Shown here one piece after another: positions 1-64,000 of a stretch of DNA of 64,000 nucleotides. A program made the translations under genes and the position numbers. Position 1 is the first letter of the stretch. Every line of letters starts with the position of its first letter. Origin of the DNA: an uncultured Litoreibacter sp. Its GTDB lineage: Bacteria; Pseudomonadota; Alphaproteobacteria; Rhodobacterales; Rhodobacteraceae. Under the pieces are notes generated by a model that was not told the DNA's origin, made no database searches, and was given only the letters and a program-made list of their open reading frames with translations. The stretch spans positions 682,001-746,000 of the forward strand of contig CANLQL010000001.1 in assembly GCA_947493265.1 (NCBI GenBank). Reading direction: 5' to 3'.

Positions 1-215
1 GATGTTTTGTGACGACAGTACTGCTCTAAAAATTCTACAAGTCCAGCGACAAATTTAGAAAGGGCGGAAACCGGACCTTCGCTGCAAATGCAAAACCCAG
101 AGGATCGCGCAAACAATTGGCAGCAGCAAATGTTCTTAGTACACGTGTAGAATTACGATTGTATGCTGGAGTGCTTCGAGTTTTTGCCCATAGTTATCCA
201 TTTATCCAAGACGGC

Positions 216-833
216 TCAGAACAGATGCCGTTCTTTGGCCAAGAGAGCCGCCTGCGTTCTGTTTGAAACACCGAGTTTTGCGAGCAGGTTTTTGACGTGT
301 AGCTTCACCGTGACCTCTTGGATGTCTAAATTTCGGGCGATCTCTTTATTGGACAGTCCAATGCAAAGCTGTTCCAAGGTCTGCAATTCCCGGGACGATA
401 GCTTGGAAAACTCCCCTTTTGCCTGTGCCTCTACCTGAGCGGTTCCAAAATCAAATGGCAGGTATCTTTCGCCAGAAAGGACGAATTTGATAGCATTGAC
501 CAAAGAAGCGGCGGTGAGTGATTTCGGGATGAAGCCGTTTGCGCCCCGAGCCATAGCGTTGTTGGCCACATCGCGGTTCGCGACACCTGACATCAAAGCA
601 ACTTTGCTGGCCGGATAGGCCTGCCGCGCGCGGTCCAGTCCTTCGAGTCCGTTCATTCCAGGCATGTTGTAGTCAAGGATCAAAAGGTCGATGGGATCCA
701 GCCCGCCCATCAGTTCCAGAGCGCCATCCAGATTAGAAGCGGTGAGGACCTTAAAATCATCGATTGTTTCGAGATACGCCGCGATCGTGTCACGGACCAA
801 ATCGTGGTCATCGGCGAGAAGGATATTTGGCAT
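216..833 (-). CDS. NarL/FixJ-family response regulator
   Basis: A 205-aa two-domain response regulator. Residues 1-120 are a receiver domain with the acidic pocket ADDHD at 7-11, phospho-acceptor Asp54 in LILDYNMPG and the conserved Lys in the GFIPKS stretch. Residues 142-200 are a LuxR-type helix-turn-helix (LSSRELQTLEQL, then NKEIARNLDIQEVTVKLHV). It should bind DNA when phosphorylated. It is transcribed divergently from the small sulfite-oxidase-fold protein and the hybrid histidine kinase, the obvious candidate partner since that kinase ends in an HPt domain. A perfect palindrome lies in the shared promoter region. The LuxR-type domain here is the NarL kind and does not suggest an autoinducer receptor. 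Confidence 0.93.
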   Translation of the reverse strand: MPNILLADDHDLVRDTIAAYLETIDDFKVLTASNLDGALELMGGLDPIDLLILDYNMPGMNGLEGLDRARQAYPASKVALMSGVANRDVANNAMARGANGFIPKSLTAASLVNAIKFVLSGERYLPFDFGTAQVEAQAKGEFSKLSSRELQTLEQLCIGLSNKEIARNLDIQEVTVKLHVKNLLAKLGVSNRTQAALLAKERHLF

Positions 834-897
834 GGCTTCATCTTTCTTGAATTCTAGCGCCCAATACAGTGAGAAAAATGATCAAAAAATGGCACAT

Positions 898-913
898 CTA
901 TACTTAAGTATAG
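898..913. promoter_or_regulatory. Perfect 16-bp palindrome in divergent promoter
   Basis: CTATACTTAAGTATAG is a perfect inverted repeat between the response regulator gene (start 833, minus) and the gene starting at 991 (plus). A further CTATAC half-site follows at 924-929. NarL-type regulators bind short A/T-rich inverted repeats of this kind, so it is probably the operator of the adjacent regulator; that assignment is inference. Confidence 0.5.
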
Positions 914-990
914 GTTACTATCCCTATACCCCCAACAGGTTCATGCAAATACGGCTAACACAGTCACAGCTGCGCAATGGGAACCTGATC

Positions 991-1485
991 ATGACCAAAA
1001 ACTACCACTCACGGATACTTGCAACGTTACTTGTGACGTTGAGCTATTCAGTTGCCCCCGCAACTGGGCAGGATGTGATGGGGCTGCAGGTGACAGCGAC
1101 CTCATCACAATCCGTTCCGGTCGACTTGAGCTTGGAGTCACTAGACGCCTTGGATCAGGTCGAATTTACAACAAGCACCATCTGGACAGATGGCGAGACG
1201 CAGTTTTCGGGCGTTTCGCTCAAGGTGTTGCTTGCGCATCTTGATGCTGACGGCGAGACCATCGAAATGGTTGCACTGAATGACTACGCCGTCACCATGC
1301 CGATGGCTGAGCTGGAAGATGACGCCCCCATAGTTGCCACCCGTATGGATGGTGAGACCATGTCGGTTCGTGACAAGGGTCCATACTGGGTGGTGTTTCC
1401 GTATGACAGGGACCTGAAATACAGCACCGAGACCAACTATTCGCGCAGCATTTGGCAACTTAACCGCCTAAAGGTCATAGATTGA
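991..1485 (+). CDS. Exported sulfite-oxidase-fold (molybdopterin-binding-like) protein
   Basis: A 164-aa protein that starts with a signal peptide (MTKNYHSRILATLLVTLSYS, probable cleavage after APATGQ or nearby). The mature part resembles the Oxidored_molyb fold: FSGVSLKVLLAHL, then ALNDYAVTMPMAEL, then a MSVRDKGPYWVVFPYD segment and a C-terminal SIWQLNRLKV strand. The protein contains no cysteine at all, so the usual Mo-ligating Cys is absent, and it is much shorter than catalytic sulfite oxidases. I therefore see it as a ligand-binding or sensory relative of the fold. The ATG at 991 is chosen because the signal peptide begins there. The hybrid kinase gene follows directly, suggesting it is that kinase's periplasmic partner. 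Confidence 0.75.
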   Translation: MTKNYHSRILATLLVTLSYSVAPATGQDVMGLQVTATSSQSVPVDLSLESLDALDQVEFTTSTIWTDGETQFSGVSLKVLLAHLDADGETIEMVALNDYAVTMPMAELEDDAPIVATRMDGETMSVRDKGPYWVVFPYDRDLKYSTETNYSRSIWQLNRLKVID

Positions 1486-1528
1486 GAACCGGTTGGCCAA
1501 TATGGTGACCCCGAATTGGAGGTCCCAT

Positions 1529-4060
1529 ATGAAAACCCGGCGTGGCGGATACAGAGCAGCGATACTGGCAGGCTTAGGCCTTCTGGCCTTGTTGTTGGGG
1601 CTTATGGTATCAAATCTGCTGTCGCAACTGCGCGATCTGTCGACCGCCGCGGGGGACAACACACAGTGGAGCATCTCGCAACTCGACACTGAGTTTGCCA
1701 ATTTGAATGCCACCCTGTCTGATCAAATTGCGGATGGCGGGCCGCCCGAAGATGACATCCAGCTGCGCATTGATATCGCCCTGAGCCGCCTGAATATTGT
1801 CAATTCCGGTCGTGCAGGTGTGGTGTTTGGCGAAAGCGACGAAGCAAAGGCGCTAATCGCACCACTGAACGCGTTTGCTGCTGATGCGATTGCCATCTCG
1901 GATAAACCCGGCCCTTTGACCGGGCAGGATCTGCGTAACCTTCGCGGGATGGTGCAAGCCGTCCGCCCGAATGTCCGCAAGATTGCGCTTTTAGGCGTTA
2001 GCCTCGGCGCGGAACATTCCCAACAACGGCGTGCTGTGTTTGCACAGCAGCTGACCCGAACGGGCGGCATCGCGATTGCCCTGCTGGTTTTGATGGGCGG
2101 CTTTATGGTGCTCCTGGACAAGATGTTGCGCAGCGCCGTGCACCGCGACGCGGAACTGCTGACGTCTTCCAAGTTGCTGACGTCCACGGTTGGCGCATCG
2201 CTTGATGCAATCGTGACCGCGGATGACCGCGGAGTGATCATTGGCTTTAACGCATCAGCCGAAGACGTTTTTGGCTGGAGCCGGGACGAGATTATTGGCC
2301 AAACTATGGAAGACACCTTCATCCCGCACCGCATGCGAGATGCCCATCACGATGGCATGAACAGGTATCTTGAGACCGGCAAGCCGCGCGTTGTTGACGG
2401 CGGCCGTGTGGAATTGGCGGCTTTGCGCAAAAGCGGCGAGGAATTTCCGGTTGAGCTGAATATTACCTCTACCGAAGATGATGAGGGCACCAAGTTCATC
2501 GCCTATATTCGCGACATCAGTGAGCGCAAGATCGACGAACAGAAACTGATTGACGCGCGGGATCGGGCGGAACGCACAGACAAGGCCAAGTCACAGTTCC
2601 TAACTGTTATGAGCCATGAAATGCGAACGCCGCTGAACGGCATTCTCGGCGTGCTGGACCTTTTGAAGACCACCAAACTGACGCCCAGGCAGGAACGGTA
2701 TGTGCAAATTGCGACCGCCTCGAGCGAAATTTTGTTGGAACACACCAACGAGGCGCTTGATATCACGCGCATTGAAACAGGCACATTGCAGCTGACACCG
2801 CAGAACTTTGATATGTCCGAAATGGTCGCGTCGCTAGTTAATGTGCTTGAACCTCTGGCGCGTGAAAAGCAGCTAGGGCTGACACTACAGATTGAAGACG
2901 CGATGCGGATGGCGTTCTTCGGAGACAGCAACCGGATCAGGCAGATGCTGACCAATCTGATCGGCAACGCGATCAAGTTTACCAAGAGTGGTCGGATTGG
3001 TGTGATGGTCAAAGGCATTCATGGACCGGTTGTGTCGTCGGTCACGTTCGCAGTGACGGATACTGGTGCAGGGATCGCGCCTGAGCATCAAGAGCGAGTT
3101 TTTGAAGACTTCGTGGCCCTTGCTCATGGTGAGGGGCGGCAAACGCGCGGCGACGGTCTGGGCTTGTCCATTTCGCGCAAGATTGCGCGCCAGATGGGCG
3201 GCGACATCAAGCTGACCAGCGAAGTGGGGAGCGGCTCCACCTTTATGCTTACCGTCCCGTTACAACGGCGCGAGGCCGTTCCACGAGATGACGCCGCGCC
3301 TCCGTACCTGCAGGTCTCGAGCGACAAGTCTTGCAAGGTTTTGATCGTCGAGGACAACAACATCAACCGCAAGGTGCTGGGCGATATGCTTGAAGGGATG
3401 GGCCACACGGTGCGGGAAGCCGTTAACGGCGAGGATTGTCTGAACAAGGCCGGTGACGGCCGGTTCGACATCATCTTCATGGATATCAGTATGCCGATCA
3501 TGGACGGCATCGAGGCCACGCGCCGGTTGCGGACGGAGGCAGGTCCGAATGCGCAATCGCATATCGTTGGTCTTACCGCGCATGGGCGTGAGGAATACCG
3601 CGGGGAGGCCGAAGCAGCGGGAATGAACCGCTTCCATACAAAGCCCATCCGACTTGATGCCCTGCGCGGCATCATGGCCGAGGTCTCTGCTGCGCCGCAC
3701 GCGCCGCTTGGGTCTGTGGCGCATTCTGACGCACTTCGCGACATGTGCGAGGCGTTGGGGCAAGATAAGGTCAATGCAATCGGTGATCGCTTCTTTGGTG
3801 AGCTGAACGCATTTTTTGGACAGGTGCACGAAGGCGCGTTTGTGAATGACTTGCCCGCATTGGCGGAAACGTCCCACAAGATGAAGGGCGCCGCCGCGCT
3901 GTTAGGGCTTAATGCCCTTGAAACGCCTTTGGCCGATTTGGAATTGTCTGCGCGAGCTGGCAGTGTTTCGGATCTAAACGCGTGCATCGAGGCGCTTGAG
4001 GGAATCGCTTCTAGCGAGCGAGCCGCTTTTGCCGAGCGGCTCGCCAATTCTGCCAAATAG
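1529..4060 (+). CDS. Hybrid sensor histidine kinase with PAS, receiver and HPt domains
   Basis: An 843-aa multi-step phosphorelay kinase of ArcB/BarA architecture. In order: a transmembrane helix near residues 8-30, a periplasmic helical region, a second transmembrane helix (GGIAIALLVLMGGFMVLL, about 180-200), a PAS domain (DAIVTADDRGVIIGFN), HisKA with His363 in SHEMRTPLNG, a HATPase with N-box NLIGNAIKF and G-boxes DTGAGI and GDGLGLSIS, a receiver with Asp652 in FMDISMPIMDG, and a C-terminal HPt domain with His783 in TSHKMKGAAALLG. The ATG at 1529 has GGAGG about 8 nt upstream; an in-frame upstream start lacks this. It probably phosphorylates the response regulator at 216-833 and senses through the preceding periplasmic protein. 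Confidence 0.92.
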   Translation: MKTRRGGYRAAILAGLGLLALLLGLMVSNLLSQLRDLSTAAGDNTQWSISQLDTEFANLNATLSDQIADGGPPEDDIQLRIDIALSRLNIVNSGRAGVVFGESDEAKALIAPLNAFAADAIAISDKPGPLTGQDLRNLRGMVQAVRPNVRKIALLGVSLGAEHSQQRRAVFAQQLTRTGGIAIALLVLMGGFMVLLDKMLRSAVHRDAELLTSSKLLTSTVGASLDAIVTADDRGVIIGFNASAEDVFGWSRDEIIGQTMEDTFIPHRMRDAHHDGMNRYLETGKPRVVDGGRVELAALRKSGEEFPVELNITSTEDDEGTKFIAYIRDISERKIDEQKLIDARDRAERTDKAKSQFLTVMSHEMRTPLNGILGVLDLLKTTKLTPRQERYVQIATASSEILLEHTNEALDITRIETGTLQLTPQNFDMSEMVASLVNVLEPLAREKQLGLTLQIEDAMRMAFFGDSNRIRQMLTNLIGNAIKFTKSGRIGVMVKGIHGPVVSSVTFAVTDTGAGIAPEHQERVFEDFVALAHGEGRQTRGDGLGLSISRKIARQMGGDIKLTSEVGSGSTFMLTVPLQRREAVPRDDAAPPYLQVSSDKSCKVLIVEDNNINRKVLGDMLEGMGHTVREAVNGEDCLNKAGDGRFDIIFMDISMPIMDGIEATRRLRTEAGPNAQSHIVGLTAHGREEYRGEAEAAGMNRFHTKPIRLDALRGIMAEVSAAPHAPLGSVAHSDALRDMCEALGQDKVNAIGDRFFGELNAFFGQVHEGAFVNDLPALAETSHKMKGAAALLGLNALETPLADLELSARAGSVSDLNACIEALEGIASSERAAFAERLANSAK

Positions 4061-4222
4061 CCGCCCTTTCGGTGAGCGGCCTATTCCAAAGGATAGCCCA
4101 CCCATCCCAATTCTCTGTCAGCTATCCCCCCGCACCCCGGTTTTGTCATCCTGTGGGGCTTAATCCTTTGTTCATCAACATCACAGGCCGCCTGGAGGGG
4201 CCCATCACAAAGGAATCAAGAC

Positions 4223-5443
4223 ATGACAAACGCAAAAGAAATCATCGTAGTCGGTGGCGACGGATTCTGCGGCTGGCCAACAGCCCTTCATCTCTCAAAG
4301 CTGGGCCACAATGTCACCATCGTCGACAACATGTCACGCCGCGACATCGACGCCGAAATGGGCGCAGATAGCCTGACCCCAATCACGTCCATGGAAGACC
4401 GCCTGACCGCTTGGAAAGAGCACACTGGCTTGACCATCAAGTTTGAAAACATCGACGTAGCACGCGAGTTTGACCGCGTCACCGATCTCATGGCGGCAAC
4501 GAAGCCAGACACGATCATCCACTTTGGCGAGCAACGCGCCGCTCCTTACTCGATGAAAGGTGTCGGCGAGAAGCGCTACACCGTCGACAACAACATCTCT
4601 GGCACGCATAACCTGCTTGCAGCCTCGATCGAGCTGGGTCTGGACCCGCATTTCGTCCACCTCGGCACCATGGGTGTCTATGGATATGATGACGACGGCA
4701 TCGAAATTCCCGAAGGGTATCTGCCGGTCTATATCCCGGGCGACAATAACAAGATCTTCCAACGCGATATCCTGTATCCTACCAACCCGGGCAGCGTGTA
4801 TCACATGACTAAGTCCATGGATCAGTTGCTGTTCCAATTCTACGCAAAGAACGACCTTCTCCGCGTCACGGACCTTCACCAAGGCATTGTCTGGGGCACT
4901 CAGACCGACGAGACCAAGCTCGACGAGCGCCTGATCAACCGCTTTGACTATGACGGTGATTACGGCACGGTGCTGAACCGGTTCTTAATGCAGGCCGTGG
5001 TCGGCCACCCTCTGACGGTGCATGGCACCGGTGGCCAGACCCGCGCCTTTATCCATATTCAAGACACGGTGAGATGCCTTGCCCTGGCTGTGGAAAACCC
5101 GCCCGCCCGTGATGGCAAAGTGGCGATCTTGAACCAGATGACGGAAACACACACCGTCCGTTCACTGGCCGAGCTCGTGGCTAACACCTCTGGTGCCAAG
5201 ATCGCAAACGTCGACAACCCACGCAACGAGGCCGCCGAGAACGACCTGCGTGTGTCCAACAAGACCTTCCTCTCGCTGGGCCTGAAACCGGTCACACTGG
5301 CCGAAGGCCTGATGGATGAGACGCAAGAAATCGCGGCAAAATACGCGCATCGTTGCATCCGCAAGATGATCCCGTGTGTGTCCACATGGACGGACAACCA
5401 ACGCCCCGGTGTCGTGCAGTACGACCGCAAACGGGCAGCTTAA
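4223..5443 (+). CDS. sqdB: UDP-sulfoquinovose synthase (SqdB/SQD1 family)
   Basis: A 406-aa extended short-chain dehydrogenase. The N-terminal NAD-binding loop is VVGGDGFCGWP, and the catalytic Tyr and Lys are in VYHMTKS with the Thr in HLGTMGVYG. The N-terminal VDNMSRRDID segment, EQRAAPYSM and VWGTQTDETKLDERLINRFD are characteristic of UDP-sulfoquinovose synthases, which make UDP-sulfoquinovose from UDP-glucose and sulfite. Length matches bacterial SqdB. In phototrophs the sugar goes to the sulfolipid SQDG, but no sqdD/sqdX-like lipid glycosyltransferase is next to it. The next two genes are a BcsB-like and a BcsA-like protein, so a sulfoquinovose-containing polysaccharide is also possible. 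Family assignment is firm; end product is inferred. Confidence 0.93.
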   Translation: MTNAKEIIVVGGDGFCGWPTALHLSKLGHNVTIVDNMSRRDIDAEMGADSLTPITSMEDRLTAWKEHTGLTIKFENIDVAREFDRVTDLMAATKPDTIIHFGEQRAAPYSMKGVGEKRYTVDNNISGTHNLLAASIELGLDPHFVHLGTMGVYGYDDDGIEIPEGYLPVYIPGDNNKIFQRDILYPTNPGSVYHMTKSMDQLLFQFYAKNDLLRVTDLHQGIVWGTQTDETKLDERLINRFDYDGDYGTVLNRFLMQAVVGHPLTVHGTGGQTRAFIHIQDTVRCLALAVENPPARDGKVAILNQMTETHTVRSLAELVANTSGAKIANVDNPRNEAAENDLRVSNKTFLSLGLKPVTLAEGLMDETQEIAAKYAHRCIRKMIPCVSTWTDNQRPGVVQYDRKRAA

Positions 5444-5458
5444 CCGGCTCGAGACAGA

Positions 5459-5492
5459 TGCGCCGAACCTGCTTGGAGGTGGGTTCGGCGCA
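5459..5492 (+). terminator. Hairpin between sqdB and the BcsB-like gene
   Basis: TGCGCCGAACC (5459-5469) pairs with GGTTCGGCGCA (5482-5492) around a 12-nt loop. No T-tract follows, so it may act as an attenuator, RNA-processing or stability element within a sqdB-to-glycosyltransferase transcript more than as a full terminator. Confidence 0.5.
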
Positions 5493-5527
5493 AACTGCTC
5501 GAAACGGTCACAACTCAGGTGAAAAAC

Positions 5528-7084
5528 ATGCGCATGATTGGCATTGGGCTGATGGGGTTTCTCCTCGCAGGTGTCGCCCTCCTGCTCTCGACAATGAACA
5601 TCTTGGAAAAGGGACAACGGTATGTCAGCGAATTGACACTAGGGCCGCAGCTGGTCTTTGAAGACCGGATTGCGCTGCCAGCCGCGGACACTCATACCGC
5701 CGTGGTCTATCGTTCCAATCCCAATCAACCTGTTATTCTTTCCGGTTTGCCCGCCTACCAGGGTGTCGCGTTCAACATGCCAATGGATGCGCGCCCGACG
5801 TCAGGATACCTCCAAATCGATGCAACATTACAAGTCCTAGAGGGCGTTGAGGGGGTGCTGCGCATTTCCATCAACAACACCCGCCGGGGCGAGATGTTGC
5901 TGCGTCCGGGCGAGGTTGGGCGATCCTTGCAGATTCCGCTTTCACCGACGGATTTTGCAAGGGACCAGCTGGTCGTCTCTTTCTCGCTGCAGGGCGAGGG
6001 CCCCGGTTCTCAATGCAGCACTGACGAGGGCTTCGCAGTCGTCGTCGAGATTGAGACGACCAGCGCAGTTTTTCTGACGCTGGACCGCCCGCTTGAAACG
6101 CCACGCGACCGCGTTAACGCATGGGGCCAGATGGTACGGGTCGCCTGGCCCACCTGGCTGAAGCCCGAGGAACGGGCGCGGCGCTTGGTGCTAGCCACGC
6201 AATTTCGGCAGCGAGACATCGAAACCATTATGGTCGATGCCCATTCTGCCGACGCTCTGACAACCGACGGGCTGCGGGAAGCAATGCTCTATCATCCAGC
6301 AGCCGAACGCGATGCTGGCAAGACGACATGGCCACGGGGCGTGGCTGACAGCGGCGTTAATGTCGGCCTGCGCCGGTTCCACCGCAAAACCATCTGGCGG
6401 GAACGGTACGATCTGCGCCAAGGCGACGCATTCCTCGTTCCTGATGCGTTGGACCTCAATCTGGTCTTAGGCGGTCACATCGGCCAGACACCCTGGACGC
6501 TTACGGTGACCTTGAATGGCCGCCTGATCCATCACCAAGCCGTTGAGGCCGCGCAGCCGCAGCTTGGCCTACGCATCTACCTGCCGAAAGACATGCAGGT
6601 TGCGGTGAATGTCATTGAGGTGACGATTGCGTCCAACGTTCCTGCCGAGGGCACCTGCAATGAAGGCCCCGAATTGATCGCTGAGATGTTGCCCGCAACG
6701 CAATTGGTTGCCGGGGACAGCAGCTATTCAGACACGCTGACGGAATTGCGCCTTGCCTTGAGCAATATCGGCGCGCTCCAAGTTGGGATGCTCTCCAATT
6801 TGACCGCGGCAGATGCGCAGACGGCAAGCATGATGTTGGCGGGCCTGCTGCCAGCCGAGGCCGCGCTGAAACCCAGCAGCACCACCGCGCAGGTCATCGT
6901 GGTCGCTCCGCAGGACGGGGCGATTACCTTGCCCCATTTCGAGCCGATCTGGCTTGTCACGTTGGATACCAGTTCGCAGGAGCTCAACGCACAGCCGCTT
7001 GAAGGCGGGGCGCAAATGCCGCGTACCGGCATGGCCATCCTCGTCATTCCCAACACGCTTGACCTGACAAAGGTGGCAATATGA
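5528..7084 (+). CDS. BcsB-like periplasmic polysaccharide synthase subunit
   Basis: A 518-aa protein with an N-terminal membrane anchor or signal (MRMIGIGLMGFLLAGVALLL) followed by beta-sandwich regions typical of the cellulose synthase subunit BcsB. Examples are FNMPMDARPTSGYLQIDATL with the ensuing INNTRRGEMLLRPGE, and later VTLNGRLIHHQAVE and VIEVTIASNVPAEGTC. It lacks the C-terminal transmembrane helix and is shorter than typical BcsB (about 750-800 aa). ATG 5528 is preferred over the GTG nine bases upstream because AGGTGA sits at ideal spacing. It overlaps the glycosyltransferase by four bases, so the two are co-translated and likely form one synthase that guides a glycan across the periplasm. 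It may be a BcsB relative for a polymer other than cellulose. Confidence 0.75.
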   Translation: MRMIGIGLMGFLLAGVALLLSTMNILEKGQRYVSELTLGPQLVFEDRIALPAADTHTAVVYRSNPNQPVILSGLPAYQGVAFNMPMDARPTSGYLQIDATLQVLEGVEGVLRISINNTRRGEMLLRPGEVGRSLQIPLSPTDFARDQLVVSFSLQGEGPGSQCSTDEGFAVVVEIETTSAVFLTLDRPLETPRDRVNAWGQMVRVAWPTWLKPEERARRLVLATQFRQRDIETIMVDAHSADALTTDGLREAMLYHPAAERDAGKTTWPRGVADSGVNVGLRRFHRKTIWRERYDLRQGDAFLVPDALDLNLVLGGHIGQTPWTLTVTLNGRLIHHQAVEAAQPQLGLRIYLPKDMQVAVNVIEVTIASNVPAEGTCNEGPELIAEMLPATQLVAGDSSYSDTLTELRLALSNIGALQVGMLSNLTAADAQTASMMLAGLLPAEAALKPSSTTAQVIVVAPQDGAITLPHFEPIWLVTLDTSSQELNAQPLEGGAQMPRTGMAILVIPNTLDLTKVAI

Positions 7085-8916
7085 GCGAGGCTGACGACAA
7101 GCGAGAGCAGATCAACTACATCTCCGTCGACAGCGCGCCGAAGCGTTTTGCGGGGCCGGTGTCTGAATGGCAGGCGCCGCGCATGCTGTTGCTGTTCACT
7201 GTGCTGGCCACCCTGCAGCTTTGGGCGGTCAACACTGAGCTTGCGGGGCAGGTGTTCCCAAATCACGACTACGTCTTTTCCCCGCACAAAGGGCGTCACG
7301 CGATTTCGATCCGCATATTTCTGATCTCGTTCTTCATCTCTTTCGCGGCGTTCAGCAATGGCGGCCCCCAAGGCCGCACCCTGTTTGGGCTGGACATGAC
7401 GCTGACCTTCTTGGTCGGATGCGCGGCGTTTGACCTGGCCAATGCGGTCGCGCATGCCATGATCGGCACGTCCTTCTCTCTACATCTTAGCGCCATCGCG
7501 TCTGGCCTGTTCGGCTTCGCAATCTATTCATTCAAGCTGTTGGAGCGGGGGCTGATGCCCGCCCGCATCCGGATTGAGCATATCCCTGTTAGCCAGATGC
7601 GTGCCTTCCTGCGCCTTGGGGCCACACTGGCTATTGCCGCGGCAGTCGCTATCTGGGTTGGTGGCATGGAGTTGCATGTCGTCACGGTGATGCGGCAATG
7701 GACGCTGCTTGGCGGCATTGGCCCGGGGGTTTTCCTGTTCCTACCGGTGCTGTTTGGGCAGCTCTACCTGCTCGCGATCTATGACGTGCTGACCGCAAAG
7801 ACGCCCAAATTCAATCCGCCAGTGTCGGTCATCGTGCCAGCGCATAACGAAAGCTACATCATCAAGAACACGATCAATGCGATGGACCGCGCGGCGGTGC
7901 ATTACGGCGGCGAGGTTCATATCCTGATCATGAACAACAACTCCACTGACGACACTGAAGATATTGCCCGCGAAACACTGGCTGCCTGCAAAGCCGCTAA
8001 GGGGCGGGTGATCAACGTCCCCAAGCCCGGAAAATCCAACGCCTTGAACGCGGGGCTGGATGCTTGCGAGACCGAATTTCTGGTGCGTGTCGATGCGGAC
8101 ACGTTGGTGGGCGAGGACAATTTCACCCGCGCGATGCCCTACTTCACCAACCCGCAGGTTGGCGTGGTCGGCGGCGTGCCCGTCCCGCCCGGAGGGGCAC
8201 TGTTCGACCGAGCCCGCCTGCTCGAAGTGCTGGTCAAACACGGCTTTTATTCAGTGGCCATGGGGGCGGTTAACGGGGTGGTCGGCATTCCCGGCATGTT
8301 CGTGGTCTACCGGACACATCACCCGCGCTATCTGGGCGGCTTCGTCGAAGGCATGAATGGCGAAGACACAGACATTTCGCTGCGGATTGGCGAGCTGGGC
8401 TTTCACTCGGTGGTGGATCCAAAAATCCGTTACATCTCGGAAGTGCCGTCGTCCTACAGCCATATGCGCGAACAACGCATGCGATGGTTTCGCTCTATCT
8501 ACCACATCTCGTCGCGCTGCCGCGATCTGATCTACGGTCCCAACAAGACACTTCGCGGCAAGGTCATTTTGCCCTACATGCTTATCAACTCCGCGCGCCG
8601 CGCAATGCTGGTCCCGCTGATCATTTATGGCGGTTTGGAATGGGGGCTGCGGTTCAACCCCGACAGCCCGATACTGTGGCAATCCATCATCGCGGTTACA
8701 ACTGGCGCGCCCGCGATTATGGCCGTCGCGGCCTCCCTGTTGAACGGAGTGCCCAAGGGCATCCTTGCGCTACCCGAGTACCTTATCTTCAGGGTGCTCC
8801 GCGCGTATTTCACACTGGAGTCGATGCTCAGCATTCTGGTAGATGTTGAAGGGGAGGATTTGGAGCACGTCATCCGCTTAGACATCGTGCCTGACAAACC
8901 AATTCGGGTGGCCTGA
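7081..8916 (+). CDS. Membrane-embedded family 2 glycosyltransferase (BcsA-like)
   Basis: A 611-aa processive-type GT2. Several transmembrane helices occur before residue 240 (for example RIFLISFFISFAAFS and LTFLVGCAAFDLANAV), then the GT-A domain: PAHNESYIIKNTI, first Asp region MNNNSTDDTED, DxD in VRVDADTLVG, the acceptor-site acidic motif in NGEDTDISLR, and QRMRW matching the QxxRW signature of processive synthases. C-terminal helices follow. There is no PilZ domain, so c-di-GMP control as in BcsA is not evident. The start ATG overlaps the stop of the BcsB-like gene. Substrate is unknown; adjacency to sqdB suggests UDP-sulfoquinovose could be a donor, an inference from context only. Confidence 0.9.
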   Translation: MSEADDKREQINYISVDSAPKRFAGPVSEWQAPRMLLLFTVLATLQLWAVNTELAGQVFPNHDYVFSPHKGRHAISIRIFLISFFISFAAFSNGGPQGRTLFGLDMTLTFLVGCAAFDLANAVAHAMIGTSFSLHLSAIASGLFGFAIYSFKLLERGLMPARIRIEHIPVSQMRAFLRLGATLAIAAAVAIWVGGMELHVVTVMRQWTLLGGIGPGVFLFLPVLFGQLYLLAIYDVLTAKTPKFNPPVSVIVPAHNESYIIKNTINAMDRAAVHYGGEVHILIMNNNSTDDTEDIARETLAACKAAKGRVINVPKPGKSNALNAGLDACETEFLVRVDADTLVGEDNFTRAMPYFTNPQVGVVGGVPVPPGGALFDRARLLEVLVKHGFYSVAMGAVNGVVGIPGMFVVYRTHHPRYLGGFVEGMNGEDTDISLRIGELGFHSVVDPKIRYISEVPSSYSHMREQRMRWFRSIYHISSRCRDLIYGPNKTLRGKVILPYMLINSARRAMLVPLIIYGGLEWGLRFNPDSPILWQSIIAVTTGAPAIMAVAASLLNGVPKGILALPEYLIFRVLRAYFTLESMLSILVDVEGEDLEHVIRLDIVPDKPIRVA

Positions 8917-9170
8917 GGCACCGATTAGACGGATCTATGACGCCTGCCACCCATGCCCAGTCACTTCCGTTCAGGCAAAACTGTTCATTCTGTGGGCTGT
9001 TCGAAGGTGGGACACGCAGACGCTGGTGAAATCAACTTTGAAAGGACATAGCAAATGGCCCTCAAAGATCACTAATAACCGGCCCCTTCCAGTCTTTCAA
9101 CTACGACACAGTCAGAGTATTATGTTGTTCTGCGATGCGGCATTGGGAGTGTAGCTCTAGCGGCAGGTAT

Positions 9171-9192
9171 GGGCCGCCCTTGCAGGCGGCCC
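9171..9192 (-). terminator. GC-rich hairpin downstream of integrase pseudogene
   Basis: GGGCCGCC (9171-9178) and GGCGGCCC (9185-9192) form an 8-bp perfect stem with a 6-nt loop, immediately 3' of the minus-strand integrase. No T-tract follows on either strand. In the gap 8917-9199 a well-placed ribosome site is followed at 9055 by an ATG reading only six codons to a stop, perhaps the decayed start of a lost gene. Confidence 0.4.
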
Positions 9193-9199
9193 AAAGTCT

Positions 9200-9832
9200 C
9201 TAGATTTCAATAGCTTCCGCGATGGCCAAAGCATTCTCAAGTTCGACGCCCAGATACCGGACAGTGCTGTCCATCTTAGTGTGCCCAAGCAGAAGCTGGA
9301 CGGCCCTGAGATTTCCTGTCTTCTTGTAGATCTGCGTAACTTTGGTGCGGCGCATCGAATGGGTGCCATAGGCCGTCGCTTCAAGGCCGATCGAAGTGAC
9401 CCAGTCGCGCACGATCCGCGCGTACTGACGGGTCGAAATGTGCAGGCGTTCGTGAAAACGGCCTGGCCTAAGATATTCTGAACCGACCATCAAATCGTCT
9501 TCCATCCATTTCTCTACTGACGTTCGGGTCCCTTCTGATATCTCGAACCGAACAGGTTTCTGTGTCTTGCTCTGCAAAACCGACGCACGCTCCTTGATCT
9601 GTCCGGACGCCATGACATCAACGACTTTCATCTTCACGAGATCACATCCGCGGAGCTTGCTGTCGATTGCCATGTTGAAAAGTGCGAGGTCACGGTAGTT
9701 CTCGGCCAGTTCAAGCCGAACTCGGATTGCCCAAACATGTTTGGGCTTCAGGGGTCGTTTCTGCCCAACGATGCGACCCTTATTCTAGGCTGGGCGAAGT
9801 GCGCGAATGGCTGGTAAGTTTGGTGTTTCCAT
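9200..9832 (-). pseudogene. Small tyrosine recombinase interrupted by an amber codon
   Basis: The frame from the ATG at 9832 (GGAGGATC-type ribosome site just upstream) encodes about 210 residues of a compact tyrosine integrase. Codon 16 (9787-9785) is TAG, reading ...IRALRPA-stop-NKGRIVGQ... . Everything after is intact: Arg in SKLRGCDL, Lys in QSKTQKPVRFE, HSMRR, LLGHTKMDSTVRYLG with the catalytic Tyr, and a normal end. From memory, relatives have Trp at the stop, which would be a TGG to TAG change. Translation could restart at the Met of MAIDSKLRG (9673), but the core-binding N-terminus would be lost. It borders the accessory block beginning at 9.2 kb and may be what is left of the element that brought it. 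Confidence 0.8.
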
Positions 9833-10012
9833 GACTGATCCTCCGATCCGCCATGCCCTCCCACAACGACAACCCAACGTTGACCGCCGCAACATATCAC
9901 GGGATGCTGCGGGTATATGAGCGTCTGCTTTGGCGAATCCGCTCCCTGGAAAAGTTCACTTTGCCCGCCCAAAGGCTGTAGTACGAACGGCAGCAGGATT
10001 TCCATGTCACGT

Positions 10013-10678
10013 TTAACACGTCCTGAATACAGCGAGGATCAAAGCGAACAGCCGAAACAGATCATATTCTTTCCCGGGCACGTGCACCTCGAGCTGGCAG
10101 TGGTCTTGCGCGAAGGTCTGCTCGGTAATTTCTCCTTCTGAGAGGGCCATCAGCGAATTATAGCTTGTTCGCAATACAACGTCTGGGTCAGTTGCGGGCG
10201 AATAGGACACCGATGCGGCTCCTCCTTGGGCTTTCACTTCCATCTCTTCCCCATCGACAACAAAGCTGGCCACCACATTCAGATCGCCGACTGCGACCTT
10301 GTCGGCTGCAGACCCCAATGTGACCGCTACGGTTCTCAGATTGCCGGGATCGACAACTTCACCTTCCGACGAAAACAAGGCACCGAACATCGCGAGTTCA
10401 AAGATCAGGGTGCGCGTTCTGCGTCCGAGGTCTGTCAATTCATAAAGCGTAATTGCGTGGGGACCTTGGATTTTCTGCGCAAGACCATCCTCGATCAGTT
10501 TTGCCAGCCGTTCGGTCAAAAGGTTGGCAGCAATGCCTGTCAGGCCGCGCTGCAGATCCGTGAAACGGGCTGGACCGGCATGCAAATCCCGCAGGATCAG
10601 CAGTGTCCAACGGTCGCCAATCCGATCCAGGCCGCGCGCAATCGGACAGAGCAATTTGTAGGACCGCGGTTTCGCCAT
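10013..10678 (-). CDS. HxlR-family transcriptional regulator with C-terminal SCP2-like domain
   Basis: A 221-aa regulator. Residues 10-100 form the HxlR winged helix (CPIARGLDRIGDRWTLLILR, RFTDLQRGLTGIAANLLTERL, LYELTDLGRRT). The remainder, about 120-215, resembles a sterol-carrier-like ligand pocket found in longer HxlR proteins. GAGGTGAT precedes the ATG. It is divergent from the NmrA-like gene at 10760, with a 17-bp inverted repeat between them, and probably represses the NmrA-carbonic anhydrase-hydrolase-MAPEG set. HxlR proteins commonly answer to electrophiles or quinones; the ligand here is unknown. Confidence 0.9.
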   Translation of the reverse strand: MAKPRSYKLLCPIARGLDRIGDRWTLLILRDLHAGPARFTDLQRGLTGIAANLLTERLAKLIEDGLAQKIQGPHAITLYELTDLGRRTRTLIFELAMFGALFSSEGEVVDPGNLRTVAVTLGSAADKVAVGDLNVVASFVVDGEEMEVKAQGGAASVSYSPATDPDVVLRTSYNSLMALSEGEITEQTFAQDHCQLEVHVPGKEYDLFRLFALILAVFRTC

Positions 10679-10697
10679 ATCACCTCACGGGAAAGTT

Positions 10698-10714
10698 ACT
10701 TTAATTTTTAAAGT
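10698..10714. promoter_or_regulatory. Putative HxlR operator
   Basis: A perfect inverted repeat ACTTTAA-N3-TTAAAGT lies between the divergent HxlR and NmrA-like genes, embedded in two direct copies of AAAGTTAC (10692-10699 and 10710-10717). The 18-bp phasing of the direct copies fits binding of one regulator dimer per copy pair. Confidence 0.5.
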
Positions 10715-10759
10715 TACCACTTTAGTTCTCTAGCAATCCTATGAAACCGAGGCTCTCCC

Positions 10760-11866
10760 ATGTCAACACATCCAAAAATCCTTGTCACAAGCAGCGGAGG
10801 GAAAACCGGTCTGCCCGTGGCGCTTCAACTGCTGGAAAAGGGTGTGCCGGTCCGCGCATTTGTGCATCGCAACGACCACCGGGCCGAGACACTCACGCGC
10901 GCCGGGGCAGATGTATTTGTTGGCAATCAATATGACGTGTCTGACCTGCGCGAAGCGATGCAAGGTGTGCAGCGCGCCTATCAATGCGCACCGACCGCAC
11001 CCAACGGGCTGCATTTCAACGCGGCCTTCACAGTGGCGGCGGCGGAAGCAAAGCTCGAACATGTGGTTACGCTCGGCCAATGGCTGTCCAGCGCTGACCA
11101 CCCGTCACTATTTACGCGGGAGGTCTATTTGTCGGACGCGTTGGCGCGACTGTCGCTGGACACAACCGTCACATCGGTGGATCCCGGCTGGTTCGCAGAT
11201 AACTACCTGATGGTTCTCGATGCGGCGGTCCATCTTGGCATATTCACGATGCCGCTCGGAGCCGGCGACGAGAAGAAAAACGCACCCCCCAGCAACGAAG
11301 ATATCGCGCGAGTTGTTGTTGGCGCGCTCCTTGATCCTCAATCCCATTCAGGAAAGCGCTTCCGCCCAACCGGCCCGGCTCTTTTGTCCCCGAACGAGAT
11401 TGCTGCCGCCATGGGGCGTGCATTAGGCCGCAAGGTTACGTACATGGATATTTCCGAGAAGATGTTGACCAAGGCGCTGCGGGCGAATCCCCCGTCTAAC
11501 TATTCAGAAGCGGCGGTGTCCCAACTCGCGCTCTATGCCAACGAATATCGCCGCGGCACATTTGCAGTTAACGCGCCAACCCAGGATGTGGCGATTGTCG
11601 GCGGGCGTGAACCCGAAGCCTTCGAAGACATCGTACGGCGCTATGTTGTCGCTCAACCAAACCTGCGACCCAGCTTCGGGCGACGACTATCAGCACTTGT
11701 CGGGTTCCTGAAGATCCTGGCGACACCGGCCTTGGACCTGGCGAAGGTTCAGAGCGACCGCGACTACGCGCAAACCAAAAAACCCCAGTTCAGCCAGGAG
11801 TCTGAAGAATGGGCACGGACCCACGCCCCACAACACAGTGTGTTGAAACATCTCAAATCCGTCTGA
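10760..11866 (+). CDS. NmrA-like NAD(P)-binding protein
   Basis: A 368-aa Rossmann protein of the atypical SDR/NmrA group. The dinucleotide loop is VTSSGGKTGLPVALQLL (a variant of GxxGxxG), then RAFVHRNDHRAETL, DVFVGNQYDVSDLREAM and HVVTLGQWLSS. Such proteins lack the SDR Tyr-Lys pair in standard position and act as redox sensors or NADPH-dependent quinone or isoflavone-type reductases. It is longer than the usual 290-300 aa because of a C-terminal extension. First gene after the HxlR operator; carbonic anhydrase-like, dehalogenase-like and MAPEG genes follow closely, so it probably heads an operon. Exact reaction unknown. Confidence 0.85.
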   Translation: MSTHPKILVTSSGGKTGLPVALQLLEKGVPVRAFVHRNDHRAETLTRAGADVFVGNQYDVSDLREAMQGVQRAYQCAPTAPNGLHFNAAFTVAAAEAKLEHVVTLGQWLSSADHPSLFTREVYLSDALARLSLDTTVTSVDPGWFADNYLMVLDAAVHLGIFTMPLGAGDEKKNAPPSNEDIARVVVGALLDPQSHSGKRFRPTGPALLSPNEIAAAMGRALGRKVTYMDISEKMLTKALRANPPSNYSEAAVSQLALYANEYRRGTFAVNAPTQDVAIVGGREPEAFEDIVRRYVVAQPNLRPSFGRRLSALVGFLKILATPALDLAKVQSDRDYAQTKKPQFSQESEEWARTHAPQHSVLKHLKSV

Positions 11867-11909
11867 GCGCGGCGCACCCAGCCATCCTCAAGACAACTGG
11901 AGACACCCC

Positions 11910-12464
11910 ATGTCAAACGTCGACGTTCTAAAAACCCGCAACCAAGACTTCGCCGCTAGCTTCGCTCAAGGTGATCTGGTCCCGCTGCCAAAGCTGGGCA
12001 TGATCATCGTCGCCTGCATTGATGCACGCGTTGATCCGACAACCGTCTTCGGCCTCGAGTTGGGCGATGCGGTTGTCTTGCGCAACAATGGCGGGCGCAT
12101 TACCCCAGCGATCATCGACGAAATTACCGCACTCAGCCTTCTTGTTGGCCGGGTCACCGGCCAAGACGCGCCCGTGTTTCACATCATGCTGATGCAACAC
12201 ACCAAATGCGGCGCCCAGCAATTCGCCGTGCCTGACTTTCAGGCTCAAATCAAGGAACGCGCTGGAATTGACGTGTCCGCCTCTGCGATCACCGACCCGA
12301 AAAGTGATCTGATGGTCGATATCGCCCGCCTGCGCGACGCGCCAAATCTGCATGGCGGTCTGACCGTTTCGGCGATGCTCTATGATATTGAAACCGGACA
12401 AGCCCACGAGATCGCAACGACCCAATCTCTGGACGAGTTGCGCGCAAACGCGGCTGATACCTGA
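11910..12464 (+). CDS. Beta-class carbonic anhydrase-like protein
   Basis: A 184-aa protein with the zinc-ligand signature of beta-carbonic anhydrases: Cys36, Asp38 and Arg40 in ACIDARVDP, and His97 and Cys100 in QHTKCGAQ. The RNNGGRITPAIIDE segment also fits. Family function is reversible hydration of CO2, though short members of this group are found in detoxification operons (CS2/COS hydrolase-like) and could act on another small substrate. It lies 43 nt after the NmrA-like gene and abuts the hydrolase gene, whose ATG directly follows its stop codon. Confidence 0.85.
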   Translation: MSNVDVLKTRNQDFAASFAQGDLVPLPKLGMIIVACIDARVDPTTVFGLELGDAVVLRNNGGRITPAIIDEITALSLLVGRVTGQDAPVFHIMLMQHTKCGAQQFAVPDFQAQIKERAGIDVSASAITDPKSDLMVDIARLRDAPNLHGGLTVSAMLYDIETGQAHEIATTQSLDELRANAADT

Positions 12465-13376
12465 ATGGCCAGGTTCCAACTAGATCCATCGCTCTACCCG
12501 TTCAAGTCGAACTGGGTAGAACTTGGCAGCGGATCACGCGTTCACTATGCCGATGAAGGCCGCGGTCCAGTGCTTCTTCTACTGCACGGCAATCCATCTT
12601 GGTCATTTCTCTACAGAAACATCATCCCACGTCTAAGTGCGCAGTTTCGCTGCATTGCGCCGGACCTGCCTGGCTTCGGGCTGTCTGAGGCGGCAGATGG
12701 CTTCGGCTTCACCGCCCGCGAACAAGCGCAGGTCATGGTCGAATTCATCGACCAACTCGACCTAAAAGGCGTCGGCGTCATGATGCAGGATTGGGGCGGT
12801 CCCACGGGCCTGTATGCTGCCCAAATGCGCCCGGAACGCATTGATCGGTTGATCATCGGAAACAAATTTGGCTGGCCATTGTCCGACATCGGGGTACGCA
12901 TGTTCTCCGGGATCATGGGTGGCATTCTTGGCCGCACCAGCGCCAATCTGTTCAATGGCGTCATTCGTTTCTTCTTTTCGCGAGGCGTGATGAGAAAGCT
13001 GTCAGTGGATGAGTGGAGCATGTATCTCGCACCATTCAAAAATCGCAAAATGCGTCACCCGACCCATATCTTCCCCAAGCAGCTCATGGCAGCCAAGCCG
13101 TTCCTGCAAGAGATTGAAGACGGGCTGCCTGCAATAAAAGACAAGCCCGCCCTGATCTTATGGGGGGACAGCGATTTCGCGTTCAAGGACAAGGAGCGGA
13201 GCCGCTTTCGGCACGCATTCCCAGATCACCGCGATCTGGAGCTTACCGGCGCAGGACACTTCATTCAAGAAGACGCCCCCGACGCCATCAGTGCCGCAAT
13301 CGCGGATTGGTATGGCATGCCCATCTCAGAACTCGAAGAAACCCCCAGACCAACCACCCTTAATCAGAATACCTAA
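12465..13376 (+). CDS. Haloalkane dehalogenase-like alpha/beta hydrolase
   Basis: A 303-aa alpha/beta hydrolase. The features of haloalkane dehalogenases are visible: HGNPSWSFLYR with Asn43 (halide-stabilising position), nucleophile Asp109 with adjacent Trp110 in QDWGGPTG, ALILWGDSDFAF carrying the acid, and catalytic His in GAGHFIQED. Nucleophilic Asp rules out an ordinary esterase. The Asn-Trp pair is the halide-binding set of the HLD-II/III groups, where the enzyme cleaves carbon-halogen bonds with water. The start codon touches the stop of the carbonic anhydrase gene, so they are co-translated. An epoxide hydrolase role is less likely given the Trp after the nucleophile. Confidence 0.85.
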   Translation: MARFQLDPSLYPFKSNWVELGSGSRVHYADEGRGPVLLLLHGNPSWSFLYRNIIPRLSAQFRCIAPDLPGFGLSEAADGFGFTAREQAQVMVEFIDQLDLKGVGVMMQDWGGPTGLYAAQMRPERIDRLIIGNKFGWPLSDIGVRMFSGIMGGILGRTSANLFNGVIRFFFSRGVMRKLSVDEWSMYLAPFKNRKMRHPTHIFPKQLMAAKPFLQEIEDGLPAIKDKPALILWGDSDFAFKDKERSRFRHAFPDHRDLELTGAGHFIQEDAPDAISAAIADWYGMPISELEETPRPTTLNQNT

Positions 13377-13385
13377 GGAATCACT

Positions 13386-13790
13386 ATGGAAACTCTCATA
13401 TCGGTCACCCTTTGGAATGTCGTTTTCCTCGGGGCTCTGTTCTCGCTCCAACCCATGGTGCGGGTCCTTGGCTCTGGTCCAAAATACGCCGCTTCAAGCT
13501 TCGATAACCGAATTGAAGAAGGCGTTTTCGCCCGGCGACTTGCAATGGTCCGCAGCAATCACGGTGAAGCGCTCGCTCTCTGGGTGTCGTTCGTTGTCAT
13601 AGTGGCAGCCATTGCGCCCGAATTCACCCATCCGCATCTGCCGATGATTGCAACAGTCTTTCTGATGGCGCGGCTGGCATATGCCGCAATCTCATTGGCT
13701 GGCGTCCCACTGCTCCGCTCTGGCGCATGGATTGTCGGCTTTGCCGCTTGGGGCTATCTGACTTGGATCGTCATGAGCGCGATCGCATAG
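13386..13790 (+). CDS. MAPEG-family membrane protein
   Basis: A 134-aa protein with four predicted transmembrane helices (LISVTLWNVVFLGALFSL, ALALWVSFVVIVAAIA, MIATVFLMARLAYAAISLAG, WIVGFAAWGYLTWIVMSAIA) and the MAPEG-type RSNHGEALALW motif. Eukaryotic members are membrane glutathione transferases or leukotriene synthases; bacterial ones are mostly uncharacterised. Nine bases after the dehalogenase-like gene, last gene of the HxlR-side operon. Confidence 0.85.
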   Translation: METLISVTLWNVVFLGALFSLQPMVRVLGSGPKYAASSFDNRIEEGVFARRLAMVRSNHGEALALWVSFVVIVAAIAPEFTHPHLPMIATVFLMARLAYAAISLAGVPLLRSGAWIVGFAAWGYLTWIVMSAIA

Positions 13791-14546
13791 GCATACGCTA
13801 AGACGGACTGCGCGCGCGCCGAGCAGCCGGCTCCGACGGCAGTAAATCTCCACATCGAGGAGGTCGCTACCTAAGTCATTCGGCTCTTGCGTTGCTTGTT
13901 GAAATTGGATCGGTGCCGGAGAGCAAGGCCATCCCGGCTCCGGATCTAATCATCCGCGAGTCCAGTCGGCTCGTGGTATAGCACAGCCTCTAACGGTGCA
14001 GTCATTTCACTGGCAAGTGATCTCCCGGGAAGATCAACCGCTCAATGGGACGAGTTTTCTACTGGGGTCCAGATTTGCAGTCGCAGCGAATGTCTTCTTC
14101 GGTAGGCCGCGGCGCAGCATCTCCCTCCGCTGATCAACGGCAGCTTAGGGCCGACCTTGCCGAGTTAGTTCTGCAGTGATTGCGATATGCTGCGGACGAT
14201 CAAAGGTCGGTAGCGAGCCCATTTTGACCGATGCTGCAGGTTGCTCGAATGGCGGCTCTGGGCAGATGATATTGACGGTTTTGCTGTGCGGTGAAGCGCG
14301 ATTGTTCGAGGTGCTCCAATGAAAGGCCTATCGAAGCATGAACTAACATTAGCTGATAGTCGCTTAGATAAATCTATCGCGTCCTGTTCCTTGCCTTCGG
14401 AAACAATCGGGAAGACATAGAAAAACCGGACGCCGGGTTTACGCTCACATCGTGCTTGGCCAGTTTTGTGGCGGTCCGCGACCTGAAACCTACTGCCTTC
14501 AGGACTGAATGGACAATCGACGGGATCCTTTTGCTTGAAACACTAT
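13791..14546. other. Gene-free stretch between MAPEG and LysR genes
   Basis: No open frame here has protein-like composition together with a ribosome site. The sequence has the GC content of the flanks. It contains one copy of a dispersed element (14074-14121) and looks like decayed accessory DNA. Confidence 0.5.
14074..14121. repeat. Dispersed intergenic element, copy 1
   Basis: TTTGCAGTCGCAGCGAATGT here matches TTTGCAGTTGCAGCGAATGT at 23204 in 19 of 20 bases, and both continue with a C/T-rich run and a GCCGC/CCGCGG-rich tail ending near GCAGCATC or GCGGCATC. Both copies lie in gene-free DNA beside the redox block. Confidence 0.5.
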
Positions 14547-15596
14547 CTAACGCGTGACACCTGGCAAATGCTTATCCAAATGAAATGCCTCAAAAATGTA
14601 TAATCCAATCTGCAATGTCGCAGACGTGGATCTGAGCAGAGCATCGAGATTCTTCTCTCTAGAAATCACAGTTCCAGAATTTTCGTCGGCACTTTCGTGA
14701 GCCGTCTTGCCTTCCTTCGCCATATCCACAAATGCTCTGAGGCGACGTGTCATATGGCGCTTGGTTCGGTAGTTGAGCGAATAGCGGGGCAGTGAAGACA
14801 GATGTTCGCCCAGCACTTCAAGCAATCCTTCATTCGTGACATATGGCGCTGCAATCTCAGCATAGACATAGGCAAGGCCCAGACCGTGGCGGGCATAGTG
14901 CAAAAGTGACCGCATATCGTTTGCTACCAATCGGGGCTTGGGTTGCATAGTAAACGGCCCGTCCGGCCCGACGAACCCCCAAGGGGCGTGGTGACCGCCT
15001 ACGCCAAAGGCATAGCAGATCGCATCATGATCCAAGATATCGCGTGGTTCTTTGGGTATACCTTTAGCCGAGAGATAGTCCCGTGACGCAACAATCGCCA
15101 TTGAAAGCTCGGGGCCCACGGCAACTGCATGCGTGTCAGGACCAAGCAAGGTGTTGGACCGGATGGCAGCATCAATGCCCGAACTCAGCAGATCAACCTT
15201 CTTATCGTCATAAATCAGTTCGACATCGACGGCCGGATAGGTGGCGGCAAACCGTGCAACCAAATCATCCAGAAAAAACGGCCCGGCGCTGTATGGGGCA
15301 GACAGGCGCAGCGTGCCAGTGACTTCATCCTTTTGATCATCAAGATCGCTCATCGCACCTTCCAGCTCAGCAATGGCTGGAAGGCTGCGCGCATAGAATT
15401 GTTCGCCGATTGGGGTTAAGGCGACGGATCGTGTAGATCTTTCAAACAGGCGCACACCAAGCCGATCCTCAAAACGCTGGATGGCTTCGCTTACCGATGC
15501 GGGTGCCTGGTGCAGGTGTTCTGCGGCAGCACGAAAGCCACCTCGTCGGGCGACTTCGACAAAGACGCGGATATCTCCAAAACTGCTTCTGCTCAT
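14547..15596 (-). CDS. LysR-family transcriptional regulator
   Basis: A 349-aa LysR regulator. The N-terminal winged helix (FVEVARRGGFRAAAEHLHQA, PASVSEAIQRFEDRLGVRLFERSTRSVALT) is followed by a type 2 periplasmic-binding effector domain (GTLRLSAPYSAGPFFLDDLVARF onward). A C-terminal tail of about 50 residues goes beyond the usual 300 aa length. It is divergent from the operon that begins at 15696, with a 21-bp inverted repeat in between, so it most likely controls that operon. Inducer unknown. Confidence 0.92.
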   Translation of the reverse strand: MSRSSFGDIRVFVEVARRGGFRAAAEHLHQAPASVSEAIQRFEDRLGVRLFERSTRSVALTPIGEQFYARSLPAIAELEGAMSDLDDQKDEVTGTLRLSAPYSAGPFFLDDLVARFAATYPAVDVELIYDDKKVDLLSSGIDAAIRSNTLLGPDTHAVAVGPELSMAIVASRDYLSAKGIPKEPRDILDHDAICYAFGVGGHHAPWGFVGPDGPFTMQPKPRLVANDMRSLLHYARHGLGLAYVYAEIAAPYVTNEGLLEVLGEHLSSLPRYSLNYRTKRHMTRRLRAFVDMAKEGKTAHESADENSGTVISREKNLDALLRSTSATLQIGLYIFEAFHLDKHLPGVTR

Positions 15597-15621
15597 TGTT
15601 CGTTTTTTCGATCACTGTGTT

Positions 15622-15642
15622 AGGATAATGACGGGTTATCCT
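15622..15642. promoter_or_regulatory. Putative LysR-type operator
   Basis: AGGATAA-N7-TTATCCT is a perfect inverted repeat containing a T-N11-A core, centred between the LysR gene (start 15596, minus) and the operon starting at 15696. This position and geometry are those of LysR-type recognition sites. Confidence 0.55.
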
Positions 15643-15695
15643 TACGATAGCAATCGCTTAGCTTTGTGACAAGCCGCAATCACAAGGAAAACGAA

Positions 15696-16004
15696 ATGTC
15701 CAAGATCACCGAAATTTTCATCCTGAAGATGAAAAAGGGGGACGATGTTGATGCTATCCGCGAGGCGGCGCGGGCTGACTTTGTCGCACTTGAGGGCGTC
15801 ATGTCCTGGGAAACGCAGGTCACGACAGACCAGTCGCGTGACACGCTCTACGCCGACATTTTCACCTTCCCCGATCATGAAACTGCCAAACGCGTGACGC
15901 CGCAGTTTGCGGAGCGCCCGGCGACTAAGGCTTTCCTTGGCCAAATCGACGAAATGATTGTCGGTCAGTTTTTCACAACCCACCAGCCTAAAACATCGGA
16001 GTAA
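15696..16004 (+). CDS. Dimeric alpha/beta-barrel (ABM-like) protein
   Basis: A 102-aa protein with the pattern of the antibiotic-biosynthesis-monooxygenase/ferredoxin-like barrel: a first strand KITEIFILKMKKG, a helix DDVDAIREAARADF, strand SWETQVTTD and strand LYADIFTFPDHETAKRV. Members act as small cofactor-poor oxygenases or stress proteins. AAGGA lies upstream of the ATG at 15696, which is preferred to an in-frame upstream start. First gene of the LysR-side operon, 4 nt from the next gene. Function not identifiable from sequence. Confidence 0.7.
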   Translation: MSKITEIFILKMKKGDDVDAIREAARADFVALEGVMSWETQVTTDQSRDTLYADIFTFPDHETAKRVTPQFAERPATKAFLGQIDEMIVGQFFTTHQPKTSE

Positions 16005-16008
16005 GACC

Positions 16009-16395
16009 ATGACCGAACGTGAAGAAATTGAAGCCGCTATCAATGAATGGAACAGCGGCCTGGATGGCGGCGACATCGAACGGATGGTCGCCTCATGCCA
16101 CCCTGACGTTATGACCGTAAACGAGCGCCAGCCTGTCACCGTCGGTACCCAAGCCATCCGTGACAAGTACAACCCACGCATTGCTGCCGCCGAAATCACA
16201 TCCGGCTACGACATCGAAGACCTGCAATTTTATGGCGACACCGCAATCGTATCCGGCCGTTTCTACGGCACCATGAAAATGCGCGACACCGGCGAAGTCA
16301 AAAAGCCAGAAGGCCGTTTGGTGCTTGGCTACAAACGCGACGAGAGCGGTGCGTGGAAGATGTTCCTTGATCTAGACAACAACGGTCCTGCCTAA
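16009..16395 (+). CDS. NTF2/SnoaL-fold protein (DUF4440-like), first of three
   Basis: A 128-aa NTF2-like protein: helix EREEIEAAINEWNSGLDGGDIERM, then SCHPDVMTV, VGTQAIRDKY, strand DTAIVSGRFYGTM and a C-terminal GRLVLGYKRDESGAWKMF strand pair. The conical fold is used for small hydrophobic ligands, isomerases and hydrolases. GGAGTAAG precedes the ATG. Part of a tight same-strand run from the ABM-like gene to the PNPOx-like gene. Substrate unknown. Confidence 0.8.
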   Translation: MTEREEIEAAINEWNSGLDGGDIERMVASCHPDVMTVNERQPVTVGTQAIRDKYNPRIAAAEITSGYDIEDLQFYGDTAIVSGRFYGTMKMRDTGEVKKPEGRLVLGYKRDESGAWKMFLDLDNNGPA

Positions 16396-16460
16396 AACCT
16401 CCCTTGGTCGCGCTGTTATGGCGCGGCCAGAATTTTCACGCCTTAACCGGAGCTGTACTG

Positions 16461-16895
16461 ATGACAACCTTGGAAATCGTCACAAAAGAGATCGTCGACC
16501 TGCATGATTTCTTTACCGAATGGTTCAACGGCACGGCAGATCGTGACCAGCTAGAGCCGCGCTTTGCATCGCGTTTGCACAAGGACGTGCAGTTCATTCC
16601 GCCGGAAGGCCAGGTGATGGGCGGTGCGTTCCTTAGAGAGGGAATATCGCGGGGTTATGGCACCAACGCCGATTTCGACAGTCACATCCGGGACGTGAAC
16701 ATCCGCCATGAGCGCGGCGACCTGGTGCTGGCCACATACACCGAATGGCAGACTGGATCGAAAGTCTCTTCCGAGGCCAACAATGCCCGCATCACCACAG
16801 TTCTGATGGAAATGACCGACCCGCTGACCTGGCTGCATATTCAGGAAACATGGCTGCCTGAGGCTGTGCGCAAGGCTGGGATGCCGCCCCTCTAA
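16461..16895 (+). CDS. NTF2/SnoaL-fold protein, second of three
   Basis: A 144-aa protein with NTF2-like layout: VDLHDFFTEWFNGTADRDQL helix, SRLHKDVQFIPPEG, LREGISRGYG, then strands LVLATYTEWQ and ARITTVLMEM with a conserved-looking HIQETWLP end. It aligns only weakly with its neighbours, so the three are likely to bind different ligands. The ATG at 16461 follows CCGGAGCTG; in-frame starts upstream would add an unlikely extension. Confidence 0.72.
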   Translation: MTTLEIVTKEIVDLHDFFTEWFNGTADRDQLEPRFASRLHKDVQFIPPEGQVMGGAFLREGISRGYGTNADFDSHIRDVNIRHERGDLVLATYTEWQTGSKVSSEANNARITTVLMEMTDPLTWLHIQETWLPEAVRKAGMPPL

Positions 16896-16941
16896 TTGCC
16901 GCCTCCACCTTCACATCAAACCAAAATCAAAAGGACACCCA

Positions 16942-17328
16942 ATGACCAAACGGATTGCCCACCAGCCCCGCGAGATTGCCAATTGCGTCAGCGCTTATCT
17001 GCAAGAGGGTGACCTCGACGGTATCGCCTCCATGTTCCACCCGGATTGTCAGGTGTTTTTTCCGCCCGATCAGCCGCCAGCCACTGGCATTGCCGGTGCG
17101 CGCGCCGCGTTTGAAGGGTTCATGGACCTTCGGCCCGAAATCAAGAGCGACGTGTTCAGTGAAGTCATCATCGGCGACATCGCCTTGCTTCGTGCAAACT
17201 GGAGCGTCGTCGCACCGGACGGCACTGTTATGGCGGAAGGCCAATCCACAGAAGTGGCCAAGAAGCTGGAAAACGGCGGCTGGGGCTATCTGATCGATTG
17301 CCCGAACGGTCCGCCAAACCTCGCGTAA
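16942..17328 (+). CDS. NTF2/SnoaL-fold protein, third of three
   Basis: A 128-aa NTF2-like protein (AHQPREIANCVSAYLQEGDL helix, ASMFHPDCQVFFPPDQPPATG, GARAAFEGFMDLRPEI, strand IALLRANWSVVAPDGTVMAEG). It has the YybH/DUF4440 style of alternating strands with acidic pocket residues. AAAGGACACCC lies before the ATG. It sits between another NTF2-like gene and the PNPOx-like gene on the same strand. Confidence 0.78.
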   Translation: MTKRIAHQPREIANCVSAYLQEGDLDGIASMFHPDCQVFFPPDQPPATGIAGARAAFEGFMDLRPEIKSDVFSEVIIGDIALLRANWSVVAPDGTVMAEGQSTEVAKKLENGGWGYLIDCPNGPPNLA

Positions 17329-17351
17329 CCCCTCACCCAACGGAGCCTCTG

Positions 17352-18296
17352 ATGACACTTCAGCATTTCCACGAAGGCGAACTGCGTTTGCAGGAGCAAA
17401 CCGGGGATCGCGAGAAAATCGCGGTGATGACCCGGCACCTGATGAATGACTTCATGCCAGACCAACACCGAGAGTTTTTTGAGGGGCTTGAGTACATCTT
17501 TCTGGGCACTGTGGATGCGCAGGGTTTGCCGCATGCGTCTATCGTGACCGGCCCATTGGGGTTTGCGTCCTCGCCGGACCCCAAAACGCTGGTGATCCAA
17601 ACGGGCGATTGCGCCGGGAGACCCGCATTCGCGGCGTTGGATGTGGGGCAGGCGGTTGGCGTTGTCGGGCTTGATCTGTCCAATCGGCGGCGCAACCGCA
17701 TGCATGGCAAAATCACCGCGCTGGATGACGTATCAGTCACCATCACTGTTGTGCAAAGCTATGGTAATTGCCCGAAGTATATCAGCCTGCGTGAGATCTC
17801 GGAACGAGAGCTTCCCATCGAAAGGGGCGTCGTCGAAACGGGCGAGACGCTCAATGCCGACGATTCTGCCCTCATTGAGGCGGCTGATACCTTTCTGATC
17901 GCCTCCTACGTCCAGGATGGGTCTGACGCGCCCTATGAAGGCGTTGATGTCAATCATCGCGGCGGCCAGCCGGGATTTGTCTCAGTGGACAGCCCGTCGC
18001 AAATCACCATACCAGACTACCGGGGCAACAACCTGTTCAACACCTTCGGCAACCTGCTTTTGAATCCTGATGCAGGGTTGCTGTTTATCGACTTTGAAAC
18101 CGGTGACCAGCTGCATCTGCACGGCAAAGCCTCGCTAATCGAAGACGCTGACGAGGTTGCACAAACCCCCGGTGCTCTGCGCCTATTGCGCGTCCAAATC
18201 AGCGGCGTTCGCCGCGCCACAATGGCCACGTCGCTTCGATGGACCTTTGTAGAACACTCTCCCGTCAACCCAGATCTCACTCCAGAAAAGGATTAA
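17352..18296 (+). CDS. Pyridoxamine 5'-phosphate oxidase-like flavoprotein
   Basis: A 314-aa two-lobed split-barrel protein. The FMN-binding split barrel is seen in EGLEYIFLGTVDAQGLPHAS, VTGPLGFASSPDPKTLVIQ and again in the second half (QPGFVSVDSPSQITIPDYRG, FGNLLLNPDAGLLFIDFETG). This architecture matches the larger PNPOx-like family that binds FMN or F420 and handles reactive or xenobiotic substrates, not vitamin B6 salvage. The ATG at 17352 follows ACGGAGCC. It lies between NTF2-like and NmrA-like genes in the LysR-side operon. Confidence 0.82.
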   Translation: MTLQHFHEGELRLQEQTGDREKIAVMTRHLMNDFMPDQHREFFEGLEYIFLGTVDAQGLPHASIVTGPLGFASSPDPKTLVIQTGDCAGRPAFAALDVGQAVGVVGLDLSNRRRNRMHGKITALDDVSVTITVVQSYGNCPKYISLREISERELPIERGVVETGETLNADDSALIEAADTFLIASYVQDGSDAPYEGVDVNHRGGQPGFVSVDSPSQITIPDYRGNNLFNTFGNLLLNPDAGLLFIDFETGDQLHLHGKASLIEDADEVAQTPGALRLLRVQISGVRRATMATSLRWTFVEHSPVNPDLTPEKD

Positions 18297-18300
18297 TCCC

Positions 18301-19191
18301 ATGGCCCTTAGAATTCTTGCATATGGTGCCAACGGCGCGCAGATGGCAGCCGGAACGCAGGCGCTGGTCGATGCCGGGCATGACGTTCGTGTCTTCACAC
18401 GATCCGAGGCCGGAGCCGAACGGTGGAGAGCCGCTGGTGTCGAAGCCATTATTGGTGACATGGCGGATCAGGAAGCGCTGATTGAAGCCAGTGACAAGCG
18501 GGATGCGCTCTTCTTGCATGTGCCGCTGATCACCGATCCCGATGATGACCGGAATGCCTATGGCATGAACGCGTTGAGAGCCGCCAGAACAACGGGTGTC
18601 AAGAAAATCGTCTGGAACACGGGCGGCCCGATCATGGACCCTTCTTCTACGACTGATCCGGGGGCTGTTTTGTTGCGGGCATTGCAGGAAGGCGGGTTCT
18701 CGTTCCTTGGCCTGATCCCAGTCACTTACATGGAAAACTTGCTGGGCCCCTGGACCACCGCCGGTCTTGCTCAAGGGAAATTGCCTTATCCGACGCCGGC
18801 AACCTTCAAGATGCAGTGGGGCGCTGCGGCCGATTTCGGGCGAGTGGCTGATAAGGCTCTTCAAGGTGCGTTACCCAACGACGTGCTCACCCTTGGTGGT
18901 CCCGAAGCGCTTGATGGCGACGATCTTGCCCGGATCATGGGGGAAGCACTTGGGAAGCACCTGGCGTTTGAAACGATGCCCGCAGCCGTGTTTGAAGCAC
19001 ATCTGGCGAAAATGGGGAGCCCTCACGTCGCAAGTATGATCGCCGGCATGTACGGCGGCATTCAGGCCAATCCCGATCAGTTCCAACCGGGCTTCGTTAC
19101 CGATGCCGGCGCCATCGAGGACAGGTTTAACATCAAACTGACATCCTTCTCTCAATGGGTGTCTGATCACTCCTCAGCTTTCAAATCCTAA
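18301..19191 (+). CDS. NmrA-like NAD(P)-binding protein (second copy)
   Basis: A 296-aa atypical SDR with the loop AYGANGAQMAAGTQALVDAG, then VRVFTRSEAGAERW, IIGDMADQEALIEA and KKIVWNTGGPIM. It is the normal length for NmrA-like quinone or azo-type reductases and is only distantly similar to the copy at 10760, indicating separate recruitment. It begins 4 nt after the PNPOx-like gene, which argues for co-translation and a shared redox task. Confidence 0.85.
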   Translation: MALRILAYGANGAQMAAGTQALVDAGHDVRVFTRSEAGAERWRAAGVEAIIGDMADQEALIEASDKRDALFLHVPLITDPDDDRNAYGMNALRAARTTGVKKIVWNTGGPIMDPSSTTDPGAVLLRALQEGGFSFLGLIPVTYMENLLGPWTTAGLAQGKLPYPTPATFKMQWGAAADFGRVADKALQGALPNDVLTLGGPEALDGDDLARIMGEALGKHLAFETMPAAVFEAHLAKMGSPHVASMIAGMYGGIQANPDQFQPGFVTDAGAIEDRFNIKLTSFSQWVSDHSSAFKS

Positions 19192-19201
19192 GGACAAAGA
19201 C

Positions 19202-19825
19202 ATGAAACTATATGATCACCCCGTCTCCGGTCACGCACATCGGGCGAGCGCCATGCTGTCGCTTCTGGGCTTGGACTATGAAAACGTCATCGTTGATTTG
19301 CAAAGCGGGGCGCACAAGCAACCTGAGTACCTAAAGCTCAACCCGCTGGGGCAAGTGCCCACGCTGCAAGACGGCGATGTGGTCTTGCGCGATTCAACCG
19401 CGATACTGACTTATCTAGCCCTGAAACATGATCCCGCGCGGACATGGTTGCCCAGCGATCCTGCACTTGCAGCGCAGGTTCAGGAGTGGCTGACGACCAG
19501 TGTGAAGGAAGTTTTTGAGGGTCCGTGCGGTGCGCGTATCTCCAAGTTCTTTGGTGCTCCCGTCGACTTTGATGGGGCCGTTGAGAAGACCCACACGCTG
19601 ATGAAGACGCTCTTTGAGCCGCATTTGGCGCAGAATGACTGGCTTGTCGGTACGGCCCCAACGATCGCAGATATTGCCAATTATGGATACATCGCCGCGA
19701 CCAGTGAGACCGGTATTTCGCTGGCTGACTACTCGAATGTGCGCGCCTGGCTTGCCCGGATCGAGGCGTTGAATGGGTTCCCGAAAATCAAAACCGTGGC
19801 CGAGGTCATGGGCAATGCTGCGTGA
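19202..19825 (+). CDS. Glutathione S-transferase
   Basis: A 207-aa two-domain GST. The thioredoxin-like N-domain has KLYDHPVSGHAHRASAMLSLLG, where the SGHAHR site offers the active Ser/His in place of Tyr, then LNPLGQVPTLQDGDVVLRDSTAIL with the cis-Pro and gamma-glutamyl-binding Asp-Ser. The all-alpha C-domain has the NDWLVGTAPTIADIANYGY capping motif. It conjugates electrophiles to glutathione. Ten bases after the NmrA-like gene, within the LysR-side operon; AAGGACAAAGAC lies before the ATG. Confidence 0.93.
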   Translation: MKLYDHPVSGHAHRASAMLSLLGLDYENVIVDLQSGAHKQPEYLKLNPLGQVPTLQDGDVVLRDSTAILTYLALKHDPARTWLPSDPALAAQVQEWLTTSVKEVFEGPCGARISKFFGAPVDFDGAVEKTHTLMKTLFEPHLAQNDWLVGTAPTIADIANYGYIAATSETGISLADYSNVRAWLARIEALNGFPKIKTVAEVMGNAA

Positions 19826-19865
19826 CCCAGTCGAACACGCAATTCATAAAATATGGAGAACGACA

Positions 19866-20861
19866 ATGAAACATACTGAGCAAACCCACAGCGTCACAGC
19901 GTCTTTGCAGGTTGCCAAAGATGCCGCCATCTTGTTTGCCGCCGCATTCACCATGACGGGGACAATGGCGCTGCCTACCTATGCCGACACGACCGCGACA
20001 AGCTATGGTTTCGAAGAGGTTGATGGGGTCGATATATTTTTCCGTGAAGCGGGCGACCCTGCGGACCCAACGATTGTGATGCTGCACGGGTTTCCCAGCT
20101 CATCGCACCAGTACCGGAACCTGTTGCGTGACCTGAGCGCGGACTATCACGTGATTGCGCCGGACTATCCCGGATTTGGGGCCAGCGAATTCCCGTCACC
20201 GGATGAGTTTGACTATACTTTCGACAACCTTGCTAACTCCATGGATACGTTCATCGAACAACGCGGCATCACCGAATATGCACTTGTCTTACACGATTAC
20301 GGCGCACCAGTTGGCTTTCGGATCGCATTGGAACATCCTGAACGCGTAACGGCTTTGTTGGTTCAAAACGGGAATGCGTATATCGAAGGGGTGAGCCCGG
20401 CCGCGTCAGAACCATTGCAGGCCCTTTGGGAAAACCGGACGCCTGAGGTCGATGCTCAGGTTGCAGCGAACCTGTTCAACGTGGACGCGCTGCAATGGCA
20501 GTATACGCATGGCACGCGTAACCCGGCTGGTATCTTGCCGGATAATTGGCTCTTGGATCTTGAGCGCGTCTCACGCCCCGGCCAGTATCAAGCACAACTC
20601 GATCTATTGACAGACTATACCAGCAACATTGCAGCTTATCCCGCATGGCAGGCCTACCTCCGTGACCACCAGCCTCCGGTTCTGGTGACGTGGGGCCAGA
20701 ACGATGCGTTCTTTACGCCCGCAGGTGCGCAGGGCTATGCCGCAGATCTTGAGGATGTGGAGATTCATCTCTTGGATACGGGCCACTTCCCACTTGAAGA
20801 AGACGGGCCTTTCATTGCCTCAACGATCAAGAGCTTTTTGGCCGCGAGAGGCATTGAGTAA
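19866..20861 (+). CDS. Exported epoxide-hydrolase-like alpha/beta hydrolase
   Basis: A 331-aa protein. An unusually long signal peptide (hydrophobic AAILFAAAFTMTGTMA, cleavage predicted after Ala40 in LPTYA-DTT) precedes an alpha/beta hydrolase. Oxyanion motif HGFPSSSHQYRN, nucleophile Asp144 in VLHDYGAPVGF, VLVTWGQNDAFF for the acid and DTGHFPLEED for the base. The HDYGAP nucleophile elbow is that of epoxide hydrolases and fluoroacetate-dehalogenase relatives. The ATG at 19866 with GGAGAACGACA fits best. Export makes it the periplasmic member of the detoxification block. A terminator-like hairpin follows. Confidence 0.82.
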   Translation: MKHTEQTHSVTASLQVAKDAAILFAAAFTMTGTMALPTYADTTATSYGFEEVDGVDIFFREAGDPADPTIVMLHGFPSSSHQYRNLLRDLSADYHVIAPDYPGFGASEFPSPDEFDYTFDNLANSMDTFIEQRGITEYALVLHDYGAPVGFRIALEHPERVTALLVQNGNAYIEGVSPAASEPLQALWENRTPEVDAQVAANLFNVDALQWQYTHGTRNPAGILPDNWLLDLERVSRPGQYQAQLDLLTDYTSNIAAYPAWQAYLRDHQPPVLVTWGQNDAFFTPAGAQGYAADLEDVEIHLLDTGHFPLEEDGPFIASTIKSFLAARGIE

Positions 20862-20872
20862 GTGGGAGCATC

Positions 20873-20909
20873 GTCATTTCCCCACGTGAAGCTCATTTGG
20901 GGAAATGAC
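20873..20909. terminator. Hairpin between the hydrolase and TetR genes
   Basis: GTCATTTCCCC (20873-20883) and GGGGAAATGAC (20899-20909) form an 11-bp perfect stem between two convergent genes. It probably ends transcription from both sides, although the T-tract is poor. Confidence 0.6.
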
Positions 20910-20923
20910 CAATAACTAAGACA

Positions 20924-21532
20924 TCACGTCATCAGCACCATTTTCACACGATCTTCGAGGTCATCAAGCAGCCGTTCGGCTGTCCAACCTGCCCGACTGC
21001 GATGCACGTGGCCTTGACGCATGTCATGCAGCAGTCTTGCGCGGTCCTGAGATGGGAAGTCGTTTGGTAGGTTTCCGAGCGCTTTCTCCTGATCGAAGCG
21101 CGCGGCAAGCCGGGCGTCTGTATCGCAGATGGCTTTCTCCATACGTTCTGCGACCCCTTCGACCTCTCCCACCGTGGTCGCCACACAAGACGCCAGAAAG
21201 CAGCCGCGCGGTGCACCTTCTTGCTGGGTTGAGTGTGAAACGACAGACGTCAGAAACCCACGAACGGCATCCTCAACCGACGCTGCCCCTTCAAAGGCCA
21301 CGATTGGTGCACAGCCATCAACATCGGCATAGCGGTCAATTGTCTTGAGATAAAGTTCACGTTTATCCCCGAACGCTGAGTATATGCTGGGGCCGCTGAT
21401 CCCCATTGCAGCGGTCAGGTCCTTCATGGAAGTGGCCGCATACCCCTTTGTCCAAAAGGCAGTCATCGCGGCCATCAGCGCCTCGTCTTCGTCAAAGGTA
21501 CGTGGTCTTCCTAATTTTTTTGTATCGTTCAC
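20924..21532 (-). CDS. TetR-family transcriptional regulator
   Basis: A 202-aa regulator with the TetR helix-turn-helix (ALMAAMTAFWTKGYAATSMK, LTAAMGISGPSIYSAFGDKR ELYLKTIDRY) and a TetR_C-type ligand domain (EGAPRGCFLASCVATTVGEV). The RGCFLAS stretch is typical of the YxaF/AcuR-like group that senses reactive organics such as acrylate. It diverges from the redoxin gene at 21603 and a near-perfect inverted repeat lies between, so it likely represses the redoxin-NTF2 genes and itself. Confidence 0.92.
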   Translation of the reverse strand: MNDTKKLGRPRTFDEDEALMAAMTAFWTKGYAATSMKDLTAAMGISGPSIYSAFGDKRELYLKTIDRYADVDGCAPIVAFEGAASVEDAVRGFLTSVVSHSTQQEGAPRGCFLASCVATTVGEVEGVAERMEKAICDTDARLAARFDQEKALGNLPNDFPSQDRARLLHDMRQGHVHRSRAGWTAERLLDDLEDRVKMVLMT

Positions 21533-21564
21533 AATAAAAGTCCTTGACTGCTGTCACGCTTTAT

Positions 21565-21586
21565 TTATGTATCGATTGATAGATAA
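21565..21586. promoter_or_regulatory. Putative TetR operator
   Basis: Arms TTATGTATC (21565-21573) and GATAGATAA (21578-21586) form an inverted repeat with 4-bp spacer and one mismatch. It sits between the divergent TetR gene and the redoxin gene, ending 16 nt before the ATG at 21603, where bound repressor would block transcription. Confidence 0.6.
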
Positions 21587-21602
21587 GTCAAGGAGCCTAT
21601 TC

Positions 21603-22136
21603 ATGTCATCCAAGAAACCCAGCCCCGGTGAGTCATTCCCGGTCATCGACGTCCCATCGCTTGGGGGTGGAACCATTCGTCTGGGAGAGGCGAGCGACGG
21701 ATATGATTGGCAGATGGTTGTCGTGTATCGCGGCAAGCATTGCCCGGTTTGCACCCGCTATTTGCGTGAGGTGGATGAGACCGTCGCATCGTTGAAGGAC
21801 CTGCGCATCGAAGTTGTTGCCGTCTCTGCGGACAGCAAGGAACGGGCGGCCGCGCAGATTGCCGAAGTCTCTCCCAGCTTTTCGGTCGGCTACGGCTTGT
21901 CCGTTGACCAGATGAAGGCATTGGGACTGTATGTGTCCGGCCCGCGCCACGGCATTGACGTGGAAGGCCCCTTTGCAGAGCCTGCTCTGTTCGTGGTCAA
22001 CGAGGACCGCGAGTTGCGCATGGTCGACATCGCCAACGTTCCGTTCCTGCGGCCGCAATTGCCTTCTGTTGTGGGCGGCCTTCGGTTCATGCGTGGAAGG
22101 ACTGAAGTGATGCCTGCAAACGGCACTTACGCCTGA
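21603..22136 (+). CDS. AhpC/TSA-type redoxin with CPVC motif
   Basis: A 177-aa thioredoxin-fold protein. After a beta hairpin (GESFPVIDVPSLGGGTIRLG) comes VVVYRGKHCPVCTRYLREVD with Cys47 and Cys50, a thioredoxin-like CxxC in place of the single peroxidatic Cys of classical peroxiredoxins. PALFVVNEDRELRMVDI follows. It should reduce peroxides or protein disulfides. AAGGAG precedes the ATG, and the start is fixed because the TetR operator ends just upstream. Confidence 0.85.
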   Translation: MSSKKPSPGESFPVIDVPSLGGGTIRLGEASDGYDWQMVVVYRGKHCPVCTRYLREVDETVASLKDLRIEVVAVSADSKERAAAQIAEVSPSFSVGYGLSVDQMKALGLYVSGPRHGIDVEGPFAEPALFVVNEDRELRMVDIANVPFLRPQLPSVVGGLRFMRGRTEVMPANGTYA

Positions 22137-22177
22137 AATACCCCCAAACCTGAACGCCATCTGAAAGGACATTTTCA

Positions 22178-22579
22178 ATGACCATGACACCTGAGCATGC
22201 AAATGCGGCTGCGGTGAAAGCGACGCTCGACGATCTCATCGGAGGTGTTTCCGGCCACGCCTTTGATGTGTTGGACCGCATCTACCACCGCGACATGCGG
22301 ACCTATCTCTTGGCAGATGGCGGCGTTTTGATGCAGAACGACAAAAGCGGTTTCATGGAGCATGTCAAAAGCGCCATGACCGAGATGGGCGATCCGAACC
22401 CATGGGCCGATTACCACCTTGTTGAAGCGGATGACACCCGTGGCCACATCCTGATCAGCCGCAAGAACAACGTCACAAACCGCAAACAACTGGTGACGCT
22501 CAGCATCGACTTTGTCCTTGAAGACGGTCGCTGGCAGATCACCCGCGAAGTCATCATGACCCGGAACGAAGATGCCTGA
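22178..22579 (+). CDS. NTF2-like protein
   Basis: A 133-aa NTF2-fold protein: ANAAAVKATLDDLIGGVSGH helix, LDRIYHRDMRTYLL, DKSGFMEHVKSAM and strands GHILISRKN and LVTLSIDFVLEDGRWQI. AAAGGACATTTTCA precedes the ATG. Forty nucleotides after the redoxin gene, likely in the same TetR-controlled unit. It is the fourth NTF2-fold protein of the block. Confidence 0.78.
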   Translation: MTMTPEHANAAAVKATLDDLIGGVSGHAFDVLDRIYHRDMRTYLLADGGVLMQNDKSGFMEHVKSAMTEMGDPNPWADYHLVEADDTRGHILISRKNNVTNRKQLVTLSIDFVLEDGRWQITREVIMTRNEDA

Positions 22580-22646
22580 GCGCATCCGTTTTCTGGACAT
22601 CACCACGGGACAGGCAGTCCCATCCCTCATCAATAGGAAGAACACC

Positions 22647-23084
22647 ATGAAAATTCTTATGCCACTGATCGCATTGGCCATAACGACATCGGTCGTCCAA
22701 GCGGATGACGCTGCCACCACAGCTCTGAGCGCAGTCAACGATCGTTTTAACGAAGCGGCTGCCGCCAGCGACGCCGAAGGTCTGGTTGAGCTTTATGCTG
22801 ATGATACGCTTTGGATCGCCCAAGGTGCGCCTGTGATGCAGGGGCTTGAGGGTCCACGGCAGTTGTTTGAGTTTGTCACTGCCAACGAAGGGGAGGTCAC
22901 GCATACAATTGACCACCTATTCGTGTCAGAAGACGCCACCCTTGCTGTGATGATCGGCTCGGTCGAGGCGGTGATCGAAAGTCAGGGTATGGATGCGACA
23001 GGCACGTACCTGTTTGTTCTGGAACCAGAAGATGATGGTTGGGAAATCGTCACCGATATGTGGCACCAGCACGGGCAGGAATAG
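22647..23084 (+). CDS. Exported NTF2-like (DUF4440/SnoaL) protein
   Basis: A 145-aa protein with a signal peptide (MKILMPLIALAITTSVVQA, cleaved before DDAATT) and an NTF2-like mature domain: ALSAVNDRFNEAAAASDAEGL, VELYADDTLWIAQGAPVMQG, HTIDHLFVSEDATLAVMIGS and GTYLFVLEPEDDGWEIVTDM. A periplasmic counterpart to the four cytoplasmic NTF2-fold proteins nearby. TAGGAAGAACACC precedes the ATG. Ligand unknown. Confidence 0.8.
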   Translation: MKILMPLIALAITTSVVQADDAATTALSAVNDRFNEAAAASDAEGLVELYADDTLWIAQGAPVMQGLEGPRQLFEFVTANEGEVTHTIDHLFVSEDATLAVMIGSVEAVIESQGMDATGTYLFVLEPEDDGWEIVTDMWHQHGQE

Positions 23085-23203
23085 GGGAAAAGTCGTACAT
23101 CTCCCGGAGGAGCAACCCGCTCACGCCCCGAAAAGCAGTCCTTTGATACAATGACTTAAGTGGCCGCTTTGTCCGCGATCTGTGAGTTCGCCATGGCTCG
23201 GAA

Positions 23204-23251
23204 TTTGCAGTTGCAGCGAATGTTTCTTCTGACGGACCGCACCGCGGCATC
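23204..23251. repeat. Dispersed intergenic element, copy 2
   Basis: Second copy of the element described at 14074, matching it in 19 of the first 20 bases and then diverging gradually. It lies in the gene-free stretch 23085-23304 between the exported NTF2-like gene and the broken cupin gene. Confidence 0.5.
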
Positions 23252-23304
23252 ATGAAGGTGGGTCGAAGGTCCGGTAGCCTGACCAATTAATTCAAGGACC
23301 ACGA

Positions 23305-23513
23305 TATGACCAACACCGCACCAATCATTGCTGCGACACATCCATCCCGGACAAGATGAGACATTCCTCTATCTAAAAGGGTCTTTTGACGTCGAAATTG
23401 GCGGCGTGCTCTATCAAATGGAACCCCGTGATATCGGCATTGTGCCTAGAGAGACGGTCCACGCATTCAAGAATGTTGGGAACACAAGAGGACGCCTAAC
23501 TAAACAAAGATGA
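23305..23513 (+). pseudogene. Broken cupin gene
   Basis: An ATG at 23305 with AAGGACCACG upstream reads 17 codons (MTNTAPIIAATHPSRTR) to a stop. The downstream frame, open from 23328, encodes a recognisable cupin_2 core: HIHPGQDETFLYLKGSFDVE with the metal-binding His and Glu residues, then MEPRDIGIVPRETVHAF. The join is out of frame and the body is too short (about 60 aa), so an internal deletion has fused an N-terminus to the cupin core. Unlikely to be functional. Confidence 0.72.
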
Positions 23514-23719
23514 GTGATGACTCCTCAAAGTCAAAGCGCTTTATGTCTCAAACTATATGATGACGAACAGTTCAGCGAAGGTTTGGTTGGTTCTGGAACA
23601 GGTTTCGCGAATATACACAACACTCGTTTGCGGTCAGTGTTGTTGGTTTGAGCCAAATGGAACTCAAAACCGTTCGCTGAATTTTCTTCTGCAAGTCAAT
23701 CCGAAAATCCCGATAATGA

Positions 23720-26026
23720 TTAACGTGGTTCGATAGTCGACCTGATTTCTCTGGATAGGCTGGCTTTGTCAAATGGCTTAGAAATGAAACCTATTTCATT
23801 CCTTAAAAGGTTCCGCTGAACGAGTTCGTCTTGTGAGTACCCTGTCATAAATAGTACTTTGGCGCTTACTCGAATTTTGCGAACCAGCCTCTTGAAATCA
23901 AGACCGCTCATGCCACCCGGCAGAACTATATCTGCCAAATAGAGAGTTACTCCGGAGTTCTTTCTTGCAAACTCCAGGGCTTCAGTCACATCACGAGAAG
24001 TAGTAACCTGGTAGCCAAGTGACCGGACAAGCTTGCTGACAGTCAACTGAACATGGGTATCATTTTCTAAGATATGGATGTGTTCACTTTTATCGGAATG
24101 GTACTCCATCCCATCTAGAAATTCTAATCGCTCGTCTTCCAGTATTGACCTAGGTAAAAAAAATGAGACCTTTGTTCCTTTGTGGGGCATACTACGTATT
24201 CTTGCGTCTCCCTTAGATTGACGAGAAAAACCAATGACCATTGATAACCCTAACCCACTGCCTTCACCGATCTCTTTAGTTGTAAAAAATGGTTCAAAAG
24301 CTTTCTCTTGGGTTTCTTTAGCCATCCCGTAGCCGTCGTCTCTAAATGTCAGTTCGACATATTGATTTTCGCTAAGCTCAAGCTCTTCAACATCTTCGAT
24401 ATCTTCTCTGTTACGATTTGAGCAACAGATCGTAAGGGTCCCGCCATTCGGCATCGCATCCCTTGCGTTCAAAGCGATATTCAAAATTGCAGTCTCGAGT
24501 TGTGTTGCATCTGCATGGACCTTCCAAAGACAATCTGGTTGAACAATTTCAATGTTCACAGTTTCACTAATTCCTCGCAGCAGTGTTCGTTTCATATTTG
24601 GTACAAGAGCTCTTAAGTCAACGGAACTCGGAATTAGCGTTTGTTGCTTAGCAAATGCCAATAGATGTTTTGTGAGATCAGCCCCGCGATTTACTGCTGA
24701 TACGATCTCACCGGTCAGATCTATATCCGGTTCACCCACTTCCTGCAGCAATTCTGCATTTCCCTGAATAACGGTTAACAGGTTGTTAAAATCATGCGCA
24801 ATACCACCAGTTAACTGGCCTATAGCTTCCATTCTTTGCGCAGCCATCAGCTTGGATTCAAGTTTTTTCCGTTCGGTAACATCTGTCATCAGACCTGCTG
24901 ATCTAGTTGCGAAACCACTATCATCACGGACGCATTTTCCTTGCAGATGGAACCAATGAACTTGATTTTTTTTCGAAAGAAACCTAGCTTCGAGCTCAAA
25001 TGGTTCCTGAGGATTTTCTAAATGCTGGGAAAGTTTCTGTTGGTAAGTTTCAACGTCCTCTGTGTGCAAAAAACCTTCGAGTTTTTCGGAATTTAATTTC
25101 CGTTGAAAATCATTCTTTTTATATCCAAGCGCTTCGATAAAATTCGGTGAAACGAATAGCTTGTCTGCTAGAATATCCCAATCCCAAATACTCGCGGTTC
25201 GAACAGCAAGTTCATAGCGTTCTTGTGAGATTTTTAGTTTGCCGCTACTTAGGGCGACTTTCGAACGTAGTTTTTCCTTTTCGGATTTCTGTACCTTCCT
25301 ATATGCAACCCTATCACTCACGTCTTCTTCGCTAAGAATTATTACAAATTCACCAGTTATCGGGTCTCGACCTCTTCTAACTGAAATCTGGTGAGTTTTG
25401 ACACCTTCAGGTGTCTTAACTTCTGCTTCCCAAAAACCAATTTTGTCTGAAGCAGCGTTCTCAAAAACGACAGAGCAATCCTCTTTTCGTACAAAACGAC
25501 TCTCCAGATGGGATTTGCCTTCGTGTCCCAGTTGCGATGATCGATAGCACATCAGTGCAGCAGGGTTTTGAACCAAAATTCTTCCTGCCATCGAAAAAGT
25601 TGTCATCATTAGAGAAGTCGCACGTGCGGCTTCAAGCAATCGCCATGCTTCACTATCCGCATCTCGTTCCAATATCTGCTTTAATTCGATCATAACCCCG
25701 TCGAATTTACTCTCAATAACAACAGGTTGGAACGAGAGAATCACCGTTTGGGGTGTCCCATCAGGATACAATGTCCATGTATCTGTTAGTTGGCAGTCTC
25801 CTTTAGCTAGATCAACAATTTGGCGAAGGCGTTGTTTTGCTGTCAAACTATCCGTTGAAAAATCCCTCTTCTTGATCTCAGCGAGCGAATCCGCTTTCCA
25901 GAAAGCCAATCCCTGCTCATTGGCCCACCAAATTTTATGCCGACCTACATCAAATATCCAAACCGGTGTAGACAACCGCAACAGTTGTTGCAGATCATTT
26001 TGACAAGTAAAATTTAATTTTTCCAA
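23720..26026 (-). CDS. Cytoplasmic PAS-containing hybrid histidine kinase
   Basis: A 768-aa kinase with no transmembrane helix. Residues about 15-105 form a PAS-like sensor (TPVWIFDVGRHKIWWANEQG, later DTWTLYPDGTPQTV), then a second PAS-like region, a coiled segment (KVQKSEKEKLRSKVALSSGK), a PAS/PAC domain (IWDWDILADKLFVSPNFIE), HisKA with His411 in GGIAHDFNNLLTV, HATPase (NARDAMPNGG, FRDDGYGM, GEGSGLGLSM) and a C-terminal receiver with Asp699 in YLADIVLPGGMSG. The first sensor module is clearly related to the one opening the GGDEF-EAL protein at 29167, so both likely read the same cue. AT-rich codon use marks the start of the island. Confidence 0.92.
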   Translation of the reverse strand: MEKLNFTCQNDLQQLLRLSTPVWIFDVGRHKIWWANEQGLAFWKADSLAEIKKRDFSTDSLTAKQRLRQIVDLAKGDCQLTDTWTLYPDGTPQTVILSFQPVVIESKFDGVMIELKQILERDADSEAWRLLEAARATSLMMTTFSMAGRILVQNPAALMCYRSSQLGHEGKSHLESRFVRKEDCSVVFENAASDKIGFWEAEVKTPEGVKTHQISVRRGRDPITGEFVIILSEEDVSDRVAYRKVQKSEKEKLRSKVALSSGKLKISQERYELAVRTASIWDWDILADKLFVSPNFIEALGYKKNDFQRKLNSEKLEGFLHTEDVETYQQKLSQHLENPQEPFELEARFLSKKNQVHWFHLQGKCVRDDSGFATRSAGLMTDVTERKKLESKLMAAQRMEAIGQLTGGIAHDFNNLLTVIQGNAELLQEVGEPDIDLTGEIVSAVNRGADLTKHLLAFAKQQTLIPSSVDLRALVPNMKRTLLRGISETVNIEIVQPDCLWKVHADATQLETAILNIALNARDAMPNGGTLTICCSNRNREDIEDVEELELSENQYVELTFRDDGYGMAKETQEKAFEPFFTTKEIGEGSGLGLSMVIGFSRQSKGDARIRSMPHKGTKVSFFLPRSILEDERLEFLDGMEYHSDKSEHIHILENDTHVQLTVSKLVRSLGYQVTTSRDVTEALEFARKNSGVTLYLADIVLPGGMSGLDFKRLVRKIRVSAKVLFMTGYSQDELVQRNLLRNEIGFISKPFDKASLSREIRSTIEPR

Positions 26027-26107
26027 TAGTTTGCGACCTTTTCAAATCAACAAAAATTGATCCGACCAAAATTAAAACCATAAAGAGTACGTATCCCCAG
26101 TTTTTGG

Positions 26108-26401
26108 TCATTCATCAACTATTGGACGGAAACGACCGTCCAAAAATTCTCCCTTGCAGCGAACCCAAACGATACCTCGATTGTCCTCATAGATAGCTAC
26201 GTCGCAACGATCCGACTCGAGAAAACCATATGCAAGCAATCGATATTCACCACCTTTCTCATGAGTATGAGTTGGCCTCCAATATGCTTTAGACACTAAA
26301 TCATTGTTGTCCGTGCAGATAGCTTCTTTATTCAGGAAAAGTGTGCCAAAGCTTCGCTTTTGGAGGTTCTTCCACAAATTCAGTTTGATTTTCTTAAACA
26401 A
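26108..26401 (-). CDS. DUF1653-family small protein
   Basis: A 97-aa protein whose second half matches the DUF1653 pattern: HEKGGEYRLLAYGFLESDRC, DVAIYEDNRGIVWVRCKGEF and a short end. DUF1653 proteins are small beta-rich proteins of unknown role that often accompany nucleotide or MutT-type genes. Its start is 17 nt after the stop of the ribonucleotide reductase gene, so both are probably one transcript. The N-terminal 40 residues are not recognised. Confidence 0.7.
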   Translation of the reverse strand: MFKKIKLNLWKNLQKRSFGTLFLNKEAICTDNNDLVSKAYWRPTHTHEKGGEYRLLAYGFLESDRCDVAIYEDNRGIVWVRCKGEFLDGRFRPIVDE

Positions 26402-26418
26402 TTTTCTGGCTCATATTC

Positions 26419-28146
26419 TCAACATTCAGATAACACAGATCCGGTAATTTTATTCGGCCTGTATGTTGTACAACCCTTGCAACCTTGCTCGAAAGCAGAA
26501 CGATAAATGTTCTGAAACTCTTGAAATCCAATATCTTCAGGGCAATTGACAGTTTTTGATATTCCACTATCGACCCATTTTTGAGCCGCCGCTTGGATGC
26601 GAAGGTGGTCTGAAGGTTGCAAGTCTCCAACTGAAACAAATGCGTCAGTAAGTGGTGCTGCATCACCGAATAAAGCGCGAAACCGACTAACGGCATAGTC
26701 GTCAATACGTTGTTTAGTAGGGTTTCCGTTCTGCGTTGTAATTGTCCTTAGATATGACGTGGCAAAAACGGGTTCAATTCCAGAAGAAACGTTACCCCCA
26801 AACATAGAGGTGGTACCAGTAGGCGCAATCGTTGTTATCATTCCATTTCGCAGCCCATATTGATCTATCTTCTTCCTCACATCGCCATCTAAGGACAGAA
26901 TCGAGCGATTTTGACAATGAAGTTCCTGATCAAATAATGGGAACGGCCCCCGGCTAGCAGAAAGTTCAGCTGAAGCTCGATAGGCAGTGTTCTGCAGTAA
27001 TCTCATCCATTCTTCCACTAGTCGCATGGAAGCTTCACTACCGTATTTTATCCCAAGCATGATGAGTGCATCAGCAACACCAGTAATTCCGACTCCGATG
27101 CGCCGTTTAGATCGCGCTTCTCTTCGTTGAGCCTCGGTCGCAAATTTCGATATGTCTAATGCATTGTCTAGCATTCGCACGGCTGTTTCACCTAGCTTGC
27201 AATACTCCTCAACCAAGAACCGAGCATTTTCTGTAAAGGGACGGTCGATTAGCTTTGCGAGATTTATCGATGCAAGAGGACATGTACCATTGGGCGGCAA
27301 AGGTTGCTCTGCACAAGAGTTTGTTGAGGAAATCTTTTCAAGATACCCTAACGGATTTACTCGGTTAATCCGATCAATGAACAATACGCCAGGCTCAGCT
27401 GAGTTGTAGTTTTGCCTCATAATCAACTGCCAAAGATCGCGCGCCTTTAGCTGCCTAGTTTTCTTGTTTTCCCAAACAAGAAACCAGTCCGAATCGTTTT
27501 CGACTGCTTGCATAAATTCATCAGAAACTAGAACGGAAAGGTTGAAGTTCCGCATTCGCGCTGGATCGCTCTTTGCTTTTACAAATTCTTCTATGTTCGG
27601 GTGATCTATGCGCATTGTTGCCATCATCGCACCCCTGCCAGTTCCACTGACCAGCATTCTACAAACAGAGTCACAAATATCCATTACTGCAAGTGGCCCA
27701 GCGGCAGGACAATCAAGGCCTCGCACGTCTGCTCCAGTAGGCCGGAGTGTGGAAAAATCAAACCCAATGCCCCCTCCCATTTTCATAGTGAGCGCTGCTT
27801 CTTTTACTACATCCAGAATTCCTTCAAGTGAGTCAGGGATCGTACGCATAACGAATGTATTCGAAAGAGAAACTTTGCGGTTTGTACCTGCACCGCTCAA
27901 AATTCGGCCTCCTGGAAGCAGCTTGAAGCTACTCATCGCCTCAAAAAACTGCTTCGAAACAAAATCCCTCTCGTCTATTGGCTCCGCGATTGCCAACCCC
28001 TCGGCAACACGAGTCCAAGTGTCAAAAACAGTCAGGTCTATGTCCCTTAAAGCTGTCTTATATTGATATTTTGATCGCCATACTTGCTCTGAAATTGGCT
28101 GATCAAATACGCCGGGTGAAAAGCCCGGTTCGGAAAAAAAGTACAT
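26419..28146 (-). CDS. nrdJ: Short B12-dependent (class II) ribonucleotide reductase-like protein
   Basis: A 575-aa NrdJ-type protein. The ten-stranded-barrel signatures are present: KMGGGIGFDFSTLRPTGA, the radical site NSCAEQPLPPNGTCPLASIN (Cys278, with Asn276 and Glu280), phosphate loop APTGTTSMFGGN and the GCKGCTTYRPN end. Cys289 aligns with one redox-active cysteine, but the partner, usually in an NCYV or NCFV motif, is Thr97 (LSNTFVM). The protein also stops at SEC without the long C-terminal extension with CxxC found in many alphaproteobacterial NrdJ. GGGGAAA precedes ATG 28146; a TTG five codons upstream is less likely. An exact CtrA-type box lies 98 nt upstream. Catalytic competence is uncertain. 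Confidence 0.88.
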   Translation of the reverse strand: MYFFSEPGFSPGVFDQPISEQVWRSKYQYKTALRDIDLTVFDTWTRVAEGLAIAEPIDERDFVSKQFFEAMSSFKLLPGGRILSGAGTNRKVSLSNTFVMRTIPDSLEGILDVVKEAALTMKMGGGIGFDFSTLRPTGADVRGLDCPAAGPLAVMDICDSVCRMLVSGTGRGAMMATMRIDHPNIEEFVKAKSDPARMRNFNLSVLVSDEFMQAVENDSDWFLVWENKKTRQLKARDLWQLIMRQNYNSAEPGVLFIDRINRVNPLGYLEKISSTNSCAEQPLPPNGTCPLASINLAKLIDRPFTENARFLVEEYCKLGETAVRMLDNALDISKFATEAQRREARSKRRIGVGITGVADALIMLGIKYGSEASMRLVEEWMRLLQNTAYRASAELSASRGPFPLFDQELHCQNRSILSLDGDVRKKIDQYGLRNGMITTIAPTGTTSMFGGNVSSGIEPVFATSYLRTITTQNGNPTKQRIDDYAVSRFRALFGDAAPLTDAFVSVGDLQPSDHLRIQAAAQKWVDSGISKTVNCPEDIGFQEFQNIYRSAFEQGCKGCTTYRPNKITGSVLSEC

Positions 28147-28244
28147 GAAATTTCCCCACAAAATGTCAAAAATTAGAAAGTCGTTGATTCAGTCTTAGTC
28201 GCACCTCCAGAAACCCTTTCGGAACACTATTGCCCAAGTTCTTG

Positions 28245-28259
28245 TTAAGATTTCGTTAA
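28245..28259. promoter_or_regulatory. CtrA-type box TTAA-N7-TTAA
   Basis: Exact TTAA-GATTTCG-TTAA followed by C, in the 372-nt gap between the divergent nrdJ and GST genes. It is 98 nt from the nrdJ start and 259 nt from the GST start, so nrdJ is the more likely target. The rest of the gap is very AT-rich with no further gene. Confidence 0.5.
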
Positions 28260-28518
28260 CGGGAATTTAACTTTTTCATGTAGCTTTTTTGATGCTTCTA
28301 TTTCGGAGTAGATTATATAATTGGTGTAGTTTTTTAGAGTTTTCTTCGAACATGTCGTAGCATTTCCATTTCCAAATCTGACGGTTGATTTACTCAGGTT
28401 GAATTTGCACATCGGAACAAATTTAGTCTTTGTTGAAAGATAGCAAGAACTTAGATTTAGTAAGTTTTAAGAGAAATTCCTTAGCTCGATTGGCAATATC
28501 ACAATCAAGGATTTCCGT

Positions 28519-29151
28519 ATGACTACTCTCTATGCATGCATTGGGTCGGGTAACTGTTTCAAACCGTGGTTAGTTTTGAATCAGCTTAAAAAAAGATTCG
28601 ACCTTCAATTGGTCGACGTACTAAGTGGCGAACAAAAATCCCATTCCTTCTTGAAGATAAATCCGCTCGGAGTCGTTCCATATCTTAAATCTGATTGTGG
28701 AAAATCTATTGGAGAAAGCAATGCTATGCTTTGGTTCCTAAGCGAGGGGACTCATCTTGCTCCGCCGACCGCAACTGAACGTGCAGCATCGCTCCAATGG
28801 ATGTTTTTTGAACAGTCCAAATTGGAACCGTTTATATCTCCAGCAAGATTTTATTCGACAATTCTTCCGGATACTAGTGAAGAGCGGGCAGGCCAAATCT
28901 ATGAGTGGCAACAATCAGCGACAATGGCACTCTACAGGCTAGATGCGCACCTGGAAAATAGAAAATTCATGTTAGATTCCGGCTACGGAATTACTGACAT
29001 AGCTATTTTCGGATACGTTCACGTTCTGGAGGAAGCCGGTATTCCTATGAACGAATTTCCTGCGATCGGAGCGTGGATCAACGAAGTATCCAATACTGAC
29101 GGCTTCATACCTCTGAGAGAACTTGGCCAAGCAAAAATCAAAGCTGCTTGA
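28519..29151 (+). CDS. Glutathione S-transferase-like protein
   Basis: A 210-aa GST. N-domain: TLYACIGSGNCFKPWLVLNQLK, where Ser or Cys occupies the catalytic region, then FLKINPLGVVPYLKSDCGKS with cis-Pro and IGESNAML with the gamma-glutamyl contact Glu-Ser. C-domain: ERAASLQWMFFEQSKLEPFI and FMLDSGYGITDIAIFGYVH. The C-domain capping motif is intact. It is 15 nt ahead of the GGDEF-EAL gene and probably co-transcribed, an odd pairing that may link thiol status to c-di-GMP output. Confidence 0.88.
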   Translation: MTTLYACIGSGNCFKPWLVLNQLKKRFDLQLVDVLSGEQKSHSFLKINPLGVVPYLKSDCGKSIGESNAMLWFLSEGTHLAPPTATERAASLQWMFFEQSKLEPFISPARFYSTILPDTSEERAGQIYEWQQSATMALYRLDAHLENRKFMLDSGYGITDIAIFGYVHVLEEAGIPMNEFPAIGAWINEVSNTDGFIPLRELGQAKIKAA

Positions 29152-29166
29152 CGTTGAGCTGTTGGT

Positions 29167-31242
29167 ATGAAGATGCGAAAAGCCGACATTGATTCGAATT
29201 CTGCAATTGCCGTTCGGGATCCAGGAGCAGAGCTGAAACGCAATCTCGATGAAAGGTTTAAATTTGCGAGGCACTTAGAAACACCGATTTGGATATACGA
29301 CGTTGACCTAAAAAAAATCGTCTTTGCGAACCAAACCGCTTGCAGACTTTGGCAGGCGGTAGATGAAACAGAACTCTATTCTCGCGACCTTGGCATTGGT
29401 ATGTCCACGACCGTTTCGCAAAGGTTAAAGCAATACCAAAGTGATTTTGTCGAAAAGGGCGCAAAGTTCCGAGAAGCTTGGACGCTATACCCCGAAGGAC
29501 AGCCAATCAGCACTATGGTAAATTACTCAGGGGTCAGACTATATGACTCCCGAATGGCTATGCAATGTGAGGTTGTTGGAGAGACAGTAAGTGTTCCAGA
29601 AAACGTCAGAAGTACCGAGGCACTCCTACACACAGACGTTATGATAAGTCTTTACGAGAATGACGGCGCTCCAATCTACATGAATCCAGCCGCTAGAAAA
29701 AAAATTAACTCTACTGATCAACGACTGAAAGAAAAATTTGTTGATCAAATCGATTTTTCAAGACTTCAGACGAACCTAAATTCTTCGGGTGAACATCGTA
29801 TGATCTCAAAAATGATCACTGATTCAGGAACGCGATGGCATGACATCTCCGTCAAAAGTTGTTTGGATTCTGTAACTGGTAAGCCTGCATTATTGGTTAC
29901 AGAAATAGATGTGAGCGAACTAAAAAACGCACGAGACAAGGCAAGATATCTTGCTGATAGCGATCAACTAACCGGCTGTTTCAATCGGCTTTACCTTCAG
30001 CAGCACATGTCGATGCTGGCAAACATTCAATCCGAGCGATGTGCTCTATTATGCTTTGACGTCGATCGATTTAAGCAAATCAATGATTGTTTCGGTCACG
30101 AAGTTGGTGACACAGTACTTAAGGAAATTGCATCTAGGGTTCGTAACGCAACAAGAAGGAATGATGTAGTCGTTCGCCTTGGAGGGGATGAGTTTGTCGT
30201 AGTTTTTGACGACATTCAGGACGACCGTGTTTTCGCTGAAACTGCTGAACGACTCCTGGAAATAATTTCGGAGCCAATTTTACACGACAAAACTCGAATT
30301 AGCGCGTCGGTGAGTATAGGGGTAACAATATTCAACCCCCGAAAAGCGGATTTCACCGAGTTGATGAGAGAAGCTGATGTCGCACTATACGTTTCCAAAA
30401 ATGAAGGTAGGAACCGTGTCACATTCTTTAACGAAAAGATGGGTGCAGACGCAAAAGCTCGAGATGCAATTGAACTTGAGCTTAAGGATTCAGTTTTAAA
30501 CAGCGAATTCGAAATCTACTATCAACCAAGACTTGATCTTAAGGTCGGCAAAGCTCTGTCTGCAGAAGCGTTGGTTCGTTGGAATCATCCAAAAAGAGGG
30601 ATCGTTTCACCCGCCGAGTTTATCCCGATTTGTGAAGAAACTGGTTTAATCGAGGAACTTGGTCGAATGATTGTTAAGAAAGCGTGCGATCAAGCGATCA
30701 AGTGGAGGCAAGAAGGTATAGATCTCGATATTTCGGTAAATATATCACCCCGACAGTTCGATGATCCACTCTTGATGGGGCTTCTGGAGGACATTTCACA
30801 GAAGACAGACTTTCCAAGCAAAAGAATTGAGCTCGAAATTACTGAAAGTGCGCTCATAGGAAGTCATGAAGTAATCGAAGAAAAACTAAAGATCATTGCA
30901 AAGATGGGATTTCGAATTGCGATCGATGATTTCGGTACCGGCTATTCAAACTTGTCATACATATCCAATTTTCCGCTTGATTGTTTGAAGATTGACCAGT
31001 CTTTCATTGCACAGTTGCCGGCTTCAGGACCAATCGTTGGATTGATCTTAACCTTAGCTGGGCAAATCGGCGCTTCAGTGGTAGCTGAAGGAGTCGAAGA
31101 CGCTGATCAGTTGGTTTGGCTGATAGAAAACGGTTGCGATCAAATTCAAGGGTACATGGTCTCAAGACCGATTCCAGCAGAAGAATTTGAGAAATTGATA
31201 GTGTCAGATTCTTATTCTATCAGCAAATTTTTTGACCAATAG
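29167..31242 (+). CDS. Cytoplasmic sensor GGDEF-EAL protein (c-di-GMP turnover)
   Basis: A 691-aa protein without transmembrane segments. Residues about 35-125 form a PAS-like sensor (TPIWIYDVDLKKIVFANQTA, EAWTLYPEGQPISTM) homologous to that of the kinase at 23720, then a PAS-like segment, GGDEF at 339-343 (RLGGDEFVVVF) with an RxxD inhibitory site RRND five residues before it, and an EAL domain with Glu467-Ala-Leu, NISPRQF, ELEITES, DDFGTGYSNL and EGVED. Both catalytic motifs are intact, so it can in principle make and degrade c-di-GMP. Roseobacter CtrA/quorum-sensing regulons include such enzymes, which fits the nearby CtrA boxes and luxI. Confidence 0.94.
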   Translation: MKMRKADIDSNSAIAVRDPGAELKRNLDERFKFARHLETPIWIYDVDLKKIVFANQTACRLWQAVDETELYSRDLGIGMSTTVSQRLKQYQSDFVEKGAKFREAWTLYPEGQPISTMVNYSGVRLYDSRMAMQCEVVGETVSVPENVRSTEALLHTDVMISLYENDGAPIYMNPAARKKINSTDQRLKEKFVDQIDFSRLQTNLNSSGEHRMISKMITDSGTRWHDISVKSCLDSVTGKPALLVTEIDVSELKNARDKARYLADSDQLTGCFNRLYLQQHMSMLANIQSERCALLCFDVDRFKQINDCFGHEVGDTVLKEIASRVRNATRRNDVVVRLGGDEFVVVFDDIQDDRVFAETAERLLEIISEPILHDKTRISASVSIGVTIFNPRKADFTELMREADVALYVSKNEGRNRVTFFNEKMGADAKARDAIELELKDSVLNSEFEIYYQPRLDLKVGKALSAEALVRWNHPKRGIVSPAEFIPICEETGLIEELGRMIVKKACDQAIKWRQEGIDLDISVNISPRQFDDPLLMGLLEDISQKTDFPSKRIELEITESALIGSHEVIEEKLKIIAKMGFRIAIDDFGTGYSNLSYISNFPLDCLKIDQSFIAQLPASGPIVGLILTLAGQIGASVVAEGVEDADQLVWLIENGCDQIQGYMVSRPIPAEEFEKLIVSDSYSISKFFDQ

Positions 31243-31485
31243 TGTTGCACAGAAATATCTTCGTTGGGTTGGGAAGAATATCCGCGAACCCAGTCTTATC
31301 TCTCCAGAATTCGGACGTGGTTTGGTTGGTCGCTTAGTTCAAAGTACGTCGTTCTGTTTTTTGATAGATCGGCCGCGCCGATATCTTAGGCGAAGTTGGA
31401 TAGATGGGAGCCTAATACGTTCTGAAAAGCCCGCTGAAATGATAGCGCCGCTGTACAGCCTAGATTTCCGGTCCCAACCATTCAA

Positions 31486-31668
31486 CTAACCTTTGACGTC
31501 CTTGATCTCAGCTAGAGCATCTTTCTCTTCCAAGATCTTCTCTCCTGAACCATCAGCCCAAACTCGGTGTGCTTTTGCTAAACTATCTACGAGTTCAGGC
31601 ATTTGGTTCCTTTCTGCGAAAGCCTTTAGATCCAAAATAACATCTGAAATCCAGTCAGCGCTTTTCAT
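31486..31668 (-). CDS. Small helical protein, family I (Asp-Trp type)
   Basis: A 60-aa acidic protein of no known family. It aligns without gaps to the small protein at 43167: Asp5-Trp6, Asp9, Asp13-Leu14, Ala16, aromatic 17, Asn21, Pro24, Leu26, Arg35 and Trp37 are identical or alike, and more loosely to the one at 39717. The 23 residues after Trp37 are unique. TTAGGAATGTAAC provides a ribosome site. The TTAA motif upstream has the wrong spacing (N8), so this is the one member lacking a clear CtrA-type box. Predicted two short helices; possibly an adaptor or anti-factor, which is speculation. Confidence 0.7.
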   Translation of the reverse strand: MKSADWISDVILDLKAFAERNQMPELVDSLAKAHRVWADGSGEKILEEKDALAEIKDVKG

Positions 31669-32133
31669 GTTACATTCCTAACAAGTTGATTAAATTAGAA
31701 AACGGCTATCCCAGAAGACTTGAGCCCGTGCATTTCCTTTGGGAGAGCTTATATTTCTTATCAAAAGATGAAAAATTTGTCTTAACTAAGGACCTTTTCG
31801 TACCAAATTTCGACACACAATGAGAATTTATGGCTCACTAAAACGACTAGCGAAGTTCGCTTATTTGGAGCCGTACTCTACAAATGGATTCTCCCCAAAC
31901 ACAATTTGATCGAGCGAGCAAAGGCGGAATTAATTCATCCTCCCTAGTACGACGCAATTCTACTACGGTTCCGTTTGCCTTCCTATGGTTCTTCCGGGGC
32001 CAAGACCAACTTGGTTCCTCTTTCGCATGCAAAGTATTTCAAAATTCTTTAGTCTAGTATCCTTACCGCTGCATCTTACGCGTGATTTCTTTAACGCGTT
32101 TGTCGGCCCTTCTATTCGGCCCTGTCTTCGTCT

Positions 32134-32163
32134 CATCTCGTATCCTTGCAAGGATACGAGATG
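32134..32163. repeat. Perfect 30-bp palindrome
   Basis: The left arm CATCTCGTATCCTTG (32134-32148) is exactly reverse-complementary to 32149-32163, with no loop or mismatch. It lies in gene-free DNA. No T-tract follows, so it is not a typical terminator; it could be a cruciform, a binding site for a dimeric protein, or a remnant of an element end. Confidence 0.75.
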
Positions 32164-32286
32164 GACCGAAAGTTCTCGCTAAGCAAAACTGCTGATTTAT
32201 CTCAAAGGCCTTAACGGGAAACACGCTCTACAAATCCCTATGCATTTCTAGCCGTAGCATCAGATCGGCATGCGGACGTTCGATTG

Positions 32287-32301
32287 GTAACCACTCGTTA
32301 A
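32287..32301 (+). promoter_or_regulatory. CtrA-like box with one mismatch
   Basis: GTAA-CCACTCG-TTAA, one mismatch from TTAA-N7-TTAA, 41 nt before the ATG at 32343. The spacing equals that seen at three exact boxes in the island (42-43 nt). Confidence 0.4.
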
Positions 32302-32342
32302 CCAATTTGTAGTCTTGCTGTGTTTTTTAAGCTTTGGGAGAT

Positions 32343-32576
32343 ATGATAGTGTTCGTTCCGTCAATGCTAATAATTATGATCCTAAGTGGGCTAGTTACCA
32401 CTTCACTCGGTCTAGTCTTTGGTCTGACAGCTATTGGTCACATTGCGTCGTTCTATATCGCCGCATCAATAAGTCTGTTGATCTTCATGAAATTGCTCGT
32501 ACATCGCTCAACAAACTTTAGAAAAGGCGGAAACGGAACTGAATTGAATATACGAACCGCAAATACTGACCCTTAG
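32343..32576 (+). CDS. Small two-helix membrane protein
   Basis: A 77-aa protein with two hydrophobic segments (VPSMLIIMILSGLVTTSLGL and GHIASFYIAASISLLIFMKL) and a polar C-terminal tail beginning VHRSTNFRKGG. TTTGGGAG lies just before the ATG. No family recognised. It is preceded by a CtrA-like box at the same distance as the small-protein genes, so may be part of the same set. Confidence 0.55.
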   Translation: MIVFVPSMLIIMILSGLVTTSLGLVFGLTAIGHIASFYIAASISLLIFMKLLVHRSTNFRKGGNGTELNIRTANTDP

Positions 32577-32896
32577 AATTATCTCCTAAAAACCTAATCT
32601 CAGAACTTTATTCGGAAACCGTTTTTTCACCTGATCGAATTCTGAAACTCTCAGTTCAGATTCCTTATAGCTCGGATGAATTGCCCTCACTGTCGCTGGA
32701 ATCGCAGCTAGACAGTTCGAAAAAGTGGCGACAAAATAGCTTTGCTGGTTACCCAATCGAGCGATCAAAACTTCGAAATAAACAAGTCGCCCACCAAATT
32801 GGAAACCACGTTCCAGAAAGACTCAAATCTTGAAATCGATACAATTGTTCGAAGAATTTCGGTTTTCTGATCGCAAAAAGTTCTGAACTTTAACTA
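32577..32896. other. Short gap with an unsupported minus-strand open frame
   Basis: A minus-strand frame (about 32586-32824) reads protein-like residues such as SYFVATFSNCLAAIPATVRA, but has no ATG or GTG start or ribosome site. It may be a gene remnant. Nothing else is seen. Confidence 0.3.
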
Positions 32897-33109
32897 ATGA
32901 AGTCTAAAGCTTGTTTCATGTTGTTTAAATTCAGATCATTTAGGTGCCCAAACTGTGCAGATCAGGCACAAGGTTGGGTTGTGGCCTCAAATGAACTTCA
33001 TGCTAGACAGTTGATCGGCGATGAAGCGCAACTTCTTCTCAAGTCACATTCAGAAATAGAGGGTGCGCCAATTGGTACCGTCTTCATTGCCTACGGATCA
33101 CTCAAATAA
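32897..33109 (+). CDS. Small protein with CPNC motif
   Basis: A 70-aa protein with RCPNCADQAQGWVVASNELH and a C-terminal GTVFIAYGSLK strand. The single CxxC could bind half a zinc site or act as a thiol pair. The ribosome site is weak, and an internal Met at codon 8 is an alternative start. It precedes luxI on the same strand by about 130 nt. No family recognised. Confidence 0.42.
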   Translation: MKSKACFMLFKFRSFRCPNCADQAQGWVVASNELHARQLIGDEAQLLLKSHSEIEGAPIGTVFIAYGSLK

Positions 33110-33194
33110 ATTGAACCGCCTACGATTGGTTTGATTGAATCGAGAAGAAGGAAACCATGAAACTAAAGTATTGATTTACAGATATTAATACAAA

Positions 33195-33209
33195 TTAACT
33201 AAAATTTTA
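33195..33209 (+). promoter_or_regulatory. Degenerate CtrA-like box before luxI
   Basis: TTAA-CTAAAAT-TTTA has one mismatch, and the preceding TTAA at 33185 pairs with it at N6. Both are 34-60 nt before the luxI start. The region is so AT-rich that chance is possible. Confidence 0.28.
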
Positions 33210-33243
33210 CAGGAATGATTAACTCTTACTGTTGCGAGGAGGA

Positions 33244-33873
33244 ATGTTAGCGAAAGGCACCAAGATGCTGCAGATGCATACTCTCAGGACACTGAACGAA
33301 AATCCAAAGTTAAGGGACCAAATGTATAACGATAGACGGAGGCAGTTCGCCGATAGGTTGAAGTGGTCGGTTTCAATAGACGATAAACAGCGTGAAATTG
33401 ACCAATACGACAATCGCTCAGCATTTTACCTGATCTGTACTGACAGAGATGGAAATCACCAAGGGTCAATGAGAATGAGCTCAACCAACGAGAACTTTAT
33501 GATCGGTGATCATTTCGGAGGCGATTTTCCCGATATGGTTCTACGAGCGGCAAGTGTTTGGGAAGTGACACGGTTTTGTGTTTCCCCAGAATTGCCAAAC
33601 TTCGCCCAGCTAGAGATTGGAAAAGTGGTTCTCAGGGGTGTCAGTCATTTTGCCCTGGCGGAGGGAATCAAGGAGTTTGTTGGCCTCTGTTATCCTCCGC
33701 TTCTTCGGATCTACCGGTCGGCGGGGTGTCGACCCGATCACATCCGAGAGGGCATCAAAGATGCGTCACTATTGCTTGTCAGGTGGCAAGTCTGCGCAAA
33801 AAAATTATCCACATTGTACGGTTCATGTTCCGATTTAGGAAAAACCAATCCAACCGAAAAAGTTGCAGCCTAA
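33244..33873 (+). CDS. luxI: LuxI-family acyl-homoserine lactone synthase
   Basis: A 209-aa autoinducer synthase. Counting from ATG 33244, the conserved LuxI residues are present: Arg-rich RRRQF (31-35) with Phe35, Trp41, Asp53 and Asp56 in REIDQYDN, Arg in GSMRM, Glu and Arg in SVWEVTRFCV, and a GNAT-like core (ALAEGIKEFVGLCYPPLLRI). It should make an acyl-HSL from SAM and acyl-ACP. GAGGAGG lies only two bases before this ATG; the Met codons at 33265 and 33274 are possible starts. No luxR receptor gene is adjacent, so it is an orphan synthase. It sits between small-protein genes in the CtrA-box-rich island. Confidence 0.88.
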   Translation: MLAKGTKMLQMHTLRTLNENPKLRDQMYNDRRRQFADRLKWSVSIDDKQREIDQYDNRSAFYLICTDRDGNHQGSMRMSSTNENFMIGDHFGGDFPDMVLRAASVWEVTRFCVSPELPNFAQLEIGKVVLRGVSHFALAEGIKEFVGLCYPPLLRIYRSAGCRPDHIREGIKDASLLLVRWQVCAKKLSTLYGSCSDLGKTNPTEKVAA

Positions 33874-34127
33874 TTTTTCAATTGTCGATAGCAAAAAATT
33901 TTTGGAATTTGATTTTTGAGGAACGCCATTTAGAACGGAAGCTCCCATCAAGGTTGCTTTGACACCGGGAAGCAACGTCTAACCCGTAGACTACTAAACG
34001 CGCCCGCTTAGGACGCAATCTAAACGGCGCTCTCTGTTATCTAGTTTGAAACGTTTTTGTTGGAAATTGTTTATTGCCCCGAGTGGGCCACTAAACTTAT
34101 CAAAGAAAAAAAATTAAATTACTGTAG

Positions 34128-34149
34128 GGGGGAGATCTTTTTCTCCCCC
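34128..34149 (-). terminator. GGGGGAGA/TCTCCCCC hairpin
   Basis: An 8-bp stem with a 6-nt loop in the 375-nt gap between luxI and the convergent glycosidase-like gene. Read on the minus strand it is followed by an AT-rich run with eight T residues, so it probably ends the glycosidase-like transcript. No gene is seen in the gap. Confidence 0.45.
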
Positions 34150-34248
34150 TGATCGCACCACCTAAACAAACACGAGGAACCAAATCTACGTTGAAGTATG
34201 ACTTCGTTTCCGTGAAATGAGCAGAGGAACATGGTTTTGCCTTACAGA

Positions 34249-36012
34249 CTATAAAAGGAGCAAAAGCACTAACGGTAGTAGAATTGCAAACCCTCCAGCC
34301 CCAGCTCCACCGTCAGCGGGCATTCCTTCGTCGTCCCAATCGTCATCATCGTCAACCTCTTCACACCCATATTCCTCGTCAGGTGGAACATCTGGAATGT
34401 CAGATAAGCTGGGGTCATTTATTGCATCTTCGACAAATGCTTCGATTGCGCTCGAGTTGTCACCATGCCACCCAGAGATTTCCTCCGTTCCTTCTTCGGT
34501 TCTGGCAAAGGTTAATCTAATAATTTGACCTGGTTGGGTAAATGTTAGATCAATTCCGTTTTCTTCGACATCGGGAGCAAAGTCTTCTCGCGAAGCAACC
34601 GAAAAAGTCTCAGCTTCGTTTAGCTGGTCAACGTCATTTGATGTCGGAATGTTAAAAATCGTTTTCCAATCAGATGGCACATCGGCTGACAAGCGCTCCC
34701 CCCAAACTTCAAGTGTTGTCCCCAATCCATCTAGCGGTACATGGAGGCTATACTCGGAACCTTCAAAATCCGGTGCAGATAGGAAAATCACAAGCTTGTC
34801 GTTACTGTCGAATCCAAATGCTGTGGTGGTCGCGGTTCCGCTATCGTCGAAATTATTACTCTTAAACCAATCTAGAACACGGGTGCCTTCCAATGACTCC
34901 GCCATCATGTCTTGCAGCGCTCCACCAACAAACAAGTAGTCTGAGTCATCGGACCCTTCAAAACTATGGCGACCTGCGTGCACAGAGTCCCACCCGTATG
35001 TCGTCATAGCTTCAGTTCCAATTGCTTGATATTCACTGAATAGCTGAAGCAACGTTTCGGCCTGCTCTAAGCCATAAGCTCGCTCGCCAAGCTGATCCTG
35101 ATAGTATTGTTCAAATTCAGCATTTGACCTTCCGTTTAAATCAAGGGATTCCAAGGTTACGGAAGGATCATCGCTGTTTTCGTTGAGATATGACTGCGCC
35201 GCCTCCCCTCTGGTTAAGCTTGCAGCATTATATTCCGACAGGAATAGGCCGGCTGCCTCACCTCCCAACGCTTCGATTGCATCGCCGAATTCAGATAATT
35301 CTTCCTGAACAAGGTCAGTTTTTGATCCTGCTCCGTCGGCAGTGAACGGAAACCTATGGTGAGACAACAAATCAGTAACTAACAGTGAATCGTCTGAAAG
35401 CGAATTTAGTAACGCGTCGTTGCCTTCTGATGTTCTTCCCAATTGAATGCTGTATTCAACCTTTTCAGGGTCTATCGTAAATTCGCTTTCTATCGCCGAA
35501 ATGAGTTTGGAATATTCATTTACAACAGATGCGTAGGCCTCCGCCTGGTTTGCCTCGGTTTCCCCATCGAAGGCAGAATAGAACTCATTGCCAAGTTCAA
35601 TAATCAAACTATCGGGTAACTCACCAAAAACCCCTGAAAACAGGTTTTCAAAAAATGGTCGCGCTTCCGCAGCTAGGGAAGCTGGATCAGACTGATACTT
35701 TGCGGTAGGAAGTGTAATAGCAACAGTGACACTGTTCTCAACTGCGAATTCAAACAGTTTGTCGATGGTGAGTTTGCCAGGTGCTTCGGCAGGATCAAAT
35801 AACCCTTGATGCTCGTATCCATATCTGCCGTCATTAAGTTCTGCTAGATATCCACCTGGCCAATGAATTAGACCGAGGTCTATCTCACCAGTTTGATTCT
35901 CAAACCTGTCAAAATTTCTGAAGCCTGTGTATTTAGCGCCGAAACTTTCTGCAGAAATCTCGACGGAACAACCCACGGGTCCATCAGCTATGAAGTCTGA
36001 ATTTGTAACCAT
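34249..36012 (-). CDS. Acidic glycoside-hydrolase-like protein with hydrophobic C-terminal tail
   Basis: A 587-aa acidic protein. The first 380 residues look like a (beta/alpha)8 clan GH-A enzyme: GLIHWPGGYLAE, LIIELGNEFYSAFDGE with an Asn-Glu acid/base pair on strand 4, LLSHHRFPF, and LFLSEYNAASL with a Glu on strand 7. A beta domain follows. The C-terminus is a poly-acidic linker (EVDDDDDWDDEG), then GGAGAGGFAILLPLVLLLLL at the very end without trailing basic residues. No N-terminal signal peptide is visible (MVTNSDFIADGPVGCS). The tail resembles sorting or tail-anchor signals, not any named one I can assign. GH51/GH39/GH79-like families are the nearest by pattern. Substrate unknown. Confidence 0.62.
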   Translation of the reverse strand: MVTNSDFIADGPVGCSVEISAESFGAKYTGFRNFDRFENQTGEIDLGLIHWPGGYLAELNDGRYGYEHQGLFDPAEAPGKLTIDKLFEFAVENSVTVAITLPTAKYQSDPASLAAEARPFFENLFSGVFGELPDSLIIELGNEFYSAFDGETEANQAEAYASVVNEYSKLISAIESEFTIDPEKVEYSIQLGRTSEGNDALLNSLSDDSLLVTDLLSHHRFPFTADGAGSKTDLVQEELSEFGDAIEALGGEAAGLFLSEYNAASLTRGEAAQSYLNENSDDPSVTLESLDLNGRSNAEFEQYYQDQLGERAYGLEQAETLLQLFSEYQAIGTEAMTTYGWDSVHAGRHSFEGSDDSDYLFVGGALQDMMAESLEGTRVLDWFKSNNFDDSGTATTTAFGFDSNDKLVIFLSAPDFEGSEYSLHVPLDGLGTTLEVWGERLSADVPSDWKTIFNIPTSNDVDQLNEAETFSVASREDFAPDVEENGIDLTFTQPGQIIRLTFARTEEGTEEISGWHGDNSSAIEAFVEDAINDPSLSDIPDVPPDEEYGCEEVDDDDDWDDEGMPADGGAGAGGFAILLPLVLLLLL

Positions 36013-36563
36013 CTTTGCCCCGCAAAAAAACTGCTCGCGGGGACACTGTCTCGGATCGAGATTAATTTTCCTGTGGATTGGAAGTTCTATCAGCAGAAAA
36101 CTTGACTGGCATTTATTATCAAATTATCCAAAGTCCTATCCATCTGCCTAAACAGCTGGGAAAATACAAAAAGTTCCGATTTTTCTGACATCCTTAGCCA
36201 GTACGTAAAATTGTTTAGCTTCAAAAAAACTAAATTCGAATTTTGTGCCTACGGCGAATTTGGTAGAAAGCAGGCTGCTCAATCAATAATCGCGGCTTTA
36301 GGATTAAGTGCGACAATTAGTAAAATTTAGGTATTCTCAAAAAATAGACGCTAGACCCTAGTCAGGAAAGTCCCCTAGCGTGTGGTTTTGGATGGCAAAA
36401 ACGAGTGCCAAGTAAGAAATGTCCTATCCACGATACTATGGTTTCATCATGTTATGGATTCGAAAACACCGAATGATAGCGGCGCAAGCGTTTTGTTTGG
36501 CGAAATCCAAGTCTTTTGCAGGTTCGGAAGGAGTGAGGCGAAGTTTACTTCGTTGGGTTTCCT
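36013..36563. other. Gene-free AT-rich stretch
   Basis: Overlapping plus-strand frames at 36382-36691 are shadows of the minus-strand small gene at 36564 and have no ribosome site. Nothing else was identified. Confidence 0.4.
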
Positions 36564-36713
36564 CTATTGCATGCGGAGTTTTTTTATTTGTTGTTCGGAT
36601 CTTAGCGGCTCGAGAATTGCAACAAGAGCTCTATAAGTGTTTTCGAACCCATCCCGATTCGCGCGATCTGCGGCCAATTTGGTGGTTGTAAGAAGATCTT
36701 CCGTATTGGTCAT
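36564..36713 (-). CDS. Small helical protein, family II (Gly-Phe type)
   Basis: A 49-aa protein (MTNTEDLLTTTKLAADRANR, then DGFENTYRALVAIL). It aligns with the small proteins at 39432, 39887 and 43402 with a one-residue offset: Leu7, Ala18, Gly22-Phe23, Asn25-Thr26 and Leu30 fall on the family's fixed positions. The sequence 3' of it codes nothing else. An exact CtrA-type box lies 43 nt upstream, the same spacing as for the members at 39432 and 39887. No strong ribosome site is visible. Unknown function; likely two helices joined by the Gly-Phe turn. Confidence 0.62.
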   Translation of the reverse strand: MTNTEDLLTTTKLAADRANRDGFENTYRALVAILEPLRSEQQIKKLRMQ

Positions 36714-36756
36714 AGAGTCGCCCAGAATGCTGAGATTAACTTATTACACAGTATCC

Positions 36757-36771
36757 TTAAGAGAATGTTAA
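36757..36771 (-). promoter_or_regulatory. CtrA-type box TTAA-N7-TTAA
   Basis: Exact TTAA-GAGAATG-TTAA, 43 nt upstream of the family II small gene at 36713. On the plus strand a 50-codon frame begins at 36797, with a weaker case. The rest of the gap to 37137 shows one further near-match (36980-36994) and no gene. Confidence 0.5.
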
Positions 36772-37137
36772 TTCCAAATATCTAAACAGGCAAAGCATGC
36801 GACATCCCATAGGGATGCTCGAAAAACCGTTGAAAAAACTAGGGTTTCGGTCGATACGTCTCAAAAGGGTATCTGCTTTGAACTATGGGGTTTCGAGTCA
36901 GCATTTGTTGAAGCATGCAGAATTTACAGATCGTGCTGGCTCAGTTTGAGTTCCTGACATTGAACAAACAATGAAAAATTTAACTATTTGATAACTGAGG
37001 ATGCTATCTCTTTTCATCGACCTTCTTTGTTACGAGATTCCAAAGGGAGCCTCCCGAGAATTGAATTTGAATTCTTGCGTTGAGGAAATGGACCGATGAA
37101 CTCAGTAAGCCTGTTGCACTACTTGCTGGCTAGCAAA

Positions 37138-37680
37138 TTAGAATCGCGTTGCCACCGAAAGGTTAAGTGCGCCAAAGGCGTCATCGCCTGGGAGGACTGA
37201 AAAGCGATACTCTACGTTGTCTGCCCTTACTGAAAGGGTAGCTGCGGCCAATGGAATAAATCCGCCCATGTTTGGGATGCTATATTCAAGCTTGAGGTGG
37301 GGCGCGAGTTTGCCATAAAAACCGGTTCCGAAACTAATCCCACCTCTGACTTCTAGGGAGCCGGTTTCAAAAAGCGTTTGAGAGAGGCCCCACATGATGA
37401 TAGGCGAGGCTTCTTCATAGCTATTGTAGAAAATTCCGCCCTCAAGATGGTACTCTCGACCGAGCGAGTCCAATATCCATCTGGTTCCTACTAATATCCC
37501 GGGATTGAAGTCATTCAGTTCCGCATCGAAATGAACAGATCCTAAAACTACAGTCAGATAGCCCTCCCGATCTCCTGCGCTGGCTTGCCCAACTGTTAAT
37601 GCAAGTATGGAAGTTAGAGGTATAGTCCTAAATAACCTTTCCCAAAAGTTGAGGCGCATACTTTTGAATTCAAATGACAT
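37138..37680 (-). CDS. Outer-membrane beta-barrel-like protein
   Basis: About 180 aa from the Met at 37680, with a signal sequence (RTIPLTSILALTVGQASAGD) and then alternating amphipathic strands: YLTVVLGSVHF, GILVGTRWILDSL, YHLEGGIFYN, SLEVRGGISFGTGFYG, HLKLEYSIP and a final LNLSVATRF ending in Phe, the outer-membrane insertion signal. About eight strands would fit a small barrel. It is reminiscent of PagP or lipid-A-modifying barrels, but no catalytic residues can be assigned. The start is uncertain; a Met at 37659 leaves a better signal peptide. Confidence 0.6.
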   Translation of the reverse strand: MSFEFKSMRLNFWERLFRTIPLTSILALTVGQASAGDREGYLTVVLGSVHFDAELNDFNPGILVGTRWILDSLGREYHLEGGIFYNSYEEASPIIMWGLSQTLFETGSLEVRGGISFGTGFYGKLAPHLKLEYSIPNMGGFIPLAAATLSVRADNVEYRFSVLPGDDAFGALNLSVATRF

Positions 37681-37960
37681 TTCGGTGAAATCCTGGCTTG
37701 CGAAGAAGTTTTTTTTGTATGACACAGTCTCATAGAAAGCCTTGAAGAAGTATTACGCTCAGCGTGAAAGCTTGAGTATTTAAAACTTTGCAATTGAAAT
37801 TGTTTTTTCCCATCGTCTTTTTGAACAAGTCAGCTATTTTCGTTTCCATCGAGTACGGGCGCGCTGGTCAATTTCTAAGCCAAAGTCGAATTCTTTAACT
37901 CGACTTGCGCGGCATGTTGATATCGGTGGTGGGGCCAGCAATTTACCACGCACGCCGGAT

Positions 37961-38101
37961 ATGGACCATCCACTGGTTTTCTACACGCTTGTTTACCGTG
38001 ACTACTTGGTTGTCTTCGGTATAATGGCGAATGCGCGCGAGATTGACTGGTTCAAGTTTGGTCTACATAGCCGTCACCCTTACAGTAGAGCAGGTAATTG
38101 A
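37961..38101 (+). other. Unassigned open frame (47 codons)
   Basis: The frame stays open upstream to about 37785 and reads protein-like segments such as TRLARHVDIGGGASNLPR, LVFYTLVYRDYLVVFGIM and NAREIDWFKFGLHSRHP with GC-rich codons unlike its surroundings. No start with a ribosome site is seen before ATG 37961. Its stop overlaps the TTG start of the next gene, which suggests either translational coupling or a truncated gene remnant. Not recognised. Confidence 0.35.
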
Positions 38102-38367
38102 AACACAGCGTACCAAAGAAACGAAACCCATATCAGATGCGGCAGCGGGCGCTCGAAGAAGGATGGAAGACGGTTGAAACTATTCCCGCGCCTAGCGACG
38201 GTGAGTTTTTGGTTTTAACCATGTCAGGCCTAGTCAGGCGCGCTCGTCAAATTAGAAAACACCCCCGCATACGACCAGCCGATGGCTATGGCCCACAAAG
38301 AGTTGCTGTCGTCAGTTTAGATACCGGAAACTACTTGGCTGCAATTGCTTGGAGATGGATCGAATAA
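38098..38367 (+). CDS. Hypothetical small basic protein
   Basis: An 89-aa protein (TTG start; ATG at 38137 is the alternative, giving 76 aa). It reads GWKTVETIPAPSDGEFLVLT, MSGLVRRARQIRKHP and ends LAAIAWRWIE. The W-x-x-x-x-x-IP...GEFLVLT pattern resembles small phage- or plasmid-borne proteins of unknown role. GC-rich codon use and an overlap with the previous frame suggest a transferred fragment. Confidence 0.45.
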   Translation: MKHSVPKKRNPYQMRQRALEEGWKTVETIPAPSDGEFLVLTMSGLVRRARQIRKHPRIRPADGYGPQRVAVVSLDTGNYLAAIAWRWIE

Positions 38368-38730
38368 ATTGCCTGTTATCTGGAACTATCCCGTATGAAC
38401 TTGTGATCGGCGATACCCACATGTTAAACCTAAATCTACGCAGAAAAGTAGACTTGGTTTTTGGATCTCAATCTCACTCTCACACTAGGAACTACGAAAT
38501 TTGTTAATGTCGGGGTTTTGATTTCCCCTAACAAATTATCTGAAGATACGCTCAGGTCAACTTGGTCTGCGGTTGCCCTCTTTGGACAGCTATACGGACA
38601 GAATTGTTGGTGCCACGGACATTCGTCTTACTAGGCTGTGAAGCGAATGCACCGCTTACAGATATCCGGCGTTTTTCTAGAGTGCCTTTGGTATACACTG
38701 TTGTACTTTCGAACTTACCTATCCTGCTAG
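38368..38730. other. Gene-free stretch
   Basis: No gene, box or strong hairpin was recognised. It ends at the left terminus of the decayed IS element. Confidence 0.4.
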
Positions 38731-39175
38731 TGACCCAGCCTCCTGAAATCAGGTCACTGAGGTGTTAGTAATCCGTTCAAACAAAGGATGGACAATGAAA
38801 CGCAGATTTAGTGACGAACAGATCATTGGAATGATTAAGGAATATGAGGCGGGTGTGAAAGCGCAGGAGCTGTGCTGGAAGTACGGATCAGCGATGCGGC
38901 GTTTTATAAAAACAAAGCCAAGTTTGGCTGTATGAACGTGTCGGACGCGAAGAAGCTGCGGGTGCTTGAAGACGAGAACAATCGTCTGAAGCGCATGCTG
39001 GCGGACGCTATGCTTGATAATGCTGCGCTGAAGGATCTCGCGACGAAAAATTACAGACGCCTGATGCGAAGCGTAGAGCTGTGTCGGATCTGATGGACTG
39101 GCATGGACTGTCTGAACGTCGGGCGTGTGAATTGGCGGACCTTATGCTTGGTTCGTTCGATGTCGTTTACAGCTT
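38731..39175 (+). mobile_element. Decayed IS3-family element
   Basis: The left end TGACCCAGCCTCCTGAAAT resembles the terminus of the intact element at 44044. OrfA starts at 38795 (MKRRFSDEQIIGMIKEYEAG) and shifts frame near codon 31 through loss of one base relative to the intact copy (GGATCAGC against GGTGTGAGC). The rest of OrfA continues in the other frame (NVSDAKKLRVLEDENNRLKR), followed by the OrfB N-terminus (KRRAVSDLMDWHGLSERRAC), which breaks off around 39170. No right end is visible. Clearly inactive. Confidence 0.8.
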
Positions 39176-39373
39176 GCGATTTAGTAGACAAAAGAACGAG
39201 ACAAATTTTCAAAGCGCGGATCTGTCACGCTTAAAGAATCGCAAATCCGTCAATGTGAAAGCTCAACAAGTAAGCAGTAGTTGAAGGAATAAGTAAGTTG
39301 ACGAGAATTCTCGTTGCGTTAACTTTCTTTCTTAATTCCACTGATCCGTTTAGCCTACGCGCTATTGTATCTG

Positions 39374-39388
39374 TTAACTCTTTGTTAA
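39374..39388 (+). promoter_or_regulatory. CtrA-type box TTAA-N7-TTAA
   Basis: Exact TTAA-CTCTTTG-TTAA followed by C, 43 nt before the ATG at 39432. Confidence 0.55.
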
Positions 39389-39431
39389 CAAAATATCTCC
39401 AAAACAGTTTAGGTTAAGACTGGGAAATAGT

Positions 39432-39602
39432 ATGTTTGTTAATGAGTTAAGTGAAACCGCCATTGAGGCGGCTTCAAGGGCAGAAGCTTGTGGTTTCAGT
39501 GAAACCGCTAAGGCCTTTCTGGAGATTGCAAAGAGCCTTACGGCAGAACTAGAAGAAACAAGTTGGCCTCAAGAAAAACAAACCAGTTCCGCAACGGAAT
39601 AG
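39432..39602 (+). CDS. Small helical protein, family II (Gly-Phe type)
   Basis: A 56-aa protein (MFVNELSETAIEAASRAEAC, then GFSETAKAFLEIAKSLTAEL). Leu6, Ala13, Ala17, Gly21-Phe22, Glu24-Thr25 and the hydrophobic residue at 29 coincide with the proteins at 39887 and 43402 without gaps, and it has the same length as the 39887 protein. The C-terminal 15 residues are polar and variable. CTGGGAAATAGT precedes the ATG. An exact CtrA-type box lies upstream. Two predicted amphipathic helices with a Gly-Phe hinge; function unknown. Confidence 0.72.
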   Translation: MFVNELSETAIEAASRAEACGFSETAKAFLEIAKSLTAELEETSWPQEKQTSSATE

Positions 39603-39630
39603 AATTGTTTCTGTTTTCAAAACAGCATTT

Positions 39631-39645
39631 TTAACCTTTCGTTAA
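39631..39645 (+). promoter_or_regulatory. CtrA-type box TTAA-N7-TTAA
   Basis: Exact TTAA-CCTTTCG-TTAA followed by CG, 71 nt before the ATG at 39717. Confidence 0.55.
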
Positions 39646-39716
39646 CGTCGTCCGGCAACTCTCAATCCAGAGAGAAGCCATCGTTAGCTAGGCTGAAATT
39701 GTATGTTAGGGGCAGA

Positions 39717-39875
39717 ATGGAAAATATTAATTTCCTAGAGCAGACGCTGGATGAACTTCAAGCGTACGCCAATCAAGCGAACAATCACTCACTTAAGAAG
39801 CAAATAGAGAGAACACGTCAGGCATACGAAAATGAGTTGGCATCAAGGCGAGAGGCTAGCTCGGCTTCAAACTAA
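39717..39875 (+). CDS. Small helical protein, family I
   Basis: A 52-aa protein (MENINFLEQTLDELQAYANQ, then NNHSLKKQIERTRQAYENEL). In the gap-free register of family I it keeps an aromatic at 6, Leu14, Ala16, Tyr17, Leu26, Ile30, Ala36 and an aromatic at 37. AGGGGCAGA gives a good ribosome site. An exact CtrA-type box is upstream. It runs tail-to-tail into the family II gene at 39887, so members of both families are paired here. Confidence 0.7.
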   Translation: MENINFLEQTLDELQAYANQANNHSLKKQIERTRQAYENELASRREASSASN

Positions 39876-39886
39876 CCAATAGGAAC

Positions 39887-40057
39887 TCAACCCAATGCTA
39901 GGTGACGCTCTTCTTCTGTACTGCCTGCGCAACCAAGGTTGTCATTCTTTAGCTCTGAAAGAAGTATCCGAAGTGATTTGGCAGTTTCAATGAACCCCTC
40001 AGCTTCAGCGGTCAGAATTGCTTGGTTGGTACGCACAATCAAATCATCCTTAGTCAT
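39887..40057 (-). CDS. Small helical protein, family II (Gly-Phe type)
   Basis: A 56-aa protein from the ATG at 40057, which has GTGGAGG seven bases upstream; a longer start at 40096 lacks such a site. Sequence MTKDDLIVRTNQAILTAEAE then GFIETAKSLRILLSELKNDN. Leu6, Ala13, Ala17, Gly21-Phe22, Glu24-Thr25, Ala26-Lys27 and Leu29 match the protein at 39432 position by position. The CtrA-type box lies 42 nt upstream. Confidence 0.74.
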   Translation of the reverse strand: MTKDDLIVRTNQAILTAEAEGFIETAKSLRILLSELKNDNLGCAGSTEEERHLALG

Positions 40058-40099
40058 TTCAGCCTCCACGCTATCTATGATGAGGCTGCGCTTCATTAA

Positions 40100-40114
40100 T
40101 TAAGAGACTCTTAA
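40100..40114 (-). promoter_or_regulatory. CtrA-type box TTAA-N7-TTAA
   Basis: Exact TTAA-GAGACTC-TTAA, nearly palindromic as a whole, 42 nt upstream of the ATG at 40057. Confidence 0.55.
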
Positions 40115-40283
40115 CGTGCTAACGACTTCATGAACCATGGGCCAATTCTCGCCTATCGTTGAACGCACGTGATTGGTACAGATTTTTGGGATTGAGAGAC
40201 TTGGTTGCGCCGACAAATAGCGTAATCGAAGGGTGTGGGGATAAAGAGCCGACGCAACCTTCCACGAAATTGGACAATAATAG

Positions 40284-40298
40284 TTAACGAGGAGTTAA
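40284..40298. promoter_or_regulatory. CtrA-type box without assigned gene
   Basis: Exact TTAA-CGAGGAG-TTAA. The only nearby frame is 40309-40491 (plus, TTG start, 60 codons, basic, with QFRLLAKQFIQMHATFLKVA), which has no good ribosome site, so I do not call it. The surrounding gap 40115-40536 holds no supported gene. Confidence 0.42.
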
Positions 40299-40536
40299 AA
40301 TACTGAACTTGTTAAGGAAATTCGTTGCTGCGGAACATCGGCGTTGCAAAAAAGCGACAGTCTTGATTTGGGAAAATTCGAATGCTCAATTGGTAGAATG
40401 TGACCAGTTTCGATTGCTAGCGAAGCAATTCATTCAGATGCATGCGACCTTCCTAAAGGTGGCGAGCCGTTCAAGAAGTAAATTTTCTTAGTACGTTAAT
40501 ATTTCGGTATTTTTTTGATCGCAACCGGGCTGAACT

Positions 40537-40965
40537 CTAGCAATTTGCACTAGGTGAACCATGGCATTTAGCTGCTCGGACTATCGCTTCGCTCAGAACA
40601 CCAGGCGTGAGACCAGATTTCAAGAGAAACGAAGAGCAACCGTTTCGTAGCGCCATGTTTTTAACATCTGGCGTATCGTTACCTGTGATCATGATTGAAC
40701 TCAGCTTGGAATTTTCCTTGCAAGATACAATTATTTGTTGAGCTTCGATTCCAGTCCCATCAGGGAGGTCATAGTCCAATATTGCCACGCTAAACTCTTC
40801 ATAAATTAAGATCCCCTCTAGCTTCGCTAAGAGATCAATTTCCACTATTTCACATTTTAAGTGCGCCGATTGGATCATCCGTTTCAGCCTCGACCTATCA
40901 AAGGTACTATCGTCCAAAACTAGGATCCTCATTGGGAAGGAACATTCGGTTGAAATATTGTCCAC
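40537..40965 (-). CDS. Stand-alone response regulator receiver domain
   Basis: A 142-aa single receiver domain: RILVLDDSTFDRSRLKRMIQ with the acidic pair, phospho-acceptor Asp in VAILDYDLPDGTGI, Thr-type switch in SSIMITGND and Lys in FLLKSGLTPG. There is no output domain, as in ChpT/CckA-type relays or CheY-like adaptors. The GTG at 40965 has AGAGG upstream; an ATG at 40932 is an alternative. A one-mismatch CtrA-type box is 47 nt upstream, placing it with the small-protein genes. Confidence 0.88.
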   Translation of the reverse strand: MDNISTECSFPMRILVLDDSTFDRSRLKRMIQSAHLKCEIVEIDLLAKLEGILIYEEFSVAILDYDLPDGTGIEAQQIIVSCKENSKLSSIMITGNDTPDVKNMALRNGCSSFLLKSGLTPGVLSEAIVRAAKCHGSPSANC

Positions 40966-41012
40966 GGACGAGCCTCTCTATTCATCTCTATTAACAAAGA
41001 GTGCTTGAAAAA

Positions 41013-41027
41013 TTAGCGGACGGTTAA
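41013..41027 (-). promoter_or_regulatory. CtrA-like box with one mismatch
   Basis: TTAG-CGGACGG-TTAA, one mismatch, 47 nt upstream of the receiver-domain gene. Confidence 0.4.
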
Positions 41028-41242
41028 TCTGATTTTCTGAAGAAATTAGAACTTTAGTAACAATGCAAAGAGTCTAGTCATCTTGGACTACGGGAACTTA
41101 AGTGGATGCCTTTTTTTTGCTGATCGGGTCTCCGGTCTGGGTTCACGAAAAGGGCTAGCTCCATATTTCGGTAGGTGTCCAATTCGTTGCTATTTTGAAA
41201 CTAGCTCAGAATATGCGACCATACGGTCAAAGGGAGAAATCA

Positions 41243-41884
41243 ATGGCGCGACCTAAGGAACACGAAGGCAACGATATCGTCATATCTTTTGACATGAAAC
41301 GGTGCATTCTCGTCCGAAACTGCTTCCTGAAATTACCAGATGTCTTTGATCCTGCACAGCGTCCGTGAGTAAATCCCGTCACTGCCCCAGCCGAGGAAAT
41401 CGCTTCAGTGGTTCGCAGTTGCCCTTCTGGAGCTCTCGGTTTCCGATACAAGAACGGGGCACCAGAGAATCCTCCGAAGATCAATCGTATTGCCGTGTTG
41501 GAAAATGGCCCGCTTGCAATCACTGGTAATGTATCGTGCGAGGGCGAGAAAAACATGACACGATTGACGCAGTGCCGGTGTGGATTGTCCAAAAACAAAC
41601 CCTATTGCGACTCCTCTCATGTGAAAGGCGAGTTTGCCGCAACGGGGGAACCAAAGCCCCAAGCACCTGAATCTATCGACGGACAGGGTGGAGCTTTTTC
41701 AATCCAGCGTTTCGCAAATGGGCCATTGAAAATTGCAGAAAATGTTGAGATCACAACAGGAACCGGAAGTAGTATCGCAAAACATGACAGAGTTTTTCTT
41801 TGTCGTTGCGGTGCATCTGAAAACAAGCCGTATTGTGATGGAAGTCACCGCGCAACCGGTTTCAAAGATCCTCACGAAGATTGA
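41243..41884 (+). pseudogene. Fer4_19/double-CDGSH iron-sulfur protein with an in-frame TGA
   Basis: The frame from ATG 41243 (AAGGGAGAAATCA upstream) spans 213 codons. The N-terminal part is a divergent 4Fe-4S mono-cluster domain (SFDMKRCILVRNCFLKLPDV, later RSCPSGALGF), followed by two CDGSH motifs, CRCGLSKNKPYCDSSH and CRCGASENKPYCDGSH, each with the Cys3His ligand set (the first has DSSH for DGSH). Codon 42 (41366-41368) is TGA, reading FDPAQRP-stop-VNPVTAPA. As I recall, relatives have RPWVNP here, so TGG has become TGA. All else is intact, implying a recent nonsense mutation, or readthrough. Downstream restart would keep only the CDGSH part. Confidence 0.82.
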
Positions 41885-41929
41885 ATCTTACAGAGTTCAA
41901 TCACCGTCATTCTATTGTACTTATTTTGG

Positions 41930-42061
41930 CTAATTTGGACAGCCTACGCGGTCCGTCTGCGAACTCCATTCAAGATATTCATCGAAAAAGGCTGCTGCTG
42001 ATTGAATATCCACTAAGAAGAACGCGTAGTCTTGTCCAATCAGTATAGGGGCAGAATGCAT
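41930..42061 (-). other. Unassigned open frame (43 codons)
   Basis: Reads MHSAPILIGQDYAFFLVDIQ, then SAAAFFDEYLEWSS. In the adjacent frame just upstream (about 42047-42140) GFGNQMDEMIHYFNRKFGAE is read, so the pair looks like one gene broken by a frameshift. Not recognised. It is the only content of the gap 41885-42209. Confidence 0.35.
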
Positions 42062-42209
42062 TCCGCGCCGAACTTGCGGTTAAAGTAGTGGATCATCTCA
42101 TCCATTTGATTGCCAAAGCCACGCTCTCGCACTCAGACCTTTAACTGTCATACATTTCTTTTGCATCGCACATCGCTTAGATAGGCATCGCATCTTGAGG
42201 AGGCTCGTT

Positions 42210-42611
42210 GTGACTGAGATTTTGGCAACTTTTGCATGGTTTGTGATACTGTCTGTGAGCGCCCACGCGCAATCGGAATTAGAAGCTCCGCTGTGCGAAG
42301 CAGCCAGAGCGGGCCGCGTGGTGGAGATGGTTTATGACAAAGATGTCAGCAAAGGCTGCTCGCCGCGCCTTGTTGACGTACATCAGGTAGCAATTGGCAA
42401 TAATGGCAAGCTCTATATGCATGGCTGGCAAAGTCGCGGCTGTACGAAGGGCCGCGACTATGAGGCTAGGCGAACTTTTCGGCTCGACAAGATCAAGACC
42501 GTAATTCTGATTAAAGGCTCTTTCGGTGCTAGATCCCAATCCGCAAAAGACGATGGGTGGGACGGGTGCCTCGGCTCCAACTGTTTCATAAGAGAAACTA
42601 TTTGCAAATAG
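42210..42611 (+). CDS. Exported WYL-like domain protein
   Basis: A 133-aa protein. The GTG at 42210 has GAGGAGG six bases upstream and opens a signal peptide (VTEILATFAWFVILSVSAHA, cleaved before QSELEA). The mature part resembles a WYL fold: CEAARAGRVVEMVYDKD, RLVDVHQVAIGNNGKLYMHG, RRTFRLDKIKTV. WYL domains are normally cytoplasmic ligand sensors in regulators, so an exported one is unusual. Four or more Cys in the mature part (CEAA, KGCS, GCTK, DGCLGSNC) suit a disulfide-bonded periplasmic protein. Confidence 0.62.
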   Translation: MTEILATFAWFVILSVSAHAQSELEAPLCEAARAGRVVEMVYDKDVSKGCSPRLVDVHQVAIGNNGKLYMHGWQSRGCTKGRDYEARRTFRLDKIKTVILIKGSFGARSQSAKDDGWDGCLGSNCFIRETICK

Positions 42612-43166
42612 CTGGCTTCTCAGTGTTTGCGGTTCCACCATCTGATATCTCGCAAGCTGCCATCCCAGATGTCCTCGCAAAATTACGACTTCGTAAAGTT
42701 TGATTCAGATTAACCAAATCCTCAGACAACCCAGCGCAAATTGTATTTCTTAAATCGGAAATCCAACTAGCGGAGATGTCTGTGCGTTTTGAACTTCTAG
42801 TTTCTCTTGTTTCGGGCGTTTTGCGTCCATCGGTTGTCGCATTGATCCTAAGCGTTTCGACAGCTTTTTTTAGTTTTGACAATTCCGGTGTGCGTAGGCA
42901 CGAGAAAATCATCAACTTCGGAGCGCTGGGTTGCCACGGAATTTTTCACCCAATCTGTCGATTGTCATTCCGCTAGCCTCACTATCAACCTTAATTTCCG
43001 ACAATGAAACCGGACAGAGTCAGCAATGCCCATTTGGACAATTTGCCGACGCTCGAGCCATCGCCGGTCCGTAAGTTCCTGTGCTATAAAACGGATCCAC
43101 TTCTGGCACTGTCTACGACACTACAAAATTGTCTAATTTAGATCCGGAAGGTCGAGCCTAGCCTCG
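42612..43166. other. Gene-free stretch
   Basis: A minus-strand frame at 42598-42915 and a plus-strand frame at 42776-42976 overlap each other and neither has a ribosome site or recognisable content. No box or strong hairpin was found. Confidence 0.4.
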
Positions 43167-43313
43167 CTAACCTTTAGCTTGGTTCTCTTCTTGATCTTTG
43201 TTCCAAGCTCTATCCAGGTGAATTATTTCTGCCTTCAAATTGGGGGGGCTATTTTTTCTTTCATAAGCTTCCAAATCTCTTCTCAAGTCGAAGAGCCAGT
43301 CATTTACTTGCAT
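43167..43313 (-). CDS. Small helical protein, family I (Asp-Trp type)
   Basis: A 48-aa acidic protein (MQVNDWLFDLRRDLEAYERK, then NSPPNLKAEIIHLDRAWNKD). It matches the protein at 31486 at Asp5-Trp6, Asp9, Asp13-Leu14, Ala16, aromatic 17, Asn21, Pro24, Leu26, Arg35 and Trp37 with no gap, although the genes are 12 kb apart. The ribosome site is weak. An exact CtrA-type box is 60 nt upstream. Function unknown. Confidence 0.65.
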   Translation of the reverse strand: MQVNDWLFDLRRDLEAYERKNSPPNLKAEIIHLDRAWNKDQEENQAKG

Positions 43314-43373
43314 TTAACGAATGTCCCGAAAATCTTTCCTTGCAATATTAGGTGATATTGCGATGGAAATTCA

Positions 43374-43388
43374 TTAATTCAAGGTTAA
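43374..43388 (-). promoter_or_regulatory. CtrA-type box TTAA-N7-TTAA
   Basis: Exact TTAA-TTCAAGG-TTAA followed by C, 60 nt upstream of the family I small gene at 43313 and just downstream of the family II gene at 43402. Confidence 0.5.
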
Positions 43389-43401
43389 CATCAGTTCAGA
43401 A

Positions 43402-43587
43402 TTAAGCAGTTTCTCTGCGAAAAAGCTTAGAATCGCGTTCAATGCCAACAGTAGATGAGTTCACATCTAGATCATTGCGGAGTTGCGCGGCGATATTAGA
43501 GAGTGCTTCGTAAGTGTTTATAAAGCCTTCGCTTTTTGCGCGTTCTGCAGCCACGATTGTTCTTTGAACTAGTCTATTCGTTTCCAT
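43402..43587 (-). CDS. Small helical protein, family II (Gly-Phe type)
   Basis: A 61-aa protein (METNRLVQRTIVAAERAKSE, then GFINTYEALSNIAAQLRNDL). Leu6, Ala13, Ala17, Gly21-Phe22, Asn24-Thr25 and Leu29 lie on the family positions. GGGGATTCGAAA gives a good ribosome site. An exact CtrA-type box is 55 nt upstream. A basic tail (FRRETA) distinguishes it from the acidic-tailed members. Confidence 0.72.
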   Translation of the reverse strand: METNRLVQRTIVAAERAKSEGFINTYEALSNIAAQLRNDLDVNSSTVGIERDSKLFRRETA

Positions 43588-43642
43588 TTTCGAATCCCCA
43601 TAATCCCAGATTGAATGTGCTTACTGGTTTCGTTCATGGACA

Positions 43643-43657
43643 TTAACGGAGTCTTAA
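43643..43657 (-). promoter_or_regulatory. CtrA-type box TTAA-N7-TTAA
   Basis: Exact TTAA-CGGAGTC-TTAA followed by CG, 55 nt upstream of the small gene at 43587. The rest of the gap to the IS at 44044 holds no supported gene; a GC-rich stretch near 43870-43920 (GCAACGAATGGC...) is loosely like the dispersed element at 14074. Confidence 0.52.
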
Positions 43658-44104
43658 CGTACCGACCCGTGAGCGAGAAATTGCCAAGTTACCCCCAGAT
43701 TGTTTTCAATGATGAAACAACAACAGTACCGACTTTATTGAAGTCTTTGGGTGGTACTACCTTGCTGTCGTCTTTCTACGGGCGATCCTTGGCCTCAAGT
43801 GTTTGCTTGCCCGCCTCCAAAGCAAACGGCAGCTTTGACCGCGATTTGTGAATTGACTATCGCCATGCTTTCGCGGCCGCAACGAATGGCGGGTCTGGCG
43901 GGCCGCACTGCAGCATGGCGATCAGTAAGTGAATGGCCGGTTGGGGCCGCGAGTGACGGTTATGGGGACGCTCTATGGCCAAGATGCCGCGCTGCCTACG
44001 AGGTCCGGTTTGAGCACAAAATTCCAACCGCCGCCAGAGCAACTGACCTGCTCCCCTGAAATGTCCGGCGTTTTTGGTTAGCCTGTTCTCCAACGAGGAG
44101 ACAG

Positions 44105-44374
44105 ATGATGAAGAGAAGCCGTTTCAGCGAAGAGCAGATTATCGGGATATTGAAAGAGCATCAGGCTGGGCTTGGCGCGAAAGAGCTGTGTCGCAAGCAC
44201 GGTGTGAGCGATGCGACGTTTTACAAATGGCGATCCAAGTATGGCGGGATGGAAGTGTCGGATGCGAAGAAGCTGAAGGCGCTTGAGGCCGAGAATGCCA
44301 AGCTAAAGAAGCTGCTGGCCGAACAGATGATGGATGTGTCGACGCTTAAAGAGATGCTGGGAAAAAACTTTTGA
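44105..44374 (+). CDS. IS3-family transposase OrfA
   Basis: An 89-aa DNA-binding OrfA: helix-turn-helix ([40 protein letters not shown]) and a leucine-zipper region ([20 protein letters not shown]). It ends KNF with an A-rich AAAAAAC tract at the overlap with orfB, where programmed -1 frameshifting would create the OrfAB transposase. ACGAGGAGAC precedes the ATG. Confidence 0.95.
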
Positions 44375-45222
44375 AGCCCGGTTCAAGGCGACGTGCTGTG
44401 GACTGGGCCATGAAAGAGAAACGCTACAATCAGAAGCGCGCCTGCGCGTTGGCTGGGATCGATCCGCGTGTTTATCGCCGGACATCCAAGCGAGCAGCAG
44501 ATACTGATCTGCGGGATCGGTTGAAAGATCTGTCGTCTGAGCGGCGACGCTTCGGATATCGCCGCCTGCATATCCTGCTTAAGCGTGAGGGGTGGCAGGT
44601 CAATTGGAAGAAGCTGTACCGGATCTACCGCGAAGAAGGGTTAACTGTTCGTAAACGCGGCGGACGCAAGCGAGCTGTGGGTACGAGAACACCCATGGCA
44701 ATCCCAAAGGGGCCGAACCAGCGGTGGTCGCTGGACTTCGTGTCTGACAGCTTGTCGTGTGGTCGCCGGTTCCGCATTCTCAACGTGATCGACGATTTCA
44801 GTCGCGAATGCTTGGCGGCGGTTGTTGATACGTCGCTATCTGGTGACCGTGTCGCCAGAGAACTGGATCGTATTGCCGAGATGCGTGGCTATCCTTGCAT
44901 GGTAGTCAGCGACATTGGGACCGAACTGACTTCAAACGCGATCCTGAAGTGGCAAGAAGACCGTGAGGTTGACTGGCACTACATCGCTCCCGGCAAGCCC
45001 ATGCAAAATGGATTTGTCGAAAGCTTCAACGGGCGCATGCGCGACGAATGCCTGAATGAGCACCTGTTCGATAGCCTGCGCCATGCTCGCATTCTGATCG
45101 CGGCCTGGCGCAACGACTTCAACCACAACCGGCCTCATTCCAGCCTCGCTGGCCTGACGCCACATGAATATGCTAACCGGTCACAAGAAGACCAAAACCT
45201 GAACAGAGCTAACCTAAATTAG
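44371..45222 (+). CDS. IS3-family transposase OrfB (DDE integrase)
   Basis: A 283-aa catalytic subunit. N-terminal HTH_21 region ([18 protein letters not shown]), then the rve core: first Asp in RWSLDFVSD, second Asp in [11 protein letters not shown] and Glu in [19 protein letters not shown]. The usual Asn after the second Asp is replaced by Ile. The frame opens at TTG overlapping the orfA stop and is normally expressed as a frameshift fusion. Confidence 0.94.
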
Positions 45223-45294
45223 CGGACTCAACGGGGAGCAGGTCACAACCAATGGCAGCTATGCAACTTGACCCAACACGCATATTGTAAATGT

Positions 45295-45780
45295 ATGAGC
45301 AAGTTCCGAAATGCCCGAAAATCCGACGCACAAAGATGCTTTGAAATCGAAACCGCTGCCTACGAAGGCGACGAAGCGGCAACCCTCGAAAAGATATCCA
45401 AGAGGATCGAAGTCTACCCCGATGGTTTCCTCATTCTTGAGGAACGAGGCGAGATCGCTGGTTTTATCAATTGCGGATGTGCCTATGAAGTCGAAATGTC
45501 AGACGAGGAGTTCAAGGAGCTTGTGGGGCATGACCCAGACGCGCCAAACGTTGTTATTATGTCTGTCGTAGTTGATCCAGCCCATCAGGGAACAGGCCTA
45601 TCGCGGGTATTGATGACTGAATTCGTCGACCGCATGAGGAATATGGACAAATCTGCAATCTACCTCATGTGCAAAGAACATCACGTCCCGCTTTATCAGC
45701 GATTTGGTTACGGCTATCTAAAGCCATCAACCTCCGATCATGGAGGAATGGCTTGGCACGAAATGTCGATGCAACTTTGA
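45295..45780 (+). CDS. GNAT-family acetyltransferase, AANAT-like
   Basis: A 161-aa acetyltransferase from ATG 45295. GNAT motifs: KFRNARKSDAQRCFEIE, FLILEERGEIAGFINC, acetyl-CoA loop VVDPAHQGTGLSRVLM and motif B YLMCKEHHVPLYQRFGYGY. The HDPDAPNVVIMSVVV segment is like arylalkylamine N-acetyltransferases. The IS ends 49 bp upstream and the usual upstream sequence is gone, so it may be silent or driven from an outward promoter in the IS. Substrate unknown. Confidence 0.85.
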   Translation: MSKFRNARKSDAQRCFEIETAAYEGDEAATLEKISKRIEVYPDGFLILEERGEIAGFINCGCAYEVEMSDEEFKELVGHDPDAPNVVIMSVVVDPAHQGTGLSRVLMTEFVDRMRNMDKSAIYLMCKEHHVPLYQRFGYGYLKPSTSDHGGMAWHEMSMQL

Positions 45781-46012
45781 ACCGCTGAGCAACGGTTTGC
45801 TGACATTGGAACAGCCGCGACGAAAGGCGGTTTTGAGTCCCGCAGACCTGGCATTGGATGCGCTTTGAAGCTTTGAAAGCCAGAGAGAAGCTGTCAGATG
45901 GCGGCTCTTGAGCCCAATTTGCAGAATTACTGCGACGTGTCGAAGGGCTGCTTTTTACATTTTGCCGACTTCGATGATTGCGGCGTGACCGCGTGAACGC
46001 AACCGCAGCGCA

Positions 46013-46044
46013 GATGAAGAGCGCTGTTTCCAGCGCTCTTCATC
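46013..46044 (-). terminator. 14-bp hairpin after the DM13 gene
   Basis: GATGAAGAGCGCTG and CAGCGCTCTTCATC pair perfectly around TTTC, 12 nt beyond the DM13 stop codon. The T-tract is weak but the stem is strong. Confidence 0.65.
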
Positions 46045-46055
46045 CAGTGTGAGAT

Positions 46056-46454
46056 TTACGAAATATCGGCGGAACCCAATGAGACGTTAAATTGAAGACA
46101 CCAGATGTAGACTTCGTTGAAATCATCGACATTCACGGTAGGGGGGACGACATACACCTGAACGCCCGTCAGGTTTTGCAGTTTCCCAAGATCGGTTGCG
46201 GCGACGTATTCACCGTCTTTGCCAAAGCCGACGCGGGGGTCTGGTGCACCATCCAGGCTGAAGTCAGAGTCTAGAATGACAACCGCACCGCCGTCTGCGG
46301 TCTTAACGATCTGAACGCCACCAGTCGTGATGTGGTCATTTGCACCAGTGAATGAGCCAGATGCTGCGATGGTGTTGGCATCATCAGCGAGTACAGGGCT
46401 GAAGCTGAGTGTTGCGGCAGTGATTGCAATGATGGCCGTTGAGAAAAGTTTCAT
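46056..46454 (-). CDS. Exported DM13-domain protein
   Basis: A 132-aa protein with a signal peptide (FSTAIIAITAATLSFSPVLA, then DDANT). The DM13 domain is clear: ASGSFTGANDHITTGGVQIV, VVILDSDFSLDGAPDPRVGF, and YIWCLQFNVSLGSADI with the conserved Cys. DM13 is proposed to have a redox role at extracellular or periplasmic sites. It is divergent from its probable TetR repressor, with two identical-type operators between them. Confidence 0.9.
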   Translation of the reverse strand: MKLFSTAIIAITAATLSFSPVLADDANTIAASGSFTGANDHITTGGVQIVKTADGGAVVILDSDFSLDGAPDPRVGFGKDGEYVAATDLGKLQNLTGVQVYVVPPTVNVDDFNEVYIWCLQFNVSLGSADIS

Positions 46455-46521
46455 GGTTTGGTCCTTTTTGGGTGAAGGCGATATGCGCCGTCTCGTTGTT
46501 GATGAAACTCATATGACATTA

Positions 46522-46572
46522 GGAACAGTTTAGTTCCAAACACCTTTTCGTGATTAGGAACTGCACTGTTCC
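46522..46572. promoter_or_regulatory. Duplicated TetR operator
   Basis: Two copies of GGAAC-N6-GTTCC, at 46522-46537 and 46557-46572, centre to centre 35 bp, in the divergent DM13/TetR promoter. Both copies are perfect in their 5-bp arms. Confidence 0.75.
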
Positions 46573-46602
46573 ATATTTGAGGAATTGCGTTATATTGACC
46601 AT

Positions 46603-47169
46603 ATGGCGAGACCTAGAGAATTTGATATTGACGATGCGGTAACCCGCGCGATGGCTGTGTTCTGGGAACATGGCTACGATGCGACGACGACCGATCAACT
46701 GCTCGATGGCATGCAGCTGACACGCGGCAGCCTCTACAAGGCGTTTGGAGACAAGAAAGCTCTCTTTCTTAGAGCGCTTGATCTCTATGATGCGCAAGAA
46801 GTGGACAAGGCAGTTGAAGTACTGTCGCAACCAGAGATTGACGGTGTCGCGCGGATAAATTCGTTGTTCAATTTAATAGCGACGGCTGTACGATCTGGTA
46901 ATCGAATGGGGTGCCTGCTTTGCTCGACCTTATCGGGTTTGTCGGCGAACGACCCCGAAATTTCCCCGAAGGCTCAGATTTCTATCGATAAATTACGTGA
47001 AGGATTCGATACTGCCTTAAGTGACAGCCCCGAAGCCACTTTTCCAACATCCTATTCGCGACTGCTCACGACGCAGTATGTAGGCTTGCGGGTTTTGTCT
47101 CGCACAGGTGTCTCGGCTGGCGTCATTTTTGAGAGTGTCGAAGCTATTGAAGCCCTGCTTCGACGCTAG
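46603..47169 (+). CDS. TetR-family transcriptional regulator
   Basis: A 188-aa regulator. HTH: RAMAVFWEHGYDATTTDQLL, DGMQLTRGSLYKAFGDKKAL; C-terminal ligand domain with RMGCLLCSTLSGLS, the signature of the same TetR group as the regulator at 20924 (RGCFLAS). The ATG at 46603 is preferred to a start six codons upstream because of homology at MARPREF. It likely represses the DM13 gene and itself through the two GGAAC-N6-GTTCC sites. Confidence 0.92.
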   Translation: MARPREFDIDDAVTRAMAVFWEHGYDATTTDQLLDGMQLTRGSLYKAFGDKKALFLRALDLYDAQEVDKAVEVLSQPEIDGVARINSLFNLIATAVRSGNRMGCLLCSTLSGLSANDPEISPKAQISIDKLREGFDTALSDSPEATFPTSYSRLLTTQYVGLRVLSRTGVSAGVIFESVEAIEALLRR

Positions 47170-47427
47170 TTCCGTAACTATAAATCTTCGACTTTGTATT
47201 CCAAGAGGCTTTATCTTTGCCTAGACGAGTTTCCGAGAGCGGCCATTGGTGCAGCCTCAGCGAACGACAGCTATGTCCGCAGAGCGGACAATAGGCACCC
47301 GCCGGAGGACGATTCGCCTGACCAAAACTGTTAGATGACCGCTTAGAGCCCATACTTATGGTTTTGCTGCAACGTAGCCAAAGGCAGGTCCGGCGTTTTG
47401 CCGCGACCTGTTAGGCCCAAGAGACCA

Positions 47428-48060
47428 CTAGGTCATGGAGTCGATTGATGACAGAGCCATTGTCACTGTCTCTCTGTCTCGCACCGCGCCAGTTTGCAGG
47501 TATTCCATCGCCTTAAGTGCAGCTTCATGCGCCTCAACGGACGATCCGCCGACGCAGTCTTCCACGACCCGACAGAAGTAATCCGACTGGTGACCATCGA
47601 CGAAAGTGTAGTGCACACAAACATCCGTAAGGCCGCCGCATAGGATCAATGTCTGGACCTTGAGTCCGCGAAGCAAGATTTCGAGATCCGTTCCAAAGAA
47701 GGCGGAGTAACGACGCTTTGGAATTTCGTAATCGCCCTGACGGAAGCCCATTTCCTCTTTCGCGATCTGCGTACGCGGATCACCGGCAAGACAATGTACA
47801 TCTTCGTCCCCATCTAATTCACGACCAAAATCAATCAGATCAGGGCGATGAATTTCTTGAATGAAGATCACTGGCACATCGTTCTCATGCGCTGCCTCGA
47901 TCAGATCGCGTGCGGCGAGCATGCGGTCCTTGTAGCCCGGCATGTTGTCGATGGACCTTACCTCACTATTGTCTATGAAAGTGCTTTTTTGGATGTCTAT
48001 GACTATCAGCGCAGGTTTACCTTCAATCAGTTTACGCGCCGTTTTAGTTGGTTTGGCCAT
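47428..48060 (-). CDS. Isochorismatase-like cysteine hydrolase
   Basis: A 210-aa hydrolase. Catalytic triad positions: Asp in ALIVIDIQKSTF, Lys in IPKRRYSAFFGTDLE and Cys in LILCGGLTDVCVHYTFVDGH with the preceding cis-peptide. Family members cleave carbamates, N-carbamoyl amino acids or nicotinamide. The long MGFRQGDYEIPKR loop resembles the biuret/ureidoacrylate group. Lone gene; substrate unknown. Confidence 0.88.
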   Translation of the reverse strand: MAKPTKTARKLIEGKPALIVIDIQKSTFIDNSEVRSIDNMPGYKDRMLAARDLIEAAHENDVPVIFIQEIHRPDLIDFGRELDGDEDVHCLAGDPRTQIAKEEMGFRQGDYEIPKRRYSAFFGTDLEILLRGLKVQTLILCGGLTDVCVHYTFVDGHQSDYFCRVVEDCVGGSSVEAHEAALKAMEYLQTGAVRDRETVTMALSSIDSMT

Positions 48061-48286
48061 TTTTTCAGTCCCGCTTCACATTTTGGGTTTTGCCACATAG
48101 CAGACATTAATCCGTTTGACCGCGAAAGTCCGTTTTGTCCTGCAGAACGTGAGTTCGACATCATCCAAATTTACTTTTGCAGAGAAGGCCCGGTTCGATG
48201 AAAGCTGCATTGCGGCGAAGCCTGACGCGACGAATGGTTCGATTGGGTCGGGGATCGGCGCCAAGAACGGGCCGACAAGTAGGTAT

Positions 48287-49762
48287 CTATTGCGAGATGA
48301 CACGAATGGGTGGCAGCTTAAAGTCGGGCGGAAGCTGTCGAGCGGCCCAGTTTAAGAACTGCGACATTGCGTCGACTTGGTCATCGTGCTTGCCGGATGG
48401 AAAAGCCGCTATCTCGGCTTGGAAGGCGTCCAACCAGTCGGCAGAAAGGGGCAAGAATATACGTTCGCTCTCGATGATAGGCAGGATTCTCGAGACACGT
48501 TGTTCTTTGCTTTCTCGCGGTTTGATCGCAGAGCAATTGCAACCGCTCGCACGAAGCTCCTTAGTCAACCCAAAAGCAATACCCGCCTCTTCGATCAAAA
48601 TGCGGGGATGTCGGAGACCAGCGGAGAGACGCTCGACGGTAGCTTTCAGTTCAGGGTAGTCCCACCTGCCTCGGAGCATATCAACAAGGTAGTAGTTGTT
48701 TTCGACCTGTTGCCAAGTTTGGATGACACTGAAGTCCGAGGACGCGCCACCGCTATTGGCGGTATCTATGCTAATGACTGTCTTATGCCCTCTCGATCGC
48801 AGTGTTGTAGGATCGAACCGCTGGAAGTATTTCAACCCAATCATGTTCCCTTGGGTAGGAATCGGGTTTTGTAGGTACTGAGCACTGAAGCTTGCTGCTC
48901 CCATTGATCTTTGCACTTGATCGAGAACTTCGATTGGTTCCCGGCTGTTCTGAAGAGGCTCTCCAACCCGCCATTGATAGCTCTTGGCACCAAGGAGGGG
49001 TACTTGCATGCTCATTGGAGCGATGGCGGGCAGGTTAAGATGGTGCCAGCCACCTTCGTTGATCAACTTGCCTGCAAGGTCGTCAATGTGAAGCCGCTGC
49101 ATGACCACAACGATGGCACCGGTGCGCTTGTCGTTCAGTCGGGATAACAGGGTTTGGCCGAACCAATCATTAATGCGCGTCCTAGTCGGCTGGGAATGCG
49201 CCTCTGCGGCCTTGAGCGGATCATCTACGATTATAATGTCTGCGCCTCGCCCAGTAAGCTGGCCACCCGCGGAAACACTCAAGCGGTGACCGCCTTGCGT
49301 CAGATGGGTTTCGCCTTCGCGGTCCTTGCGGTGGGTTATTCTCGTGGATGGAAATGCCGATTGATACCATTGGGCCCCAAGGAGACGCCTCCACTCATTG
49401 GCAAATAGGACTGCGAGCTCTTCACCGTAGCTGGTCGCAATGATCTTCAGGGAGGGGTTTCGCCCCATAAGCCATGCGGGGAATGCGACCGAGATCATGT
49501 GGGATTTGAGCGATCTCGGCGGCAGGGTAATCAGAACCCGTCGCAGCTCGCCACTTTCAATTTGCATCAGGACACGGGCAATTGCGTCTAGATGCCAAGT
49601 TGGCTCAAGTTCGGAGCCTTGCAATTCCTCAAATGCCCGGATGCTGAAATGCTTGAAACTGCGTACCAACACCTGGCCTACTAGTGCCCGTTGCAGCGTT
49701 GGAGAAAGACTGGTTTGGCTGCCAGCGGCAAGAGCAGCAGAGCGAGATATAGAACTACTCAA
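48287..49762 (-). CDS. Phage terminase large subunit
   Basis: A 491-aa packaging ATPase-nuclease. ATPase domain: Walker A-like LPPRSLKSHMIS, coupling region SAGGQLTGRGAD, Walker B IIIVDDPLK. RNase H-like nuclease domain: VISIDTANSGG with the first Asp, ILIEEAGIAFG with Glu and KHDDQVDAMSQF with the last Asp. All parts look intact. It overlaps the DUF5681 gene by 8 bases. There are no portal, protease or capsid genes next to it, so it is not an ordinary prophage. Confidence 0.93.
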   Translation of the reverse strand: MSSSISRSAALAAGSQTSLSPTLQRALVGQVLVRSFKHFSIRAFEELQGSELEPTWHLDAIARVLMQIESGELRRVLITLPPRSLKSHMISVAFPAWLMGRNPSLKIIATSYGEELAVLFANEWRRLLGAQWYQSAFPSTRITHRKDREGETHLTQGGHRLSVSAGGQLTGRGADIIIVDDPLKAAEAHSQPTRTRINDWFGQTLLSRLNDKRTGAIVVVMQRLHIDDLAGKLINEGGWHHLNLPAIAPMSMQVPLLGAKSYQWRVGEPLQNSREPIEVLDQVQRSMGAASFSAQYLQNPIPTQGNMIGLKYFQRFDPTTLRSRGHKTVISIDTANSGGASSDFSVIQTWQQVENNYYLVDMLRGRWDYPELKATVERLSAGLRHPRILIEEAGIAFGLTKELRASGCNCSAIKPRESKEQRVSRILPIIESERIFLPLSADWLDAFQAEIAAFPSGKHDDQVDAMSQFLNWAARQLPPDFKLPPIRVISQ

Positions 49763-50135
49763 TATTTATCGCCTCGAGTACCTCCTGGAGCAGTTGTTGC
49801 TCAGAAGGGCTTAAAGCCGACGAGTCTTCGGATCCGCTTGCGACTGGACGTTTAGCCTCTCGGGTGAGTAAGAACTGCATCGCCTTGAGATCGCCGCCAA
49901 GAGCTGTCTCAACGAGGCGCATAGCAACCGCTTCGAGCTTTGAGATGTGTCGCTCGCCCGCATGATCTTTGATTTTGACCCTCTGCTGCAGGAGGTTGTC
50001 GAGATGACCATCCAAGGACTTGGCACCTTTCGGACGCCCCTTGGGGTTTCCAGATTGCCCGGGCTTGAATTGCGACGTCTTGGGAGGTCTGCCATAGCCC
50101 ACAGAGTGGGTGTCCCGTTCATCGGGCTGTTTCAT
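49755..50135 (-). CDS. DUF5681 protein (small-terminase-like)
   Basis: A 126-aa protein with the DUF5681 hallmark VGYGRPPKTSQFKPGQSGNP, KGRPKGAKS and a helical C-terminus (ALSPSEQQLLQEVLEAI). Its position next to terL suggests it is the DNA-recognising small subunit. It overlaps the methyltransferase stop by 4 bases and terL by 8, so the three are translationally coupled. Confidence 0.9.
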   Translation of the reverse strand: MKQPDERDTHSVGYGRPPKTSQFKPGQSGNPKGRPKGAKSLDGHLDNLLQQRVKIKDHAGERHISKLEAVAMRLVETALGGDLKAMQFLLTREAKRPVASGSEDSSALSPSEQQLLQEVLEAINIE

Positions 50136-51466
50136 GATGCTTCACCCAGCAGAGTGCTTTGTGTAGGGTCACGCCAATGCTCACCGGTTTCGGAGTGAAC
50201 TGGGAGACCACCGGTGAATCGGACCCACCTTCTGAGCGCGCAATCAACATAATGAGGATCAAGTTCAATCGCGTAAGCAACTCGACCAGACCGTTCCGCC
50301 GCTAACAAACTTGTTCCAGAGCCAAGGAATGGGTCGAGCACGGTCTCTCCGCGTTTTGTACAATCCAAGATCGCGTCTAGAACCATTTCGACGGGCTTGA
50401 CGGTGGGATGATCAGCGAGATCCTCTGCACGGGTCGACCCAAATGCATTGACACCAGCGTAGTCCCACACATTGGTCCGGTACCTGCCATACTTGCCCAA
50501 CTCAATTGTGTTGAGATGCGGTTGTTTCCCCTTCTTCCAGACAAATACTAGCTCATGTTTTGAACGATAGAAACTGCCCATTCCTCCGTTGCTCTTGTTC
50601 CAAACGCAGAGGTTCAAGAGCCGATCATAAACCTGACGCCCAGCGGCCAAAAGCTCGCTCATATGACGCCAATCCATGCAGACATAGTGAACCGAACCGT
50701 CACACGCGCTGGATGCCATATTTGACAAAGCACTCGTTAAAAACGCAACAAATTCATCTTCCTTCATCTCACCACTCGCTTCGATAAACTCTCGATGATC
50801 AGTTCCTGCAGACCGTACATGACCAGATATCGGAACGTTATATGGCGGGTCGGTAAATATCATGTCTGCGAGCTCGGGCCCCATGAGTTTCGCATATGCA
50901 TTGCTGTCCGTCGCACTGGCACAAAGTATTCTGTGGGGACCACACAGCCATAAGTCATTTGCTTGGGTACAAGGTTCAGCGCTTGTATTTGGCTTCGCGA
51001 ATTCTTGTTCGTCAAAGTTCTCTTTTTCGAGATCCGCATCCCCCAAAATCACAAGGTCCAGTTCGGCTGTTTCAAAGCCAATCACCTCGAGATCAAAGGA
51101 CAACTCTTGCTCCGCGAGATAGCGTAATTCTGAACCAAGCTTTTCTTCATTCCAGCTGCCCTGTTGTGCGATCTGGTTGTCTGCGATGGCATAGGCGCGT
51201 CTTGCATTCGCATCCAAATGAGTGATGCGAATGCAGGGGACGTTTTGCAAACCAAGATCACATGCGGCCGTCAGCCGGGCATTGCCGGCAATTACGACAT
51301 CATGCTCATCGATCAAGATCGGCTGAAGCAACCCGAACTCTCGGATCGCAGATCGTAATTTACGTATTTGCGCATTTGAATGGGTTCGGGACGCATTTGG
51401 ATCGAGTGTCAGTAGGGCAGGGGGAATGTAGACCAAATCAAGGTCTTCGGGTTCGTTCTTTAACAT
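50132..51466 (-). CDS. ParB-domain DNA methyltransferase (N6-adenine/N4-cytosine, beta class)
   Basis: A 444-aa fusion. Residues about 10-110 are a ParB/Sulfiredoxin-like nuclease domain (NASRTHSNAQIRKLRSAIRE, FGLLQPILIDEHDVVIAGNA). From about 170 is a beta-order methyltransferase with catalytic IFTDPPYNVP before the SAM-binding VLDPFLGSGTSL, plus HPTVKPVEM. It is likely to modify DNA at a site used for packaging or protect it. This ParB-MTase/DUF5681/terL set recurs in alphaproteobacterial genomes, as I recall, though its job has not been shown. Confidence 0.93.
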   Translation of the reverse strand: MLKNEPEDLDLVYIPPALLTLDPNASRTHSNAQIRKLRSAIREFGLLQPILIDEHDVVIAGNARLTAACDLGLQNVPCIRITHLDANARRAYAIADNQIAQQGSWNEEKLGSELRYLAEQELSFDLEVIGFETAELDLVILGDADLEKENFDEQEFAKPNTSAEPCTQANDLWLCGPHRILCASATDSNAYAKLMGPELADMIFTDPPYNVPISGHVRSAGTDHREFIEASGEMKEDEFVAFLTSALSNMASSACDGSVHYVCMDWRHMSELLAAGRQVYDRLLNLCVWNKSNGGMGSFYRSKHELVFVWKKGKQPHLNTIELGKYGRYRTNVWDYAGVNAFGSTRAEDLADHPTVKPVEMVLDAILDCTKRGETVLDPFLGSGTSLLAAERSGRVAYAIELDPHYVDCALRRWVRFTGGLPVHSETGEHWRDPTQSTLLGEAS

Positions 51467-51546
51467 TTTGTAGCTCCGAATTTGAACTTGGAGCTACTCA
51501 ATCTGATTTGATCGACTTTGAAAAAATCAAAGCTGACCATTTTTTC

Positions 51547-52173
51547 CTAGCCACGTTTGACTAACTTGACTGCATTCTGCGCGGGAGCGGTCCAGTCGGC
51601 GACCTTGCCGTCATTGCCTTCCGGGCGAAATATCTCAATTGCTATCTGGACTGTCCGCCCGAACTCTGTAGAGGGTTCTCTTGAGTCAGGCATCCGACCA
51701 AAAGATATGTGCTTGTCCTCGATCTCAAAGGCTCGGGCAACAGCTTTTGCGACAACATCGGCTTGTGGGTTCCCATTTGGTGCCGAAACCAAATTGGCAA
51801 ACTCAGCAGCGCTTTGTACAGCAGAGTCTGCTTCTTCCATCGCTGCAGATATCTGATCCAGACAAGGATAGTAGAAGGCCTTCTCTGGCGGTGGGAGCTC
51901 TGTGGCCAATTCATTGGCCTTTACCAAAGCACTATGAATTTTGCTCCAAATTTTTTGTCTCTTGCGCCATTCACTACGAAGCGCGCGCGGCGCTCGCTCA
52001 AAGCCACCCCGAAACTCTTCATCAAGAATCTTTTCAACGGTTTCGGGCCTCAAGTCAGTGCGCTCAACCAGCGCAGTTTGACAACAATCGAAATAGGCAA
52101 TTACCTCGTTAAATCTCATCCGAGATAAGTCGATTGGAGACTCCGGGTTTGTGTTCCTTAAACTCGTCTGCAT
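51547..52173 (-). CDS. Hypothetical protein of the packaging module
   Basis: A 208-aa mostly helical protein. SRMRFNEVIAYFDCCQTALV, EKILDEEFRGGFERAPRALR, WRKRQKIWSKIHSALVKANE and PPEKAFYYPCLDQISAAM are notable. No domain recognised. It is 80 nt upstream of the methyltransferase on the same strand and probably the first gene of that transcript. Confidence 0.72.
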   Translation of the reverse strand: MQTSLRNTNPESPIDLSRMRFNEVIAYFDCCQTALVERTDLRPETVEKILDEEFRGGFERAPRALRSEWRKRQKIWSKIHSALVKANELATELPPPEKAFYYPCLDQISAAMEEADSAVQSAAEFANLVSAPNGNPQADVVAKAVARAFEIEDKHISFGRMPDSREPSTEFGRTVQIAIEIFRPEGNDGKVADWTAPAQNAVKLVKRG

Positions 52174-52588
52174 TAGATACCACCCCTTGGAAGTCGACTT
52201 ACGCGGGATCTATGCCTTGGTCATGTTGCTTTCAAGAAACACCCGATCATGTCGTCCCGGATAGCTACTATGTCCCGCAGATCTGCCATTTGACGCTGGT
52301 CTTGGCGGTGTGATGGTTCCCCACCAACCTGATAAGACGAAGCGAGTAAATCCCTGTTGTGCTAGTTTAGTTCCCTGTTCCTATGCTTAGGGAAATGCGT
52401 CGTAACCTACAGGATGAATTGGATAATCTTGGAAGTAGTGATCGGATTTCCCAGAATGTGCCGCAAATTACCCTGTAAATCGGCCTGAAACTGGGAATTT
52501 CGGTCTGAGACTTGTTAGCTGCAAACTGGTTGCTCTGCCAAATCACCCAAAATTATTCGCACGTCGTCAAACAGCCGTTTGCAGATGG
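52174..52588. other. Gene-free stretch
   Basis: No coding frame, box or strong hairpin identified. It separates the packaging module from the stress-related membrane genes. Confidence 0.4.
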
Positions 52589-52975
52589 CTACAGCAACCA
52601 CAGCGTAATCCCGGCGGCCACAGCTGCAATGGTCAGAATAAAGGCCAAGGCTGTCATTTTGCGGTAGGATTGCGACTCGACATCATGATCGCTCATCCGG
52701 CGTTGAGTTTTCCGACTTTTCACCACGGCGGACCAAAAAATTGCAATCGCAACCAGGATGAAAATCTCTGCAACGCCCTTGGCGAGAAGCGGATATTCGG
52801 TGTCTTTGAAAACGGCCTTCATCCCCAGCGCGAGGCCGATACAGGCCATCCCTGTGCGCATCCAGCCAGCAAATGTCCGTTCGTTTGCCAGAAGGGTGCG
52901 GTCTTCGGCCCACGCGGTCCTGGTTTCAGCCAGATCGTCTGAGGATGGGTCGTCCGGCAAATCAGCGTTGGTCAT
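52589..52975 (-). CDS. DUF202 (YidH-like) membrane protein
   Basis: A 128-aa protein with the DUF202 start LLANERTFAGWMRTGMACIG and three hydrophobic helices (GMACIGLALGM, GVAEIFILVAIAIFWSAV, MTALAFILTIAAVAAGITLW). Function unknown; often in stress regulons. It lies 36 nt after the DUF2254 gene and is probably co-transcribed. Confidence 0.88.
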   Translation of the reverse strand: MTNADLPDDPSSDDLAETRTAWAEDRTLLANERTFAGWMRTGMACIGLALGMKAVFKDTEYPLLAKGVAEIFILVAIAIFWSAVVKSRKTQRRMSDHDVESQSYRKMTALAFILTIAAVAAGITLWLL

Positions 52976-53011
52976 CTGTCATCCTTTAGAAAGTGCGCAC
53001 TGTGCGCCTGT

Positions 53012-54244
53012 TCAGTCATCCTTGTGCTGGGCGGCGACTTTCTTTTGCAGCGCCGCGACGGGGTCAAGAATATCCTTGTTGTCGGCTTCATCCATCAAAC
53101 GCGTCAGCAGTCCGTCCAGATGGCTGCACACGATGGCATCGGATTTGATATAGGGGTATGCCCGCTCGAAACTGGTCTCAAACAGCACTTTAAAGTCCAG
53201 TTCGGGATATCTCAGGCGTCCGGTTTGCCGGGACGTCAGGCCGCCATCGTGGTTTGCCGCAGTAATCAGACCCACATAGAGCCAGTTGAGACAGTTCACC
53301 GCCGTATAGGGGTCGTTCACCCCCGGCGACAACGCGCGCGCGATCATTTCAACAAGCTGTTCGACCATGAACAGAAGGTTCTGCTGCTCTGTCGGGATGC
53401 TGCCCAGGGCAAAGCAGTCGCGAATGTCCTGTTCGGTTTCATCGGAATAGTCACTGTCGCCCCAGACGTTCAACATCGGGGAATAGGTCGTGACAAACTC
53501 ACCGGTCGCGTGAAGCAGTTCAAACTTCAGGTCGTGGTCTTCAGCGATTTCGGCCAGTCGGGACCGGTCCCAGGTTTGTACGAACCCGTCTGATTTCAGG
53601 AAAATCTGGTGGTCTGGTTTTCGTTTGGGGAATTTGACGGTCGGACCGTCATCCGCGTCCTTATTGGCGTCGATGACGCGTTCCACGGCATCGCGCAGTC
53701 GCCGCCCAAGTTTGGCGGAAATGTTGGAGACGTTGATAATCTCGGGGATGTGGTGGACGTAGAAGATCATCGTCAAGACGGACACGCCGGTTAAAGCAAG
53801 GGCGACCAGCATGGAAAGATGGGGGACAAACGCATCGTTGGCGCCTTCTGGGCCGTAGGGGCTTTGGACGGCCCGCAGGATCAAAAGCGTGTAGACGAAG
53901 GTCGCAATCAAGATGCCAAGGCTCCATTGATTGCCGCGATCACGCATGAAATTTCCGATCAGTCTTGGACCGAAATTGCCTGATGCAAATGACACGGCGA
54001 CAATCGTCATGGAGAACATGACCCCGGTCACCCCGATAACGGATTGTGAAATCAGGGCGAGGGTCGAGCGCGCGCCTTCAACCTGTGTGGTGCGCCACGC
54101 GTCACTGAGCAGGACTTGGTTGTGGTCGAGATATTGCATGACCTGCGCCAGCAAAACCGCGAAGACGGCCAGAATGGTGGGCAAAAACCAGTAGCTGGCC
54201 CGGATGTCCTGTAGTAACTTCTTGAGAAGTGCTTGTTTGCCCAA
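53012..54244 (-). CDS. DUF2254 membrane protein
   Basis: A 410-aa protein with four N-terminal transmembrane helices (FLPTILAVFAVLLAQVMQYL, VIGVTGVMFSMTIVAVSFAS, SLGILIATFVYTLLILRAV, LSMLVALALTGVSVLTMIFY) and a soluble C-domain with ARALSPGVNDPYTAVNCLNW, the DUF2254 signature. Start codon is TTG at 54244. Role unknown. Forms a unit with the DUF202 gene. Confidence 0.88.
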   Translation of the reverse strand: MGKQALLKKLLQDIRASYWFLPTILAVFAVLLAQVMQYLDHNQVLLSDAWRTTQVEGARSTLALISQSVIGVTGVMFSMTIVAVSFASGNFGPRLIGNFMRDRGNQWSLGILIATFVYTLLILRAVQSPYGPEGANDAFVPHLSMLVALALTGVSVLTMIFYVHHIPEIINVSNISAKLGRRLRDAVERVIDANKDADDGPTVKFPKRKPDHQIFLKSDGFVQTWDRSRLAEIAEDHDLKFELLHATGEFVTTYSPMLNVWGDSDYSDETEQDIRDCFALGSIPTEQQNLLFMVEQLVEMIARALSPGVNDPYTAVNCLNWLYVGLITAANHDGGLTSRQTGRLRYPELDFKVLFETSFERAYPYIKSDAIVCSHLDGLLTRLMDEADNKDILDPVAALQKKVAAQHKDD

Positions 54245-54332
54245 ATCATACTCGCTTGTGCTGATGGGTTTCTAGTTTTCAGGTCCCGGCTGCGGCATGG
54301 GCAGGGTTTGTTTCATCTGCTGGCTCCGCACT

Positions 54333-55061
54333 TCAGAACAGCGGTCTTTGGGATGGTTTTGCAAGGTCAATGACGCCAATTTCGGCAAGTTTGTTCAGGT
54401 CGGAAATGTGCAGCTCCCCGTTGCTCCAAGAGGCAAGCTGAAGATCGCGAAGTTTTTTCAAGGTCTTGTTCATGTGAACCAAGGATAGACCCAACGCATC
54501 GGCGAGATCTTTTTGTTTGAAGGGGAACCGTGTCGTCTGGTTGCGAACCAGTCCCAAAGCGTCTGCACGCTGATAGACGCGGGTGATGGCCCATGCCGTG
54601 GCCTCCAGCGCGGAGCGTTGGCCAACGGTCGCCAAAGCGTCGCCCAGAAGGTGTTCTTCCACGGCGGCAAGCCATGTCAGATCGAACGCCCGTTCCGGAT
54701 TGTGTTTGAAGAAATTCCAAAACTCGGAGCGGTCGAAGACGCACAATGTCATGCCAGTTGAGGCTTCGACGGAATGCCCCATTTCACCCAGGATCCCTGC
54801 TTGCAGGCCAATAAAATCGCCGGGAAAGACGAAATTCAGGACCTGTCTGTCGCCATTGCTGAGTGTTTTGTGACGCAGGCCCAGCCCGTGAAGTGCTGTG
54901 TAAAGCTGTGGGCTGTTTGACCCTTCCATCAGAATAGGCGTGTTGGCTTCGACCACCAATTCACCGACTTTGAACTTTTCCATGAAGGCCACATCGTCTT
55001 TCGACATCTCGGTGAAAAGACTGCGGCGTCGCAGGGGGCAGTTTGTGCATTTTGTGGCCAT
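54333..55061 (-). CDS. Crp/Fnr-family transcriptional regulator
   Basis: A 242-aa regulator. The cyclic-nucleotide-like barrel (VEANTPILMEGSNSPQLYTA, LNFVFPGDFIGLQAGILGEM) is followed by a Crp-type HTH (FPFKQKDLADALGLSLVHMN KTLKKL). Cys5 and Cys8 at the N-terminus are not enough for an Fnr-type 4Fe-4S cluster, so it is nearer to the FnrN/CRP-like groups lacking oxygen sensing. Divergent from the receiver-like gene at 55152. Confidence 0.92.
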   Translation of the reverse strand: MATKCTNCPLRRRSLFTEMSKDDVAFMEKFKVGELVVEANTPILMEGSNSPQLYTALHGLGLRHKTLSNGDRQVLNFVFPGDFIGLQAGILGEMGHSVEASTGMTLCVFDRSEFWNFFKHNPERAFDLTWLAAVEEHLLGDALATVGQRSALEATAWAITRVYQRADALGLVRNQTTRFPFKQKDLADALGLSLVHMNKTLKKLRDLQLASWSNGELHISDLNKLAEIGVIDLAKPSQRPLF

Positions 55062-55151
55062 TATCTGATACTCACTATGTCTTTTATTAATGCGCGTTCC
55101 AGCGACCCTATGCGAAACACCGGGGTCACGGGGTCACTTTCTGGGTTTTCA

Positions 55152-55511
55152 ATGACTTTTCTCGTCTTCAACGCTGATCCAATCGCCTTGCTGGACATTG
55201 TCGGGATTCTGAGAACTGCGTGGCCCAATTCCGTTGTGGAACCCGCATCGACGTTGGCCGACGCCAAGAAGCTGGTCGAACGGCAAGCAGAAGTCACCGG
55301 CGCATTCATCGGATTGCCTTTCGCGGAAATAGAAAAGACCGGTCTTTCGGAGATGATCGAAAGCAAAGATGGGAAGATTATTCTGTCCCATTTCGGTCAA
55401 GATGCGCTTGAAAAAGAGATCGAGCGTCGGGGATGGGTGCCGCTGGCGCTGCCATTCACGAACGAGTCCGTAAAGGAAGCGCTGATTAGCGCCGGCCTTG
55501 CGTCGCGCTGA
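55152..55511 (+). CDS. Receiver-like protein lacking the phospho-acceptor Asp
   Basis: A 119-aa flavodoxin-like protein (MTFLVFNADPIALLDIVGIL, ASTLADAKKLVERQAEV, GKIILSHFGQDALEKEIERR, WVPLALPFTNESVKEALI). The strand 3 position, where a receiver has DxxMP, reads GAFIGLPFAEI, without Asp. It is probably a pseudo-receiver. Start chosen at 55152; an ATG at 55077 would add 25 unrelated residues almost touching the divergent Crp gene. Its 3' end overlaps the convergent gene by 26 bases. Confidence 0.6.
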   Translation: MTFLVFNADPIALLDIVGILRTAWPNSVVEPASTLADAKKLVERQAEVTGAFIGLPFAEIEKTGLSEMIESKDGKIILSHFGQDALEKEIERRGWVPLALPFTNESVKEALISAGLASR

Positions 55512-55848
55512 CCCCTGCCTGCATTCCGTGTAGAAACGCTTGCATCAATGGCGGTTGCCCACTGGAGTGATCTGCCTGATGGTTGGCAGATGCCAGTCCG
55601 GGTGAGGTCGCTTGCTCACCGCTATGGTCACCCTGCGCGCTGGCGATCCCGATGACGACCAATCCAACACCTGTGAAAACGGACCCCAGAACGAGGGCCG
55701 CGGTCAGTGCGTCGGTGGTTTGAACCAGATACGTCCAGGCGGCCACTGTCAGAAAGGCGATCCCGACCAGCGTGGCGAGCAGGCCCCCGCTAAGGAGACC
55801 CGCACGCTTTGCTGTATGCGCCGCTTTCGATTTGAAACGGTCAAACAT
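55486..55848 (-). CDS. Holin-superfamily-III/YqjE-like membrane protein
   Basis: A 120-aa protein with two transmembrane helices (SGGLLATLVGIAFLTVAAWT and LTAALVLGSVFTGVGLVVIG) and a polar tail. It follows the DUF883/YqjD-like gene with one-base overlap, the same order as yqjD-yqjE in enterobacteria. A ribosome-associated or membrane stress role is likely; it is not expected to be a lysis holin. Confidence 0.8.
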   Translation of the reverse strand: MFDRFKSKAAHTAKRAGLLSGGLLATLVGIAFLTVAAWTYLVQTTDALTAALVLGSVFTGVGLVVIGIASAQGDHSGEQATSPGLASANHQADHSSGQPPLMQAFLHGMQAGVSATQGRR

Positions 55849-56189
55849 TACTTACGACCGCTCATAAAGCCGATCAGAAAGCCGATGCCCGCTGCAACGC
55901 CCATCGCGGTTGCTGGCTGGTTCTTGACGAAATCGTTCGCCTGGCCTTGCAGCTGTGTCATTTGTTCGCTTGCGACATCTGTTGCCGCGCTTGCGCGGGC
56001 TTGAGTCTCTTCGCGGAGCGTGGACAGCTTTTCTTTTGCTGCGCCTGTGATCTCGGCCCCTTTGGATTTGGTGAATTCACCCAGCAATTCGGTCAGCGCG
56101 GATACGTCACCGCGCAGCGTCGCAATCTGCGCTGTCAGATCGTCTGTTGTGGGTTCTGAGTTTGTTACTTCTGCTAATTTACGTGCCAT
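55848..56189 (-). CDS. DUF883 (ElaB/YqjD-like) protein
   Basis: A 113-aa protein with a coiled-coil body ([39 protein letters not shown]) and a C-terminal transmembrane helix ending in [11 protein letters not shown], as in ElaB/YqjD ribosome-anchoring stress proteins. A GGAAC-N16-GGTT promoter-like site is 38 nt upstream. Confidence 0.85.
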
Positions 56190-56227
56190 TATTCTAGCCT
56201 CCGTTTTGAGTTGCTGTTCACAAACCC

Positions 56228-56252
56228 AACCCTGAGGTCAGATAAAGGTTCC
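56228..56252 (-). promoter_or_regulatory. EcfG-like promoter (variant) for the DUF883 gene
   Basis: On the minus strand GGAAC-N16-GGTT, one base from the EcfG consensus GGAAC-N16/17-CGTT. Confidence 0.45.
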
Positions 56253-56274
56253 AAATATTCTTCGATCTTTTTTC

Positions 56275-56299
56275 GGAACAGATCGGGAAACCGTGCGTT
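56275..56299 (+). promoter_or_regulatory. EcfG-type promoter for the DUF1328 gene
   Basis: Exact GGAAC-N16-CGTT, ending 52 nt before ATG 56352. This is the alphaproteobacterial general stress promoter pattern. Confidence 0.75.
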
Positions 56300-56351
56300 G
56301 AGACTGCACAACCAAACCAACAGTTTCGTTCAACTAGAAAGGGAACCTAGC

Positions 56352-56519
56352 ATGTTACATTGGGCTTTAGTCTTCTTCGTTGTCGCGATCATCGCGGCTG
56401 TTTTCGGATTTGGCGGTATTGCGAGTGCATCCGCCGGGATTGCGCAGATCTTGTTCTTCGTCTTCCTTGCGCTGTTTGTCGTAACGCTTCTGATGCGTAT
56501 CCTGCGACGTGCGGAATAA
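56352..56519 (+). CDS. DUF1328 small membrane protein
   Basis: A 55-aa two-helix protein ([40 protein letters not shown]) ending RILRRAE; a textbook DUF1328/YtjA. GAAAGGGAACC precedes the ATG. Common member of EcfG stress regulons. Confidence 0.9.
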
Positions 56520-56546
56520 CCGAAGATCCGCTTAACACCGGACAAG

Positions 56547-56580
56547 AAAAAACCGCGACCGAAGTAGGTCGCGGTTTTTT
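56547..56580. terminator. Bidirectional Rho-independent terminator
   Basis: AAAAAACCGCGACC and GGTCGCGGTTTTTT flank a 6-nt loop, with A/T tracts on both sides. It serves the convergent DUF1328 and phyR genes. Confidence 0.9.
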
Positions 56581-56597
56581 TTTGTTTGTATGTCAGA

Positions 56598-57422
56598 TCA
56601 GGATTTGAGCGTTTCCGTGGACGCAAAGAACATTGCCTGACTTACGGCCGAGCGCACCTGTTCTTCGCGGTAGGGTTTGGAGATCAGGAACGCCGGTTCA
56701 GGCCGTTCGCCGGTCAGCAAGCGTTCCGGGAAAGCGGTGATGAAAATGACCGGTAGATCATTTCCAAGCACGGCCAGCAGATCATTCACCGCATCAATCC
56801 CTGACGAGTTATCTGCCAATTGGATATCGGCCAGGATCAGGTCGGGGCGATCTTTCGCGCCGGCAATCACGGCCTCATCGCGGGTGCGCGCAATGGACGT
56901 AACCTCGTGGCCCTGATCGGTGACAATCGCGGAAAGATCGGTGGAAATAATCGCCTCATCTTCAATAATCAGAACTTTGCCGGAGATTGAATCCGCCATT
57001 TCTTCATGAGCAATCGCCAAAAGACTGCGCACTTCGGAAATTTCTTTGCCGATAATCTCGGCGATATCGGTGAAGGAAAATTCCTCGATCGTCCGCAGCA
57101 AAAGAACTTCCCGGGTGTTGGTGGTCAGACCTGCCAGAAGTTTCTGTGCCCGCGTTTGCAACGCGCCTTCGGGTTCTTCAACAGGGCCGCCAGAGCTGGT
57201 CCAGATCGCATGGAAGCATTTGAAAAGACCGGTTTTTATAGAGATATCTCCATCGAACACGGAGCGGTCCTCAAGGATCGCTTCCAGCGTTACGATTGCA
57301 TATGTGTCACCTGACTTTTGGGAGCCGGTCAATGCCCGCGCGTAACGGCGCAAAAATGGCAAAACCCTTCCGACCTGTTCAGAAAAACCCAGCTCGTCTT
57401 GTGATAGCGTCATTTTCTTCAA
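56598..57422 (-). CDS. phyR: General stress response regulator PhyR
   Basis: A 274-aa protein with the unique PhyR layout: an N-terminal sigma-factor mimic (VLPFLRRYARALTGSQKSGD, NTREVLLLRTIEEFSFTDIA) and a C-terminal receiver (GKVLIIEDEAIISTDLSAIV, phospho-Asp in LILADIQLAD, Lys in FLISKPYREE). Phosphorylated PhyR captures NepR and frees EcfG. It faces nepR-ecfG-kinase across a shared promoter region. Confidence 0.96.
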   Translation of the reverse strand: MKKMTLSQDELGFSEQVGRVLPFLRRYARALTGSQKSGDTYAIVTLEAILEDRSVFDGDISIKTGLFKCFHAIWTSSGGPVEEPEGALQTRAQKLLAGLTTNTREVLLLRTIEEFSFTDIAEIIGKEISEVRSLLAIAHEEMADSISGKVLIIEDEAIISTDLSAIVTDQGHEVTSIARTRDEAVIAGAKDRPDLILADIQLADNSSGIDAVNDLLAVLGNDLPVIFITAFPERLLTGERPEPAFLISKPYREEQVRSAVSQAMFFASTETLKS

Positions 57423-57441
57423 CCCTTTTTTGACGTTTTAT

Positions 57442-57474
57442 GGAACTTAACCACCATCTAGTGCGTTTGGTTCC
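57442..57474. promoter_or_regulatory. Overlapping EcfG-type promoters of nepR-ecfG and phyR
   Basis: Plus strand: exact GGAAC-N17-CGTT (57442-57467), ending 51 nt before the nepR ATG. Minus strand: GGAAC-N17-GGTT (57474-57449), a one-base variant directed at phyR. This indicates positive autoregulation by EcfG. Confidence 0.75.
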
Positions 57475-57518
57475 CAAATGTGTCAAAAATCTTAGAAATA
57501 ATGTGAGTGTAGGCAAAC

Positions 57519-57683
57519 ATGGGCCAAGAGGACGATCAGAAAAAACAGCGCTTTGAAGCACTTGTCGATGACAACCTGAAGCGGCTTTATTCCGACCTGG
57601 TGCAAGAAGACCTGCCAGACCGGTTCAAAGACTTGTTGACGCAACTCAAAGATCAAGACGGCAAGTCGAGTGCGAAGAAATGA
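57519..57683 (+). CDS. nepR: Anti-sigma factor NepR
   Basis: A 54-aa protein (MGQEDDQKKQRFEALVDDNL, then KRLYSDLVQEDLPDRFKDLL). The DNLKRLYSDLVQEDLPDRF core is the NepR helix 1-helix 2 signature that binds EcfG or the PhyR sigma-like domain. Its stop overlaps the ecfG start (ATGA), which ensures equal production of factor and anti-factor. It is too short for many gene callers. Confidence 0.95.
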   Translation: MGQEDDQKKQRFEALVDDNLKRLYSDLVQEDLPDRFKDLLTQLKDQDGKSSAKK

Positions 57684-58237
57684 GCACCTCAGACCCAAGG
57701 GATGAGCTGGTCAGCCATCTTCCAGCAATGCGGGCTTTTGCGCTTAGCCTGACCCGAAACGGGGCCACGGCGGATGACATGGTGCAAGACACCGTTGTGA
57801 AGGCCTGGACCAATATTGAGAAATTTCAGGTTGGAACGAACATGCGGGCGTGGCTGTTTACGATCCTGCGCAACACGTATTATTCAAGCCGCAGAAAAGC
57901 CAATCGCGAAGTTGCCGATGTGGATGGTGCCTTTACAGACAGGCTTTCGGTCAAACCGGACCATGACGGCAAGCTGCAAATGGCGGATTTCAAGGACGCG
58001 TTTGAGCAATTGCCGGATGAACAGCGCGAAGCGTTGGTTCTGGTTGGTGCCTCCGGGTTTTCTTACGAAGAAGCTGCGGATATGTGCGGTGTTGCGATCG
58101 GTACAATCAAAAGCCGGATCAATCGCGGGCGTGCACATTTGGCTGACCTTTTGGAACATGACGATGAAACAGCGATGGAGTTGACGGATGCAGCAACAAT
58201 GGCGGTTGTCGTCGACAGCGGGCCTGTAACGCGGTGA
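57680..58237 (+). CDS. ecfG: ECF sigma factor EcfG
   Basis: A 185-aa ECF15-type sigma factor. Region 2: HLPAMRAFALSLTRNGATAD, DMVQDTVVKAWTNIEKFQVG, MRAWLFTILRNTYYS. Region 4: LPDEQREALVLVGASGFSYE, EAADMCGVAIGTIKSRINRG. It should recognise GGAAC-N16/17-CGTT, several copies of which occur within 7 kb. The stop overlaps the GTG start of the kinase. Confidence 0.95.
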   Translation: MSTSDPRDELVSHLPAMRAFALSLTRNGATADDMVQDTVVKAWTNIEKFQVGTNMRAWLFTILRNTYYSSRRKANREVADVDGAFTDRLSVKPDHDGKLQMADFKDAFEQLPDEQREALVLVGASGFSYEEAADMCGVAIGTIKSRINRGRAHLADLLEHDDETAMELTDAATMAVVVDSGPVTR

Positions 58238-59970
58238 CGGAAATACCTGCTGGCGACACCTCTCCGGAGACAACGCGCTTTTTCAGAAGCCTGCGCTTTC
58301 GCGTTCTGGCGATGTTGTCGCTGGCACTTCTTCCCATTGGATTGATCGCGGTAAACCAGACCAAGCAGGTTGCCGATGCGCAGCGCGAAAACGCGGAGCT
58401 GTTTTTGCTGACGCGGACGGAAAAAGCCTCGTTCGAGGAACGGATCGTGATCGAACAAGCGCGTGGTGCGGCGCGTCTTCTGGGATCGCTACAGGACGAG
58501 ATCAGCAGCAATGTTGAATGCGAAGAATACCTGCGCGCATTTGTGTCGGCGAATTCGCGGTTCAGCTTTATCGGGATTTTGCCAAAATCCGGACTGATGG
58601 AATGTTCGTCTGCCGGGCGCAGTTTTGATTTCTCTGACTATGACAATTTCGATGAGATCATGGCCGCGGAAGAACCTTTTGTGACGGTCAATCAGGATGC
58701 ACCGCTGAGTGGCAAGTCGGTTATCGTGGTTTCTGAACCCTATTATGAATTGGGCGTGTTTCAGGGAATGATCTCGGTGTCGGTGCCGCATTCGGGCATC
58801 ATCGACCGGGACCAAGAAGCGGATTTCACCGGCTTGACCAATGTCATCACGTTCAATTCGCTTGGGGACATTCTGACGTCTGACGGACCGCTTGATAAGG
58901 CGGAGCTTTTTACGCCTGAGGGTTTCGAGTTGGCCCAATTGGTGGGCCGCGAGCCATTTTCATTTTCAGGGCGCGACAAACTGGGTGAGGATCGTATTTT
59001 TTCCGTGGTGCCGATTATCGACGGGACGGTCTACACTCTGGGTGTCTGGAATGCGAATTCCCGGGTCGCGCAACATTTCCTCGACCAAATACCGCCGTGG
59101 ATTTTTCCGGCGTTGATGTGGCTGGTCAGCCTGATCGTGGCCTTGATCGCCGTTCACCGATTGGTCATTCGCCACGTCCGGTTTTTGGGCCAGACGATGC
59201 GGACATTTGCCAAAAACAGATCGCTGCCGGCGCAAAGAATCCAAACCGCGCCGTCAGCAGAATTGGCCGATATGGAAAACGACTTCTTTTCTATGGCTGA
59301 GATTATTCTGCTTGATGAAGCGGAGCTTGAAAACAACCTCAGAGCGAAGAACGTGTTGCTGAAAGAGGTACATCACCGGGTTAAAAACAACCTTCAGCTG
59401 ATCTCGTCAATCATGAACATGCAAAGTCGTCGCGCTGAAACAACTGAAACAAAACAAGTGCTTGCAAGGTTGCAAGACAGGGTGTTGAGCCTGGCGACCA
59501 TTCACCGGGATCTCTACCAGTCGCAAAGTGGCGGGCGGGTCGATGCGGGCACCTTGATCACGGAGATCGTCGAGAACTCTGTCGAAATAGGGGAAGATAC
59601 AAACGTCGCGGTCGAGCGGAACATCGATGTTGATCCGGTGCTGCTATACCCGGATCAAGCTGTGCCGCTTAGCCTTTTGATGGCGGAGGCCAGTACGAAC
59701 GCGATGAAATACCTTGGCCCTGATAAAAGCGGGAAACAGTGGGTCAATGCGTCGCTGAAGGTTGATGATGACCAGAACTGCGTTGTGGTGTTCGAGAACT
59801 CGTTCTCAGGTGACGCGATGGCGGAAAGCACCGGGCTTGGCGCGCAGCTTATTCAGGCGTTCACCATGCAGCTGGGGGGCACCATCGACACGCATCAATC
59901 AGAAGATCGCTATGCGTTGACGCTGAAATTCAAGATCGAGGAATTCGTTGAAGAAGGTCACGACTATTAG
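58234..59970 (+). CDS. HisKA_2-type sensor kinase of the stress locus
   Basis: A 578-aa membrane kinase. N-terminal helix (VLAMLSLALLPIGLIAV), an extracytoplasmic CHASE/Cache-like domain (about 40-275), a second helix (WIFPALMWLVSLIVALIAV), HAMP-like linker, then HisKA_2 with the phospho-His in LLKEVHHRVKNNLQLISSIM and a HATPase with N-box LLMAEASTNAMKYL. This is the usual class of PhyR kinase (PhyK/LovK-like). GTG start overlapping ecfG; completes the locus. Confidence 0.92.
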   Translation: MTEIPAGDTSPETTRFFRSLRFRVLAMLSLALLPIGLIAVNQTKQVADAQRENAELFLLTRTEKASFEERIVIEQARGAARLLGSLQDEISSNVECEEYLRAFVSANSRFSFIGILPKSGLMECSSAGRSFDFSDYDNFDEIMAAEEPFVTVNQDAPLSGKSVIVVSEPYYELGVFQGMISVSVPHSGIIDRDQEADFTGLTNVITFNSLGDILTSDGPLDKAELFTPEGFELAQLVGREPFSFSGRDKLGEDRIFSVVPIIDGTVYTLGVWNANSRVAQHFLDQIPPWIFPALMWLVSLIVALIAVHRLVIRHVRFLGQTMRTFAKNRSLPAQRIQTAPSAELADMENDFFSMAEIILLDEAELENNLRAKNVLLKEVHHRVKNNLQLISSIMNMQSRRAETTETKQVLARLQDRVLSLATIHRDLYQSQSGGRVDAGTLITEIVENSVEIGEDTNVAVERNIDVDPVLLYPDQAVPLSLLMAEASTNAMKYLGPDKSGKQWVNASLKVDDDQNCVVVFENSFSGDAMAESTGLGAQLIQAFTMQLGGTIDTHQSEDRYALTLKFKIEEFVEEGHDY

Positions 59971-59973
59971 GAT

Positions 59974-61020
59974 CTAGGCCGCGACCGGTGCAGGCTCCTG
60001 CCCGGAGGCTGTAGGGTCATGGCTAACTACCTTCTTCAGAATAACCAATGTCCAGATCAGGACTGGGATTGCGATAAAGCCCCCCAGCGGTCCCCAGAGC
60101 CACAACCAGAACACAAGCGACAGGAACACCAAAAGTGGGTTTACCGACATGCTTTTGCCCACCAGCGCGGGCGTGATGAACTGACCCTCTGTCGCGTTCA
60201 TTGTCAGATACAAGATTGCCGGCAGGAAGCTGTAAGGGCCGTCGAACGTGATGATACCCGTCAACAGCAGCAATGCCGCGAGCGTTGCAGGCCCCAAGTA
60301 GAGGATGAAATTGACGAGGAACGCCAAGATCCCCCACAGGACGGGTGAGGGCATGCCAAGCACACTCATCACGATGGTGACGATAACACCGAAGCTGGCA
60401 TTGATCATCGAGACGGTCAGAAAGTAGCGCGACACCTGCGATTCAGCATATTTGAAGTCAGGCTCGCTGACCTGCGGGAATGTCTTTCCAAGAAAGTGGT
60501 AGATGTCTGTCCGCACCAGCAAAAAGAAATACAGCGTCCCGATCAGCACCAGTACCTGCGCCAAGTATTGCGGTGCGTAGGACGCTGCCTGTGCCACCGT
60601 GGGAATCGCGACTGCCGGTTCGGTGTTCGCCTCCGTCGTGGCACCGTCCTGACCGATGGCTTGCACCACGTTTTCGGTCATTTCATCGAAGCCTCGCAAC
60701 ATCGATTTAATTTCGAAAAGCGTGAAGCGAAGTTCGTTCCAGATGATCGGGGCCTGTTCTATGGCGTTGGTCACATAGGGTTCCAGAAGGAAGCCCAGCG
60801 TCAGGACCACGCACAGGCCGACGATCAGCGTTGTAAAGGCGGAAATCGCAGGCGGTGTGCCGAGGCGGTCCCAAAAATCGCGCACCGGGGACAGGATGAT
60901 GCCCAACACCATCGCCAACAGCATTGGCGCAAAGATATTCTCTGCGAATTTCAGGACCGCGAACACCATGATTATGGCGATGACCGCGATGCTGGTTCTG
61001 CTGATCGTTAGGTTGGACAT
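59974..61020 (-). CDS. AI-2E family transporter
   Basis: A 348-aa permease with about eight transmembrane helices (SIAVIAIIMVFAVLKFAENI, SAFTTLIVGLCVVLTLGFLL, YLAQVLVLIGTLYFFLLV, ATLAALLLLTGIITF) and a PVLWGILAFLVNFILYLGP motif. AGGAGCCCCC precedes ATG 61020. The family includes sodium/proton antiporters and putative autoinducer-2 exporters. It is 45 nt after mscS and probably shares its EcfG promoter. Confidence 0.9.
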   Translation of the reverse strand: MSNLTISRTSIAVIAIIMVFAVLKFAENIFAPMLLAMVLGIILSPVRDFWDRLGTPPAISAFTTLIVGLCVVLTLGFLLEPYVTNAIEQAPIIWNELRFTLFEIKSMLRGFDEMTENVVQAIGQDGATTEANTEPAVAIPTVAQAASYAPQYLAQVLVLIGTLYFFLLVRTDIYHFLGKTFPQVSEPDFKYAESQVSRYFLTVSMINASFGVIVTIVMSVLGMPSPVLWGILAFLVNFILYLGPATLAALLLLTGIITFDGPYSFLPAILYLTMNATEGQFITPALVGKSMSVNPLLVFLSLVFWLWLWGPLGGFIAIPVLIWTLVILKKVVSHDPTASGQEPAPVAA

Positions 61021-61065
61021 GGGGGCTCCTGCTGGCGCGCGTGCCAAGCCAATTGAAGTGTATTG

Positions 61066-62025
61066 CTACTCAGCCGCGATACTACTTGGCGACTGATCCG
61101 TTGATTTGGCGTCCGCATCCTTGCGCACCGTGACACTGGCAGACGGATCGGTGACAAGCGTTCTTGTGGGGAACGGGATGTTGATATCGGCCGCATCAAG
61201 CGCTTCTTTTACCCGGCGTTTCATATCGGCCTGGTATTGGAAGTAGTCTGCGGAATCGCACCAGACACGGGCCAGAAAATCGACGCTGCTGCCACCAAGG
61301 TTGTTGACTTGAATGAACGGCTCCGGCTCTGCGTGGGAGCGGGGGTCGTCCATGATGGTGTCGCGGATAACCTTTTCCGCATCGGCCAGATTGACGCCGT
61401 AGCCGACGCCAAACGTCCACTCTGCCCGGCGTGTCGGGTAGCTGGAATAGTTCTTGATCGTGTTGCCCCAAACGTCTGAGTTCGGCACAACGACCTGAAC
61501 ATTCCCGATGTCGGCAAGCTCCGTATAGTTCAGGGTAATTTCCTTGACCGTCCCAAGAATGCCGTCGATTTCCACGAAATCACCGACTTTAAGTGGGCGA
61601 AACAGGATGATCATGACACCAGCGGCGACATTTGACAGGGTGCCTTGCAGGGCCAGACCGACGGCTAAGCCAGCAGCACCGATCACCGCAACGATAGAGG
61701 TTGTCTGAATGCCAAATGTGTTCAGAACGAACAGCGCTGTGAAAGCCAGAATGATATAACGGGCCAGATTGCCCAGAAAGCTGAACAGCGTGTTGTCGAG
61801 GCTGGAATGGTTTTCGCTAAGCTTGCGCACACGGCGGCGCACGAAGCCCGCGAATGCAAAGCCCACAAGGATGATTAGGCCAGCTGCCAGCGCGCCCGTG
61901 GCAATGGAAACAAGCGCCTCAAGCGTCAGCAAGTCGGCGAAGGACTTGCCGTTATAGATGTCAGTGTTGAAGATCTCGGTGATCCGTGACCATAGGCTTG
62001 ACGTTGTTTGCTCTAGCTGTTCCAT
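61066..62025 (-). CDS. MscS-family mechanosensitive channel
   Basis: A 319-aa small-conductance channel. Helices IATGALAAGLIILVGFAFAG and LARYIILAFTALFVLNTFGI, then TM3 pore region VIGAAGLAVGLALQGTLSNVA with the Gly-Ala zipper, and the beta/alpha-beta domains (GDFVEIDGILGTVKEITLNY, VVPNSDVWGNTIKNYS). It releases solutes on hypo-osmotic shock. An exact EcfG-type promoter is 59 nt upstream, so it belongs to the stress regulon. Confidence 0.95.
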   Translation of the reverse strand: MEQLEQTTSSLWSRITEIFNTDIYNGKSFADLLTLEALVSIATGALAAGLIILVGFAFAGFVRRRVRKLSENHSSLDNTLFSFLGNLARYIILAFTALFVLNTFGIQTTSIVAVIGAAGLAVGLALQGTLSNVAAGVMIILFRPLKVGDFVEIDGILGTVKEITLNYTELADIGNVQVVVPNSDVWGNTIKNYSSYPTRRAEWTFGVGYGVNLADAEKVIRDTIMDDPRSHAEPEPFIQVNNLGGSSVDFLARVWCDSADYFQYQADMKRRVKEALDAADINIPFPTRTLVTDPSASVTVRKDADAKSTDQSPSSIAAE

Positions 62026-62084
62026 TGGTTTCGTCGTCTCTCAGTAATTTAAATTTGCACCAAAAAGTGGCGCTGTCGGCGACT

Positions 62085-62110
62085 AACGCACAGCACCGGG
62101 GAAAAGTTCC
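62085..62110 (-). promoter_or_regulatory. EcfG-type promoter for mscS
   Basis: Minus strand GGAAC-N17-CGTT, exact match, 59 nt before the mscS ATG at 62025. Confidence 0.75.
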
Positions 62111-62127
62111 AAGGAACAGCGGCTAAG

Positions 62128-63105
62128 CTAGGTTTTCTTGTGGTTTGAAAGCCTTGCAAATTGCGCGCACATGGGGAAATGGTCCGACCCGATCGGGTCA
62201 AGCCGGTCAAAGGAGACCAGTTCCAGACCTTCAGTCAGATACAGCTGGTCGATGGGAAACCGCATCAGCCAGGAGTTGGCATCAAAGCTGGGCAACATCG
62301 CGCGACCGACACGAGGATCGCGAAATTCGCCGTATTTCTTGAAGCGTTGGGAGCTATAGGACCACGCGACATCGTTGAAATCGCCCATAGCGATCACGGG
62401 CATCGTTTTGCGGTCGGCCAGCAATGCGGCGCGCTTGATCTGTTCGTCGCGTTCGCGCGTGGAATTTCCGGGCACGGGTGGTCTTGGATGCAAGCCGACG
62501 AAGAAGAATGGGCCACCGGGGCCCGAAAGCTCTGCCAGGATTGTGGGGGTGGTGTCATCAGACAAAAACACGATTTTCGTCGACAAAACATCCAACTTGG
62601 TCGCAAAGATCAGCCCGTAATGGTCATCCTGAGGATGCGAGACAACTGTCGAATAGGATTGCAGATGGTCTGACAGCGCGTCCGCCCAGACCTGATCTGT
62701 TTCCATCAAAAAGAGGATGTCAGGCTGGTTGCGGGTCAGCGTGTCGATCAGGGCATCGTGGTCGGTGTTTTCCATCAACACGTTGGACGCAATGACCTTG
62801 ATTTGCGCATCCTCGGGGATGTCGTCGCGCAGTGTCAGCTCTGGTGTGGCCAGCCTTGTGTAGGGGAAGATCCGGACAAGCTGGTAGATCGCGCAGCCGG
62901 TCAGGATGGCCGCTGTCAAAACCGTCAATGTCCCTTGCAGCGCGAACCCTAGGAGGGCGAAAAACAAGGCCACGATGGCGATATGGATGCGGGGAAAATC
63001 CCACCCTCTGATCCACCAGCGGACGCTGGATGTCAGGGGGGCAAGGGTCGTGAACAAGACCAGAGCGGCGCCAAGCCAAAATATGGAGGTGAGAACGACT
63101 TGCAT
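62128..63105 (-). CDS. Membrane-anchored endonuclease/exonuclease/phosphatase-family protein
   Basis: A 325-aa protein. Three N-terminal helices (VLTSIFWLGAALVLFTTLAP, IHIAIVALFFALLGFALQGT, LTVLTAAILTGCAIYQLV) anchor an EEP domain with Asn in VIASNVLMEN, Glu in FLMETDQVWA, GLHPRPP, the AMGDFNDVAW Asp-Asn pair and GSDHFPM with the catalytic Asp-His. The domain faces the periplasm or outside. Substrates may be phosphodiesters or nucleic acid. Confidence 0.9.
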   Translation of the reverse strand: MQVVLTSIFWLGAALVLFTTLAPLTSSVRWWIRGWDFPRIHIAIVALFFALLGFALQGTLTVLTAAILTGCAIYQLVRIFPYTRLATPELTLRDDIPEDAQIKVIASNVLMENTDHDALIDTLTRNQPDILFLMETDQVWADALSDHLQSYSTVVSHPQDDHYGLIFATKLDVLSTKIVFLSDDTTPTILAELSGPGGPFFFVGLHPRPPVPGNSTRERDEQIKRAALLADRKTMPVIAMGDFNDVAWSYSSQRFKKYGEFRDPRVGRAMLPSFDANSWLMRFPIDQLYLTEGLELVSFDRLDPIGSDHFPMCAQFARLSNHKKT

Positions 63106-63214
63106 GGAGTTCGATACCTATCAGATCAGCGGTGGTTTGGCACTAAGACCCGTCACCTAAGCTTCTGAGATGGGGTGATCCAGTAAAATGTCGCCTTGCT
63201 GGTCAGAAACAGAT

Positions 63215-63249
63215 AAAAAAGGTCCACACATTTCTGCGCGGACCTTTTT
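63215..63249 (-). terminator. Terminator after the PLDc_N gene
   Basis: AAAAAAGGTCC and GGACCTTTTT flank a 14-nt loop, giving stem and T-tract in either direction, 10 nt beyond the minus-strand stop at 63260. Confidence 0.7.
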
Positions 63250-63259
63250 CTAGGTTTGG

Positions 63260-63451
63260 TTATACCGCAGCGCTGCGAGAGCGTGGACCTGCGAAGAACC
63301 AGATGATGAAGCCCACGATTGGCAGTACGAGGACCAGCAGGGTCCAGCCAACTTTTGCACCTGTCGATGCGGATGAGCCAATAATTGAAACGATTGCCCA
63401 AATGTTCAGGACGAGGACGATAAGGCCGCCAAAACCAGCATATTCCATCAT
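63260..63451 (-). CDS. PLDc_N (phospholipase D N-terminal-like) membrane protein
   Basis: A 63-aa protein with two helices (GGLIVLVLNIWAIVSIIG, VGWTLLVLVLPIVGFIIWFF) and the PLDc_N end FFAGPRSRS. No nuclease domain follows. Exact EcfG-type promoter 35 nt upstream. Confidence 0.88.
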   Translation of the reverse strand: MMEYAGFGGLIVLVLNIWAIVSIIGSSASTGAKVGWTLLVLVLPIVGFIIWFFAGPRSRSAAV

Positions 63452-63486
63452 GTTTAAATCCTTCTGTTTGCTTATCTTGTAGGCAC

Positions 63487-63512
63487 AACGCGCCTGAACG
63501 AAGAAAGGTTCC
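63487..63512 (-). promoter_or_regulatory. EcfG-type promoter for the PLDc_N gene
   Basis: Minus strand GGAAC-N17-CGTT, exact match, 35 nt before the ATG at 63451. Confidence 0.75.
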
Positions 63513-63520
63513 CGAAAACT

Positions 63521-64000
63521 TTAGGTATCTTTTTCTTCGACCAATTCGTGGCGGACCTGACCGAAGGCAAGCAGGGTGAAAATGACCGTTCCGCCGACGA
63601 TATTGCCCGCAAGAACCGGCAGGAAAAACTGGAAGACGGCGTCGGATGGCGACAGCAGACCTTGAACCATAAGGAAGGCCATCTCGACCGAGCCTGCGAC
63701 CACATGGGTGAAATCGCCTGCGGCAATCAACCAGGTGAACACGACGATGACGAAAAACCCGAAACCTTCGGATCGGGGCAGCATCCACACGATAGAGGCC
63801 ACGAGCAGGCCAGCGGGGATCGCACGTTGGAACCCTTCCATTGCGGGAAAGCCTGTTGCGTGGCGGGACAATTCCTCGATCGCGGGCAGCAGATCGGCCG
63901 GGATCGCGGAGGTATGGGCCATCAACGTTGCCACAAGAAATGCACCGATCACATTCGCACCCAGGACAATCATCCAAAGCACGCACATACGCTTGAGAAG
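63521..64000 (-). CDS. Formate/nitrite transporter family protein (partial, 5' end beyond window)
   Basis: The C-terminal 159 codons of an FNT-family channel; the frame is open through base 64000. Helices MIVLGANVIGAFLVATLMAH, AIPAGLLVASIVWMLP, GFFVIVVFTWLIAAGDFTHV with the FNT-type AAGDFTHVVAGS motif, and FFLPVLAGNIVGGTVIFTLL with the GNIVGGT signature. It likely passes small anions. The C-terminus is short (VRHELVEEKDT). Confidence 0.88.
   Translation of the reverse strand, partial: LLKRMCVLWMIVLGANVIGAFLVATLMAHTSAIPADLLPAIEELSRHATGFPAMEGFQRAIPAGLLVASIVWMLPRSEGFGFFVIVVFTWLIAAGDFTHVVAGSVEMAFLMVQGLLSPSDAVFQFFLPVLAGNIVGGTVIFTLLAFGQVRHELVEEKDT

Follow-up and report, generated by a model that had tools for sequence, protein, structure and literature searches.

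What do four tiny proteins encoded between positions 36,564 and 43,587 of the window (the whole analysed stretch of 64,000 nt from an uncultured Litoreibacter sp.) have in common, and to which cellular circuit do they belong? The preliminary description of this DNA had taken them for one undescribed family with fixed shared positions. The four members of this family, here called family II (49-61 aa), are as follows:

36564..36713, minus strand: family II protein, 49 aa (translation; leave-one-out E 4.6e-9)
39432..39602, plus strand: family II protein, 56 aa (translation; leave-one-out E 3.4e-7)
39887..40057, minus strand: family II protein, 56 aa, from the inner ATG at 40057, convergent with 39717 (leave-one-out E 8.6e-7)
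43402..43587, minus strand: family II protein, 61 aa (translation; leave-one-out E 1.5e-13)

Membership, selection and distribution of family II

For the protein at 39887 the inner ATG was taken as the start, since the ATG of the longer open reading frame at 40096 lies only 3 nt from a CtrA box. When profiles built from three members were searched against the 1,280 stop-to-stop open reading frames of the window, the fourth member was found with E-values between 1.5e-13 and 8.6e-7, compared to an E-value of 1.5 for the best non-family frame. A profile of 28 family II members from other genomes led to the same four frames with E-values of 9.1e-10 or better, and the next frame of the window followed only at E 2.5. 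In alignment A1 of the four window members, M1, L6, A13, A17, G21, F22, T25 and L36 are invariant, and the protein at 36564 is offset by one, as described before. Among 32 members, the steadiest positions were G21 (31/32) as well as A13 and A17 (30/32 each), followed by A28 (27/32), T25 (26/32), F22 (25/32) and R9 (22/32). The places and shared positions of the four frames given in the preliminary description could thus be confirmed. Its term "dispersed" holds only in part, since several copies sit in arrangements of the type II-I or II-I-II together with a second family (see below).

Protein-level selection had been proposed as well, and the comparison agrees with it: in each of the 13 pairs of family II sequences examined, dN was lower than dS, and far lower in close relatives, which chiefly carry this evidence for purifying selection. 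The window paralogues are strongly diverged (dN of 0.73-0.82) and contribute little to this evidence. An origin as chance open reading frames was rejected based on the CtrA boxes compared to background, the lower dN and the profile E-values. Judged by these sequence features, family II is almost certainly a real coding family.

No fifth clear member was found in the genome, in which the remaining matches showed E-values of 0.5 and 1.0. Profile searches detected homologues elsewhere. Family II occurs sporadically: among 390 genomes of the order, 15 contain it, whereby the samples of 295 and 390 (family II) and 195 genomes (family I) were drawn from larger groups.

The earlier statement that no known domain is recognisable was also supported. 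Family II showed no match in Pfam (four window members and 12 members) or NCBIfam (four members), and none below an E-value of 0.016 in PHROGs (12 members). For family I, neither Pfam nor NCBIfam contained a family matching the 2 cassette and 20 core members searched, and sequence and profile searches of the PDB yielded no family. Several weak matches were rejected, namely rubrerythrin-like helices for family II (E 0.017 and 0.021; a single-member match due to local helix-turn likeness), a function-less PHROG for one family II member (E 0.016) and the small modulator YdgT for one core family I member (E 0.018). A tblastn search of 72,556 plasmids with one family I and two family II queries found nothing. 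A scan of the genome contigs with family II for a single peptide pattern gave no confirmed relative, probably because such a pattern is strict, while whole-genome profile searches found relatives. Neither family is described in the available parts of PMC4046655, PMC7232146, PMC3824088, PMC3907830, PMC6473078, PMC13043044 and PMC3910544, and none of the sought terms was found in PMC11655674; this absence is weak, as it concerns openly licensed papers only. Within Pfam, NCBIfam and the openly licensed literature searched, both families are undescribed.

CtrA boxes and promoter layout

All four family II genes of the window are preceded by a perfect TTAA-N7-TTAA box, located 42-55 nt 5' of the ATG. 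The perfect boxes around the family II and family I genes are:

36757..36771, minus strand: 43 nt 5' of the ATG of 36564-36713
39374..39388, plus strand: 43 nt 5' of the ATG of 39432
39631..39645, plus strand: 71 nt 5' of the ATG of family I gene 39717
40100..40114, minus strand: 42 nt 5' of the ATG at 40057
43374..43388, minus strand: 60 nt 5' of the ATG of family I gene 43167-43313
43643..43657, minus strand: 55 nt 5' of the ATG of 43402-43587

Outside the window, 28 members were considered (E <= 1e-4, identical first 40 residues counted once, the four window members left out). A perfect box was found for 17 of them and a box with at most one mismatch for 26, leaving two without a box even at one mismatch, compared to 3 and 14 of 567 background open reading frames, respectively; as the 28 members include paralogues, they do not count as independent, and the background frames are for the most part probably not genes. 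The window comprises 10 perfect sites compared to 0.51 in shuffled sequences. Seven of these lie within 36.7-43.7 kb, where 0.23 would be expected from base composition, and the whole genome contains 39.

In 30 family II leaders the distance from box to ATG is 36-57 nt; 27 of them carry an A 13 nt behind the box and 22 a G at -9. According to this layout, the predicted promoter has the CtrA box over its -35 region, with the -10 region and leader at a fitting distance. It is highly probable that the family II genes are under CtrA control. A ChpT-type phosphotransferase is present in the genome.

The companion family I and luxR-luxI

A second family of tiny proteins, family I, often travels with family II. 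It was detected within 1 kb of family II in 10 of 19 genomes, while 9 of 19 were without a clear family I there. The triad II-I-II (the last reversed) in the window is also found at two places of the genome G007. The family I genes and the signalling genes of the window are as follows, the cassette profile comprising 18 family I members from the cassettes of other genomes:

39717..39875, plus strand: family I companion, 52 aa, middle of the II-I-II triad (E 3.9e-6, cassette profile)
43167..43313, minus strand: family I companion, 48 aa (E 4.4e-5, cassette profile)
31486..31668, minus strand: further family I protein, 60 aa (E 1.4e-8, core profile A5 and cassette profile)
23723: hybrid kinase, near the family II genes
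29167..31242, plus strand: PAS-GGDEF-EAL protein (PF00563 and PF00990)
33232..33873, plus strand: luxI, autoinducer synthase (PF00765, E 3.9e-21)
40537..40965, minus strand: single-domain receiver between the cassettes, GTG start (PF00072, E 6e-11)
41013..41027: one-mismatch CtrA box, 47 nt 5' of the GTG of this receiver

Within 110 nt before the gene at 31486-31668, no CtrA box was present even with one mismatch allowed, and no luxR domain match was found on the contig carrying the window luxI. The nearby signalling genes pointed out before are thus present in the window. In the genomes clustered, luxI was found near family II in only 5 of 19 and genes for GGDEF or GGDEF-EAL proteins in 5 of 19, both as raw counts. 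The adjacency to luxR described below concerns family I, not family II.

Of the 195 genomes of the order sampled for family I, 135 carried it, and its widespread copy lies directly before luxR-luxI. At the best 80 of 568 confirmed loci, a selection biased to close relatives of the query, luxR adjoins family I in 78 and a perfect CtrA box is present in 73. In the own genome, the core locus comprises ccr, family I, luxR, luxI and a helicase-type ATPase, together with a CtrA box. This order corresponds to the roseobacter "B topology" ccr-luxR-luxI-helicase and to the luxR2I2 operon of Dinoroseobacter shibae (PMC3824088, PMC4046655). In the own genome a family I gene lies between ccr and luxR, a gene not mentioned in the parts of PMC4046655 and PMC3824088 covered. 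CtrA sites at luxI2/R2 are also reported in PMC6473078. Three features had been overlooked in the preliminary description: the CtrA box before every window member, the existence of family I as a companion, and its position before luxR-luxI.

The box of core family I is located 18-22 nt from the ATG, right behind TG-N-TATAGT, which is the layout expected for blocking. In D. shibae, by contrast, PMC4046655 describes CtrA sites at luxR2I2 and a lowered expression in mutants including that of ctrA. This discrepancy counts against the reading preferred below.

Predicted fold

AlphaFold predicted a two-helix hairpin for family II that turns at Gly-Phe, consistent with the two hinged helices proposed before, and this fold can be assumed with good confidence in the model. 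Family I was predicted to adopt the same hairpin with the turn at the same position, residues 20-22. The steady residues of family II belong mostly to the core and the turn and are uninformative on a partner. When both families were compared by hhalign, the score was 16.2, while 200 column permutations reached at most 14.4; the probability, however, was only 7.6%, and 1.9% with smaller alignments. No homology between both families is claimed on this basis.

The helical hairpin is a fold common to many unrelated proteins. Fold searches with both families returned non-significant hairpins only, among them ColE1 Rop/Rom for family I. Rop, which binds RNA, forms a hairpin dimer; it shares the two-helix hairpin with family I, without a sequence family match.

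Possible roles

The CtrA sites and the pairing with a family heading a quorum-sensing operon indicate that the family II proteins are probably overlooked small regulators linking both systems. That they act as small adaptors or anti-factors of signalling proteins, as suggested in the preliminary description, is plausible. That they are hairpin proteins of the CtrA regulon which influence the quorum-sensing/CtrA circuit through protein contacts has about an even chance, the partner being deduced from context, and the same balance applies to a modulation of quorum-sensing/CtrA signalling in general. LuxR is the likeliest direct partner, albeit a tentative one. Phosphorylated CtrA would bind the box at about -38 to -24 and turn the family II genes on along with the rest of the regulon. 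The hairpins may then form a small helical bundle, either among themselves or together with those of family I. Such a bundle would contact the circuit, most likely at LuxR-type receptors, like TraM or QslA in other systems. In the window and its relatives, the sets would represent mobile, diverged copies of a small regulator, which may tune the timing of the programme and the fraction of cells in which it is on.

According to the review PMC13043044, the antiactivators TraM, QslA and Aqs1 contact LuxR-type receptors. What they have in common with families I and II is that a small protein occurs next to luxR-luxI. Differing from these, each protein of families I and II consists of one hairpin of about 40 residues, with LuxR-type receptors as candidate contacts, and neither family matched any TraM family in Pfam.

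Another known model for such a fold is Sda, a tiny antiparallel two-helix antikinase hairpin. An unlikely alternative is that family II comprises Sda-like antikinases or phosphorelay adaptors. These would bind receivers, or the helical hairpin of histidine kinases such as CckA or the hybrid kinase nearby, and thereby tune the phosphate flow to CtrA. The predicted hairpin, the proximity of the receiver and hybrid kinase, and GanS, a histidine-kinase domain returned without significance by the fold search with family II (E 2.4), fit this explanation, and CtrA control would close a feedback loop. The contexts of family II and Sda differ, family II matched neither an Sda family nor any other in Pfam, inspection by eye revealed no kinase-like neighbour cluster in at least 3 genomes, and no link is as constant as the one between family I and luxR.

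Considerably less probable is a function as parts or chaperones of CtrA-controlled machinery, i.e. small helical proteins made together with flagella, Tad pili or competence systems. The CtrA/quorum-sensing network of D. shibae drives all three (excerpts of PMC4046655 and PMC6473078), and a flagellar export chaperone was the first fold match of family I, although non-significant (E 4.7). Among the neighbour clusters in at least 3 genomes, none resembled such genes by eye; family I sits before luxR-luxI instead.

To a similarly low degree it is conceivable that family II is cargo of mobile islands without a host regulatory role, comprising selfish or immunity-type proteins that use CtrA promoters in a subpopulation. 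Near family II, transposase genes were found in 9 and integrases of phage type in 5 of the 19 genomes (representatives confirmed), which together with the sporadic occurrence agrees with such an origin. It is opposed by the purifying selection, the lack of plasmid and PHROG matches in the searches given above, and the wide distribution of the companion family I and its fixed place in the best 80 of 568 loci. Very improbable, finally, are proteolytic adaptors delivering LuxR or CtrA regulators to ClpXP, for which small, helical proteins with CtrA boxes would be suitable, but no sequence link or significant fold link to known adaptors was found.

Returning to a contact with the quorum-sensing/CtrA circuit, a more far-reaching and doubtful reading joins both families. 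As a whole, it holds that families I and II would be one hairpin superfamily and a two-part regulator in the CtrA-quorum-sensing circuit of Rhodobacterales. The widespread family I protein would be encoded by the first gene of the luxR-luxI operon, overlooked so far, and restrain or tune LuxR; CtrA would turn on the mobile II-I cassettes, with the core box lying over the beginning of the luxRI operon, and the cassettes would rewire the circuit, with I-II heterodimers competing for the same partner.

Motility, gene transfer agents and differences between individual cells are under the joint control of quorum sensing and the CtrA phosphorelay in this abundant marine order. The question to which these genes speak is how both systems are wired to each other. 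Family I before luxR (78 of 80, best of 568 loci) and the hairpin companions with CtrA boxes are candidate parts of this wiring, which can be deleted in model strains.

Family II in the window and in other genomes

The four small open reading frames (ORFs) at 36564, 39432, 39887 and 43402, which the preliminary description had grouped as a family of tiny Gly-Phe proteins (family II), are present at these places in the window (positions 682001-746000 of contig C1 in a genome of 3.52 Mb and 5 contigs, G000). For the 39887 gene, the inner ATG at 40057 was chosen, which gives the common N-terminus and a distance of 42 nt to a CtrA box. In leave-one-out searches among the window's 1,280 stop-to-stop ORFs, profiles of three members found the fourth with E-values of 4.6e-9, 3.4e-7, 8.6e-7 and 1.5e-13 (best non-member 1.5). 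A profile of 28 members from other genomes retrieved exactly the same four (E ≤ 9.1e-10, next 2.5). Since both kinds of profile recover them, the likeness is beyond chance.

For 13 family II pairs, dN/dS was determined according to Nei-Gojobori, with dS saturated in four pairs and one very close pair (0.03/0.05) carrying little information. Two copies of G016 showed 0.06/0.38, those of G448 0.21/2.15 and 0.38/1.66, and those of G007 0.40/1.34. The window's own pairs (0.82/2.79 and 0.73/1.22) are too diverged for much weight.

Among the 20 congeners examined, clear members were found in G007 and G016. With the own genome counted, homologues occurred in 7/295 genomes of the taxonomic family (E ≤ 0.005) and in 15/390 genomes and 13/139 genera of the order (E ≤ 0.001). 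The family is real but sporadic. As far as family libraries and openly licensed papers were searched, family II is undescribed; what is already known here is the fold, a common one, and the regulator. The preliminary description was right that the four-member family is real, while it understated the regulatory context and overstated the isolation of the family.

CtrA boxes and promoter layout

The consensus of the cell-cycle regulator CtrA is TTAA-N7-TTAA, quoted as TTAA-N7-TTAAC in PMC4046655. Perfect TTAA-N7-TTAA sites occurred 10 times in the window compared to 0.51 in shuffles, and seven of them, against 0.23 expected from base composition, fall within 36.7-43.7 kb. The whole genome comprises 39 perfect sites compared to 70 for the reversed control pattern; therefore, the cluster reflects no genome-wide habit. 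A perfect box precedes the ATG by 42-71 nt in 4/4 family II genes and in two of the three window genes of a second tiny protein family (family I), no CtrA box being found upstream of the third (31486-31668). The seventh box of the cluster (40284-40298) has no clear target; a 60-aa ORF with a TTG start begins at 40309. Two overlapping perfect boxes were also observed at 28245-28270, upstream of the following gene:

26422-28161, (-), adenosylcobalamin-dependent ribonucleotide reductase

The outside members were picked by protein profile alone. A perfect box within 90 nt was found for 17/28 members, which include paralogues and are not independent counts, compared to 3/567 ORFs of at least 100 codons from the same stretches, most of which are probably non-genes. 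Allowing at most one mismatch, the values were 26/28 and 14/567. Of 20,000 random 90-nt stretches, 0.8% contained a perfect box and 2.9% one with no more than a single mismatch.

In 30 leaders, including the window's four, 36-57 nt lie between the box and the ATG. The nucleotide at 13 nt past the box is an A in 27/30, and a G occurs at -9 in 22/30 and at -10 in 19/30. Judged from these positions, the A may be read as that of the -10 element and the G as part of the ribosome site. The box would then cover about -38 to -24, the usual position for activation.

Neighbouring genes

Family I members mostly carry the motif DW-[IL]-xx-VL-x-DL-xx-[FY]A. A profile of 18 family I members from the cassettes (family II/family I gene groups) of other genomes found the three window genes (31486-31668, 39717 and 43167-43313) with E-values of 1.4e-8, 3.9e-6 and 4.4e-5 (next 5.4). 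The order II(+)-I(+)-II(-) is common to the window (39432, 39717, 39887) and two places in G007 (loci L035 and L036). In 10/19 genomes (G000, G007, G016, G093, G179, G355, G371, G372, G448 and G623), family II has a family I gene no more than 1 kb away; of these genomes, G371 and G372 share identical proteins here and are not independent. At the limits used, none was found in the other nine; G184 showed a weak candidate near family II (E 0.04). Both convergent I/II pairs of G016 adjoin a CheB-type methylesterase:

L037 11846-12418, (-), CheB-type methylesterase, by similarity
L038 7588-8160, (+), CheB-type methylesterase, by Pfam

The genes up to about 6 kb from family II included transposase-like genes in nine of the 19 genomes (two confirmed by Pfam) and integrases in five (one confirmed), which is consistent with a location on mobile islands. 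Inside and beside the window's cassette, at 38762-39093 and 44105-45219, there are remnants of an IS3-type transposase and a more complete element, assigned by eye; these ORFs cluster with similar ones of other genomes.

At the same range of about 6 kb from family II, GGDEF proteins were encoded in five genomes, all different from those with luxI (G179, G362, G371, G372 and G402); Pfam assigned three as GGDEF-EAL and one as CBS-GGDEF among the four copies scanned (G372 copy left out). The PAS-GGDEF-EAL gene of the window lies 5.3 kb from the closest family II gene. luxI was found at this range in 5/19 genomes (G000, G007, G016, G166 and G448). Since four genomes, including G179, G254 and G402, have no luxI beside family II, this link is only a tendency. 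In the window, luxI is accompanied by:

34249-36012, (-), 587-aa protein without Pfam match

In G016, the neighbour of luxI is an RTX-repeat protein that looks similar. It has relatives near family II in G093, G166 and G475, and it did not match the 587-aa protein at E 1e-6.

Core family I before luxR-luxI

Family I is present in 20/20 congeners, and in 135/195 genomes and 66/87 genera of the order. For the widespread core copy of the own genome, the best named matches came from Litoreibacter species, which places this genome in or near that genus. The copy lies before luxR and luxI:

C4:292482-292691, (-), core family I gene
C4, domain 292058-292480, luxR, after core family I, by domain match
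C4, domain 291212-291640, luxI, after luxR, by domain match
Upstream, crotonyl-CoA carboxylase/reductase (ccr), TIGR01751, E 3.6e-185
Downstream, helicase-type ATPase

This locus corresponds to the 'B topology' of PMC3824088, there comprising ccr, luxR, luxI and helicase. In the accessible part of that paper, the small gene is unmentioned in the text, and a figure carries the label 'conserved hypothetical protein'.

The best 80, all named, of 568 confirmed family I loci were examined, and these lean to close relatives. In 73 of them, 18-22 nt separate a perfect CtrA box from the ATG; two showed a one-mismatch box farther off and five no box. From the same best 80, a luxR homologue lies within 600 nt downstream in 78, luxI follows in 73/77 loci with at least 2.3 kb of downstream sequence, and ccr precedes in 74/76 with at least 1.2 kb upstream. 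In Aquicoccus porphyridii (L175), family I lies between ccr and helicase, but luxR, luxI and the CtrA box were not found there. Core family I pairs showed dN/dS from 0.01/0.14 to 0.23/0.93.

The core promoter layout differs from that of family II. A conserved TG-N-TATAGT-like block immediately precedes the core box, which would place this box over the transcription start, where a regulator usually blocks. This layout fits badly with Dinoroseobacter shibae, for which PMC4046655 describes two perfect CtrA sites in the luxR2I2 promoter and lowered expression in ctrA, cckA and chpT mutants. Either the activation comes from another site or this layout has been read wrongly. Between ccr and family I, some 85 to 30 nt upstream of the box, the core loci (L127-L206) share a conserved block, CCTC..TATTT..GGGGAG followed by G-GAAT, which is perhaps a LuxR operator or a ccr terminator.

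Predicted fold and proposed mechanism

The two helices joined by a turn that had been proposed for family II were also predicted by AlphaFold2 (alignment of 4; helices 3-20 and 23-43), with pLDDT means by tens of 92, 98, 98, 88 and then 49 and a pTM of 0.59. For family I (alignment of 36), helices 4-19 and 23-40 and a low-confidence third helix were predicted (84, 97, 96, 91, then about 56; pTM 0.50). Both hairpins agree in turn and register. In the model, the steady A13, A17, F22, A28 and L29 of family II fit a packed core, and R9 (22/32 members) would be the likeliest to lie on the surface. Foldseek gave no significant fold match for either family, only non-significant hairpins. The profile comparison of families I and II scored 16.2 versus at most 14.4 in 200 column permutations, at a low probability of 7.6%; common descent is suggested by the sequences, not shown.

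The chain from CtrA box and promoter via a short leader to a predicted hairpin protein is supported, and the own genome encodes a ChpT-type protein. As analogues for a contact with LuxR-type receptors, TraM, QslA and Aqs1 are available (PMC13043044); because neither family I nor family II matches any Pfam family, the likeness is meant as 'works like', not 'is a'. Kinase or phosphorelay contacts would come second among the partners. LuxR-type receptors are placed first, since family I precedes luxR in nearly all loci examined (best 80 of 568) and family II often travels with family I and sometimes with luxI; by analogy, it is these receptors that the hairpins of both families would contact.
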